Shown here: one piece after another, positions 1-39,605 of the stretch
How positions within the stretch are numbered: position 1 is the stretch's first letter
Layout: every line of letters begins with the position of its first letter
Origin: Deltaproteobacteria bacterium
GTDB lineage: Bacteria; Myxococcota_A; Polyangia; JAAYKL01
Direction: 5' to 3'
Assembly: GCA_028713995.1 (NCBI GenBank)
Contig: JAQTNF010000037.1
Location: forward strand, 1 to 39,605
Length of the DNA stretch: 39,605 nucleotides
Notes under the pieces: model-generated
Seen by the model: the letters and a program-made list of their open reading frames with translations, nothing else
What the model was told of the DNA's origin: nothing
Databases searched by the model: none
Made by a program: the position numbers and the translations under genes

Positions 1-178
1 GCGCGCGACCGCCGTCTACGCACGCGGCCGGATCGGTCGGCATGGGCGTCCCTGAGCTCTCGGCTCCGGAGTCCTCACCGCAGCGCGCCGCGCAGGCGGT
101 GAGCAGGGCCGCAACGAGGATCGTCGGTGCGGTGGTGCGGCCGGGCGGGGACCAGCGGCAGAGGTTTCGGGGACTCAT
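1..178 (-). CDS. Putative lipoprotein, 5' part only
   Basis: An open frame runs leftward off the window edge. It begins MSPRNLCRWSPPG and continues into a hydrophobic stretch (ILVAALLTAC) that ends in a lipobox-like LTAC, followed by a polar, Ser/Gly/Pro-rich segment with further Cys. This looks like the N-terminus of an exported lipoprotein, but no domain can be named from about 59 residues. The start is uncertain. The ATG at 178 lies about 13 bases from an AGGAG, while an ATG at 189, better placed for that site, opens a four-codon frame (MRPR-stop) whose TGA overlaps the 178 ATG. An in-frame GTG also exists at 193. The gene is divergent from the TPR-PEGA gene. Confidence 0.5.
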   Translation of the reverse strand, partial: MSPRNLCRWSPPGRTTAPTILVAALLTACAARCGEDSGAESSGTPMPTDPAACVDGGRA

Positions 179-207
179 CGGGGTCTCATCCACTCCTTTT
201 GTCACGG

Positions 208-246
208 ATCGATTGTAATCTTTTTCCTCCCCTTTATAATCGATTG
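208..246 (+). promoter_or_regulatory. Divergent promoter region with ATCGATTG repeats
   Basis: In a very A/T-rich patch within GC-rich DNA, TTGTAA (213-218) and a perfect TATAAT (235-240) are 16 bases apart, pointing at the TPR-PEGA gene. The 8-base word ATCGATTG occurs at 208-215 and again at 239-246, 31 bases apart (about three helical turns), overlapping both promoter boxes. On the minus strand TACAAT (217-212) could serve the leftward lipoprotein gene. The promoter is read directly from the sequence; the operator role of the repeat is inference. Confidence 0.5.
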
Positions 247-316
247 GAAGCTTTTTCGGCCAAGGAGCGGGCGGATGAGCTCGTCAACGGCTGGCCGGGA
301 GATGGGAGTTTTGAAC

Positions 317-1246
317 ATGCGTCTCGTATGCACGGCGGTCCTTCTTGCCGTGGCGCTCGCCGGAGGGACAGCCCTCGCCGACGCCAAGCAGCATTTCCTG
401 GCGGGTAACGACTACTACACGCAGGGCAGGTACCAGAAGGCGGTCGACGAGTTCCAGGAGGCCTACCGGCTCGATCCGCGGCCGCTGCTCCTCTACAACA
501 TCGCCCAGACCTGGGAGAAGCTCGGCGAGCTCGACAAGGCGGTCGACGCCTTCAAGCGCTTCCTCGCGGCGGATCCGAACAATGAAGACAAGGCCACCAT
601 CGAGTCCAAGATCGCGAGCCTGGAGGAGCGACTCACGGCCACGGGTATCGTCATCACCTCCGCCGAGGACGGCGCCGCGATCAAGGTGGACGGAAAGGAC
701 AAGGGCATGACGCCGCAGGACGGCGTGATCCGCCTCTCGGTGGGGCCGCATAAGATCGTCGTTTCCAAGAAAGGCTTCAAGGATTTCGTGATGAGCGTGG
801 CCGTGGCCGCCGGCCAGGGCACGCCCGTGGAAGTGACGCTGGAACCGGGGGAGGCTACGCCTTCCGCGGTCGGACCCGAACTCGCAGAACAGAAGCCGGG
901 TGGGCCCTCGGAACCCGGCAAGCAGCCCGAGCCGGTCAAGGAGGACCAGACCGGCATCACGGCCATGGACGTGGTTCCGTGGGCCATCTGTGGTGTCGGC
1001 GCGGCCGCGGCCGTGGTGGGTTGGGGCGTGCTCGGCGGCATGGCCTTGTCGGCCGGCGATCACGATCAGGCGGTCATCGCGGACATCATCGGCGCTTCCG
1101 GCGCGGTGGTGGCCGCGGCCGGCGCGGGCTGGGGCATCTACAACCTGGTGTCGGGCGGGTCGGAGTCCAATCCGGGGACCATCGCGGCCGTGGCTCCGGT
1201 CGTTGGCCCGCACGCCGCCTATGTCTCGGCGGCCGTGGCCTTCTAG
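317..1246 (+). CDS. TPR-PEGA exported protein
   Basis: A 309-residue protein with an N-terminal signal peptide (about residues 1-21, ending ALA-D). Tetratricopeptide-type helices follow at about 24-105 (pattern with DYYTQGRYQKAVDEFQEAY and ELDKAVDAFKRF). A PEGA domain at about 108-177 contains DGAAIKVDGKDKG. After it come a Pro/Glu-rich linker and a C-terminal Ala/Gly-rich hydrophobic region (about 217-280) that may hold two membrane segments. PEGA-TPR proteins are common in Myxococcota and related groups, where they are surface-associated; no specific job can be given. The start at 317 is preferred over 302 or 275 because GGGAG lies eight bases upstream and the signal peptide then has a normal length. 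Confidence 0.8.
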   Translation: MRLVCTAVLLAVALAGGTALADAKQHFLAGNDYYTQGRYQKAVDEFQEAYRLDPRPLLLYNIAQTWEKLGELDKAVDAFKRFLAADPNNEDKATIESKIASLEERLTATGIVITSAEDGAAIKVDGKDKGMTPQDGVIRLSVGPHKIVVSKKGFKDFVMSVAVAAGQGTPVEVTLEPGEATPSAVGPELAEQKPGGPSEPGKQPEPVKEDQTGITAMDVVPWAICGVGAAAAVVGWGVLGGMALSAGDHDQAVIADIIGASGAVVAAAGAGWGIYNLVSGGSESNPGTIAAVAPVVGPHAAYVSAAVAF

Positions 1247-1278
1247 CTCCCTGGGCACGGATCCTCCCCCGCCAAGCG

Positions 1279-2988
1279 ATGAAACGCTACGAAAGAGCCT
1301 TTGCGGAACTCGCGGCAAACGCATCCGGAGCGCCGGTCGACGAGATCGCCGCGCTCGTGAAGATCCCGGAGCCCGATCGCGGAGACTTCTCGCTGCCGTG
1401 CTTTTCTCTCGCCAAGAGGCTGCGCAAGAGCCCGGCCGACGTGGCGCGCGACGTGGCCGCGGCGGCCCAGGGACACCCGTTCTTTGCGTCGATCGCGGCC
1501 GTGGGGCCGTACGTGAACGCGACTTTGGATTCGGCGCGAGTCGTGGCCGAGATCGTGCCCGAGGTGCGAAGGCTCGGTGACAGGTTCGCGTGCTCCGAAG
1601 CCAGGCGCGGCGCGGCCGTGGTGATCGACTACTCGTCGCCCAACATCGCCAAGCCCCTCGGGTTCCACCACCTGCGCTCGACCATGATCGGCAACGCGCT
1701 CGCGCGCATCCACCGGGCGCTCGGGTATACGGTCGTGGGCGTGAACTTCCTCGGCGACTGGGGCAAGACCTTCGGGCTCCTGGCGGAAGCGTTCGAGCGG
1801 TGGGGCGACGCGGGGGCTCTCGAAAAGGGCGGCATCTCGTACCTGCTCGAGCTGTACGTGCGCGCCAGCCACGCGGCCAAGGACGAGCCGGGCTTCGACG
1901 ATGCGGCGCGGGCCATGTTCCTGCGCCAGGAGGAGGGAGACCCGCGTGCGATCGAGCTGTGGACCTCGTTCCGCGAGCACAGCCTGAGGGAGTTCGAGCG
2001 CATCTACCGCCGCCTCGGCGTGTCTTTCGAGCTCATCGAGGGCGAGAGCACGTACCGGGACGGCATGGAGGCCGTCATCGCCGCCATCGCCCAAAAGCCC
2101 GGCACGCGCGAGGACCAGGGCGCGCTCGTGGTGGACATGCCGTACGCCGAAGGCGAGCCGCCCATGATGCTGAAGAAGAGCGACGGCGCCACGCTGTACG
2201 CCACGCGCGACATCGCGGCGGCCATCCACCGTTTCGAGAGGTTCCATTTCGAAAAATCGCTCTACGTGGTGGGCGTGGAGCAGACGCGGCACTTCGATCA
2301 GTTGAAGCGCGCCCTTCGCGCCATGGGGCACGACTTCGCCGATCGCATGGTTCACGTGTCGTTCGGACGCGTGCAGGGCATGAGCACGCGCAAGGGCAAC
2401 GTGGTGTTCCTCGAGGAGGTGCTCGACGAGGCGCGCGAGCGGGCGCTCGCCAAGATGCGCGAGGCCGAGGCCGACCGCGAGATCGATCCCGAGGCGGTCT
2501 CGGAGCAGGTGGGCGTGGGCGGCGTGGTGTTCGGCGATCTCAAGAACCTGCGCGCGTCGGACTACACCTTCGACTGGGAGGACATCCTGAACCCCAGGGG
2601 CTTCACGGGCGTGTGCGTGCAGTACGCCCACGCGCGGTGCTGCTCGATCCTGCGCAAGGGCGGCGGCGCTCCGGGGGAGGGCGCGGCCGATCTTTCCGCG
2701 CTCGCGGCGTCCGAGGAGATCGCGCTCGTCAAGGGGATCGCCCGCATCCCCAGCGCGGTCCTGGACGCGGCGGAAGCGCTTGAGCCGTCGCGGCTGGCGC
2801 GGGCCGTGTACGAGGCGGCACACGCCTGGAACCGATACCAGCAGGCGGGCAACGCGGATCGTTCGTTGCGCGTCCTTGTCGACGGCAATCGACTGCGCCT
2901 TGCGCGGCTTGCGCTCGTGGACGCCACGCGCATCGCGCTCAGGAAGGGCCTCGATCTCCTGGGCGTGCCCACGCCCGAGGCCATGTAG
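1279..2988 (+). CDS. argS: Arginyl-tRNA synthetase
   Basis: Charges tRNA-Arg with arginine in the cytoplasm (class I aminoacyl-tRNA synthetase), 569 residues, close to the family's usual size. An N-terminal Arg-specific domain (residues 1-110) precedes the Rossmann catalytic domain with SSPNIAKP at 119-126. The HIGH-equivalent reads GFHH (128-131) instead of the usual HxGH. The KMSK-equivalent is GMSTRKGN (367-374), typical of ArgRS. The C-terminal helical anticodon-binding domain ends ALVDATRIALRKGLDLLGV, also typical. The start ATG lies 32 bases after the previous stop, without a strong ribosome site. The frame is open much further upstream, but that part is out-of-frame reading of the TPR-PEGA gene. 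The final 89 bases are repeated downstream. Confidence 0.93.
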   Translation: MKRYERAFAELAANASGAPVDEIAALVKIPEPDRGDFSLPCFSLAKRLRKSPADVARDVAAAAQGHPFFASIAAVGPYVNATLDSARVVAEIVPEVRRLGDRFACSEARRGAAVVIDYSSPNIAKPLGFHHLRSTMIGNALARIHRALGYTVVGVNFLGDWGKTFGLLAEAFERWGDAGALEKGGISYLLELYVRASHAAKDEPGFDDAARAMFLRQEEGDPRAIELWTSFREHSLREFERIYRRLGVSFELIEGESTYRDGMEAVIAAIAQKPGTREDQGALVVDMPYAEGEPPMMLKKSDGATLYATRDIAAAIHRFERFHFEKSLYVVGVEQTRHFDQLKRALRAMGHDFADRMVHVSFGRVQGMSTRKGNVVFLEEVLDEARERALAKMREAEADREIDPEAVSEQVGVGGVVFGDLKNLRASDYTFDWEDILNPRGFTGVCVQYAHARCCSILRKGGGAPGEGAADLSALAASEEIALVKGIARIPSAVLDAAEALEPSRLARAVYEAAHAWNRYQQAGNADRSLRVLVDGNRLRLARLALVDATRIALRKGLDLLGVPTPEAM

Positions 2989-2990
2989 GG
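2902..2990 (+). repeat. 89-base direct repeat, copy 1 (argS 3' end)
   Basis: The last 87 bases of argS, through its stop codon and two more bases, are identical to 4398-4486. The match begins and ends sharply (mismatches at 2901/4397 and 2991/4487). Copy 1 completes the intact argS. Confidence 0.95.
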
Positions 2991-3169
2991 CGTTTTTAAG
3001 GTTCCCCGCAGATACCTCTTCACGTGGCCGGCGACCTTGCCCGCAACCTTGCGTTCGTTCGGCCTCGATCTGAAAGAACGGACCTGCTCGCAGGTTGGCG
3101 TGCTATGATGAATGGAAAGCCTCTTCGCGTCGATCCGTGTGTGCTTGGCTGCTCGTGGAGGGATTGACC

Positions 3170-4279
3170 ATGCGCATCGGGCTCCCGATCCTCGCTTTGC
3201 TCCTCGGTATTGGTCCCGCAGCTTGCCGGAGCACGGACGACGACTCGATGAAATTTCCGGACTGCGAGGTTGGTGGCGACTCGGACGGTGATGCGGATTC
3301 GGATTCGGATGCAGATGCAGACGGGGACGGCGATACGGAGGGGTTGCCGCCCGAGTGCGTCTGCGGCCCGTTGCGGACCGTCTGGGGGACATCGGTCGAC
3401 GATGTCTGGTCCGGCGGACCGAATGGCTTCCTAACCCATTGGGATGGCGAGGGGTGGACCGACACCCAACTCGATCGACCGGAAACGATCTATGGGGTCT
3501 GGGGCTTTGCCCCAGACAGCATCTTTGCGGTCGGCGGGTTGGAGAATGGTTGTTCGGATTCCCCCCGCGCATCCGTCTTCAGGTTTGACGGCGGCGGATG
3601 GCATTCCGATTTCTCCACGACTGATGGAGGCGGACCACTCAGGGCGGCGTGGGGCAGTTCGGTGGGCAGCCTGCTGGCCGTGGGTGACGGGACCATGCTT
3701 CGGTATGACGGTTGGACTTGGTCGGGATCGGATTCCTTTATAGGGGAAAACCTAACTGGCATCTTAGGCTTTTCCGCGTTCGATGTGTTCGTTGTCGGTT
3801 GGCATGTGAGCCTTGTCATCGACGCGGAGGGATGTGCTGTGATTTTCCATTATGGTGAGGCAGGCTGGGAAGAGCAGTATCATGAGCCGGGGGGCCACCT
3901 CCTTTCGGCTGTGTGGGTCGCGTCACCGACCGCCGCGTTTGCCGTCGGGCGGCGCGGAATGATTGTCGGATACGACGGAGAGGCATGGAGCGAGATGGAC
4001 AGCGGTGTGGCAAACGATCTCAACGCAGTCTGGGGTGTCGCGGCTGACGACGTGTTCGCCGTGGGAAACGGCAGCGCGATCCTGCATTACAACGGTGTGG
4101 CGTGGACCTCGATGCATCTCGACATGAACCTCGACCTTTACGGCATCTGGGGTTTCTCGGCCTCGGAAATCTTCGCAGTCGGCGGTGCCGACTATGGCCT
4201 CGCCGATCCCTGCTCGGCCGTGGTCCTTCGATACGATGGTGCGGGCTGGAACGTCGTCCACGAGGCCGATCTGCGCTGA
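3170..4279 (+). CDS. Lipoprotein with seven-bladed WG beta-propeller
   Basis: A 369-residue exported protein. The signal peptide ends in GPAAC (Cys19, lipoprotein type). A flexible linker made almost only of Asp, Ser, Ala and Gly (about residues 35-60) is coded by near-repeated GAT/GCA codons. Seven repeats follow, each of the form [VAI]WG-x5-D[VI]FAVG ... [FY]DGxxW, which fits a seven-bladed beta-propeller. Such DSD-linker propeller lipoproteins are frequent in Myxococcota and their function is mostly unknown. GGAGG lies about seven bases before the ATG at 3170; an upstream ATG at 3095 would give a poor leader. The base composition is visibly less GC-rich than argS. The gene sits exactly between the two copies of the argS 3' end, suggesting it came in as cargo or through a duplication. 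Confidence 0.8.
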   Translation: MRIGLPILALLLGIGPAACRSTDDDSMKFPDCEVGGDSDGDADSDSDADADGDGDTEGLPPECVCGPLRTVWGTSVDDVWSGGPNGFLTHWDGEGWTDTQLDRPETIYGVWGFAPDSIFAVGGLENGCSDSPRASVFRFDGGGWHSDFSTTDGGGPLRAAWGSSVGSLLAVGDGTMLRYDGWTWSGSDSFIGENLTGILGFSAFDVFVVGWHVSLVIDAEGCAVIFHYGEAGWEEQYHEPGGHLLSAVWVASPTAAFAVGRRGMIVGYDGEAWSEMDSGVANDLNAVWGVAADDVFAVGNGSAILHYNGVAWTSMHLDMNLDLYGIWGFSASEIFAVGGADYGLADPCSAVVLRYDGAGWNVVHEADLR

Positions 4280-4588
4280 GCTCCAACGAGGATTTCTACC
4301 GCCCATTTTTGTCCAAACCGTTCGCTTCGCCTTCCTCGCCCGGCGCGAGCCCCATGACGAAGCACTGACATTTTCATTCGGCTAACACACATCGACCGCG
4401 CGGCTTGCGCTCGTGGACGCCACGCGCATCGCGCTCAGGAAGGGCCTCGATCTCCTGGGCGTGCCCACGCCCGAGGCCATGTAGGGTATTCGAGGACGAC
4501 GCCACACGGCGATTCCACGTTCGGCGAACAAGCGATATACTCAATGAGCAAGCGCGGTCGTTTTGTGCCGGACAGGAAGGTGAACGCC
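4280..4588. other. Spacer holding the argS repeat
   Basis: About 310 bases between the propeller lipoprotein gene and the DUF433 gene. It holds the second copy of the argS 3' end (4398-4486) and otherwise A/T-richer sequence in which I see no gene, clear promoter or terminator. Confidence 0.6.
4398..4486 (+). repeat. argS: 89-base direct repeat, copy 2 (orphan argS 3' end)
   Basis: An exact copy of 2902-2990, including the argS stop codon but with no argS reading frame before it. The word ATCGAC also precedes both copies (2888-2893 and 4391-4396), separated from the repeat by 8 bases in copy 1 and by one base in copy 2. It is a non-functional remnant. Confidence 0.95.
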
Positions 4589-4843
4589 ATGGTCGACGAG
4601 GGCAAGCTCATGGATCGCATCACGGTGAACCCCAAGATCTTCGGAGGCAAACCGATCGTCAGGGGGCACCGCTTGGCCGTCGAGCACGTCCTCGGCATGC
4701 TTGCGGCCGGAGATTCTCCCGAGACGATTCTCGAGGGCTATCGTTGGCTCGAGCGCGAAGACCTTCAGGCCTGTCTCATCTACGCGCGCCGTCTCGTCGG
4801 GCACGAACGCGTGGAGCCGCGTTTCGAAGAGACAGGTTCGTGA
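4589..4843 (+). CDS. DUF433 antitoxin-like protein
   Basis: An 84-residue protein of the DUF433 family (VapB-like small helix-turn-helix proteins). Its hallmark ITVNPKIFGGKPIVRGHRLAV at about 11-31 is followed by VLGMLAAGDSPETILEGY and a helix LEREDLQACLIYARRLV. It probably binds DNA and neutralises the PIN-like partner coded immediately downstream, whose GTG start overlaps its stop (GTGA). AGGAAGG lies eight bases before the ATG at 4589; an upstream ATG at 4544 would add 15 unfamiliar residues. It lies just after the orphan argS fragment, so the pair may have arrived with the rearrangement. Antitoxin function is inferred from family and pairing. Confidence 0.82.
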   Translation: MVDEGKLMDRITVNPKIFGGKPIVRGHRLAVEHVLGMLAAGDSPETILEGYRWLEREDLQACLIYARRLVGHERVEPRFEETGS

Positions 4844-5202
4844 AGGTTCTGATCGACAGTTGCGTATGGGGCGGCGCCGCGGCCGAGATCGCCGGTGCCG
4901 GCCATGATGTCGTCTCGGTCGCGGACGTCTGGGCCGAGGATCCGGGAGACGAGCAGGTCCTCAATACGGCGAGCGCGGAGGGGAGAGTGCTCGTGACTCT
5001 CGACAAGGACTTTGGGGAGCTCGCGGTCGTGCGCGGAGTGCGCCATGCCGGAATCGTGCGCCTCGTAGGCCTGGGCGCGCGGGAACAGGGCGGGCTCTGC
5101 GTGTGGGCCATCAAAGCTCACGCGGACGAGTTGGGTGACGGAGCCATCGTCACCGTGGAGCCCGGTCGGATCCGCATCCGTCCACCCGCTTCGGAAGAGT
5201 AA
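4840..5202 (+). CDS. DUF5615 PIN-like toxin
   Basis: A 120-residue PIN-like protein of the DUF5615 (Mut7-C/VapC-related) family, a putative RNase toxin. It begins MKVLIDSCVWGGAAAEI. Candidate acidic metal-binding residues are Asp6, Asp37/Glu38 (GDEQVL) and Asp55/Asp57 in LVTLDKDFGEL. The GTG start at 4840 overlaps the antitoxin stop, so the two are translationally coupled. The open frame extends upstream to 4405, but that part is the orphan argS fragment and antisense-like sequence, not protein. A C-terminal strand region (GAIVTVEPGRIRIRP) closes the domain. Toxicity is inferred from the pairing with DUF433. Confidence 0.82.
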   Translation: MKVLIDSCVWGGAAAEIAGAGHDVVSVADVWAEDPGDEQVLNTASAEGRVLVTLDKDFGELAVVRGVRHAGIVRLVGLGAREQGGLCVWAIKAHADELGDGAIVTVEPGRIRIRPPASEE

Positions 5203-5224
5203 TCGAAAACCCCGATCTGCGTGG

Positions 5225-5230
5225 TATAGT
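5225..5230 (+). promoter_or_regulatory. Possible -10 box for the carbonic-anhydrase-like gene
   Basis: TATAGT sits 44 bases before the start of the next gene. No convincing -35 box is seen at the right distance, so the promoter is weak or activator-dependent. The gene itself has an excellent ribosome site (GGGAGGTGA). Confidence 0.3.
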
Positions 5231-5273
5231 GCGGGGGAATACAGCTCGCGATCGGTGGAGCGGGAGGTGAACC

Positions 5274-6686
5274 ATGCAAAAGGCGCATGACTTTTTTCAC
5301 AAGTACCTTTCGGAGAACATCTCGGACGCGGACACGGTCGAGCGCATGCGGAACGTGATCGCCGAGTTCTCGGCCCGAGCGCCGAAGATCGTGGTCATGA
5401 AGTGCATCGACGGCCGTGTGCACGGGAGCAAGGCCAAAGGCTATCCGCCGACGACGATCCGATTCGGCCGGACCGACGGGAACATCGTCTCCCTGGACAG
5501 GAGCAACTTCTGGTTCTGGAACCGGATCGACCGCGCCGTGAAGGACGCGCACTTCAACACGCCCGAGACGCCGGCCGTATTCATCGCCTTCATGCACCAC
5601 TCGCCGAGAGGCCTGGGTTGCGCGACCCACAAATCGAACGACACCGAGGCGCTGAAGTCCGTGGAGGCCCAGGTGGCGGAGGTGCGAAAGACGTACAGCG
5701 AGACCGAGCTGTACGTCATGGGGGGCGACACGAACACCGACATCATGGCCGAGACCCTGATCTTCCCCGGGAGCTACAGGATCGATACGGAAAACGTCAT
5801 CCAGTACTGCAACCTCAAGAAGCCGCGCGATGTCTTCCACGAGTTCTTCCTGACCAACAAGCTGGATGACGTCGCGACGTCGAGGAACGTCGAGCACAAG
5901 ACGCCCGACGAGCTGCTCAAGGGGATCAATCCCGAGGTCTTCACGAACTTCCAGACCTGCCTCAACATGCAGAACTACCTCCTGCGCGAGATCACGACGA
6001 ACATCCGGAAGGACCGCGGGGACTTGAAGAGGCTCATCCGTCCGGACGTCCTCGACTACATCTTCGTCACGCTGGATCGTGTCTCGATGCCGGCGACGCT
6101 GGTCGGTCCGATCCTGTACCAGATCATCTGGAACATCACGTATGCTTTGTACCAGATCAATCTCATCGATCACTTGGGCCCCGAGGAGCTCGAGCGGCAC
6201 CTCGATCACGCCGAGGAGCTCGTGTGCTACGGCGACGGCTTCGAGACGCTGCCGCGCAACAAGGCGGTGCTCGTCAAGACGGGTCGCGGAGACGACATCG
6301 ACGCCCTGGCGGTCGCAAAGGAGGTGCTCGAGAGGAATCGGCGGCGCTACAGGCAGGACCACAAGCCGCTCGTCCATATCAACATCGAGGTCAACGGCCA
6401 GATGATGTCCTGGGACGACTTCAACGACAACGTCGGCTCCCGCATTCTCACGATGAGACGCAACGTCGACACCGTGTTCGGCGAGGAGGTGGCGATGCTG
6501 ACCTCCTATTCCTACAGGGACGAGAAGCGCTTCTATCCCGTGAAGCTCAACCAGAAGGATCCGCGCATGGCGTATCCGGCGGACATCATCTCGGAGATCA
6601 ACTCCGCGCTGAAGTTCAGCAACATTTCCATCAAGGCGCAGGAGGCCATCTACAAGGCGAGCTTCATCGGCGCGTCGAAGGTGTAG
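5274..6686 (+). CDS. Beta-carbonic-anhydrase-like protein (CsoSCA-like)
   Basis: A 470-residue soluble protein. Residues 37-125 carry the beta-class carbonic anhydrase pattern: Cys44-x-Asp46-x-Arg48 in MKCIDGRV, a glycine-rich IRFGRTDGNIV (62-72) matching the family's RNAGN loop, and His108/His109 and Cys116 in MHHSPRGLGC as remaining zinc ligands. Its length, with a long C-terminal half lacking these motifs, recalls the carboxysomal enzyme CsoSCA, but no Rubisco or shell gene is nearby. No signal peptide or membrane segment is seen. The likely reaction is CO2 hydration to bicarbonate; the substrate is not proven, and the His-to-Cys spacing (6 or 7 residues between) is unlike textbook beta enzymes. 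It lies directly upstream of the EIIA-like regulator and the Ehr-type complex, in the same direction with a 131-base gap. Confidence 0.65.
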   Translation: MQKAHDFFHKYLSENISDADTVERMRNVIAEFSARAPKIVVMKCIDGRVHGSKAKGYPPTTIRFGRTDGNIVSLDRSNFWFWNRIDRAVKDAHFNTPETPAVFIAFMHHSPRGLGCATHKSNDTEALKSVEAQVAEVRKTYSETELYVMGGDTNTDIMAETLIFPGSYRIDTENVIQYCNLKKPRDVFHEFFLTNKLDDVATSRNVEHKTPDELLKGINPEVFTNFQTCLNMQNYLLREITTNIRKDRGDLKRLIRPDVLDYIFVTLDRVSMPATLVGPILYQIIWNITYALYQINLIDHLGPEELERHLDHAEELVCYGDGFETLPRNKAVLVKTGRGDDIDALAVAKEVLERNRRRYRQDHKPLVHINIEVNGQMMSWDDFNDNVGSRILTMRRNVDTVFGEEVAMLTSYSYRDEKRFYPVKLNQKDPRMAYPADIISEINSALKFSNISIKAQEAIYKASFIGASKV

Positions 6687-6714
6687 CGCCTCCGCTCTCC
6701 CCTTTTGCGCCCGT

Positions 6715-6743
6715 CTGTTCTCGAACTGTTCTCGAACTTGACA
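6715..6743 (+). promoter_or_regulatory. Tandem 11-base repeat abutting a TTGACA box
   Basis: CTGTTCTCGAA occurs twice head to tail (6715-6725 and 6726-6736), and a perfect TTGACA (6738-6743) begins one base after the second copy. The 11-base period puts both copies on the same face of the helix, the usual layout of an activator or repressor site at a promoter. Each copy contains the imperfect palindrome TTCTCGAA. No good -10 follows (CATGGT at 17 bases matches only three positions), so activation would be needed. This is the only promoter-like sequence found for the EIIA-Ehr operon. Confidence 0.4.
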
Positions 6744-6817
6744 AGCGATAACTGGCGGTCCATGGTCCTGCCCGGCAAGCTCGACGTCGTTGTGAAGCTG
6801 CGGTTGAAGGAACACTC

Positions 6818-7528
6818 ATGGAGCTTACGGTTCGAGATGTCGCCTCTCTGCTCGGGCTCCCGGAACAGGCTGTTTATCGCATGGCCCAGAGCGGCCAGCT
6901 GCCCGCGTATCAGGTGGACAGCCAGACCCGTTTCAACAACGCGGATCTGCTCGACTGGGTCATCGCAAACAAGCCGGAGATGGCGTTGCGCGTTCATTCC
7001 CAGCTTGCCGGGTGCGTTCACGGACAACCGCAGATCGTGGAGGCACTCGCCGCCGGAGGCGTGTTTCATGGGATCGCCGGCTCGGACAGGCTGGCCGTGA
7101 TTCGTGCTGTCGCCAATCTCCTCCCCGTTCCAAAGACGATCGACCGGGAGACGGTCTTCCAGATGATGTGGACCCGCGAGGCGGAGGCCTCGACGGCGAT
7201 AGGCGACGGGATCGCGATCCCCCACGCCAGTTACCCCATCGTGTTCCAGATCGACCGCCCGATCGTGACCCTGTGCTTCCTCGAGCATCCCGTCGATTTC
7301 GGCGCCGGCGACGGGAAACACGTCTCGACGTTGTTTGCCCTGGTTTGCCCAACGGCCCGGCAGCATCTTTCCATGCTCGCGCAGCTCGCGAGCGCGCTCG
7401 GCAATGAGGCTTTCAAGGGCGCGGTGCTCGAGCACGCCCCTCGGGAACGGATCCTGTCCCTTCTGGCGGCGGCGATCGTGTCCTCGACCACCGCTGTCCC
7501 GGGTGAAGACAAGGGAATCGAACGATGA
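6818..7528 (+). CDS. HTH-PTS EIIA fusion regulator
   Basis: A 236-residue two-domain protein. Residues 1-50 form an excisionase/MerR-type helix-turn-helix (VRDVASLLGLPEQAVYRMAQ, then a wing-like segment and NNADLLDWV). Residues 75-220 form a PTS EIIA type 2 domain of the PtsN/fructose family, with the phosphorylatable His136 in GDGIAIPHA. In such proteins a phosphoryl group arriving by way of HPr/NPr signals energy or nitrogen state; here it probably tunes expression or activity of the following complex. Its stop overlaps the start of the first complex gene (ATGA at 7525), tying the two. An EIIA in a leading position before an antiporter-like subunit suggests phosphorylation-dependent control; this is inference. 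Confidence 0.8.
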   Translation: MELTVRDVASLLGLPEQAVYRMAQSGQLPAYQVDSQTRFNNADLLDWVIANKPEMALRVHSQLAGCVHGQPQIVEALAAGGVFHGIAGSDRLAVIRAVANLLPVPKTIDRETVFQMMWTREAEASTAIGDGIAIPHASYPIVFQIDRPIVTLCFLEHPVDFGAGDGKHVSTLFALVCPTARQHLSMLAQLASALGNEAFKGAVLEHAPRERILSLLAAAIVSSTTAVPGEDKGIER

Positions 7529-9507
7529 TCCCGTCCATGTGGCCCATTGTCGGCCTCATCGCGGCCGGCATCCTCGCCGGGCTGACGCGCTCGAGCGCGA
7601 AGGTGAGCGGTGTCGTGGGTGCGTTCGGCGCCATCCTGTCGTCTGCCGCCGGCATCGCGATGGCTCTTCGGATGCTGTTGAAAGGGACGCCGGAGCAGGG
7701 CGTCGTCGAGTGGTCGCTTCCCTGGGGATCGCTTCCGTTCGGCGTGGACGCGCTGTCGGGGTTCTTCCTGCTCGTCGTCTACCTGCTCTCCCTTCTCGCG
7801 GCCCTTTATGGATACGGGTATATGGCAGGCAAGCCCCCTGGTCGCACCGGGATGTCCTGGCTCTGGTTCAATCTGCTCATCGCGAGCATGGCGACCCTCT
7901 TCGTCGCGCGACACGCGGTCTCGTTCCTGTTGGCCTGGGAGACGATGTCCCTGGCGTCGTTCTTCCTGGTCGGGTTCGAGAACGAGGAGAAGGACGTGCG
8001 GCGCGCCTCGTGGATCTACCTCGTGGCCACCCATCTGGGCACGGCTTTCCTGCTGGCCATGTTCGTCTACTGGGGCACGGCGGTCGGCTCGTTCGATTTT
8101 GCGCAGTTCCCCCGCATCCGCGACTTCGGGCCCTACGCGATGGGGATCGTTTTCGTTTCGGCGATGCTGGGCTTCGGCACCAAGGCGGGTTTCTATCCCA
8201 TGCACGTCTGGTTGCCCGAGGCGCACCCGGCGGCCCCCAGCCATGTCTCCGCCCTCATGTCGGGAGTGATGATCAAGACCGGCATCTACGCGCTCTTGCG
8301 CACGATTACGCTGATGGGAGATCCGCCGCCGTGGTGGGGATGGTGCTTCGTCGGCATCGGCGCGGTCTCCGGGATCCTCGGCGTGGTGTTCGCGCTCGCC
8401 CAGCACGATCTCAAGCGCCTGCTCGCCTACCACAGCGTCGAGAACATCGGAATCATCGCGCTGGGAATGGGCCTCGGCCTGCTCGGTTGGAGCTACCGGC
8501 AACCGGCGATGATGATCCTCGGTTTTTCAGGCGCCGTTCTGCACGTTCTGAACCACGCGCTGTTCAAGGGGCTCCTGTTTCTCGGCGCGGGCTCGGTGCT
8601 GCATGCAACCGGATGCCGCAACCTGGAGCATCTTGGCGGGCTGATGCGCAAGATGCCCATCACGGGGACGACCTTCTTGATCGGTGCGGCGGCCATCTCG
8701 GGTTTGCCTCCGTTGAACGGATTCGTGAGCGAGCTGCTCATCTATTTGGCGGCTTTCCGAGGTGCCACGCAACAGCCGGCCGGGCTGGTCATCCCTTCTC
8801 TCGTGCTCATCGGATCTCTCGCGTTGATAGGTGGCCTCGCCCTGGCCTGCTTCGCCAAGGCGTTCGGCGTCATCTTCCTCGGCGAGCCGCGCGACCCCCG
8901 GATCGGCGCGGCCCACGAGTCGAAATGGATGATGACGCTGCCGATGCTGATCCTCGCCGCGGCGTGCTTCGCCGTCGGGCTCGGAGGCGTGCTGATCGGG
9001 CCGGTCCTGGTCTTGGTGGTGGCGAACATCACCGCCCTTACGCCCGAGGTCGTCGCCGGAGACAGCGAATGGTTGCGCACCACCCTTTGGGGCGTCGCCT
9101 TTGCGGGTGCGGGGCTCTTCCTGCTCGTCGGCCTCGTCACCGCTGGACGCAATCTCCTGTTGCGCGGCCGTGTCGTGTCGCGCGCGCCGACATGGGATTG
9201 CGGATATGCGGCGCCGACCGCGAGAATGCAGTACACGGCGTCATCTTTCGCGCAGCCGATCACGCTCTTGTTCGCGACTTTCCTGCGGTCGAGCCGACAC
9301 GGGAAGATGCCCAGAGGTCTTTTCCCTGCCGAGAGCTCGCTCGAGACCCATGTGCAGGACGCCGCCGTGGAGAAGGTCTACACACCGGCCTTCCTTTTCA
9401 TCCGCCGGCTGTTCGAGCGGATGCGGGTGTTCCAGGAAGGGCGGGTGCACGTCTACGTGATGTATGTCGGCGTCACCCTCCTGTTGCTCCTGTTTTTTGC
9501 GCTGTGA
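7525..9507 (+). CDS. hyfB: HyfB/NuoL-like proton-channel subunit of Ehr-type complex
   Basis: A 660-residue, many-helix membrane protein of the Mrp-antiporter/NuoL family, about the length of hydrogenase 4 subunit HyfB. Family landmarks include FLLAWETMSLASFFLVGFE, the lysine-bearing GFGTKAGFYPMHVWLPEAHPAAPS, and AQHDLKRLLAYHSVENIGII. It would translocate protons or sodium ions across the inner membrane, driven by the redox arm of the complex. Its ATG overlaps the regulator's stop, and its own stop overlaps the GTG that may start the next gene. No cofactor is expected in this subunit. Confidence 0.9.
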   Translation: MIPSMWPIVGLIAAGILAGLTRSSAKVSGVVGAFGAILSSAAGIAMALRMLLKGTPEQGVVEWSLPWGSLPFGVDALSGFFLLVVYLLSLLAALYGYGYMAGKPPGRTGMSWLWFNLLIASMATLFVARHAVSFLLAWETMSLASFFLVGFENEEKDVRRASWIYLVATHLGTAFLLAMFVYWGTAVGSFDFAQFPRIRDFGPYAMGIVFVSAMLGFGTKAGFYPMHVWLPEAHPAAPSHVSALMSGVMIKTGIYALLRTITLMGDPPPWWGWCFVGIGAVSGILGVVFALAQHDLKRLLAYHSVENIGIIALGMGLGLLGWSYRQPAMMILGFSGAVLHVLNHALFKGLLFLGAGSVLHATGCRNLEHLGGLMRKMPITGTTFLIGAAAISGLPPLNGFVSELLIYLAAFRGATQQPAGLVIPSLVLIGSLALIGGLALACFAKAFGVIFLGEPRDPRIGAAHESKWMMTLPMLILAAACFAVGLGGVLIGPVLVLVVANITALTPEVVAGDSEWLRTTLWGVAFAGAGLFLLVGLVTAGRNLLLRGRVVSRAPTWDCGYAAPTARMQYTASSFAQPITLLFATFLRSSRHGKMPRGLFPAESSLETHVQDAAVEKVYTPAFLFIRRLFERMRVFQEGRVHVYVMYVGVTLLLLLFFAL

Positions 9508-9518
9508 GCGAGACAACC

Positions 9519-10430
9519 ATGCAAGGCACCTCCATCATCCCCTATTTGCTGTCCCTCGTGTTGGCTCCTCTGGCGCTCGGCGTCATCAACCGCGTCAAGG
9601 CGGTGTTCGCCGGCCGAAAGGGGCAGCCCCTGCTCCAGGCCTACTTCGACATCTTCAAGCTGCTCCGCAAAGGGGCGGTATACAGCCGCACGACGACATG
9701 GATCTTCCGCGCCGGTCCCGTTGTCAGCCTCGGCGCCGTCCTTTTGTCGTTGACCATGATCCCCTGGGGCGGCTTTCCCGCGCTGCTGGCGTTCGACGGC
9801 GATATCCTCGTGTTCGTCTACGTCCTGGGCGTCGCCCGCTTCTTCACCGTCATCGCCGCCCTGGACACGGGCTCCGCCTTCGAGGGCATGGGGGCGAGCC
9901 GGGAGGTCCTGTTCTCCGCCATCGCCGAGCCCGCGCTGTTGCTGGGCCTTGTCACCCTGGCGCGTCTCACTTCCGGATGGTCGCTCAGCACCGTGCTGCC
10001 GGGCGTGTCCACCGCGACGTGGATCATGGCCGGGGCCTCCTTGTCCCTCCTGTGCCTGGCCTGGATGATCGTCTTCCTCGCGGAAAACTCGCGAATCCCC
10101 GTCGACGACCCGAACACGCATCTCGAGCTGACCATGATCCACGAGGTGATGGTGCTCGATCATTCCGGGCCGGATTTCGCGTGCATCCTCTACGGCAGCT
10201 CGCTCAAGCTGTGGACGCTCGGCGCCCTGCTGGCGAACGTCCTCGTTCCGGTCCGGACCGGGTCGGCCTTCATCGACATCTTGGCGACCATCGGCGGTGT
10301 GTTCGCTCTTGCGGCGGTCACAGGTGTCATCGAGTCGACCAGGGCCCGGCTGCGCCTCCTGCGCGTTCCGCATCTGATCGCGGCGGCCGGGGCGTTGTCC
10401 GTTCTCTCGTTGGTCCTACTTGTGAGGTGA
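9519..10430 (+). CDS. hyfC: HyfC/NuoH-like membrane anchor subunit
   Basis: A 303-residue membrane protein homologous to NuoH/HyfC, the subunit linking the peripheral redox arm to the pumping arm. It has about eight hydrophobic helices. Typical motifs include GRKGQPLLQAYFDIFKLLRKG, an acidic helix with FTVIAALDTGSAFEGMGASRE, and FLAENSRIPVDDPNTHLELTMIHE with its conserved acidic residues. An alternative GTG start at 9504 overlaps the stop of the previous gene and would add five residues; the ATG at 9519 is chosen because the alignment-like N-terminus begins there. The frame is open far upstream, but only as a shadow of the preceding gene. Confidence 0.88.
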   Translation: MQGTSIIPYLLSLVLAPLALGVINRVKAVFAGRKGQPLLQAYFDIFKLLRKGAVYSRTTTWIFRAGPVVSLGAVLLSLTMIPWGGFPALLAFDGDILVFVYVLGVARFFTVIAALDTGSAFEGMGASREVLFSAIAEPALLLGLVTLARLTSGWSLSTVLPGVSTATWIMAGASLSLLCLAWMIVFLAENSRIPVDDPNTHLELTMIHEVMVLDHSGPDFACILYGSSLKLWTLGALLANVLVPVRTGSAFIDILATIGGVFALAAVTGVIESTRARLRLLRVPHLIAAAGALSVLSLVLLVR

Positions 10431-10433
10431 GGG

Positions 10434-11078
10434 TTGGAAACGTTCACCGACAACATTCTGGCCGTTCTCCTTTTTACGGACCTGCTGCTGGTCGGGATGA
10501 GCCGCCTGTCGGGCTGCATCTCCCTGGTGGCCGTACAGGGCGTGCTCGTGGGCCTGTTGCCGCTGTTCTCTCCGGAGCACGTGAACCCGCGCAGCATCGT
10601 GTTTTTCGTTGTCGTCTGCGCTCTCAAGGGGGTTGTTTTTCCGGTCGTCCTGTCGAGAGCCATGCGCAGCGTGAACGCGCGCCGTGAGGTCGAGCCGTTC
10701 GTCGGATTCGGCTGGTCGATTTTGATAGGTGTCGGGATCCTGGCGTTCTCGTTCTACCAGGCCAAGCAGTTGCCCATACCTTCGGCGCTGGTGGCCGGAA
10801 CGATGGTGATGCCCGCCGCCCTGGCCACGATTCTCATCGGCATCTTCCTCATCGTCAGCCGACGCACGGCCGTGACGCAGGTGCTCGGTTACCTCGTCCT
10901 CGAGAACGGCATCTCGACGTTCGGTCTGGCAACGGTCAGCGGCATCCCGTTGCTCATCGAGCTCGGCCTGTTGCTCGACGTCTTCGTGGCCGTGTTCGTC
11001 ATGGCGATCATGATCTATCAAATCAACCGCGAGTTCGACCATATCGACGCGGATCGGCTCAGCACGCTGAAGGGATGA
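10434..11078 (+). CDS. hyfE: HyfE/NuoK-like membrane subunit
   Basis: A 214-residue protein with about six or seven hydrophobic helices, matching HyfE in length and place. Its C-terminal half resembles NuoK (VTQVLGYLVLENGISTFGL, then ELGLLLDVFVAVFVMAIMIYQI with helix-borne acidic residues used for ion coupling). The only usable start is a TTG at 10434, just after the stop of the previous gene, with GTGAGG overlapping that gene's end as ribosome site. The rare start codon may set its stoichiometry through coupling. Confidence 0.85.
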   Translation: METFTDNILAVLLFTDLLLVGMSRLSGCISLVAVQGVLVGLLPLFSPEHVNPRSIVFFVVVCALKGVVFPVVLSRAMRSVNARREVEPFVGFGWSILIGVGILAFSFYQAKQLPIPSALVAGTMVMPAALATILIGIFLIVSRRTAVTQVLGYLVLENGISTFGLATVSGIPLLIELGLLLDVFVAVFVMAIMIYQINREFDHIDADRLSTLKG

Positions 11079-11079
11079 T

Positions 11080-12567
11080 ATGAACACGCTCGGGAATCTG
11101 CTCTGGCTCCTCATTGCGATGCCCCTGCTGGGTTGCCTGGCGACGCTGTTTCTCCGGTCGAGCCGGGCGGTGCTGCACATCGTTTCGTGGGGAGTCCCCA
11201 TCATCTCGGTGCTGTCGCTCGGAACGATATTCTCGGTGTTTGATCGGGCCCCGGTTTTTACGAGCGGCGAGTGGCTCCTGCTCGACGCGCTGTCGGCGTT
11301 CCATCTTCTCGGGCTGTATATCATCTTCAGCATCAGCTCGGTTTATGCGGGGGTGTATTTCAGCCACGAGCCCAAGGAGCAGGAGCTCACACTTCCTCTC
11401 GCCAGGCGATTCGGAGCGCTGTGGTTCGCCACCATGGCCACCATGGCGCTGGTGCTGCTCTCCAATAACCTGGGCATCATGTGGGTCGGCGTGGAGACCA
11501 CGACACTGGTCACGGCGTTTCTCATCTGTCTGCACACCTCCGCCGTTTCGCTCGAAGCCACCTGGAAATACCTGGTCGTCTGTTCGGTCGGCGTCGCCTT
11601 CGCATTCATGGGCATCCTGCTGATAGGCGCGGCTGTCGAGTCCCCGGGAGGCGTCGGTGCGCACGTCTTGCAGTGGTCCGAGGTCGTCGTCGCGGCGCCG
11701 AACATCAATCCGCAGCTGGCGAAGCTGGCGTTCATCTTCCTGCTGGTCGGTTACGGCACCAAGGTCGGCTTGGCGCCGCTGCACAGCTGGCTGCCGGACG
11801 CGCATAGCCAGGCGCCGGCGCCGGTCTCCGCGATGTTCTCCGGCTTCCTGCTCAACATGGCGCTCTACTGCATCATGCGGTACATCCCCATCGTCGAGCA
11901 GGCGCCCGGATGTGCGGGTTGGGCCCACGGCTTGCTCGTGGTCCTGGGCATGGTCTCGATCGGCGTCGCTGCGGTGTTCATCATCTCCCAGCACGATCTG
12001 AAGCGATTGCTCGCCTACCACAGCGTCGAGCACCTCGGCATCATCGCGCTCGGGCTCGGCCTCGGACGCCTCGGAGTGATCGCGGCCCTCTTTCACACGC
12101 TGAACCATTCGATCTGCAAGGCGCTCGGCTTCTTCAGCGCCGGGCGATTGGGGCAGATTTACGGAACCCACGATATGCGCCGGATCTCGGGGGCCTTGTC
12201 GACCCATCCGACCTGGGGCGTCGGCATGTTCGGCAGCATCCTTGCGCTCATCGGCGTGGCGCCGTTCGCGATCTTCATGAGCGAGTTCCTGATCATCAAG
12301 GCCGCGGTGGAGACCAAGTCTTACTGGGTGCTTGCGCTCTTTTTGGCGGGCGCGGCCACGGTCTTCATCGGCGCGTTGAAGCACGCCGTAGACATGTCCT
12401 GGGGCACGCCTTCGCAGTCCGTGCGTCCGCAGAAGGCGAGCGTGGCCGAGCGCGCGCTGGTCTTCCTTCCGATGGGAGCGCTGCTGGTTTTGGGACTGTG
12501 GATGCCCCCTGCCTTCTGGAATTTCCTGGAAGCCGCCGCTGACGTGTTGAAGGTGCCGTCGCCATGA
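11080..12567 (+). CDS. hyfF: HyfF/NuoN-like proton-channel subunit
   Basis: A 495-residue antiporter-like membrane protein, the second pump module of the complex. Family motifs include GIMWVGVETTTLVTAFLI, GYGTKVGLAPLHSWLPDAHSQAPAPVSA with the channel lysine, and ISQHDLKRLLAYHSVEHLGIIALGLG. It starts one base after the stop of hyfE and ends in an ATGA overlap with the large-subunit gene. Two pump subunits (this and hyfB) plus hyfC and hyfE give a membrane arm like hydrogenase 4 minus the HyfD subunit, of which there is no trace. Confidence 0.88.
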   Translation: MNTLGNLLWLLIAMPLLGCLATLFLRSSRAVLHIVSWGVPIISVLSLGTIFSVFDRAPVFTSGEWLLLDALSAFHLLGLYIIFSISSVYAGVYFSHEPKEQELTLPLARRFGALWFATMATMALVLLSNNLGIMWVGVETTTLVTAFLICLHTSAVSLEATWKYLVVCSVGVAFAFMGILLIGAAVESPGGVGAHVLQWSEVVVAAPNINPQLAKLAFIFLLVGYGTKVGLAPLHSWLPDAHSQAPAPVSAMFSGFLLNMALYCIMRYIPIVEQAPGCAGWAHGLLVVLGMVSIGVAAVFIISQHDLKRLLAYHSVEHLGIIALGLGLGRLGVIAALFHTLNHSICKALGFFSAGRLGQIYGTHDMRRISGALSTHPTWGVGMFGSILALIGVAPFAIFMSEFLIIKAAVETKSYWVLALFLAGAATVFIGALKHAVDMSWGTPSQSVRPQKASVAERALVFLPMGALLVLGLWMPPAFWNFLEAAADVLKVPSP

Positions 12568-14084
12568 GCCACGACCTGCCGCCGGTTCACCACGGGACCG
12601 TCGTCCCGCTGTCATCTGTCGAGGAGCTTTTGCTGCCTTCGTTTCGCGCCGCGGTCGTTGATCGCGTCGCCGCCGGAGCGAGGATCGCGGCCTTCTTCGG
12701 CGCCCCGGATGGGCCGCAGTCTTTGCGTCTTTGCGCAGTGCTCGCGGACGACACCGCGGGCGAGTTGTTCGTCGCGGCGGCGCGTGTGCACGGCGACTAC
12801 CCCGCGTTGACGCCGGATTGCCCGCAAGCCCATTGGTTCGAGCGCGAGATCGCCGAGCAGTGGGGGATAAGGCCGCAGGGACATCCATGGCTCAAACCGA
12901 TTCGGTTTCATCGCTCGTATCGCGGGGGGCTCGATGCCTGGAGTCGGCCCGACGGCGAGGAGATCGCACCGGGTGTTGTCGAGTACTTCAAGGTTCACGG
13001 CGAGGAGATTCATGAGGTTGCCGTGGGGCCGGTGCACGCCGGCATCATCGAGCCGGGGCACTTTCGCTTCCAGTGCTATGGCGAAAACGTGCTGCATCTC
13101 GAGATCGAGCTGGGGTACCAGCACCGCGGGCTCGAGCGCCGCTTCGTGGGCGGGCCCGATAGACGAACGATCCATTACGCCGAGACCTTGGCCGGCGACA
13201 CGACGGTCGGCCATGCGCTCGCCTACTGCCGCGTTCTCGAGACGCTGGCGGGGGTCGAGGCCCCTGCGCGCGCGCAGGTCCTGCGGGGGGTCGCCCTGGA
13301 GCTCGAACGGGTGGCGAACCACACCGGCGATTTGGGCGCGCTGGCCAACGATGTCGGGTTCCTCCCGACGGCATCGTACTGCGGCCGCATCCGCGGCGAC
13401 TTCCTCAACCTGACGGCGATGCTCTGCGGAAATCGCTTCGGTCGTGCGTTGGTCCGTCCCGGCGGAACCGCGATGGACCTCACCAACGCCGACATCGACA
13501 CCATCTTGAACAAGCTCGAAGCCGCGGAGCGCGACGTTGCGGGCGCGGTCGACCTCCTGTGGTCCACCGGCTCGGTGATGGCGCGCTTCGATCACACCGG
13601 CACGGTCAGCGCCGACGACGCCCGCGCCGTGGGGCTCGTCGGTCCGTCGGCCCGCGCGTGCGGCATCGAACGCGATGTGCGACTCGACTTCCCGGACGAG
13701 GTCTACCGATACGCGCAGATCCCCGTCGCGACCTGGCCCAGCGGTGACGTGTTCGCCCGCGCCACCGTCCGCTGGCTGGAGATTCAACGTTCGTTGTCTT
13801 TCATCAAGGAGCAGCTGCGCTCGATCTGTGAGGGCGCCGTGGCGATCGAGATCGGTCCGCCCGCCGGGGCCTCGATGGTCGTCTCGCTTGTCGAAGGTTG
13901 GCGGGGTGAGATCTGCCACGTGGCGACGACGGACGAGCGCGGGCGTTTCGCGCATTACAAACTGGTCGACCCCTCGTTCCACAATTGGTTCGGGCTCGCC
14001 CTTTCTCTCCGCGGCGAGCAGATTTCCGACTTCCCGCTGTGCAACAAGAGCTTCAACCTGTCCTATTGCGGACACGACCTGTGA
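12564..14084 (+). CDS. hyfG: HyfG-like large subunit without Ni-Fe ligands
   Basis: A 506-residue NuoCD/HyfG-type protein. A NuoC-like N-terminal domain (about 1-140, with HWFEREIAEQWGI) is fused to the hydrogenase/NuoD-like large-subunit domain (about 150-506, with GYQHRGLERRFVGG). In group 4 hydrogenases the first metal-binding motif CGICxxxH follows that helix; here the place reads AGDTTVGHA (210-218), with no cysteine. The second motif DPCxxC is also absent. The chain instead ends DFPLCNKSFNLSYCGHDL with two cysteines, Cys493 and Cys503. The subunit therefore cannot hold a Ni-Fe centre in the known way and fits the Ehr class, whose electron partner is unknown. It could bind a quinone, or another substrate in the old active-site pocket. 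Confidence 0.85.
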   Translation: MSHDLPPVHHGTVVPLSSVEELLLPSFRAAVVDRVAAGARIAAFFGAPDGPQSLRLCAVLADDTAGELFVAAARVHGDYPALTPDCPQAHWFEREIAEQWGIRPQGHPWLKPIRFHRSYRGGLDAWSRPDGEEIAPGVVEYFKVHGEEIHEVAVGPVHAGIIEPGHFRFQCYGENVLHLEIELGYQHRGLERRFVGGPDRRTIHYAETLAGDTTVGHALAYCRVLETLAGVEAPARAQVLRGVALELERVANHTGDLGALANDVGFLPTASYCGRIRGDFLNLTAMLCGNRFGRALVRPGGTAMDLTNADIDTILNKLEAAERDVAGAVDLLWSTGSVMARFDHTGTVSADDARAVGLVGPSARACGIERDVRLDFPDEVYRYAQIPVATWPSGDVFARATVRWLEIQRSLSFIKEQLRSICEGAVAIEIGPPAGASMVVSLVEGWRGEICHVATTDERGRFAHYKLVDPSFHNWFGLALSLRGEQISDFPLCNKSFNLSYCGHDL

Positions 14085-14094
14085 GGGCCCTGGC

Positions 14095-14856
14095 ATGTGG
14101 CGCATACCGCTGACCCGAATCAGACAGAAGCACCGCACCGCGCGCTATCCTCGTTGTGCGCCTGCGTTGCCGGAGCGGTTTCGCGGACGGCCTGTCATCG
14201 GAGATGCGCTGCCTTTGGACGCCGATGTCGCGGCGTTCACGGACTGCTGTCCGACGCACGCGCTGTCGGTCGACGAGCAGCGCCTCGTCCAGATCGACCT
14301 GGGCAGATGCCTTTTCTGCGGCGCCTGCGAGGTTGCGGGCGGGAGTCGGGTCGTCTCCTTCGGTCGCGACCACAGGCTTGCGGCAAAGGTCCGGGGAGAT
14401 CTGATCGTCGACAAGAACATGAGCGAGATCGCGTCCGCCCTCGACAGTCGGGCCCAAGGGCTGTTCGGGCGTTCCTTGAAGCTCCGCCAGGTCAGCGCCG
14501 GCGGCTGCAATGCCTGCGAGGCCGACACCAATGTGCTCGGCACGTTGGTGTTCGATCTCGGTCGCTTCGGCATTCAGTTCGTCGCATCCCCGCGTCATGC
14601 GGACGGCCTGCTGATCACCGGGCCGGTTCCGCTCAACATGAAGCTCGCGCTCGAGAAGACCTACGACGCCACGCCGGCCCCCAAGATCGTCATCGCCGTG
14701 GGAGCGTGCGCCATCAGCGGCGGTCCGTACATCGATCACGAGGAGACCTGCCAGGGCGCGAGCGGCATTCTTCCCGTGGATCTCCATATCCCCGGATGTC
14801 CGCCCCATCCGTACACGATTCTCGACGGACTGCTCGGGTTTCTGGGCCGCCTCTAA
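14095..14856 (+). CDS. hyfI: HyfH-HyfI-like fusion: ferredoxin domain plus NuoB-like small subunit
   Basis: A 253-residue protein. The N-terminal part carries one four-cysteine cluster site (Cys51 or Cys52 in CCPTHAL, then Cys72, Cys75 and Cys78 in CLFCGAC), a reduced version of the two-cluster HyfH/NuoI ferredoxin. The C-terminal part (about 125-253) is a NuoB/HyfI-type small subunit with the ligands of the proximal [4Fe-4S] cluster: Cys138 and Cys141 in GGCNACE, then one cysteine each in VGACAI and PGCPPHP. Electrons could pass from the ferredoxin-like cluster to the proximal cluster and on to the large-subunit pocket. It starts 10 bases after the hyfG stop and is the last gene of the operon; no separate hyfH follows. 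Confidence 0.85.
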   Translation: MWRIPLTRIRQKHRTARYPRCAPALPERFRGRPVIGDALPLDADVAAFTDCCPTHALSVDEQRLVQIDLGRCLFCGACEVAGGSRVVSFGRDHRLAAKVRGDLIVDKNMSEIASALDSRAQGLFGRSLKLRQVSAGGCNACEADTNVLGTLVFDLGRFGIQFVASPRHADGLLITGPVPLNMKLALEKTYDATPAPKIVIAVGACAISGGPYIDHEETCQGASGILPVDLHIPGCPPHPYTILDGLLGFLGRL

Positions 14857-14949
14857 CAGCACCCCCAAGGAACCGCTTCCCCGCCCGCGCGGCCTTGTGT
14901 TCCGAGCGGCCGGAAGGCTACATTCAACACCCGGGGAGGAGGAGGCGCG

Positions 14950-15660
14950 ATGCCGAGAAGAACCGGGATTGAGGTCGCTTTCGTTCTCGCCGCGACGGCG
15001 ATCGGGTGCGGCGCCCCTGCCACGCCCGCGGCCGGGCCCCAAATGGCGCGGACGGGCGGCGCGGGCGAAGAGAGCGACGGCGTGTCGGCCGAAGGGCTGC
15101 TCGGAGACATCTCGGCCGAGGACGTGCAGCGCGTGATCGAAAACAATGAGGAAGCGCTCGCCGCGTGCTACGGCAAGGCCCTCGAGGTCGAGGAATCGAT
15201 CGAGGGCGCGCTGCGCATCCGCATGGAAGTGAGCCCGAGCGGCAGGGCGGAGAGCGCCTTCATCGAGAAAAGTGATCTCGGATCGCTCGAGGCCGAAGAG
15301 TGCATCCTCGCACGCGTCGAGTCGTTCTCTTACCCCAGGTCTCGGGGCGGCAACGCGCGGGTCTCCTATCCGCTCGTGCTCACCTCGCCGTACACCCCGC
15401 CCAGGCCCGAGGTCTGGCCCTCGTCGCGCCTCGACGCGGTCGCGGCCGGGCATGACGCCGAGGTGAGGCAATGCCTGGCCGGCGCCACGGGCGTCGAGAT
15501 CACGCTGTGGGTGGGGCCGGGCGGACGGGCCTTGTCCGCGGGAGCGGCCGCTTTCGGGCTCGAGGCGTACGAAGGCGCCGCGTGCGTGGCCCGCGCGGCC
15601 ATGAATTGGACCTATCCGGATCCGGGCGCGAGCCCGGCCAAGGCCACGCTGTCCTTCTGA
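14950..15660 (+). CDS. AgmX/PglI C-terminal-domain lipoprotein
   Basis: A 236-residue exported protein. The leader ends AIGC (Cys20, lipoprotein type), and one TonB-like AgmX/PglI domain is recognisable at about 55-145: ALAACYGKALE, then GALRIRMEVSPSGRAESAFIEKS, CILARVESFSYPR and VSYPLVLTSPY. The second half repeats the theme more loosely (EVRQCLAG, ITLWVGPGGRAL, CVARAAMNWTYPDP), suggesting a duplicated domain. In Myxococcota these domains occur in gliding and cell-envelope proteins; their exact role is unknown. An extended ribosome site (GGAGGAGGAGG) precedes the ATG. It heads a three-gene envelope operon with the exporter that starts six bases after its stop. Confidence 0.75.
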   Translation: MPRRTGIEVAFVLAATAIGCGAPATPAAGPQMARTGGAGEESDGVSAEGLLGDISAEDVQRVIENNEEALAACYGKALEVEESIEGALRIRMEVSPSGRAESAFIEKSDLGSLEAEECILARVESFSYPRSRGGNARVSYPLVLTSPYTPPRPEVWPSSRLDAVAAGHDAEVRQCLAGATGVEITLWVGPGGRALSAGAAAFGLEAYEGAACVARAAMNWTYPDPGASPAKATLSF

Positions 15661-15666
15661 GGTCAC

Positions 15667-18060
15667 GTGAGCCCTCCATCTCCACGGCTGAACGGCCGGC
15701 TGCCCATCCTTCCGGCGAAAGTCGCCGTTGCCGTGGCCGCGCTCCTGCTCGGCCTCGGGCTCGTGGGCGCCACCGGCATCTCCATCGAGAAGGACGTGAC
15801 GGCGCTCCTGCCCGGGCGCAACAGCGGGCCGGACTCGCTCGTGGGGCTCGCGCGCCAGTGGGGGATGATCCGCAAGGTGGCGATCGTCATCGGACCGACC
15901 GAACCGGGATCGGACCGCCTGTTCGCGGCCGCCGACGCAGTGGCCGGAGCGCTCTCGCGCCTCGACGGCGTGGCCATGGTGACGAGCCGTGTGGACATGG
16001 CCGAGGCGCAGCGCGCCGCAGAGGTCGCGCTCTCGCGCGCCGCGAGGCTGGTGAGGCCCGGCTCGGTTCCCAAGGGGCCTGGGGAGATCGCGGGGCGGCT
16101 CGCGGAGCTCAAGAAGCGGCTCGCATCGCCCGAGGCCATGGTCATCGGACAGTACCTCCTGCGGGACCCCATCGGCTTCGGTCGGGACGCGCTCAAGGGG
16201 CTCGAGGCCATGGGCGAGGCCCAGGGCGCGCGCGTGGAGCGGGGACGCCTCGTCTCGCTCGACCGGCGTTATGCGCTCGTCTTCCTCGACCTCTCGTTCG
16301 ACCCGCTCGACGTGGAACGCGCCGGTGCGTTCGTGGACAGGCTCGACGGCGCGATTCGGGGCGCCATGGCCAAAGCCGGAGTGGCGGACCTGGGAATCAC
16401 GGCCCTGGGCGGCGTCCACTTCGCGGCTGCGAGCGCCCGGGCGATCATCTACGACCTCGCGTGGACGTCGATCGGGATCGTCGCGCTCGTGAGCGCCACG
16501 TTCATGCTCTTCTTCCGTCGCCTGCGCCTGCTCTTCATGGCGCTTGCGCCCGGATTCCTCGGCAACGCCGTGGCCGTGGGCGTGATGGGCTTCGCGCACC
16601 TGCGCGTGCACGCGCTCACGTTGGGCTTCGCCTCCACGATTACGGGCATCAGCATCGACTACGCCATCCACCTGTTCCACCGCGCGCTCGGGGAGCGGAG
16701 CGGCAGCACGCGCGAGCGCATGATCTCGGCGCTCCACGCGGTCGCGCGCCCCGTGATCCTCGGCTGCGCCACGGCCGTGGCCGCGTTCATGCTCGTGGCG
16801 ACGTCCGACTTCACGAGCGTGCGCCAGCTCGCGTTTTTCGCCGCGATCTCGCTCGTGGTGTCCCTGCTCGCCACCTTGCTCCTCATGCCGTCGTTCCACA
16901 GACTCGTGCTCGGCGGCGAGGGGCCGGGGTTGCGGGACGTGGTGGAGCGCTGGTCCACGCGGTTCATGCGGCTTTTCGGCGAGGGCACGTCGCAGGTGAG
17001 GAGGTGGGCCGTGATCGCGGCGTTCGCGGCGCTCGCGCTCGGGAGCCTCTATGGCGCCTCGAGCGTGGTCCTATCGGGCGATCCGCGCGATCTGAGCTAC
17101 ACGCCGCCCGCGCTGGCCGCGGCGCAAGGCAGGCTCGCGCAACTCTTCCCGGGCGTCACGGACCAGGTCCTTCTGGTGGCCGGAGCGGGCACGCGGGACG
17201 GCGCGCTCGTTGCGAACGACAGGCTGTACGAGGCCTTGCGCAAGGCCGGTGTCAAACCAACCGACGTGGTGTCCGTGAGCCCGTTCCTTCCTTCGCGCTC
17301 GACCCAGGACAAGGCGCTCGAGGCCTCGTCCCTTGTGCTCGGCGGAGCCGCGTCCCATTTTGCGGCCGCCGGCTTCGCTCCCTCGTACTTCGAAGGGCTC
17401 AAAGCCATGCTCGACGCGCCGCCCATCGCGGCCGAGGACTACGACCGGACGAGCCTCGGGCGCATCGTCTCGGACGCGGTCCGCGTGTGGAACGGACGGT
17501 GGTACGTGCTCACGCGGGTGAAGGGCTCGGCCGGACTCGACGCGCTCGCCCGGGTGGCCGCACAGGTTCCCGGCTGCCGCATCCTGTCCGAGCGCCTCGA
17601 GGCGAGAGCGACCCTCTCCATGTTGCAGCGTGAGATCGCATGGATGCTCGGCATCTGGGGCGCGGTGGCCCTTGCCATGCTCGTCGTCACCGAGCGCTCG
17701 GTGTGGTTCGGGTTGCGCGCGCTTCTGCCGCCGGTCTTCGGCGTGCTCGTGGCCGTGGGGCTGTTCGGCATCTTCGGCCGCCCGCTCACGCCCGTGGCCT
17801 CGGCCGGCCTGACGATGGTCCTGGGCTTGGGCATCAACTACGGCATCTACGTGGAGCACGAGCCCTTGACCGAGCGCGGGCGCGTGGCCGCGGCGGTCCT
17901 GGCGGACGCGATCACGACGATCGTCGGGTTCGGCGTGATCGCGCTGGCGCGCAACCGGGCCATGGCGGACATCGGGATCATCACGGTCACAGGGCTCACC
18001 GCGGCCATGCTCGCGGCCCTGGCCGTGCTCCCGGCCCTGCCCGGACGGAGGTGCCCATGA
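15667..18060 (+). CDS. MMPL/RND-superfamily exporter
   Basis: A 797-residue inner-membrane protein with the duplicated RND layout. There is one membrane helix near the N-terminus (about 17-36) and a large periplasmic loop. A helix cluster at about 262-410 includes TLGFASTITGISIDYAIHLFHRAL, the proton-relay region of MMPL proteins. Then come a second first-type helix (about 440), another loop, and helices at about 655-790 with GLTMVLGLGINYGIYVEHE. It likely exports a lipid or hydrophobic metabolite using the proton gradient; the substrate is unknown. The GTG start at 15667 is six bases after the preceding stop, and its TGA overlaps the next ATG. Flanking lipoproteins may be its periplasmic partners. 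Confidence 0.85.
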   Translation: MSPPSPRLNGRLPILPAKVAVAVAALLLGLGLVGATGISIEKDVTALLPGRNSGPDSLVGLARQWGMIRKVAIVIGPTEPGSDRLFAAADAVAGALSRLDGVAMVTSRVDMAEAQRAAEVALSRAARLVRPGSVPKGPGEIAGRLAELKKRLASPEAMVIGQYLLRDPIGFGRDALKGLEAMGEAQGARVERGRLVSLDRRYALVFLDLSFDPLDVERAGAFVDRLDGAIRGAMAKAGVADLGITALGGVHFAAASARAIIYDLAWTSIGIVALVSATFMLFFRRLRLLFMALAPGFLGNAVAVGVMGFAHLRVHALTLGFASTITGISIDYAIHLFHRALGERSGSTRERMISALHAVARPVILGCATAVAAFMLVATSDFTSVRQLAFFAAISLVVSLLATLLLMPSFHRLVLGGEGPGLRDVVERWSTRFMRLFGEGTSQVRRWAVIAAFAALALGSLYGASSVVLSGDPRDLSYTPPALAAAQGRLAQLFPGVTDQVLLVAGAGTRDGALVANDRLYEALRKAGVKPTDVVSVSPFLPSRSTQDKALEASSLVLGGAASHFAAAGFAPSYFEGLKAMLDAPPIAAEDYDRTSLGRIVSDAVRVWNGRWYVLTRVKGSAGLDALARVAAQVPGCRILSERLEARATLSMLQREIAWMLGIWGAVALAMLVVTERSVWFGLRALLPPVFGVLVAVGLFGIFGRPLTPVASAGLTMVLGLGINYGIYVEHEPLTERGRVAAAVLADAITTIVGFGVIALARNRAMADIGIITVTGLTAAMLAALAVLPALPGRRCP

Positions 18061-18680
18061 GCCGCCCTTCGTTCGCCCTGCTCGTCGCTGTCGTGACGCT
18101 CGCGTGTTGCGGCACATCCGCGCCGAAGATGCATGGTCGATCTGCGGCGAACGTGGGGTGGCGCATGCGTCACCAGATCCTGTACAGCCGCGACGGCCAG
18201 GATCAGGTCTTCGACGGCTACATGATCCGCGCGGGCGACGCGTTCCTCGTCAAGGCGTTCGCGGGGCCGGGTGTGGAGCTGTTCACCGTGGTCCGCAACG
18301 GTGAAGCCCATCGCGAGGAGCTGCACATCCCGGGGCTCCAAGGAAAGATCGACATGGCCGCCGTGGGAGAGGACATCGCGCTCGTGTATCAAGGCGGCTG
18401 CGCGCGGCCCCGCGGCGCGGGGTCGGCCGAATGCTCGCTGCTCGGCGAGTCCATGGTCGAGACCTATGACGCAACGGGCGATCTCGTGGAGCGGCGCTTC
18501 CCCAAGGCCCACGGCATCGGCCTCGCCATCTCGTACGAGGACTACGGCGAAAGGTCCGGCGCCCGGCTCGCGGGAAAGGTCACGCTTCGGTGGGGTGAGG
18601 GCAAGAGCACGATGGTCATCAGGCTGCTCTCGAACGAGCCCATGCCCGATTTCGATCGACGTTTGCTCGAGGTGCGCTGA
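18057..18680 (+). CDS. Small lipoprotein coupled to the MMPL exporter
   Basis: A 207-residue exported protein that I do not recognise. The signal peptide is short and ends ACCG with two adjacent cysteines (17 and 18), either of which may be lipidated. The body is rich in beta-type segments (DQVFDGYMIRAGDAFLVKAF, VELFTVVRN, GKVTLRWGEGKSTMVIRL). Its ATG overlaps the exporter stop (ATGA), so it is translationally coupled. By analogy with other MMPL clusters, an outer-membrane lipoprotein that accepts or inserts the exported lipid is plausible, but that is inference from position only. Confidence 0.6.
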   Translation: MSRPSFALLVAVVTLACCGTSAPKMHGRSAANVGWRMRHQILYSRDGQDQVFDGYMIRAGDAFLVKAFAGPGVELFTVVRNGEAHREELHIPGLQGKIDMAAVGEDIALVYQGGCARPRGAGSAECSLLGESMVETYDATGDLVERRFPKAHGIGLAISYEDYGERSGARLAGKVTLRWGEGKSTMVIRLLSNEPMPDFDRRLLEVR

Positions 18681-18702
18681 GACAAACAAGGGACAAACAA
18701 GG
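18681..18702 (+). repeat. Tandem 11-base repeat before ogt
   Basis: GACAAACAAGG is repeated exactly, head to tail, filling most of the 34-base gap between the lipoprotein stop and ogt. It could be a slippage duplication or a small control site; each copy ends in AAGG, a weak ribosome-site-like word. Confidence 0.8.
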
Positions 18703-18714
18703 CGAGGTGATTGC

Positions 18715-19287
18715 ATGGAAACGCTGTTCTATGACGTCATGGAAAGCCCGCTCGGAAAGATACTGATTGCGGTGACCGGAAGGGAACACCGGCTGTTCCT
18801 GTTGCACTTCCCGTTCAAGGTCGCGCCGGAAACGGCGCTCGGGCGTTGCCTCGGCCGGGAATTTTCGTTTGCCATGGCGCCGTCGAAGACCGCGACCGCG
18901 CAGGCGAAGAAACAGTTGCGGCTGTATTTCTCGGGAAAGTTGCGCACGTTCGATTTGCCGCTCGATTTGCGCGGCACGCCGTTCCAGCTTCGCGTCTGGC
19001 GCGAGCTGTGCAGGATTCCGTACGGCGAAACAGTCAGTTACGGCGAGCTGGCGCGGCGGATCGGTTCCCCCAAAGCGTCGCGCGCGGTGGGCATGGCGAA
19101 CAACAAGAACCGCATCGGCATCGTGGTGCCGTGCCACCGCGTCATCGGAGCCGACGGCGACCTGACCGGCTATGCGGGGGGGCTGCAACTGAAGGAGATG
19201 CTGCTCAAACATGAAGGCGCGCTACGAAGCTCTCTCCCAAAGACGGTCGATGGCGAGCGCGGTGCAGCCGAGCACGGAAAACAATAG
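18715..19287 (+). CDS. ogt: Methylated-DNA-protein-cysteine methyltransferase
   Basis: A 190-residue DNA repair protein that removes alkyl groups from O6-alkylguanine in one suicidal transfer. The acceptor is Cys140 in IVVPCHRVIG. Also visible are the helix-turn-helix GETVSYGELARRIG, the arginine-finger region SRAVGMANNKN, and GYAGGLQLKEMLLKHEG near the usual end of the family. An N-terminal ribonuclease-H-like domain (1-85) is intact. GGCGAGGTGA provides the ribosome site. The last 22 or so residues are an extra tail beyond the family's normal end, and this tail is coded opposite the end of the convergent yfhO-type gene. Confidence 0.92.
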   Translation: METLFYDVMESPLGKILIAVTGREHRLFLLHFPFKVAPETALGRCLGREFSFAMAPSKTATAQAKKQLRLYFSGKLRTFDLPLDLRGTPFQLRVWRELCRIPYGETVSYGELARRIGSPKASRAVGMANNKNRIGIVVPCHRVIGADGDLTGYAGGLQLKEMLLKHEGALRSSLPKTVDGERGAAEHGKQ

Positions 19288-21483
19288 CAACATGCAAAGC
19301 CAGCCGTAGCTTGGGGGCCAATAGCGAAGCACGATGCGATGTCTCCCGGGGCCGACCACGACCCCGCGGAGCAGGTGGTTGCAGCGGATGACCGGCGACT
19401 CCCTGCCATCGACAGAGGCGCGCCATCCCGGAAAGTATACCTCGTTGACGACCGCGAGCCCCCACGTCCCGGCCTTGACGGACGCGGTGATGCTGTTCGA
19501 CGAATATTTCGTCACCTTCCCGGCGGTGCGCTTTCCGCGCGCTCCTTTCAAATCGTCGAGCCCGGAAATCCAGTCGCCGCTTTCCACGAGCGCAACACCG
19601 AGCTTCTCGGCGTTCCCCCATTGCGCGAGCGCTTTGCCGTCGGGAATGCGTCGTACGGCCGAGTAGTGAGCAATGAGCGGCACGGGATTTTCCAACTCCC
19701 AGAGCGCGTTTCGTATCCGCTTCGACCGTTTGCCGGGATTCTTTTCCGAAAGAAGAAACCGGACATTGAACAGACGCAGGCGTTCAGGGTTCGTATTTGT
19801 CCAGCTCATGAACGATCGATGCCTGCCCAGCTCCACGGGTATCTTGTAGCCTCCGGCGTAACGCAGGAGCTCGCGGCTGCCGATGCCCAGGCGAGGTCCT
19901 TCGATTCCCAAGCGCCAGTTCGTGCTCGTGGTCGGCAAATCTTTCATGTATTGGCGTTCCAAGGCGAGGTCCAACGGCTGATTCAGAGCCAGACGGACGG
20001 ATGCGGACCAATGCAGATGCGCGGCCAGCGTCGCTCCAATGACGAACAGGCATATGGGAGCCATTCTCGAACCCAGCCGGGGTATCGCGAGGCAGACCCA
20101 AAGAAGGAAACAGACGCCGTACGTTTCCCACGGGACCAATTGGGCGGCCAGAATCGCTTCGTGCTTGCCTCTCAAAGGAACGCCCGGAGCGAAGTGAAGG
20201 ACGAGAGCGGAAGAGACGAGGAGCGTCGATGCGGCGTAAACACGGGTGGGCAGAAATGACGCGAACCGCCTGCCCGCGCCCGAGGTTCTCACGACCGCGA
20301 AAACCATGCTGACGCCTCTCGCGGCCAAGGGCCCGGAAAGGATCCCGAACACCGCCGCATAACGGTAGGCCTTTCGATTCAGGGTGAATCCCGGGAGGTG
20401 ATCCAGAGCCGTACGCAGCAGTCCGCCCTCTTCGCCGATCGCCACCCATACGGACAAAAACGAGATCCCGGCGAGAATCCAGACGCGGCGGTCGGGCTTT
20501 ATGAGCAGGGCCGGACCCAGCGCGATGAGCGTGGAAATGCCGACGAAAAGATCGAAACAGAAGGACTGATGCTTCCTGGCGATGAAGAGGCTCTGCAAGT
20601 GCTCGAATCGAAGCGCCCTGTCGAAATTATACCCCGCTCCGCGGCCGGCTCGAGTGCTTTGTTCGAAAAGATCGAGCGACGGGAGGTAGGTGATCGCGAG
20701 ATACGAGAGCACCAGGACGAATGCGACCGTCCCCCAGACAATAAGCCTTCTGACATGGAGAACAGCGGCCGCACGATCCTGCCGGAGAAAGTTCGTTCCC
20801 ACGGCCAATGGGAGGCTCGCGGCCGCGAACACTCCGCAAGTCCAGACGACATCGAAGACTCCGGGCGGGTTTGCCGCGGAGCCGGCGAGGATCCCCACGA
20901 CCGAGACGCCGAGAGCGGTTTTCCTGTTTGGGTTGTCGAGAAAGCGATCAATCACGAGCAGGAGCCACGGCAGCCATGCAAGAGGATACAGAAACATGGA
21001 GTTGCGGTGGTTGAGCACGGGCGCGCACAAGACGGCGGTGATGCCGGCGAGAAATGCGGCGGATTTTCCGGCGCCGAGACGACGTGCCAGAAAATGCGCT
21101 CCCAGAGCGATGACCAGGAAGTGAAACAGAATGAGGTACTGAATGCCCCAAACGGAAAGCCTCCCATGCGGGAGCGCGAAGGCCGCCAACAGCCAACTCG
21201 GCGGATAGAAGAGCATGTTCTGGGTATGTAGCGCAAAGGGATAGCCTCCGAGCTCGTAAGGGTTCCACAGAGGAAATTCGCCGCGCCAGATCGCGCGAAA
21301 TCGATAAGCGAAATCGGGCCAATAGGAGGCGAGGGTGTCCCAGCCGAAATACTCCTGACGCTCGCTGCCGGGGAAAAACACACGATGAAAGATGAACAAC
21401 AGAAGCGCAAGGTAGAGCGCACAGGGAACGGCGAAGTCCAAACGACGCCGTGGAATGCGCCGAAAGTCGGTTTCCGTTTCCAT
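19222..21483 (-). CDS. YfhO-family membrane protein (GT-C like)
   Basis: A 753-residue protein with about a dozen membrane helices. It shows the YfhO layout: a first helix, an exported loop with the YFGWDTLASYWPDFAYRFRAIWRGEFPLWNPYELGGYPF region, many helices, and a soluble C-terminal beta domain (FPGWRASVDGRESPVIRC, then GPGRHRIVLRYWPPSYG) before a final helix. YfhO proteins help glycosylate lipoteichoic acid in Firmicutes; elsewhere the role is unclear, probably sugar transfer from a lipid carrier at the outer face of the inner membrane. The base composition is clearly more A/T-rich than its neighbours and the start lacks a ribosome site, both consistent with transfer from another genome. 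Its 3' end overlaps ogt by 66 bases, tail to tail. Confidence 0.8.
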   Translation of the reverse strand: METETDFRRIPRRRLDFAVPCALYLALLLFIFHRVFFPGSERQEYFGWDTLASYWPDFAYRFRAIWRGEFPLWNPYELGGYPFALHTQNMLFYPPSWLLAAFALPHGRLSVWGIQYLILFHFLVIALGAHFLARRLGAGKSAAFLAGITAVLCAPVLNHRNSMFLYPLAWLPWLLLVIDRFLDNPNRKTALGVSVVGILAGSAANPPGVFDVVWTCGVFAAASLPLAVGTNFLRQDRAAAVLHVRRLIVWGTVAFVLVLSYLAITYLPSLDLFEQSTRAGRGAGYNFDRALRFEHLQSLFIARKHQSFCFDLFVGISTLIALGPALLIKPDRRVWILAGISFLSVWVAIGEEGGLLRTALDHLPGFTLNRKAYRYAAVFGILSGPLAARGVSMVFAVVRTSGAGRRFASFLPTRVYAASTLLVSSALVLHFAPGVPLRGKHEAILAAQLVPWETYGVCFLLWVCLAIPRLGSRMAPICLFVIGATLAAHLHWSASVRLALNQPLDLALERQYMKDLPTTSTNWRLGIEGPRLGIGSRELLRYAGGYKIPVELGRHRSFMSWTNTNPERLRLFNVRFLLSEKNPGKRSKRIRNALWELENPVPLIAHYSAVRRIPDGKALAQWGNAEKLGVALVESGDWISGLDDLKGARGKRTAGKVTKYSSNSITASVKAGTWGLAVVNEVYFPGWRASVDGRESPVIRCNHLLRGVVVGPGRHRIVLRYWPPSYGWLCMLLLFSVLGCTALAIDRLWERAS

Positions 21484-21715
21484 GGGAGGCGAAGCGTACC
21501 GCCGTTTTCCCGTGGCCTCAAGGTCGGGAAAGCGCTTGAAGCCGAAGGAAAACGGGAGTACGATTTGTTTCGGGTGGAAAGAGACAGGAGAAGAGTGTCG
21601 GGTGGATCGCGGCAGGCGTGATCTTGTGCAATGAGACCATAATAACGGGATATCAGCGGTCGCGAAAATAACGCTTGGAATGATTCATGAAACAAAAGGA
21701 ATGGGAGGTCATGTC

Positions 21716-22900
21716 ATGAGACGTCATGTCACGGCTCTGGGTGTTCTTGTCGCCGGCGCGTGGATGCTCTGGTCCACCTACGCCGCGGCTGCGGACAAGG
21801 TCGTCGTTTTTACGTTGGAGGAGATCAACGTCAGCCCCGGCGTGGGCCGGGCGGCCACGATCACGGTGGCCGGGGAGCTGCGATCCAGAGGATTCGAGGT
21901 CGTTGATGATCAATTGGTTGAGCAGATGCTCGCGGCCATGCAGGCCCAGGCGGCTGCGACCATGAGCGCCCCGGCGGTGCCTCCACCTCCACCTCCACCC
22001 CCGCCACCTCCGCCTCCGCCGGCCCCGGTCGGAGCCGAGCCCGCGGCAGCCGGGCAGCCCCCGGCACCTGCACCTGCCCTTGCGCCGCCCGTGGTTGCGC
22101 CCGCGCCTGCCCCGGCGGTCGTCTCTGCTCCGACGACCGTCGACAAGCTCAAGCAGGACGTGGTCCGACAACTCGGCGCGACCCACTACGTGGAGGGCTC
22201 GGTGCTGCGTTTCGGCAAGCAGATGAAGCTCAACGTCACCATGCGCACGGTCGACGGAAAGATCACGGGCAACGAGCAGATGGACGCGCGCACCGAGGAC
22301 GATCTCGCAATCGCCATCCCGCGCATCGTGGAGGCGCTCGTCACGCCCAAGACCGTGGAGGAGACGCGCAACCTCGACAACGCGACCAGGGCCGAGACCC
22401 ATCGCCTGCCCGAGCGCTTCGTCCTCGAGAAGAACTTCGGCGTCAGCATCGCCCAGTTCTTCGGGGTGACCGAGAAATCCAACTCCTACACGATCATCAA
22501 CTTCGACGGGCGCTTCGAGTTCGGCGATATCATGCTCATCATCAACGCCGGGCTCGGAATCCAGGGCAACGGCGACACGCATGCGATGCTCGACCTGGGC
22601 GGCGCCTACTACCTGCTCCACTCGGCCATCTCACCGTTCATCGGCGCGGGCGCCGGCATCTTCCTCGGCGACCGGCTCGACGTCAGGGTCTGCGAAACGG
22701 TCGGCCCCGAGAGCGATCGTTACGAAAGCTGTCACGAGCAGAACGATTCGAGCGTGGGGTGGAACGTGTTCCCGGCCGTGGGCCTGGAGTTCCTCAGGCA
22801 GTCGTCCCTCCGCGTCCACGCGGACTTCCGTTACGTGTTCATCTGGGAGGGAGATGCCTTCGGCAACGGTCCGGAGGTCATGGTGGGCATCAACTTCTGA
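21716..22900 (+). CDS. Outer-membrane protein with polyproline linker
   Basis: A 394-residue exported protein. The signal peptide ends AAA-DKVVVF. A periplasmic alpha/beta domain (about 27-75, VVVFTLEEINVSPGVGRAATITVAGELRSRGFEVV) is followed by a linker with 14 consecutive prolines and then Pro/Ala repeats. More of the periplasmic domain follows (HYVEGSVLRFGKQMKLNVTMRTVDG). A C-terminal half of amphipathic strands (FGVSIAQFFGV to VMVGINF) looks like an outer-membrane beta-barrel. The periplasmic part resembles domains that compute parameters from several regulators in myxobacterial outer-membrane proteins; the function is unknown. GGAGG seven bases before the ATG at 21716 supports that start over 21680. 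Confidence 0.7.
   Translation: MRRHVTALGVLVAGAWMLWSTYAAAADKVVVFTLEEINVSPGVGRAATITVAGELRSRGFEVVDDQLVEQMLAAMQAQAAATMSAPAVPPPPPPPPPPPPPPAPVGAEPAAAGQPPAPAPALAPPVVAPAPAPAVVSAPTTVDKLKQDVVRQLGATHYVEGSVLRFGKQMKLNVTMRTVDGKITGNEQMDARTEDDLAIAIPRIVEALVTPKTVEETRNLDNATRAETHRLPERFVLEKNFGVSIAQFFGVTEKSNSYTIINFDGRFEFGDIMLIINAGLGIQGNGDTHAMLDLGGAYYLLHSAISPFIGAGAGIFLGDRLDVRVCETVGPESDRYESCHEQNDSSVGWNVFPAVGLEFLRQSSLRVHADFRYVFIWEGDAFGNGPEVMVGINF
21980..22021 (+). repeat. Polyproline microsatellite
   Basis: Fourteen consecutive proline codons, mostly CCT, CCA and CCG in a CCWCCT-like pattern, inside the outer-membrane protein gene. Such a run is prone to length change and needs elongation factor P for efficient translation. 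Confidence 0.9.
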
Positions 22901-22917
22901 ACCCGCAGGTCCCCGTC

Positions 22918-24234
22918 CTAGAACACGAACACCACGTTCACCTCGATGTTGATGAACTCGGGCAGCTCCTTCAGGTTCCCGAGCCCGTCGGGCTTGAGGT
23001 CGCCCGCCTTGTCGACGTCCATGCACTTCTCGCCCGAGTTCGTGCTCTGCGCGCCGACCAATGCGTAGGTCCTGCTGCACACGGTATTCCAGATGGGGAT
23101 CATCCATTCTCCGACGATGCCGACGGCGAAGTTGCGGATGGGGAAGATTCGCAGGCCGGCCTGCGGCGCCACGGTGAAACCGTTCATGGAGCCCACGTAA
23201 CGCTTGCCCGTATAGGAGGAGACGTCGACAGGCAGGTTCGACGTGCCGGAGGGCGCGCCCTGATTCGGATCCTGCTCCTTCTGCGCGAAGGCGAGCCAGC
23301 TCCAGCCCAGGTCCACCCCGATGAACGGATCGAGGAAGAAGCGGTTGACCGGATGGTAGCGCAGCCCCGGGTACACACCCCAGAACGCGAATGTGCGGTC
23401 CACGGTGGCCAGCGTCTGCATGTCCGTGGACTTCGGCACCTCGAAGGCGCCGCCCGCGGCGGAGATGGAGACGGCCACGTAGGAGGAGATCCGGTAGCCG
23501 ACGCGCAGCCGGCCTCCGTAGCCCATGTCGATGTTCTTGCACAGGGTGTTGCCCTGGCAGAACGACATGATGAAGCCCAGGTCCGCGAACACCCCGGTGT
23601 GGTCGAACTCGGCCCAGAAGGGTGCGCCTTCGCCGTCGTCCTTCATCTTGACGGGTCGCCTCTGGCCGGTGTCCTTCTCCTCTTGAGCCGGTTGCGTCCA
23701 CAGGGCGAGCATTCGCACGGGCGGCAGGCCCGGCGCCGGAGGCTCTTCGAAGATGGCCGAGAGGCAGGCCCGCACGGGCGGCCCCAGGTCCGCGGGCGAT
23801 CCCGGAGGCGCCGCGGCCACCGGAGCAGAGCAGCCCCGCGTATTGCCGCGTGCCGTCCTGTAGCCGATGAGCTCGAGGTGCGTGCCGCCCTCCATGCCGC
23901 GGGTGAGCTGCGGATCCACGACCATGTCGACCCCGAGCCGCGCGGCGATGAGGCGGAACTGCTCCGCCGTGGGGCGACCGCTCACGCCGAGGGCGACCGC
24001 CGCGTTCCTGGTCTCGGCCTGCAGCGTGAGGGCGATGCCCCGCTCGCGTAACGCGGCGCGGACCCCTGAGGTGATTTTGTGTAGGTCCGCCGCGTCGCCG
24101 ATGCCGCGCGCGGGAAGCACGGCGGCCGTGGACACGGCATTGTCGGCGAGGGCCTTGCTCCCGCCGAAGACGGACGCGGCCGCGAGGATGAGGACGCCAA
24201 TCCCGCGACGTCGCGATTTTCCCGCGGGGATCAT
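22918..24234 (-). CDS. Outer-membrane beta-barrel protein of the Mla operon
   Basis: A 438-residue exported protein with a signal peptide ending ALA-DNAVS. A periplasmic alpha/beta domain (about 30-135) with VSTAAVLPARGIGDAADLHKI and LGVDMVVDPQL is followed by a Pro-rich linker. A barrel-like C-terminal half (from about 205, WAEFDHTGVFADLGFIMSF to NIEVNVVFVF ending in Phe) completes it. The plan resembles that of the convergent protein at 21716-22900, so the two may be distant paralogues. Its ATG overlaps the stop of the MCE-domain gene (ATGA), making it the fourth gene of the Mla-like operon. It may be the outer-membrane partner that the MCE protein delivers lipids to or takes them from; this is inference. 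Confidence 0.7.
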   Translation of the reverse strand: MIPAGKSRRRGIGVLILAAASVFGGSKALADNAVSTAAVLPARGIGDAADLHKITSGVRAALRERGIALTLQAETRNAAVALGVSGRPTAEQFRLIAARLGVDMVVDPQLTRGMEGGTHLELIGYRTARGNTRGCSAPVAAAPPGSPADLGPPVRACLSAIFEEPPAPGLPPVRMLALWTQPAQEEKDTGQRRPVKMKDDGEGAPFWAEFDHTGVFADLGFIMSFCQGNTLCKNIDMGYGGRLRVGYRISSYVAVSISAAGGAFEVPKSTDMQTLATVDRTFAFWGVYPGLRYHPVNRFFLDPFIGVDLGWSWLAFAQKEQDPNQGAPSGTSNLPVDVSSYTGKRYVGSMNGFTVAPQAGLRIFPIRNFAVGIVGEWMIPIWNTVCSRTYALVGAQSTNSGEKCMDVDKAGDLKPDGLGNLKELPEFINIEVNVVFVF

Positions 24235-25316
24235 TTCTTGTTCATCTCTTCCTTGGCTTCCTTGGACTCCGACTCGAGCAGCCAGGTCTTCTGGAGGGCC
24301 TTGAGCACGACGACCGCCTCGCGCAGGGTGGTCATCATCTCGCGGGTGAGCGTGGGGATCTCCGGCCCGATGCGGGCCATCTGATCGGCGAGCACGGCCA
24401 TGTTGTCCACGAGCTTCTGCAGCTTCTCGGCGTCCGTGAGCTTCTCGACCGCGGTCAGCATGCGGTCCATGCGACCGTCGTTGAGCAGCTTGTCGGTGCC
24501 GATGAGCGTGCCCTGCAGGTGCCCATCGGCCATGAGGACGTCGAGTTTCCCGAGGACGTCGTCGAGGCGGGTCATGAGCTGATCGGCGCGCTCTGGCTCG
24601 AACGCCACCGCCATGGCGCGCAGGGCCTTGTGCGTGTACGGATCGTTGAAGGTCCTGTCCATGCCGTGCATGGCGTTCAAGGCGCTCGGGTCGTTCAGGA
24701 TTTTCGAGAGCGGCTCGTCGATCCTGCCGATGAGGCCGTTCATCTTCTCCATGGTGGGCCCGAGCTGATCGAACGCGAGCACCATGCGTTCGAGCCGGTC
24801 ATTCTCCTCGAGCTTGGTGAGCATGATCTCGAGGGCCGACACGGCGCGATCCATGGTCTTCATGTAGACGCCGAGATCGATCGTCGACACGGCGTCGAGC
24901 AAATCCACGGGCTCGTCCGCGGGCAGGAGGGCGCCCGCGGGCAGGGGCGATCCCGGCTTGTCCCCGGTCACGAGCTCGATGCGTTTCTCGCCGATGCCGA
25001 GCAGCCTGCGCACGACGGCCTTGGAGCCCGCGCGCACGCGGTGCGAGTGCTTGCTGTCCACGAGGAGCTCCATGTCGATGCGGTTGTCCGGCATGATCGA
25101 GAGATCGCCCACCTCGCCCACGTTGACGCCCGAGAGCAGCACGGGCGAGCCCGAGCGCAGCCCCTCGCCGCGCATCACGTGGGAGTGGAACGCCACCTGG
25201 GGGCGGAACCACCGATTCTGGACCGCGGCGCCGGCTACGAAAAGGATCACGAGCAGGATCGCGGCGAGCAAGAAGAGGCCCGCCGCACGCTCGCGGTAGG
25301 ACAGGTAGATCTTCAA
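24231..25316 (-). CDS. mlaD: MlaD-type MCE lipid-binding protein
   Basis: A 361-residue protein anchored by one N-terminal membrane helix (about 10-32, AGLFLLAAILLVILFVAGAAV). One MCE domain (about 37-115) follows, with VMRGEGLRSGSPVLLSGVNVGEVGDL and GIGEKRIELVTG. A long helical C-terminal part (about 150-345) contains repeated Met- and Asp-rich helices. MCE proteins form hexameric lipid channels in the periplasm working with MlaE and MlaF. The start is a TTG at 25316 that overlaps the ATPase-like gene's stop (TTGA) and has GGGAG six bases upstream. A longer ATG-initiated frame from 25388 would only add shadow sequence. Confidence 0.85.
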   Translation of the reverse strand: MKIYLSYRERAAGLFLLAAILLVILFVAGAAVQNRWFRPQVAFHSHVMRGEGLRSGSPVLLSGVNVGEVGDLSIMPDNRIDMELLVDSKHSHRVRAGSKAVVRRLLGIGEKRIELVTGDKPGSPLPAGALLPADEPVDLLDAVSTIDLGVYMKTMDRAVSALEIMLTKLEENDRLERMVLAFDQLGPTMEKMNGLIGRIDEPLSKILNDPSALNAMHGMDRTFNDPYTHKALRAMAVAFEPERADQLMTRLDDVLGKLDVLMADGHLQGTLIGTDKLLNDGRMDRMLTAVEKLTDAEKLQKLVDNMAVLADQMARIGPEIPTLTREMMTTLREAVVVLKALQKTWLLESESKEAKEEMNKK

Positions 25317-26044
25317 GTGTTTCTCCCCCGGGCCGCGCCCGGAACCTGAGAGTAGCTCACGACGACGCCCTCGTGCTCCTTGAACCATGCCTCAAACCCG
25401 GGATTTTGGCGAGGAAGACAGACCGCGGCCCCGATCCGGCCGCCCAGCGCCCGCTCGACGAGCCTCGTCCAGCCGACACCGCGGCCCCGGTCCATCTCGA
25501 AGTCGCCGAGCCCCTCGAGCACGAGCCAGCCCGGCTCGAGGACGAGCGCCCGCGCCAGGCAGGCGCGCCAGCGGGTCGCCCCGTCCATCTGGTGCGGATA
25601 GAGGTCGGCCACGCGCTCGAGCGCAAACTCCACAAGAGCGCTCTCCACCGTGTCGCTCTCATGGGCGGCCGTGAGCTTCCGGTGCACGGACACGGGCAGC
25701 GTCAGGTTCTCGCGCACCGTACGGTTCGAGAGCAGCCCGCCGTAGCCGTGCACGAACCCGATGCGCGCACGCGTGCGCTGGCGCATGGCGTAGTCAGTGC
25801 CATAGATGTCGACGCCCAAAATCTCCACCCTGCCGCGCTCCGGCTCCGTCAGGCTCGCGAGCGCGCGCGCCAGGTGCACGGAAGGGTCGACGACCGGCTC
25901 GGCTTGGCCCGGAACCAGGGCGACCCACTCGCCCTCGGCCACGGTGAGCGGCGGCACGGACCACGTGTCCGGCCCGGCCTCGAACCTGAGCCCGTCCGCG
26001 AGCTTGAGGGCGAGGGCGTCCTCCCTGCGCGCCGTGCCCGTCAC
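25313..26044 (-). CDS. Degenerate MlaF-like ABC ATPase subunit
   Basis: A 243-residue protein in the ATPase position of an Mla operon, with the overall ABC fold but none of the catalytic motifs. The Walker A site reads VPGQAEPVV (44-52), lacking GKS/T. The signature motif is replaced by HQMDGATRWRACLARAL (151-167). The Walker B/Glu site reads WLVLEGLGDFEMD (173-185), and the switch histidine is missing (VCLPRQNP). The Q-loop/D-loop neighbourhood is still recognisable (GFVHGYGGLLSNRTVRENLTLPV, like MlaF's phenylalanine-rich helix). The frame is intact and coupled at both ends (GTGA at 26044, TTGA at 25316), so it is an expressed pseudo-ATPase rather than a decaying gene. ATP hydrolysis is not expected. 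Confidence 0.75.
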   Translation of the reverse strand: MTGTARREDALALKLADGLRFEAGPDTWSVPPLTVAEGEWVALVPGQAEPVVDPSVHLARALASLTEPERGRVEILGVDIYGTDYAMRQRTRARIGFVHGYGGLLSNRTVRENLTLPVSVHRKLTAAHESDTVESALVEFALERVADLYPHQMDGATRWRACLARALVLEPGWLVLEGLGDFEMDRGRGVGWTRLVERALGGRIGAAVCLPRQNPGFEAWFKEHEGVVVSYSQVPGAARGRNT

Positions 26045-26862
26045 AGGACGCCCCCGAGCAGGCGGCCCGTGCCGGACGAGAGCACGGTCGTGAGCGAGAC
26101 GGTCGCGTGCAGCATGACGAGGAACACCACCGAGACGAGGGCTGCTCGCGAAACGGCCACCGGCACCTCGGTCGGCGAGCGATCCACGCCGAGCCCGTGG
26201 TAGCAGGCGATGAGGAACACGCCCACGCCGCCGACCATGATCTTGAGCGAGAAGGCGACGATGTCCGCGGGCGAGACGGCCGAGAACATGGCGCTCGCGA
26301 AGAGCTTGAACGGGATGGCCACGAGCAGCCACCCGATGGCGAAGCCGCCCAAGAGCGCCACGGCGTTGAAGAGCACGTTGAGCGCGAACAGGGAGAGCAG
26401 GCCGCCCACGATGCGCGGCGTGACGAGCAGCCGGATGGGGGAGATGCCCATCACCTCGAGGGCCTCGATCTCGCGCTGCACACGCATCACCCCGAGCTCG
26501 GCCGCGATGGCGGTCACCGAGCGCACAATCACCACGATGCCGGTGAGGAGCGGAGCCACGTCGCGCAGCACCACGAGCGTGACCATCTGGCCCAGGCTCT
26601 CGGCGCCCGAGAGCGAGCCGATGCCGCCCACGCCCTCGACCACTGCGAAGGCGCCCACGGCGAGCGCCAGCACGATGACCGGGCCAGCCGCCTGCACGCC
26701 GGTGAAGTAGATCTGGCGCAGTACCTCGCGGCCGAACGCGCGCTGCCCGAACGCCCGGTCTGTCCACATGACCTTGACGGAGAGGTAGAGCAGCCCGAGG
26801 AGCAGGAGCGTGTAGCGGACGAAGGCGACGAACGCCGCGCCGAGGCTGTCGATGAAGCGCAC
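26041..26862 (-). CDS. mlaE: MlaE-type permease
   Basis: A 273-residue inner-membrane permease of the MlaE/YrbE family. Its hallmark cytoplasmic coupling segment is VQREIEALEVMGISPIRLLVTPRIVGG, with about five or six helices around it and a conserved loop (QMVTLVVLRDVAPLLTGIVVIVRS). It carries phospholipid between the inner membrane and the MCE channel. The GTG start at 26862 follows GAGGAG and gives a normal N-terminus (MRFIDSLGAAFVAFVRYTLLL); the frame upstream to 27189 is not family-like. It is the first gene of the leftward operon MlaE, pseudo-ATPase, MlaD, outer-membrane protein. Confidence 0.85.
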   Translation of the reverse strand: MRFIDSLGAAFVAFVRYTLLLLGLLYLSVKVMWTDRAFGQRAFGREVLRQIYFTGVQAAGPVIVLALAVGAFAVVEGVGGIGSLSGAESLGQMVTLVVLRDVAPLLTGIVVIVRSVTAIAAELGVMRVQREIEALEVMGISPIRLLVTPRIVGGLLSLFALNVLFNAVALLGGFAIGWLLVAIPFKLFASAMFSAVSPADIVAFSLKIMVGGVGVFLIACYHGLGVDRSPTEVPVAVSRAALVSVVFLVMLHATVSLTTVLSSGTGRLLGGVL

Positions 26863-27024
26863 AGCTAGGCGCTCCTCGCCTGCCAGATTTCGTCCGTTTC
26901 GGTCATCGATAAACCGTAGCACACGGCCCGACGCGCGGGCAACCGGGGCCCGACAACGCCTCGGCGAGGCCGGAATTGCGCGGATGCGGCCGATGGGGGA
27001 GAATAGCGAGAGAGGAGAAATGGC
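26863..27024. other. Intergenic region upstream of mlaE
   Basis: Divergent spacer between the Mla operon and the small lipoprotein gene. I see a ribosome site for mlaE but no clear promoter boxes or RNA structure. Confidence 0.5.
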
Positions 27025-27096
27025 ATGAGTTCTTCGTCGGCTAGGAAACCGAGGTCTCTCGCGCAGGACATCTCCGTGGTCGGGTTGCTGGGGTGA
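27025..27096 (+). CDS. Possible 23-codon coupled leader ORF
   Basis: A short frame (MSSSSARKPRSLAQDISVVGLLG) with AGGAG eight bases before its ATG. Its TGA overlaps the ATG of the next gene (TGATG), the layout of a translationally coupled upstream ORF. It is too short for codon statistics or homology judgement and may be chance. Confidence 0.25.
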   Translation: MSSSSARKPRSLAQDISVVGLLG

Positions 27097-27437
27097 TGTC
27101 CACGCGGGGGGCCATGCAGGCGAAGCATTTCGCGGCCGCATTGCTTCCGGTCGTCGCATCTTACTTCGCATCGATCGCCTCGGGTGCATGCTCCGATGAG
27201 GGCGCGCAGGGGGCGTTCTCTGGAATGGAAGCAGGGCAGGACACGAACCGCGACTCCGATACGCAACTCCATTGCGTGGCTCCCCAGCGGTGCGTGGACG
27301 ATATCTTCTGTGTGGTCAATTACGCAGACTCATACGGGGATCCCTATGACTGCACCGAGGGGGAGACCTGTTGCTTCGGGCTGCCGGACACGGATCCGGA
27401 AGACTGGATGGGGATAGGGTCAAAGCTGCCCAATTGA
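27096..27437 (+). CDS. Small Cys-rich lipoprotein, 3' end altered by an insertion
   Basis: A 113-residue exported protein. The signal peptide ends IASGAC (lipoprotein type) and is followed by an Asp/Thr/Ser linker and a Cys-rich module (CVAPQRCVDDIFCVV, then DCTEGETCCFG). The last eight or so residues are coded by the left arm of a MITE-like element, so the natural C-terminus has probably been lost. Starts at 27096 and 27114 are both possible; 27096 is preferred because of the overlapping upstream frame. The A/T-richer composition differs from the Mla genes. It is unlike any protein I can name. Confidence 0.5.
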   Translation: MSTRGAMQAKHFAAALLPVVASYFASIASGACSDEGAQGAFSGMEAGQDTNRDSDTQLHCVAPQRCVDDIFCVVNYADSYGDPYDCTEGETCCFGLPDTDPEDWMGIGSKLPN

Positions 27438-27545
27438 CAATTGTGGCTACGATTTCTGAGAAGGAATTGGGTGTCCTCAAAACGAAGGAAAGAGAGTGAT
27501 CCTCGCGAAGTCCGAATTGTCAAACGGGCAGCTTTGACCCCCTAT
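27414..27545. mobile_element. MITE-like element with terminal inverted repeats
   Basis: The ends are inverted copies of each other. The left arm runs 27414-27442 and the right arm 27515-27545. A perfect 12-base core, TCAAAGCTGCCC (27420-27431), faces GGGCAGCTTTGA (27526-27537), and TTGACAATT (27434-27442) faces AATTGTCAA (27515-27523). ATAGGG-type outer ends differ by two bases. About 72 bases lie between the arms, without a gene. The size and the lack of a transposase fit a miniature inverted-repeat element moved in trans. No target duplication could be identified. Confidence 0.65.
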
Positions 27546-27674
27546 GCCATCGCCGGCGGCCCGGCCGTCATCAGCAACGGCGTGACAAAGGAATCCACCG
27601 TGGTCTTTCAGATGATCGCCGAGGAGGTGGCGTGGTTCGGCGATCGAATCCAGGTGTCGCTCATCCCGCTCTGA
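27546..27674 (+). pseudogene. 3' remnant of an unidentified gene
   Basis: Immediately right of the element, one frame reads like genuine GC-rich coding sequence to a stop (IAGGPAVISNGVTKESTVVF, then MIAEEVAWFGDRIQVSLIPL). No start or ribosome site remains. It may be the tail of a gene split by the element, not necessarily the small lipoprotein gene, because the composition differs. Confidence 0.4.
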
Positions 27675-27798
27675 AGCGTCTTCCAGGCCGGATAGGACAA
27701 CATGGGTCCTGTAGGTCGCATGTGCCCCGTGTCTTCCCGAAATAGATCGAACCCGCCGATTGTTTGCACCTCAAGGGATGGGAAGCCGGAGGTGAACG

Positions 27799-29275
<1,477 letters not shown>

Positions 29276-29289
<14 letters not shown>

Positions 29290-29947
29290 CGCCGGCCGGG
29301 GGCGGCCGCAGGGAGGCCCGCTCGGCCTTGCGCTTCCTGCGCTTGTAGCCTCGCAAGAGGAGCAGCGCGACGACCGTGAGGACGAGCGCGCCGGCGACGA
29401 CGCCGATGGCGATGTGGTACTCGCGCAGGACGTGCTGCGCGCGCGCGAAGCCCTCCTCGGTGAGCAGGCTCGCGCCCAGGAACCAGCCCAGCAGCAAGCC
29501 AACCGGCGCGGACCCGATGAGCGCCAGGCTGTCCGCCACGAGGAAGCGGGGCCACTTCACGCCCATGCTGCCCGCCACGAAGAAGGCGCTCACGCGCAGC
29601 CCGGGGAGGAACCGCGCGATGACCACGGCCCACGTGCCGCGCTTGTAGAACAGGTAGCGCGCCTTGCGCATGCGCTTGGGGTTGAGCAGGAAGCGCGCCA
29701 AGCGGCTCTGGTACAGGTGGTTGCCGAGGAACCGCCCCCCGCCGAAGGCCAGCGCGTCGCCGCCGATGACCGCGAGGTAGCACAGGACCAGCATGGGCGC
29801 GACCTCGAGGTGGCCCATGGAGGCGGCCGCCCCGGCGGCCATGAACGTGACCTCCTCCGGGACCGGAAAGCCGAGGCCGCTCAGGAACAGGATGACGAAG
29901 ATGTTCCAGTACGAGACGGAATTGATGATCCACTGAATCGTTTCCAC
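29276..29947 (-). CDS. DedA-family membrane protein
   Basis: A 223-residue inner-membrane protein with the DedA/SNARE-associated pattern: GLGFPVPEEVTFMAAGAAA (conserved acidic residue after a PVP turn), a GGDALAFGGGRFLG segment, and ARFLPGLRVSAFFVAG with the family arginine. DedA proteins are proton-dependent lipid transporters or flippases (undecaprenyl phosphate, phosphatidylethanolamine) needed for envelope integrity. A basic C-terminal tail (YKRRKRKAERASLR) is cytoplasmic. The gene overlaps htrA by 14 bases, tail to tail, with no terminator between them. Confidence 0.85.
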
Positions 29948-30007
29948 GGTGTCACCTGGGCCTCGATGCGGTCGTCCCCGGTCCCGCTTCCCGACCGGGG
30001 TCCCGTC

Positions 30008-30775
30008 TCATACCATGGAAGGGGGCCCGCAGGCCAAGGTCCCCGCCTCCGGGTTGAGCGGGTTCGTGCGCACGGCCAGTGAGAACAGGTACGGGTAGGT
30101 CTCCTGCAGGTGGCACATGTAGTCGAGCCACTCCGCAAGGAGCAGGCTCAGGGCGCGCGCCATGTCCACGCTCAGGTGGTCGAGATCGGGTCCTTGCAGG
30201 CCCCCGAGATCCGCGCGGAAGGCCAGCTCCTCGGCGAGGTGCGTGGCGGCCCACAGGAGATCGGTGAAGGTCTCGTGCTCGAGCAGGTTCGGGTTCTGCA
30301 GCATGCCCAGCATGAACGCGCGGCGCGGCACGAGGAAGGCCTTCAGCTCCGCAAGATCCCCGGCCCGCGAGTCGACGCCGGGGTCCCGCCGCGCGAGAAG
30401 CCGCTTGGCCGCCGCGTAGTCGCGGGCGGTCCACTCGGCCACGGGCACGAGCGACCCGCGCACCTCGCCGAGGCTTCCGTCGAAGCGCGCGAGGCGTCCG
30501 AGCAGCCCCGTGCCCACCTCGGAGAAGAACGCGCCGATGACCATGTTGAGCTTGTCGAGCTTTCTCTCCTTCTCGCGCATGGCGAGCAGCCCGTTGATGA
30601 GCAGGCCCACGATGAGCACGTTCACGGGGATGAACGCCACGTCGAGAAACGTGTAGAAGAAGATGTCCTCGAAGCGGCCGGGCCGCGTCTCGTAGAGCGC
30701 CGCGTAGAGCGCCACCGAGAGCGCGGCGAGCCCGAGCCCGAGCCACAGGGCGGAAGATCTCCTGCGCCGTTTCAT
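30008..30775 (-). CDS. Uncharacterised membrane protein
   Basis: A 255-residue protein not recognised. A basic N-terminus (KRRRRS) is followed by two membrane helices (about 9-27 and 40-62, separated by FEDIFFYTFLDVAFIP) and then a soluble, mostly helical, Leu/Ala-rich cytoplasmic domain. The domain contains EKERKLDKLNMVIGAFFSEVGTGLL and LLAEWLDYMCHLQETYPYLFSLAVR. A conserved-looking end (NPLNPEAG) closes it. The pattern recalls small two-helix membrane proteins of unknown function in Deltaproteobacteria. It is transcribed in the same direction as the DedA gene, 60 bases upstream of it, so the two may be cotranscribed. Confidence 0.65.
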   Translation of the reverse strand: MKRRRRSSALWLGLGLAALSVALYAALYETRPGRFEDIFFYTFLDVAFIPVNVLIVGLLINGLLAMREKERKLDKLNMVIGAFFSEVGTGLLGRLARFDGSLGEVRGSLVPVAEWTARDYAAAKRLLARRDPGVDSRAGDLAELKAFLVPRRAFMLGMLQNPNLLEHETFTDLLWAATHLAEELAFRADLGGLQGPDLDHLSVDMARALSLLLAEWLDYMCHLQETYPYLFSLAVRTNPLNPEAGTLACGPPSMV

Positions 30776-30906
30776 ATCGCTATAGGGATAGCAGCTGGGA
30801 GCGCGAGTGCAACCTCGCCCCCTTGCTTTCGTCTCCTTGCCCGCGCTTGCCTGTTTCGCGCCGTGTGATACGAAATGGATGGTTCGTTCAAAGAAGGCGC
30901 CCGTCC

Positions 30907-33015
30907 ATGCTCGAAACGCTCTTCACCCCGAAGTCGATCGCCGTCGTGGGCGCGTCACGCACCTCGGGCAAGATCGGCCACGAGATCGTCGCGGCCCTCG
31001 TCGAGGGCGGCTTCGCGGGCAGGATCGTCCCCATCAATCCGCTCGCGCGCGAGGTGCTCGGCCTGCGGTGTTTTCCGAGCCTCGCCGACTACGGCGCCGA
31101 GGTGGACCTGGCCGTCATCGCCCTGCCCGCCGCGCAAACGGCCGACGCCGCCTCGCAGTGCGCGAAGGCCGGCGCCAAGGCCATCGCGGTCGTTGCCGCG
31201 GGCTTCAAGGAGACGGGCCCCGAGGGCGCCGAGCTCGAGCGCCGCCTCCTCGCCGCGTGCAAGGAGAGCCGCGTGCCGCTGCTCGGTCCCAACGTGCTCG
31301 GGATCATGAACACCCACCACCGCATGAATGCCTCGTTCTCGCGGCCCCTGCCGGCGCAAGGCGGCATCTCGGTCATCTGCGAGTCCGGCGCCCTGTCCAC
31401 GGCCATCCTCGACCACGCCGCGAGCCGCGGCATCGGCCTCGCGGGGCTCGTCAGCATCGGCAACAAGGCCGACCTCGACGAGAACGACTGGCTCCTCGCG
31501 CTCGGCGAGGATCCGAAGACCGCCTGCATCATGGCGTACCTCGAGGACATCAAGTCGGGCGATGAGTTCATCAAGGCCGCCGAGTCCGTCGCGTCGATGA
31601 AGCCCGTGGTCGTGCTCAAGGTGGGCACCACCGCGGCCGGCGCGCGGGCCGCCTCGACCCATGCGGGCTCGCCGCTCGGAGCCGACACGGCCTACGGCGC
31701 CGCGTTTCGGCGCGCGGGAGTGGTGCGCGTGGAGTCGTTCGAGGGTCTGTTCGACTGCGCCGTTGCGCTCGCCGGGCAGCCCCTGCCGCAAGGCGATCGG
31801 GTGGCCGTCGTCACCAACGGCGGCGGACCGGGCATCATGGCCGCGGACGCGGTGGAGCAGGCCGGCCTCGCGATGGCCGCCCTGTCGCCCGCGACGGTCG
31901 CGAAGCTCAAGACCGGCCTCCCGCCCTGGGCGGGCACCGACAACCCCGTCGACGTGCTGGCCGACGCCACCCCCGGACGCTACACCATGGCCGTGGACGC
32001 GGTCCTCGCCGACGACGGGGTCGACGCGGCGGTGGTCATCCTCACGCCGCAGGCCGCTACCCTGCCGACCGAGACGGCGCGGGCGGTGGCGCAGCGGGCG
32101 CACCTCGCGGGCAAGCCCGTCTTCGCCGTGTTCATGGGCGGCGATCGCGCCGCACCCGCCCGCGAGGAGCTCAGCGCCATCGGCCTGCCCGACTACCCGG
32201 CTCCGGCGCGCGCCGTGGCCGCCATCCGCGCCATGTGCGACTACGCGGCGTGGCGCGCCCGCCCGCCCCGCGTGGTGATGCGCTTCCCGGTCAACAGACG
32301 GCGCGTCGAGCGCATCATCGCGCGCCACTCGAAGATGGGGCAGACCGCCATCTCCGAGGTGCGGTCCAAGGATATCCTGCAGGCCTACGGCTTCAACGTG
32401 CCCGCGGGCCGCATGACCGAGACCGCGGAGGAGGCCCTCGAGGCCGCGGACCGCATCGGCTACCCGGTGGTGATGAAGATCGCGTCGCCCGACGTCACGG
32501 ACAAGTCGGCCGTTGGCGGGGTGCGGCTCGACCTCTCCACCCCCGAGCAGGTGCGCGACGCGTTCGACCTCATGATGCTGCGAATCCAGAAGATCGCGCC
32601 GGACGCGCGCATCGAGGGCGTCTACGTCGAGAAGATGTGCCGCGGCGGCCGTGAGGTGATCATCGGCATGAGCCGCGATCCGCAGTTCGGTCCGATCCTC
32701 ATGTTCGGGGTGGGCGGCATCTTCGTGGAGGCCATGAAGGACGTCACGTTCCACCTGGCGCCCATCACGGCCGACGAGGCCATGCAGATGCTCAAGAGCA
32801 CGCGCTCCTACGGGATCCTCAAGGGTCGCAAGGACGAGCGCGGGGTCGACGTGCGCTCGATCGCCACGGGCCTGCAGCGTTTGAGCCAGCTCGCCACCGA
32901 CTTCCCGGACATCGCGGTCGTGGACTTAAACCCGTTCCTGGTCGGCGACGTGGGCACCGACCCGCTCGTCGTCGACGCGGCCATCATGCTCTCGGGCGCG
33001 AGGAGGCAGCCGTGA
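30907..33015 (+). CDS. ADP-forming acyl-CoA synthetase (fused alpha-beta)
   Basis: A 702-residue enzyme converting acyl-CoA, ADP and phosphate to free acid, CoA and ATP (reversible). The CoA-binding Rossmann domain (about 5-135, IAVVGASRTSGKIG) is followed by the succinyl-CoA-ligase-like domains with the phosphohistidine His252 in ARAASTHAGS. A C-terminal ATP-grasp domain (about 475-700) contains YPVVMKIASPDVTDKSAVGGVRLDL and DLNPFLV. It is the fused form common in Deltaproteobacteria. AAGAAGG lies ten bases before the ATG at 30907. Its stop overlaps the next start (GTGA at 33012). Acetyl-CoA is the usual substrate, but the company of butyrate-type enzymes makes a broader acyl range plausible. 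Confidence 0.88.
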   Translation: MLETLFTPKSIAVVGASRTSGKIGHEIVAALVEGGFAGRIVPINPLAREVLGLRCFPSLADYGAEVDLAVIALPAAQTADAASQCAKAGAKAIAVVAAGFKETGPEGAELERRLLAACKESRVPLLGPNVLGIMNTHHRMNASFSRPLPAQGGISVICESGALSTAILDHAASRGIGLAGLVSIGNKADLDENDWLLALGEDPKTACIMAYLEDIKSGDEFIKAAESVASMKPVVVLKVGTTAAGARAASTHAGSPLGADTAYGAAFRRAGVVRVESFEGLFDCAVALAGQPLPQGDRVAVVTNGGGPGIMAADAVEQAGLAMAALSPATVAKLKTGLPPWAGTDNPVDVLADATPGRYTMAVDAVLADDGVDAAVVILTPQAATLPTETARAVAQRAHLAGKPVFAVFMGGDRAAPAREELSAIGLPDYPAPARAVAAIRAMCDYAAWRARPPRVVMRFPVNRRRVERIIARHSKMGQTAISEVRSKDILQAYGFNVPAGRMTETAEEALEAADRIGYPVVMKIASPDVTDKSAVGGVRLDLSTPEQVRDAFDLMMLRIQKIAPDARIEGVYVEKMCRGGREVIIGMSRDPQFGPILMFGVGGIFVEAMKDVTFHLAPITADEAMQMLKSTRSYGILKGRKDERGVDVRSIATGLQRLSQLATDFPDIAVVDLNPFLVGDVGTDPLVVDAAIMLSGARRQP

Positions 33016-34892
33016 ACGCGACGCGAAAGCCGAGCTACGACGTGGCCTGGAAGGAGCGATACGCCTCCATGATCGCCACGCCGGGCGAGGCTGTAAAACG
33101 CCTCAAGCCTGGCCAGCGCATCTTCATCGGCACGGGTTGCGCCCAGCCCCAGGAGCTCGTGCGCGCGCTCACCGCCCGCTCGGCCGAGCTGCCCGACACC
33201 GAGATCGTGCACCTGCTCACCGTGGGCGCGGCGCCGTACGCCCACAGGGAGCTCGCCAACACGTTCCGGGTCAACAGCTTCTTCATCGCCGACAACGTGC
33301 GCGACGTCATCCAGGAGGGTCTCGGGAACTACACGCCCATCTTCCTGTCCGACATCCCGCGGCTCTTCAGCTCGGGCCAGCTCCCGCTCGACGCGGCCCT
33401 CATCCAGGTCACGCCGCCCGACGCGCGCGGGATGTGCAGCCTGGGCATCTCGGTCGACATCGTGAAGAGCGCGGCGCAGAACGCGGGCCTCGTCATCGCC
33501 GAGGTGAACCCGCGGATGCCGCGCACGCTCGGCGACAGCACCTTGAGCGTCCACGACCTCGACGTGCTCGTGCCGGTGGACGCCCCGCTGCTGGAGTTCG
33601 CCCCGCCGGGCCCGGGAGAGGAGGCGTGCCGCATCGGCGAGCTCATCGCGTCGCTCATCGAGGACGGCTCCACCATCGAGCTCGGCATCGGGCGCATCCC
33701 CCCGGCGGTCCTGCCGTTCCTCTCGGGCAAGACGGACCTCGGCATCCACACCGAGATGCTCACCGACGCCATCGTCGACCTGGTGGAGGCGGGCGTCATC
33801 ACGGGCGCGCACAAGCACCTCGACCGCGGCAGGATCGTGGCCAGCTTCTGCATGGGCACGAAGCGCCTGTACGACTACATCGACGGGAACCCCATGTTCG
33901 CCTTCCACCCCACGGAGTACGTGAACGACCCGTTCCTCATCGGCCAGCAGCACCAGATGGTGGCCGTCAACGTGGCCCTCGAGGTCGACCTCACCGGCCA
34001 GGTGTGCGCCGACTCGCTCGGCACCAAGTTCTTCTCCGGCATCGGCGGGCAGGTCGACTTCAACCGGGGCGCGGCGCGCTCGCCGGGCGGCAAGGCCATC
34101 ATCGCCACGTCGTCCACGGCCAAGGAGGGCACCGTGTCGCGCATCGTGGCGCGCCTCAGCCCGGGCGCGGGGGTGGTCACCACGCGCGGCGACGTGCACT
34201 ACGTCGTCACCGAGCACGGGGTGGCGTACCTGCACGGCAAGAACGTCCAGGAGCGCGCGCTGGCCCTCATCAGCATCGCGCACCCCCTGTTCCGCGCCGA
34301 GCTCCTGCGGCAGGCCATCGAGGCCAAGTACGTACGCCAGGAAATGGCCGACGTGGAGGGCCGCATCCTCGTGGGGCCCAACGAGCTCAAGACGACCATG
34401 CTCCTCGACGACGGGACGCAGGTGGGCTTCAGGCCGATCCACCCCACGGATGAGCCGCGCATGAAGGACCTCTTCTACGCGCTGTCCAAGGAGACCGTGT
34501 ACTACCGCTTCATGTCGCACATGAAGCGCATCCCGCAGAAGCAGGTGCAGAACTTCGTCTACATCGACCACCGCAACGAGGTGGCCATCGTGGCGACCCT
34601 GCCCGAGGCCCACGGCGAGGACATCATCGCCACGGGCGGCTACTACCTCGACGCCAGGACGAACCGGGCGGAGATCGCGTTCGTCGTCCGCGACGACTGG
34701 CAGGAGCGCGGCATGGGCACGTTCCTCATGCGCTACCTCATCACCATCGCCAAGCGCAACGGCATCGCCGGCTTCACGGCCGAGGTGCTGCGGCAGAACA
34801 AGGCCATGCAGGCCGTGCTGCACAACTGCGGGTGCAAGGTGCGCAGCCGCCTGAACGGCGACGTGTACAGCTTCGAGCTCGATTTCGCGTGA
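33012..34892 (+). CDS. Acetyl-CoA hydrolase/CoA-transferase fused to GNAT acetyltransferase
   Basis: A 626-residue bifunctional protein. Residues about 1-440 form a two-domain CoA-transferase of the acetyl-CoA hydrolase/4-hydroxybutyrate CoA-transferase family, with the catalytic glutamate Glu248 in LGIHTEMLTD and the GTGCAQPQ and EHGVAYLHGK signatures. Residues about 460-626 form a GNAT domain (VGFRPIHPTDEPRMKDLFYAL; acetyl-CoA site region DDWQERGMGTFLMRYLI). The first part moves CoA between short-chain acids. The second may acetylate partner enzymes such as the synthetase upstream, the way protein acetyltransferases control acyl-CoA synthetases; that target is inferred. It starts with a GTG overlapping the preceding stop. 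Confidence 0.88.
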   Translation: MNATRKPSYDVAWKERYASMIATPGEAVKRLKPGQRIFIGTGCAQPQELVRALTARSAELPDTEIVHLLTVGAAPYAHRELANTFRVNSFFIADNVRDVIQEGLGNYTPIFLSDIPRLFSSGQLPLDAALIQVTPPDARGMCSLGISVDIVKSAAQNAGLVIAEVNPRMPRTLGDSTLSVHDLDVLVPVDAPLLEFAPPGPGEEACRIGELIASLIEDGSTIELGIGRIPPAVLPFLSGKTDLGIHTEMLTDAIVDLVEAGVITGAHKHLDRGRIVASFCMGTKRLYDYIDGNPMFAFHPTEYVNDPFLIGQQHQMVAVNVALEVDLTGQVCADSLGTKFFSGIGGQVDFNRGAARSPGGKAIIATSSTAKEGTVSRIVARLSPGAGVVTTRGDVHYVVTEHGVAYLHGKNVQERALALISIAHPLFRAELLRQAIEAKYVRQEMADVEGRILVGPNELKTTMLLDDGTQVGFRPIHPTDEPRMKDLFYALSKETVYYRFMSHMKRIPQKQVQNFVYIDHRNEVAIVATLPEAHGEDIIATGGYYLDARTNRAEIAFVVRDDWQERGMGTFLMRYLITIAKRNGIAGFTAEVLRQNKAMQAVLHNCGCKVRSRLNGDVYSFELDFA

Positions 34893-34924
34893 GCGTCACC
34901 CGCGCTTTTCCACCTGAGGAGGCC

Positions 34925-37147
34925 ATGTCCGAGAACCCCGAAAGACTCGACACATCGCTCGCGGACCTGGTGCGCCGGGTGAGGCCCGGCGCCGAGGACC
35001 CCGTGCTCGCCCTGCTGCTCGGCGCGGAGCTTTCGGACCTGGTGCGCAGGATGCGCTGGAGCTCACTCGTCATCAATCCGGGCTCCACCTCCACCAAGGT
35101 GGCCGTGTACAACGGCCTCACGCTCGTCACCGGCGACGAGCTCCACGCGGAGCCGGGAACCGAGAAGGGCGTCGCACAGCGCGTGCGGCGCATCCTCGCC
35201 TGGCTTAAGGAGCGGCGCCTCGACGTGTCGGACGTGACCGGCATCGCGTCGCGGGGCGGGCTCGTGGCGCCCGTGCCGGGCGGCACCTACCAGGTCGTGC
35301 CGGCCATGATCGAGGATCTCGCGCGGGCCCCTTACCCGCACGCGTCCAACATGTCCGTGCCCATCGCGCTCGCGCTCAAGGAGCTCGCCAAGGAGGACCT
35401 GGTCGTCACCGTCACCGATCCGGGCACGGTCGACGAGACCGAGCTCGTGCACCGCATGACCGGCTCGCCGCGCGTGCGCAGCCGCGGGGCGCTCGCGCAC
35501 CACCTCAACATGCACGCCGTGGCCGAGATCACGGCGCGCGTGCTGGGCCGCGATCTCAAGTCGCTGCACCTCGCGATCTGCCACATGGGCGGCGGCATGT
35601 CCGCGGGCCGCTTCAAGGACGGCCGCATGGTGCAGGCGGCCCACGCGTTCGGCGATCTGCCGTCCGCGAACCGCTCCGGGCGGCTGCCCCTGCACGAGCT
35701 CATCCGAAGAATGGAGAGCCGCGAGTACTCGCTCGAGGATCTGAAGCGCGAGGTCGTGTCCTCGGGCGGCGGCCTGCTCGCGCTCGCCGGGACCGACGAC
35801 TTCCAGGCGTTCTTCGCGTTCCGCGATGGCGGCGCTACGCCGGCCCAGGCGCGTAAAGTAGACCTCGTCACGCAGATGTACGCGAACCGGGTGGCGGGCT
35901 GCCTGCTCGAGCTGTCCGCGGACGAGCGCCCGCTCGACGCCATCGTCCTCACGGGCGGGCTCGCGCGCTCGGAGCGTTTCTGCGCCATGGTCGCGCAGCG
36001 CATCCACCTCGACGTGCCCGTGGCCCGCCTGCCCGGCTCGGTGGAGGCCGCAGCGCTCGTTGCCGGGCTCCTGCGCGCCTGCGCCGATCCCGCGTCGTGC
36101 CTCTCGTACACGGCCGAGCGCGACCGGCTCGAAGCGCGGCGCACCGACGAGGACGCCCTGCTCGAGACGACCGTCTTCGAGCGTCCGCTCCTACGGCGCC
36201 GCGAGGGCAGCCCGCCGCGCAAGATGGACGACATCATCGCGGACGCGCGGCCCACGGGCGACCCGCCCTTCATCGTCATCGCCGGCGCGGACAACGAGGA
36301 GGCCCTGCTCGCGGCCAAGCTCGCCAACATGGAGGGCTCGTACCGGCTGGCGCGCTTTCTCCTCGTGGGACCGTACGCGCGGGTCTGCGAGCTGGCCTGG
36401 GAGCTCGACGTGCCGATCGACGAGGAGAACTACTTCGTGGTCGACGCGATGGACCCGGCGGCGCGCGCCGCGGCGCTCCACGAGGCGGGCGCGGCCGACA
36501 TCCTCATGAAGGGCAGCGTCATGACCGCGACCCTGCTCAAGGCGTACCTCGGCGGCCTCAAGAGGAAGGGGCTCACGGGCCGCGGCCCGCGCCTCAGCCA
36601 CCTGAGCCTGTTCGACGTGCCCGGCCGCGGGAAGCTCCTGGCCGTGACCGACGCGGCCATGAACACGAGCCCCGATATCGACGCGCGCGTCGACATCCTC
36701 GACAACGCCCTTGCGGCCTTGAGGCTGCTCGGCATCCGCGAGCCGCGCGTGGCGGTCATCTCGGCCACGGAGAAGCCGAGCGAGGCCGTCACGTCGTCCA
36801 TGGAGGCGCGCGTCATCGCGGAGCGGTTCAAGGATCGCCGCGACCTCATCATCGAGGGGCCGCTGTCCGTGGATCTGGCGCTCTCGCCCGGCGCGGCGCA
36901 CGAGAAGGGGTACAAGGGGCGCATCCAGGGCGACGCCGACCTCCTGCTCGTGCCGAACATCGATGTGGGGAACGCCATCTACAAGACGCTCACCGTGGCC
37001 TCGGGCGCGGTGACCGCCGGTGCGATCATCGGTGGCAAAGGACCGCTCATCCTCACCTCGCGCGGGGACAGCTCGCGCAGCAAGCTCGCGTCGATCGCGC
37101 TGGCGCTCGTGCTTTCGAGGCGGGGCCAGGGAAAGGGGACGCCATGA
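34925..37147 (+). CDS. Butyrate kinase-phosphotransbutyrylase fusion
   Basis: A 740-residue fusion of two successive enzymes. Residues about 47-405 are butyrate kinase (acetokinase/ASKHA fold; SLVINPGSTSTKVAVYNG, CHMGGGMSAG, VLTGGLARSERF). Residues about 435-740 are a phosphate butyryltransferase (PFIVIAGADNEEALLAAKLA, ILMKGSVMTATLLKAYL, VPNIDVGNAIYKTL). Together they convert butyryl-CoA and phosphate to butyryl phosphate and then butyrate plus ATP, with the intermediate possibly passed on within one chain. The first 45 residues are extra and carry a repeated DLVRR-x-R motif. The ATG follows GAGGAGG; the frame open upstream to 34832 is shadow. It ends in an ATGA overlap with the next gene. 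Confidence 0.87.
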   Translation: MSENPERLDTSLADLVRRVRPGAEDPVLALLLGAELSDLVRRMRWSSLVINPGSTSTKVAVYNGLTLVTGDELHAEPGTEKGVAQRVRRILAWLKERRLDVSDVTGIASRGGLVAPVPGGTYQVVPAMIEDLARAPYPHASNMSVPIALALKELAKEDLVVTVTDPGTVDETELVHRMTGSPRVRSRGALAHHLNMHAVAEITARVLGRDLKSLHLAICHMGGGMSAGRFKDGRMVQAAHAFGDLPSANRSGRLPLHELIRRMESREYSLEDLKREVVSSGGGLLALAGTDDFQAFFAFRDGGATPAQARKVDLVTQMYANRVAGCLLELSADERPLDAIVLTGGLARSERFCAMVAQRIHLDVPVARLPGSVEAAALVAGLLRACADPASCLSYTAERDRLEARRTDEDALLETTVFERPLLRRREGSPPRKMDDIIADARPTGDPPFIVIAGADNEEALLAAKLANMEGSYRLARFLLVGPYARVCELAWELDVPIDEENYFVVDAMDPAARAAALHEAGAADILMKGSVMTATLLKAYLGGLKRKGLTGRGPRLSHLSLFDVPGRGKLLAVTDAAMNTSPDIDARVDILDNALAALRLLGIREPRVAVISATEKPSEAVTSSMEARVIAERFKDRRDLIIEGPLSVDLALSPGAAHEKGYKGRIQGDADLLLVPNIDVGNAIYKTLTVASGAVTAGAIIGGKGPLILTSRGDSSRSKLASIALALVLSRRGQGKGTP

Positions 37148-38862
37148 CCGCGGCCACGGACAAGCTCGCTGAGCTCGGGCTCGACACCTTCGCGCCGCCC
37201 GCGAGGCTCGCGACCCGCTCCCCGTGGAAGACCCCGGCCGACTACGACGCGTTCCTCGAACGCGCCCGCGAGCGCCCGGATCGCTTCTGGCTCGACATCT
37301 CGGACCGGCTTCCCTGGCGGGTGCGGCCGGAGGGGTTGGGTGGGCCCGGCGCCTGGTTCCCTGGCGGGCGGCTCAACCTGTGCGAGTGCTGCCTCCCGGC
37401 GTACGGGGCCAAGTCCGAGACGCTCGCCGCAACGGCCGAGATCGCGGCGCTCGGCCTTCAGCCCGGCGACAGGGTGCTGCTCGCGGGTTGCGACGGTCCG
37501 GCCATGGCCACCGCGCTCCTCGCGTGCCTGCGGCTCGGGCTCGTGGCCGTACCCGCGGCTTTCGATGCAACCTTGGACAAGCTCGCGCGTCATTGCCGCG
37601 CGACGCGGTGCCGGGCCGTGATCGCGGGCACCGGATCGATTCTGGAAGCCGACCTGGGCGCGGCCGCGAAGCTCGCGCTCTCGGGGTCGGCCGCACCGTG
37701 CGCGCAGACCGAGCCCGTGCCCGTGGACGCCATGCACCCGTGCCTCGTCCTTACCGACTCGGCGGGCCAGCTCTTCACCATCCCGAGCGCGGGCTTCCTC
37801 GTGCAGGCCGTCTCGGCCTACCGCCACCTGCTCGACGGCCGCGGTCCGGGCGACCTGCACTGGCTCGCGCTGCCGGCCCACCACGCCTCGTTCTTAGCCG
37901 CGCTCCTCGGCGCGCTCTGCGACAACGGGGGCGTGGCGCTCGCGGCTTCGCCGGCATGGGCTTCGCCGGGTGCGTTCCTCGCCGCGCTCAAGGCCGCGAC
38001 TCCGAGGGTGGTGGTGGCCGGTGCCAAGGCGCTCCTTTCCATGTCGAAGACGGACATGGTCTCGGGCGAGGCGCCGCGGTGCGCAGGCCCCGAGCTCCTC
38101 GTCCTCGAAGGCGAGAACGCGGAGCCAGGGCTCTTCCACCACGTGCGGGGCTCCCTCTTCGACGGCGCGACCCACGTCACCCAAGTGCTCTCGCGTCCGG
38201 AGAGCGGCGGCTTCCTGGCCGGTCCGTGCCCGGGCGCCACCCCCGTTCGCGCCGCCTCGGTGGGCCCGGCCGCGCCGGCTTTCGATCTCGCAATCGTCGA
38301 CGGGCGCGGCGGCGAAACGGGCCTGGGCGTCGGCGGCCTCGTCGCCCTGCGCGTTGCCACCCCGGGCCTGGCCGTGGAGCTGCAAGGCCTTGAGCCGCCG
38401 CTGACCCTCGAGGTCAAGGCGCGTGCGGACCGGCGCGGCTGGTTGTGGACCATGGGCGAAGCCAAGGTGGCGAGGCCCACTGCCGTGCGCGCGTCGATCC
38501 CCGAGCTCGAGGCGGCCATGGCCGAGGTCCCGGGCGTGGAGCAGGCCGTGCTCGTCGGGTACGAGGACGCCTCGGGGGCCTACCGGACGCGCGCCTTCGT
38601 CCAGACCTCTGGCGACCCGTCCGTGCTCGACGACGTGCGCCGCGCGATCGAGGCGCGCTTCGGCCAAGACGCCGTGCCGGACGACTTCCAGCTCGCGAGG
38701 AGCCTGCCCGTGAGCCGCAGCGGCAAGCTCCTGCGCAGCGTGTTGCGCAGCATCTCGGCCGGCGACGTGGACGGCCTCGCGAGCCTGGAAGTCGTCATCG
38801 AGCCCGACGTGGTCGAGGATCTCATCGCGGGCAGGGGCTCCGCATCGCTCCGAAAACCTTGA
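37144..38862 (+). CDS. Degenerate acyl-CoA synthetase-like protein
   Basis: A 572-residue protein related to acetyl-CoA synthetases. The N-terminal signature WFPGGRLNLCECCL (71-84) matches WFxGGxLNxxxNCLD of the family. The C-terminal domain keeps the family's LPVSRSGKLLR with the adenylation lysine Lys528. The nucleotide-binding loop, however, reads LTDSAGQLFTIP (203-214) in place of TSGTTGxPKG. The YGxTE element is replaced by THVTQVLSRPESG, and the YRTGD motif by LWTMGEAK. Adenylation activity is doubtful. It is coupled (ATGA) to the kinase-transferase fusion and closes the four-gene acyl-CoA operon, so it may bind acyl-CoA or regulate its neighbours. Confidence 0.75.
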   Translation: MTAATDKLAELGLDTFAPPARLATRSPWKTPADYDAFLERARERPDRFWLDISDRLPWRVRPEGLGGPGAWFPGGRLNLCECCLPAYGAKSETLAATAEIAALGLQPGDRVLLAGCDGPAMATALLACLRLGLVAVPAAFDATLDKLARHCRATRCRAVIAGTGSILEADLGAAAKLALSGSAAPCAQTEPVPVDAMHPCLVLTDSAGQLFTIPSAGFLVQAVSAYRHLLDGRGPGDLHWLALPAHHASFLAALLGALCDNGGVALAASPAWASPGAFLAALKAATPRVVVAGAKALLSMSKTDMVSGEAPRCAGPELLVLEGENAEPGLFHHVRGSLFDGATHVTQVLSRPESGGFLAGPCPGATPVRAASVGPAAPAFDLAIVDGRGGETGLGVGGLVALRVATPGLAVELQGLEPPLTLEVKARADRRGWLWTMGEAKVARPTAVRASIPELEAAMAEVPGVEQAVLVGYEDASGAYRTRAFVQTSGDPSVLDDVRRAIEARFGQDAVPDDFQLARSLPVSRSGKLLRSVLRSISAGDVDGLASLEVVIEPDVVEDLIAGRGSASLRKP

Positions 38863-38927
38863 GCCGGCGAGGCGAACATGAGGTGCCGGAGGTACCTACA
38901 TGACACTTGTGGCCTTCCGTCGATGGC
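38863..38927. other. Convergent intergenic gap
   Basis: Short space between the acyl-CoA operon and the leftward hicA. No strong terminator hairpin with a T-run is visible. Confidence 0.6.
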
Positions 38928-39143
38928 TCAGAGATCTTCGGGGGTCAGTCCCGTGTGTTTCGAAATCCTCTTCAGCATCACGGGACCGATCTCGTCCCTG
39001 TCGTGGAAGGCGAAGACGTAGTTGGGCCATCCGGCGCGCTCCAGCACCTTGTGCGACGTGCCGGCGCCGCGTTTGACGCGCCACCCGATGCGCTCCAGCG
39101 CTGCCAGCACTCTCGATGCTTTGGTCGATTTGAATGGGCTCAT
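38928..39143 (-). CDS. hicA: HicA-type mRNA interferase toxin
   Basis: A 71-residue protein with the HicA double-stranded-RNA-binding-like fold. LERIGWRVKRGAGTSHKVLERAGWPNYVFAFHDRDEIGPVMLKRISKHTGL contains the catalytic His31 in GTSHKVL. Free HicA cleaves mRNA and stops growth; its partner is coded just upstream, whose TGA overlaps this ATG. The order antitoxin first (hicBA) is the less common arrangement and gives the antitoxin the first translation. Confidence 0.9.
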   Translation of the reverse strand: MSPFKSTKASRVLAALERIGWRVKRGAGTSHKVLERAGWPNYVFAFHDRDEIGPVMLKRISKHTGLTPEDL

Positions 39144-39346
39144 GCGGCGGCGAAGCTGACGACCAGGGGATCGGTCACGGGCTCGCCATGCTCGAGAAGA
39201 TCAGCGATGGCCCGCAATGCCAGCGCCTCGGCGGCCTTCAGGGCCTGCTCCCGGGAATCCCCGTAGCTCATGACGCCGGGAAGCTCGGGAACCTCGGCGA
39301 TCCAGCGGCCGTCTTCTTCGCGGTCAAGCTCTATGGTCAGCTTCAT
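39140..39346 (-). CDS. hicB: HicB-type antitoxin, short form
   Basis: A 68-residue HicB N-terminal domain (degraded RNase-H fold; LTIELDREEDGRWIAEVPELPGVMSYGDSREQALKAAEALALRAIADLLEHGE). There is no helix-turn-helix or ribbon-helix-helix domain after it, so it neutralises HicA but probably cannot repress its own promoter alone. The start at 39346 is chosen by family alignment; the longer frame upstream to 39484 is not family-like. There is no ribosome site, but a good promoter places the transcript start at or next to the ATG. Confidence 0.88.
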   Translation of the reverse strand: MKLTIELDREEDGRWIAEVPELPGVMSYGDSREQALKAAEALALRAIADLLEHGEPVTDPLVVSFAAA

Positions 39347-39352
39347 AAGGAC

Positions 39353-39381
39353 AATATAGCCGATTTTCCTCGAAATGACAT
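39353..39381 (-). promoter_or_regulatory. hicBA promoter, likely leaderless
   Basis: On the minus strand ATGTCA (39381-39376, four of six consensus bases) and TATATT (39358-39353, five of six) are 17 bases apart. Transcription would start about seven bases on, at or within a base or two of the hicB ATG (39346). With no ribosome site visible, a leaderless message is likely. Confidence 0.55.
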
Positions 39382-39487
39382 CTGTTGGGTCGCGCCCGGA
39401 ATCCACCATCGAGGTTGGCGATCGCGGCTGGTGGAGGGCAAGCGCGAGACAGGGATAGTGAGGGACAGTGTCAATCCAGCCCAATTG
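39382..39487. other. Intergenic region upstream of hicB
   Basis: No gene seen. A tandem 10-base near repeat (AGGGATAGTG then AGGGACAGTG, 39451-39470) is present, resembling the ends of some small repeat elements. The last bases, CCCAATT (39480-39486), precede the presumed intron start and could be its 5' exon target. Confidence 0.45.
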
Positions 39488-39605
39488 GTGCGACCGAGCA
39501 ATGCCGGTCCCTTGGAAAGGAAGGAGGCGATAACTTCTGGAAATTGGGATGAGTCGTCCAGCGGGTGCGAAACCCGTCCGGTCAAAGCCGAGCCCGGCGG
39601 GCCGG
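39488..39605 (+). ncRNA. Possible group II intron 5' end, cut by window edge
   Basis: The sequence begins GTGCGACC, matching the conserved GUGYG 5' end of group II introns. It continues with what looks like the start of domain I: GACCG at 39491-39495 can pair with CGGTC at 39505-39509. Later CGTCCAGCGGGTGCGAAACC (39555-39574) contains a CGGGT/ACCCG hairpin with a GCGAA loop, a motif I associate with bacterial group II introns. The reverse-transcriptase frame and domains V-VI, which would prove it, lie beyond the window. Confidence 0.42.

Follow-up and report, generated by a model that had tools for sequence, protein, structure and literature searches.

CupA and CupB are the CO2-hydrating proteins of the cyanobacterial NDH-1MS complex, in which they are paired with dedicated NdhD/F variants. 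NDH-1MS joins a CO2-hydrating protein to a ferredoxin-linked complex I relative (PMC13144422), and the locus described here, in which a predicted carbonic anhydrase (CA) lies beside a complex I-like Ehr operon, may be of a similar kind; it differs in that no dedicated Ehr variant accompanies the CA, the CA-linked HyfB, HyfF, HyfC, HyfG and HyfI subunits being polyphyletic. In the DAB complex (DabA-DabB; PMC13144422), a beta-CA-like protein likewise has a genetic link to an antiporter subunit of the complex I type. There, DabA carries a transmembrane helix and a finger-like motif that are set into a single NuoL-like DabB (PMC13144422), whereas the CA of our locus looks soluble, gives no match to the DabA-type Pfam family and neighbours a six-subunit complex of redox type.

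Each partner also has relatives of its own. Non-carboxysomal homologues of CsoSCA, named CsoSCA2, are described as widespread and functionally unstudied in the available excerpt of one report (Front Microbiol 2022, PMC9164163). CsoSCA2, as characterized in that excerpt, shares with our CA an active and a defunct CA domain, the full set of active-site residues and the lack of a carboxysome locus; about 40 residues with two predicted helices precede its catalytic domain, compared with 43 residues, modelled as two helices, in our protein. Identity to one CsoSCA2-type protein (L112) is 22% overall and 29% over 126 aa in the catalytic domain. Our CA adjoins Ehr, which the excerpt does not mention for CsoSCA2 (PMC9164163). 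Carboxysomal CsoSCA (2FGY, 9G4T, 8THM) matches the CA in fold over its whole length and in the Zn site, but the identity in the fold alignment is only 12-16%, and the CA has neither the Rubisco-binding N-terminal domain nor, among the window genes scanned, any accompanying carboxysome gene. Ehr complexes combine NuoB/NuoD-type subunits that lack Ni-Fe ligands with antiporter-like membrane subunits, and they are functional orphans in the literature (PMC6349859, PMC10284858). The Ehr operon studied here departs from those described in that it opens with an HTH-EIIA gene and, in two phyla, has a CA next to it. Ehr on the one hand and non-carboxysomal CsoSCA-like proteins on the other were already known, and we found no report of their pairing in the literature searched, a library without most subscription journals. 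The finding is a new association of two orphan families rather than a new type of machine.

Layout of the locus and its regulator

The stretch of DNA analysed, here called the window, comprises 39,605 nucleotides, and its relevant features are collected in Table 1. Open reading frame and family scans recovered every element that the sequence-only reading had named, at the same positions, with the CA, the HTH-EIIA gene and the six Ehr genes all on one strand (+) between 5274 and 14856. The length that it had given for the gap between the CA and EIIA genes is exact, and its remark that no carboxysome or Rubisco genes lie nearby agrees with the scans: no Rubisco, carboxysome or shell gene was found among the window genes scanned, which are a subset of the ORFs. 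A consensus scan of this gap returned no terminator-like site. From the EIIA gene through hyfI, neighbouring genes either overlap or are separated by no more than 11 bases.

Table 1. Features of the CA-Ehr locus and its flanks (positions within the window)
Feature	Position	Strand	Basis
argS	1279..2988		With p15 and the MMPL gene marks a conserved chromosomal site
CsoSCA-type non-carboxysomal beta-carbonic anhydrase (CA), 470 aa	5274..6686	+	Weak CsoSCA match, invariant site, model fold
CA-EIIA intergenic gap, 131 bp	6687..6817	+	
HTH_17-PTS EIIA_2 regulator, 236 aa	6818..7528	+	Pfam E 8e-11 (HTH_17), 3e-23 (PTS_EIIA_2)
HyfB-like antiporter-type membrane subunit, 660 aa	7525..9507	+	Hydrogenase 4 subunit B, 613 bits
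HyfC/NuoH-like membrane subunit	9519..10430	+	NADHdh E 5e-30
HyfE-like membrane subunit, NuoK-like C-terminus	10434..11078	+	Hydrogenase 4 membrane subunit, 91 bits
HyfF-like antiporter-type membrane subunit	11080..12567	+	Hydrogenase 4 subunit F, 389 bits
HyfG-like large subunit of NuoC/NuoD type, lacking the Ni-Fe cysteine motifs	12564..14084	+	Aligned with HycE and MbhL
HyfI-like small subunit, NuoB domain and N-terminal ferredoxin-like part	14095..14856	+	
p15, family-specific flanking gene, outside the CA/Ehr system	14950..15660	+	Conserved chromosomal site
MMPL-family protein, flanking gene, outside the CA/Ehr system	15667..18060	+	Conserved chromosomal site

The surroundings of the locus hold several further features. 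The 3' end of argS is present as an exact 89-bp direct repeat (2902-2990 and 4398-4486), and the two copies flank approximately 1.4 kb with a lipoprotein-like ORF, as would follow from an insertion at the argS end or from an assembly effect. Directly upstream of the CA gene is a DUF433-DUF5615 (PIN-like) gene pair (4544-5202), likely a toxin-antitoxin module. The window also encodes acyl-CoA/acetate fermentation enzymes, three genes for which stand in a row at 30907-37144; their products are an ADP-forming acyl-CoA synthetase-like protein, an acetyl-CoA hydrolase/transferase with a fused GNAT domain, and a 740-aa protein that unites acetate kinase and phosphate acetyltransferase domains in one chain.

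The HTH-EIIA gene, whose product contains the histidine motif GIAIPHA, belongs to the Ehr operon and not to the CA. It lies immediately upstream of hyfB in eight of the loci compared (L043, L062, L064, L065, L066, L069, L079 and L080), and Ehr operons of different families and phyla, many of them in genomes that are free of the CA, consistently begin with HTH_17-EIIA. This conserved position suggests that Ehr is under PTS-type phosphorylation control. A common sigma-54 promoter for the CA and Ehr genes was considered and rejected, as the best upstream matches, at 6-8 of 10 positions, do not exceed the level of random 400-bp sequences. A search for a third partner recurring at CA-free Ehr operons gave none; the two gene clusters that do recur near such operons (c0 and c1) resemble protein kinases and sigma-54-type regulators by sequence.

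The carbonic anhydrase and the Ehr subunits

Sequence searches with the CA return CsoSCA only, and weakly: 17.3 bits to Pfam CsoSCA_cat, under the 21.5 cutoff; 17.9 bits to the NCBIfam CsoSCA model, for which the cutoff is 241; and an E of 0.005 to the 2fgy sequence. The CA nevertheless carries the pattern C44-x-D46-x-R48 ... H108 ... C116, corresponding to the Cys-His-Cys Zn ligands and the Asp-Arg dyad of beta-CAs, and these five residues (C44, D46, R48, H108 and C116), which align with those of CsoSCA, are invariant in 13 of 13 homologues, drawn from the window's family as well as from other phyla. A structural model built from nine close sequences was too poor for use (pLDDT 42). Five more sequences, among them three at approximately 52% identity and one of CsoSCA2 type, raised the pLDDT to 63. 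The four best PDB fold matches of this model are all CsoSCA, with E values of 1e-8 to 1e-5 over approximately 455 columns, while the TM-scores are only 0.40-0.42 and the confidence of the model is moderate. Since the fold matches and the invariant active site agree, we take the resemblance to CsoSCA to be real despite the weak sequence scores. The predicted domain order is a short N-terminal helical region, an active beta-CA domain, a helical middle and a degenerate second CA-like domain. At the N-terminus, 43 residues precede C44, and the model places helices at 4-15 and 20-34 followed by a strand at 38-44, with low local confidence. No transmembrane segment was detected by hydropathy, the best window reaching 1.35 and none exceeding 1.6. 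As modelled, the CA is a member of the CsoSCA superfamily that lies outside carboxysomes and combines the two-domain fold with an intact site; from this site, we infer that it is catalytically active.

The antiporter-like, NuoH-like and NuoB-like subunits of the window are encoded in one operon. Its HyfG-like large subunit aligns with E. coli HycE across 425 residues, with LAGDTTVG at the position of the HycE RVCGICG motif and NLSYCGH at the position of HycE DPCYSC, the last letters of the latter motif being presumed. The sequence-only reading had noted that this subunit lacks Ni-Fe ligands, and the alignment to HycE and MbhL agrees, as both CxxC cysteine pairs are absent. The HyfI-like subunit keeps the NuoB cysteines, and its N-terminal ferredoxin-like part has one full cluster motif at most. 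By published criteria, the predicted products of the six-gene operon constitute an Ehr (hydrogenase-4/complex I-like) complex, of which a large subunit devoid of the Ni-Fe cysteine motifs is the hallmark.

Recurrence and separate histories of the pair

The CA is rarer than Ehr. Among 144 relatives, it was found in 6, all within the window's family, and strong matches to the Ehr large subunit were far more common. The only other CsoSCA_cat match in Myxococcota (G801) was discarded as a spurious frame. A scan of GTDB genomes for the CA gave nine loci, with identities of 71-84% in metagenome-assembled genomes (MAGs) labelled Spirochaetes, Nitrospirae and Syntrophaceae; such identity across different phylum labels implies that the CA gene has been transferred between phyla. 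Of 296 genomes of the spirochaete phylum, 6 carry the CA, 37 an Ehr-type large subunit (at E <= 1e-60) and 5 both. In the phylum of the Syntrophaceae MAG (297 genomes), the CA occurs in that MAG alone and is frameshifted; the frameshift, near residue 71 (L053, 10001-11405), may reflect a pseudogene or a sequencing error. All named CA carriers are metagenome assemblies. Co-occurrence of CA and Ehr is enriched in the window's family (hypergeometric 0.009) and in Spirochaetota (0.0001 with a loose and 0.018 with a strict definition), these values carrying no correction for relatedness. According to the sequence-only reading, the pairing would be chance if each family occurred widely without the other. 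This holds in part: most Ehr operons have no CA, and the CA occurs without a window-type Ehr in 5 of 14 carrier genomes (G146, G147, G226, G246 and G366), of which the last three are low-GC spirochaetes, with nothing nearer than a distant Ehr-like complex in G246 and G366.

Where both partners are present, they are usually adjacent. Of the 9 genomes in which both were found, 8 place the CA at an Ehr operon (6 of 6 in the window's family and 2 of 3 in Spirochaetota), in four gene arrangements; by chance, a random gene would fall within two genes of a given operon in approximately 0.001 of genomes. In the window, the CA is just upstream of the Ehr operon on the same strand, and in G007 it is just downstream, again on the same strand. 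The two are directly divergent in G004, G011 and G013, and divergent with one gene between them in G008. In two spirochaetes, the CA is convergent: in G217 it stands tail to tail with hyfI at a distance of approximately 100 bp, and in G144 it meets the distal end of the Ehr operon in the same orientation. In the ninth genome, G145, the CA is on contig C99 and Ehr on C3 and C31. The loci compared show no other gene family that is repeatedly next to the CA. The link that had been suspected from the window alone is real by these counts, and recurrent adjacency in unrelated bacteria suggests that CA and Ehr take part in the same metabolism.

The two partners do not share one history. In the CA tree, the window groups with G007, G008 with G004/G011/G013, and G144 with G217. 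None of the five subunit trees (HyfG, HyfF, HyfB, HyfC and HyfI) unites the CA-linked Ehr operons, which are polyphyletic in each and interspersed with CA-free ones, and these trees are incongruent with that of the CA. They entail 4-5 changes, of which 2-5 are forced by well-supported branches; all are single-gene trees from a quick method with limited support, and several rows are long-branched. The polyphyly and the conflict with the CA tree indicate that the pairing either arose repeatedly or outlasted replacement of the operon, and that it is not one inherited accident. The window Ehr itself looks mosaic (7525-14084): its HyfG groups with G004/G011/G013 and its HyfF, only 37% identical to theirs, with other lineages.

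A particular case is the chromosomal site bounded by argS and the p15-MMPL genes, which is common to the window and G007. The CA genes at this site are sisters (83% identical), but the Ehr operons differ in lineage and flank the CA on opposite sides. In G010 and G012, the site holds other genes, neither CA nor Ehr. Either one Ehr operon replaced another without leaving the neighbourhood of the CA, or Ehr arrived next to the CA on two occasions. This pattern is the strongest indication that selection maintains the link between CA and Ehr.

Competing explanations and metabolic context

That the two are chance neighbours without functional relation is highly improbable, and this view is largely refuted. 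The wide occurrence of Ehr without the CA, as well as the 131-bp gap and the regulator standing between the CA and hyfB, would fit it, but the adjacency in two phyla and four gene orders far exceeds the chance expectation, and co-occurrence is enriched in both samples. The main rival is instead a housekeeping role, in which the protein is a general cellular CA and its position stems from a preferred chromosomal location or from horizontal transfer together with Ehr, and not from a common function. We regard this as unlikely, yet as a serious contender, because an ordinary beta-CA is absent from all family members that carry the CsoSCA-like CA (in a search for the beta class). Ordinary Pro_CA was found in 1 of 14 genomes of the family, G006, which lacks the CsoSCA-like protein, so that the latter may be the sole beta-class CA of its carriers there. 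The clear transfer of the CA between phyla (its copies in MAGs labelled Myxococcota, Spirochaetes and Nitrospirae are 79-84% identical) and the carriers without Ehr are consistent with such a role. It is weakened by the spirochaetes, 5 of whose 6 CA carriers also have an ordinary beta-CA, as does G146, so that the CsoSCA-like protein is not the sole CA there; moreover, a single favoured site or transfer hardly explains an association with several Ehr lineages in different orders.

Two other readings assign the CA a part in the ion-translocating function of Ehr. Carbonic anhydrases are used generally with proton exchangers, and Ehr might be mainly an Mrp-like cation/proton machine in pH or ion homeostasis, with the CA as a source or sink of protons and bicarbonate for it. 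The two antiporter-type subunits, HyfB and HyfF, and the proximity of the genes are compatible with this, but no family of bicarbonate transporters turns up repeatedly next to the CA among the loci compared, and we consider the idea quite improbable. The energy-coupled CO2/bicarbonate system proposed in the sequence-only reading finds no positive support here, and several results speak against it. In that scheme the CA docks on the membrane or peripheral arm of Ehr, and the flow of ions or electrons makes CO2 hydration run one way; put most strongly, it would be a third, independently evolved coupling of a CA to a complex I relative, in which a CsoSCA-type CA binds Ehr and ferredoxin-driven ion or electron flow pulls CO2 hydration or bicarbonate dehydration in anaerobic heterotrophs that lack carboxysomes, and we judge this very unlikely. 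Complex I-type membrane subunits do work with beta-CA-like proteins in DAB2 (PMC13144422) and NDH-1MS, the active-site set (Cys2His and Asp-Arg) is the same, and the adjacency is conserved. Against this, the CA has no membrane segment and mostly lies outside the Ehr operon, on either side and either strand, largely divergent or convergent. Redox-type Ehr is common without the CA, the CA also occurs without Ehr, and the scanned window genes include neither a Rubisco nor a carboxysome gene as a user of a bicarbonate pool. Group-specific columns in the Ehr subunits stayed within the range obtained with random labels, so no positions distinguish CA-linked from CA-free Ehr above chance, which argues against a dedicated docking site.

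We tentatively favour, as a distinct possibility, a soluble cytosolic CA that stands beside Ehr and serves the CO2/HCO3- balance of ferredoxin-linked anaerobic metabolism. Ehr would be a ferredoxin-linked, ion-translocating oxidoreductase of this metabolism under its HTH-EIIA regulator, and the CA would be an active zinc enzyme of the cytoplasm, working beside rather than inside the complex. It would interconvert the CO2 and HCO3- made or needed by the ferredoxin-linked metabolism shared with Ehr, in which 2-oxoacid:ferredoxin oxidoreductases (OFOR) would release or fix CO2 and carboxylases would consume HCO3-; it may also buffer protons near the pump. The genes may be kept together by a common metabolic mode, through joint inheritance or regulation. 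The activity of the CA, the role of Ehr and a functional tie through ferredoxin and CO2 are all presumptive in this account.

A free cytosolic CA is preferred because ferredoxin-linked CO2 chemistry recurs at the loci. In G144, the operon runs from EIIA and Ehr through rubrerythrin and a complete OFOR to NuoE/F/G-like genes, and G366 has, two genes away from the CA, a thiamine-diphosphate domain resembling part of a pyruvate:ferredoxin oxidoreductase. The acyl-CoA/acetate fermentation enzymes of the window also fit this setting. The preference also follows from the absence of shared Ehr residues and of DabA membrane features, and from the dispensability of the CA: the Ehr operon with its HTH-EIIA gene is complete without it in most genomes, so that it is not an obligatory subunit. 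We infer the ferredoxin part of the explanation from few loci, as the OFOR link was seen in one or two genomes and the window Ehr has no adjoining OFOR. A spirochaete locus (L080, 4447-19325) combines EIIA-Ehr, rubrerythrin, OFOR and NuoE/NuoF/NuoG-like genes and presents a candidate electron-input module for Ehr.

If CA and Ehr were to couple physically, they would represent a third design of a CA with a complex I relative. The recurrent pairing, including one operon with OFOR, gives both orphan families a testable context and points toward CO2/ferredoxin metabolism.

Follow-up and report, generated by a model that had tools for sequence, protein, structure and literature searches.

A conserved MlaF-type subunit with a degenerate ATP site, encoded between mlaE and mlaD

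Can a lipid transporter of the MlaEFD type be kept once its ATPase subunit has lost the residues of catalysis, and how would such a transporter work? The question is raised by a locus within a stretch of 39,605 nt, referred to here as the window, which encodes an MlaE permease, a degenerate MlaF-type NBD (pseudoF) and an MlaD protein:

26041–26862, minus strand: mlaE, permease, 273 aa, member of a cassette-specific MlaE clade
25313–26044, minus strand: pseudoF, degenerate MlaF-type NBD, 243 aa, in the gene order mlaE–pseudoF–mlaD
24231–25316, minus strand: mlaD, long-type MCE protein, 361 aa
26041–26044, minus strand: mlaE stop codon overlapping the pseudoF start, 4 nt, GTGA
25313–25316, minus strand: pseudoF stop codon overlapping the mlaD start, 4 nt, TTGA
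22918–24234, minus strand: candidate outer-membrane beta-barrel protein gene (PF13505, 19.3 bits, below the cut-off of 28.7)

The pseudoF frame begins with GTG at 26044 and has no internal stop; with the 4-nt overlaps on both sides, this bears out the description in a first-pass annotation of an intact gene tightly coupled to mlaE and mlaD. MlaE and MlaD score above the cut-offs of their Pfam families (172.4 bits against PF02405, cut-off 22.5; 41.1 bits against PF02470, cut-off 25.1) and below those of the NCBIfam models TIGR00056 (123.7 bits, cut-off 212.2) and TIGR04430 (28.2 bits, cut-off 135), respectively. MlaD consists of an N-terminal TM helix, an MCE domain (residues 49–118) and about 220 aa predicted to be helical, and its monomer model is usable only to about residue 140 (pLDDT 58, poor beyond the MCE domain). 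The gene at 22918–24234 overlaps the mlaD stop by 4 nt and is possibly a fourth operon gene in the window genome only, comparison with 17 other loci having shown no conserved counterpart. When ORFs from 18 loci were clustered, the widely shared ones were mlaE, pseudoF, mlaD and antisense shadows; a conserved outer-membrane partner gene was rejected as a general feature, there being no common gene after mlaD.

Around the cassette, the 22918–24234 gene converges with a neighbour at 21680–22900 (plus strand), and both are weak PF13505 matches below the cut-off. A VTT/DedA-type membrane protein is encoded at 29279–29947 (minus strand), and the product of a gene after mlaD in a distant cassette (L101:7916–8551, plus strand) resembles it by eye. 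The window gave no tRNA and no RNA family matches.

Alignment with canonical MlaFs locates the changes in pseudoF:

Former Walker A, about residues 45–56: GxxGxGK[ST] replaced by PGQAEPVVDPSV
Former Q-loop, residues 99–100: FQ replaced by HG
Former signature, residues 153–160: LSGG replaced by MDGA
Former Walker B, residues 173–178: DE replaced by EG
Former H-loop, residues 209–212: SHD replaced by LPR

All five motifs of the catalytic ABC ATPase set are thus absent. The first-pass annotation had listed Walker A, the signature, the Walker B Glu and the switch His as replaced; the alignment agrees and adds the Q-loop Gln. Pfam ABC_tran (PF00005) still recognizes the protein at 35.5 bits (cut-off 25), and the P-loop end is missing from the match, which covers only positions 27–132 of the 137 in the profile. 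Against the NCBIfam MlaF model PRK11831 pseudoF scores 33.9 bits, below the cut-off of 441; the same genome's other three MlaF-type NBDs fall short of it as well (146–176 bits), which indicates that this model is narrow.

The loss is shared by every copy of pseudoF that we aligned. Walker A, the Q-loop Gln and the signature are each intact in 0/24 copies and the Walker B DE in 0/23, and the switch His is present in a single copy of 23 (L110), where it is probably coincidental; the last two counts are over 23 copies because L117 is cut by a contig end and lacks both of these motif regions. As a control, canonical MlaFs adjoining MlaE have Walker A in 33/33 cases and all five motifs in 25/33, and all five are found in 20 of 21 other MlaF-like NBDs (32 of the 53 ‘other ABC’ rows were dropped from this table as not MlaF-like). 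Each composite ABC site pairs the Walker A of one NBD with the signature of its partner. Having neither, pseudoF would form no complete site in homodimers or in mixtures with a normal MlaF, and with no complete site possible its NBD almost certainly hydrolyses no ATP, a conclusion from motif content in which our confidence is high.

How widespread is this protein? A protein search covered 59 genomes, namely the window genome, 13 others of its family (f1) and 45 from other families of the class. Orthologs were found in 11 of the 13 f1 genomes, at 43–65% identity, and the 45 genomes of other families yielded only ordinary ABC matches of at most 63.9 bits. The two f1 genomes without pseudoF (G012 and G013) are draft assemblies whose congeners carry it. 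Class-wide, among 289 genomes including 14 of f1, 12 genomes gave matches of at least 314 bits, all of them f1, and beyond these there was no match above 98.7 bits. A search of 377 genomes of the phylum (E ≤ 1e-30) returned 3 f1 genomes and 11 from a second family, f30, which belongs to another class of the phylum and has pseudoF in 11 of its 22 genomes. Among the f30 genomes, G232 has a 98-bit C-terminal fragment. In one assembly, pseudoF is apparently split across two contigs (G204:C59, first part, 207.5 bits; G204:C56, last part, 92.4 bits).

A scan of reference genomes with two peptide patterns gave 13 loci, of which 12 are real and come from MAGs titled Myxococcota, Myxococcales or Deltaproteobacteria. 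Eleven are f1 copies; the twelfth, L101 (YD0425bin50), is further removed, with 33–34% identity. The f30 copies do not appear in this listing, so the scan sets no bound on the distribution of pseudoF. The thirteenth locus (L103) was rejected as an ordinary ABC protein, and a search of 398 genomes from the phylum of its own genome (G591, titled Kiloniellaceae) found nothing at E ≤ 1e-35, a weak negative from a set without a known positive.

Wherever pseudoF was found, its neighbours were found too. All 24 cassettes include mlaE and 23 include mlaD; in the remaining one the contig ends too early. With start codons picked as those nearest to the start of the alignment, mlaE and pseudoF overlap by 1–7 nt in 22/24 cassettes and by exactly 4 nt in 20; the exceptions are L101 (+135) and G129/L124 (+2193), where the genes are 2.2 kb apart.

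Purifying selection on pseudoF is visible at the codon level in the one pair of congeners that is measurable (L036/L037), with a dN/dS of 0.075 by NG86 and 0.062 by YN00, or about 0.07. The same pair gives 0.049 and 0.032 for mlaE and 0.186 and 0.121 for mlaD. Values for pseudoF in the remaining pairs (0.089–0.234, NG86) are near synonymous saturation and are not relied on. On these sequence comparisons, pseudoF is a real, old and selected pseudo-NBD. The first-pass annotation had proposed examining relatives for conservation of the degenerate motifs; apart from the stray His, the motifs are gone throughout the 24 copies, and the low dN/dS accompanies that loss.

By structural prediction, the NBD fold is kept. 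An AlphaFold2 model of pseudoF built with 13 sequences has a pLDDT of 90.5 and a pTM of 0.87, and its best PDB matches in Foldseek are E. coli MlaF structures (6xgz and 6xgy, E about 2e-13, 22–23% identity). VIA-align likewise places E. coli MlaF (7ch7_C) first, with Z 22.7 and an rmsd of 2.4 over 215 residues, a score tied with that of LolD and close to those of other NBDs. A sequence-profile comparison gave 7d06_B and 6z5u_K as the best solved relatives. Both are annotated there simply as ATP-binding proteins of ABC transporters, and the Foldseek result lists 7d06 under the title Acinetobacter MlaFEDB. Conservation is uneven along the chain. Over 23 aligned copies, the highest mean information lies in residues 94–122 (3.40 bits), compared with 3.27 bits for the former signature stretch, 2.10 bits for the former P-loop and a mean of 2.51 bits over residues 8–236, and residues in common with canonical MlaF include G96, V98, L104, N113, P117 and H121. 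Residues 94–122 lie at the Q-loop, which we take to be the part of ABC proteins that faces the permease. The contrast between this stretch and the former P-loop therefore suggests that the expected docking side has been held and the P-loop released, and we infer that residues 94–122 dock on MlaE.

Phylogenetic trees point to a single origin of the pseudoF cassettes. The MlaEs of 23 cassettes form one clade (support 100/98). In the NBD tree the pseudoFs also form one clade, sister to two MlaFs of a third family, f11 (L147 and L150; 98/97), and with the motif columns removed they again form one clade (100/99). The MlaE and NBD trees are unrooted and the pseudo-cassette branches are long. Cassette MlaEs from f30 are weakly nested within f1 in one MlaE tree and share an unresolved fork with f1 in another, and the f30 pseudoFs are separate from f1 in the NBD tree.

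The f11 relatives are themselves unusual. Among 192 relatives of G505, six f11 genomes have an operon with a half-degenerate MlaF:

L147, L150, L198, L199, L200, L201: half-degenerate f11 MlaFs

These proteins keep Walker A and the Walker B Asp in 6/6 cases and the switch His in 4/6, and have lost the signature and the Q-loop Gln in 6/6, LSGG having become VNAS, LTAT, ANAS, LDDS or LDES. To judge from these motifs, they probably bind ATP without hydrolysing it. Their operons are sister to the pseudo-cassettes in both MlaE and NBD trees. A second MlaE tree puts the pseudo-cassette MlaEs and five from half-degenerate operons on one side of a branch (100/98), and the NBD tree without motif columns does the same for 24 pseudo and 6 half-degenerate rows (100/99.9); long branches set the pseudoFs and half-degenerate MlaFs apart from all other NBDs in the unrooted tree. 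The two groups share the loss of the signature and the Q-loop Gln, whereas Walker A and the Walker B Asp persist only in the half-degenerate MlaFs. Provided that the trees are rooted within the canonical rows, the sequences would form an ordered series from ordinary MlaF through half-degenerate MlaF to dead NBD.

The cassette is not the only Mla equipment of these cells. The window genome (G000) encodes four MlaEs, three MlaD matches and three further MlaF-type NBDs, all with Walker A, so the search for another MlaF that the first-pass annotation had recommended has a positive answer. Two of the NBDs adjoin an MlaE (L015 on contig C108, L024 on C149); the third, L022 (G000:C9:66334–66783), is unlinked and has all five motifs. 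One MlaE, L120 (G000:C153:5200–5829), has no ATPase gene nearby. L022 and L120 share neighbours from family f5 in the trees, less well resolved on the MlaE side in a second tree, and this suggests that the two form a split operon. All f1 genomes with the cassette carry at least one MlaE in addition to its own, so ATP-driven Mla activity in the cell probably does not depend on the cassette.

Other f1 MlaFs vary as well. In one type (L118 of G000:C108, L127, L130 and L132), Walker A and LSGG are intact, the switch His is Ser in 4/4 and Walker B is changed in 3/4 (Glu to Asp), with the Walker B Asp also changed to Gly in G000. In a third f1 type (L119 of G000:C149, L128, L131 and L133), LGPG replaces LSGG in 4/4. 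In this family the catalytic motifs of MlaF seem, in general, to be loosely kept.

What, then, would the cassette do? Compared with MlaF of the Mla system (MlaFEDB), pseudoF is alike in fold, in its operon with mlaE and mlaD, in the residues flanking the Q-loop and in an LP...H motif, and differs by the loss of all five ATP-site motifs. The layout resembles MlaEFD of Veillonella parvula, which has three genes and a long MlaD (long-version average 374 aa, 361 aa here), with stop/start codon overlaps reported for mlaF and mlaD (PMC10665443). The same source describes a V. parvula MlaF close to those of model diderms, unlike the dead one here, and an MlaD with a C-terminal beta-barrel, whereas none is seen in the cassette MlaD, whose model is poor past about residue 140. 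It also gives long-MlaD MlaEFD systems as common and one as modelled as a transenvelope bridge (PMC10665443). For the short-MlaD Mla system, a review (PMC10212509) describes MlaE without ATP as open towards the MlaD channel, and lipid transfer from MlaD to MlaC in vitro as spontaneous without ATP and blocked by hydrolysis. Genetic and biochemical work covered there favours retrograde, ATP-dependent transport, with no anterograde role in Acinetobacter (PMC10212509).

By analogy with these systems, we lean towards reading the cassette as an MlaEFD-type, long-MlaD lipid transporter that is not self-powered by ATP and in which the dead NBD serves as a structural clamp. A pseudoF dimer would cap the MlaE dimer without ATP-driven cycling; MlaE would therefore be held near its nucleotide-free, outward-open state, its cavity continuous with the MlaD pore. 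Affinity or a gradient would drive lipids along MlaD, most likely from the inner to the outer membrane, since ATP hydrolysis suppresses the spontaneous MlaD-to-MlaC transfer in Mla. ATP-driven work would fall to the ordinary MlaEF pairs of that genome. Passivity and direction of transport are both inferred from that analogy. More tentatively, the motor may have been dismantled stepwise, signature and Q-loop first and Walker A last, to leave a standing, ATP-independent lipid conduit in which the dead NBD acts as a latch and keeps the permease open towards the MlaD tunnel, beside ordinary Mla systems.

The main rival, which we consider unlikely, is that the cassette is powered in trans by a canonical MlaF from elsewhere that replaces pseudoF, or pairs with it, on MlaE part of the time. 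Candidates exist in the window genome (L015, L024 and the complete L022), as do further MlaEs in every cassette-bearing f1 genome. The mycobacterial MceG is a precedent: its gene lies outside the mce operons, and several MCE systems are believed to share it (PMC9882608). However, pseudoF lacks both halves of each composite site, which weakens this reading: a mixed dimer of pseudoF and MlaF would be without a full site on both sides. Moreover, pseudoF is coupled to the cassette MlaE and under selection, and that MlaE is far from the others, canonical paralogs scoring about 50–110 bits against an f1 cassette profile and f30 cassette MlaEs about 390.

Pseudoenzymes often turn into regulators, and canonical systems coexist with the cassette, so pseudoF or the whole cassette could modulate canonical Mla and carry no lipid itself. 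We find this improbable: the cassette MlaE and MlaD are conserved too (mean column identity of MlaE 73%), and every pseudoF found adjoins them. Slightly less probable still is a remodelled pocket that binds another ligand (a lipid, a second messenger or, unusually, a nucleotide) and gates MlaE. New residues at places where catalysis was lost, E177, G180 and W192, are invariant in 23/23 aligned copies, but the former P-loop is poorly conserved overall, and the DPS motif that it has in f1 is not kept in f30. Recent decay, a pseudogene, a frameshift or a sequencing or assembly error is refuted by the present data, in which the frame is intact, orthologs are many, dN/dS is low, and 24 copies in separate genomes and independent assemblies are degenerate alike, none with the normal Walker A by which the first-pass annotation would have recognized recent decay. 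Among its own options of passive flow, powering in trans and a structural or regulatory subunit, a structural and passive role fits best and powering in trans has lost ground.

Other ABC transporters tolerate part of this loss. TAP and CFTR have one degenerate site and keep one complete composite site; they resemble pseudoF in tolerating the loss of catalytic residues from an NBD, and differ in that pseudoF forms no complete site as a homodimer or a heterodimer. We know of no ABC system in which both composite sites are lost and the NBD is under strong selection. The first-pass annotation had held that it would be new for an MCE system to be kept while hydrolysing no ATP. That was too wide: ATPase-free MCE transport as such exists in the Pqi and Let systems, whose inner-membrane partners have no ATPase domain (PMC12436622). 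PqiABC and LetAB are like the cassette in joining an MCE tunnel to an ATPase-free inner-membrane partner (PMC12436622); theirs is PqiA or LetA, that of the cassette MlaE with a relic NBD. The narrower claim stands, in that an MlaE-type system keeping a dead NBD appears to be new; a conserved but inactive MlaF within an MlaEFD cassette did not turn up in the literature searched, which was mostly open-access.

The power source of Mla and the direction in which it moves lipids are disputed, and the cassette is a natural, long-kept evolutionary experiment on both. An MlaEFD system without hydrolysis at its own NBD would mean either that one direction of flow is ATP-free or that the energy comes from elsewhere, and its half-degenerate relatives supply ordered steps of the loss.
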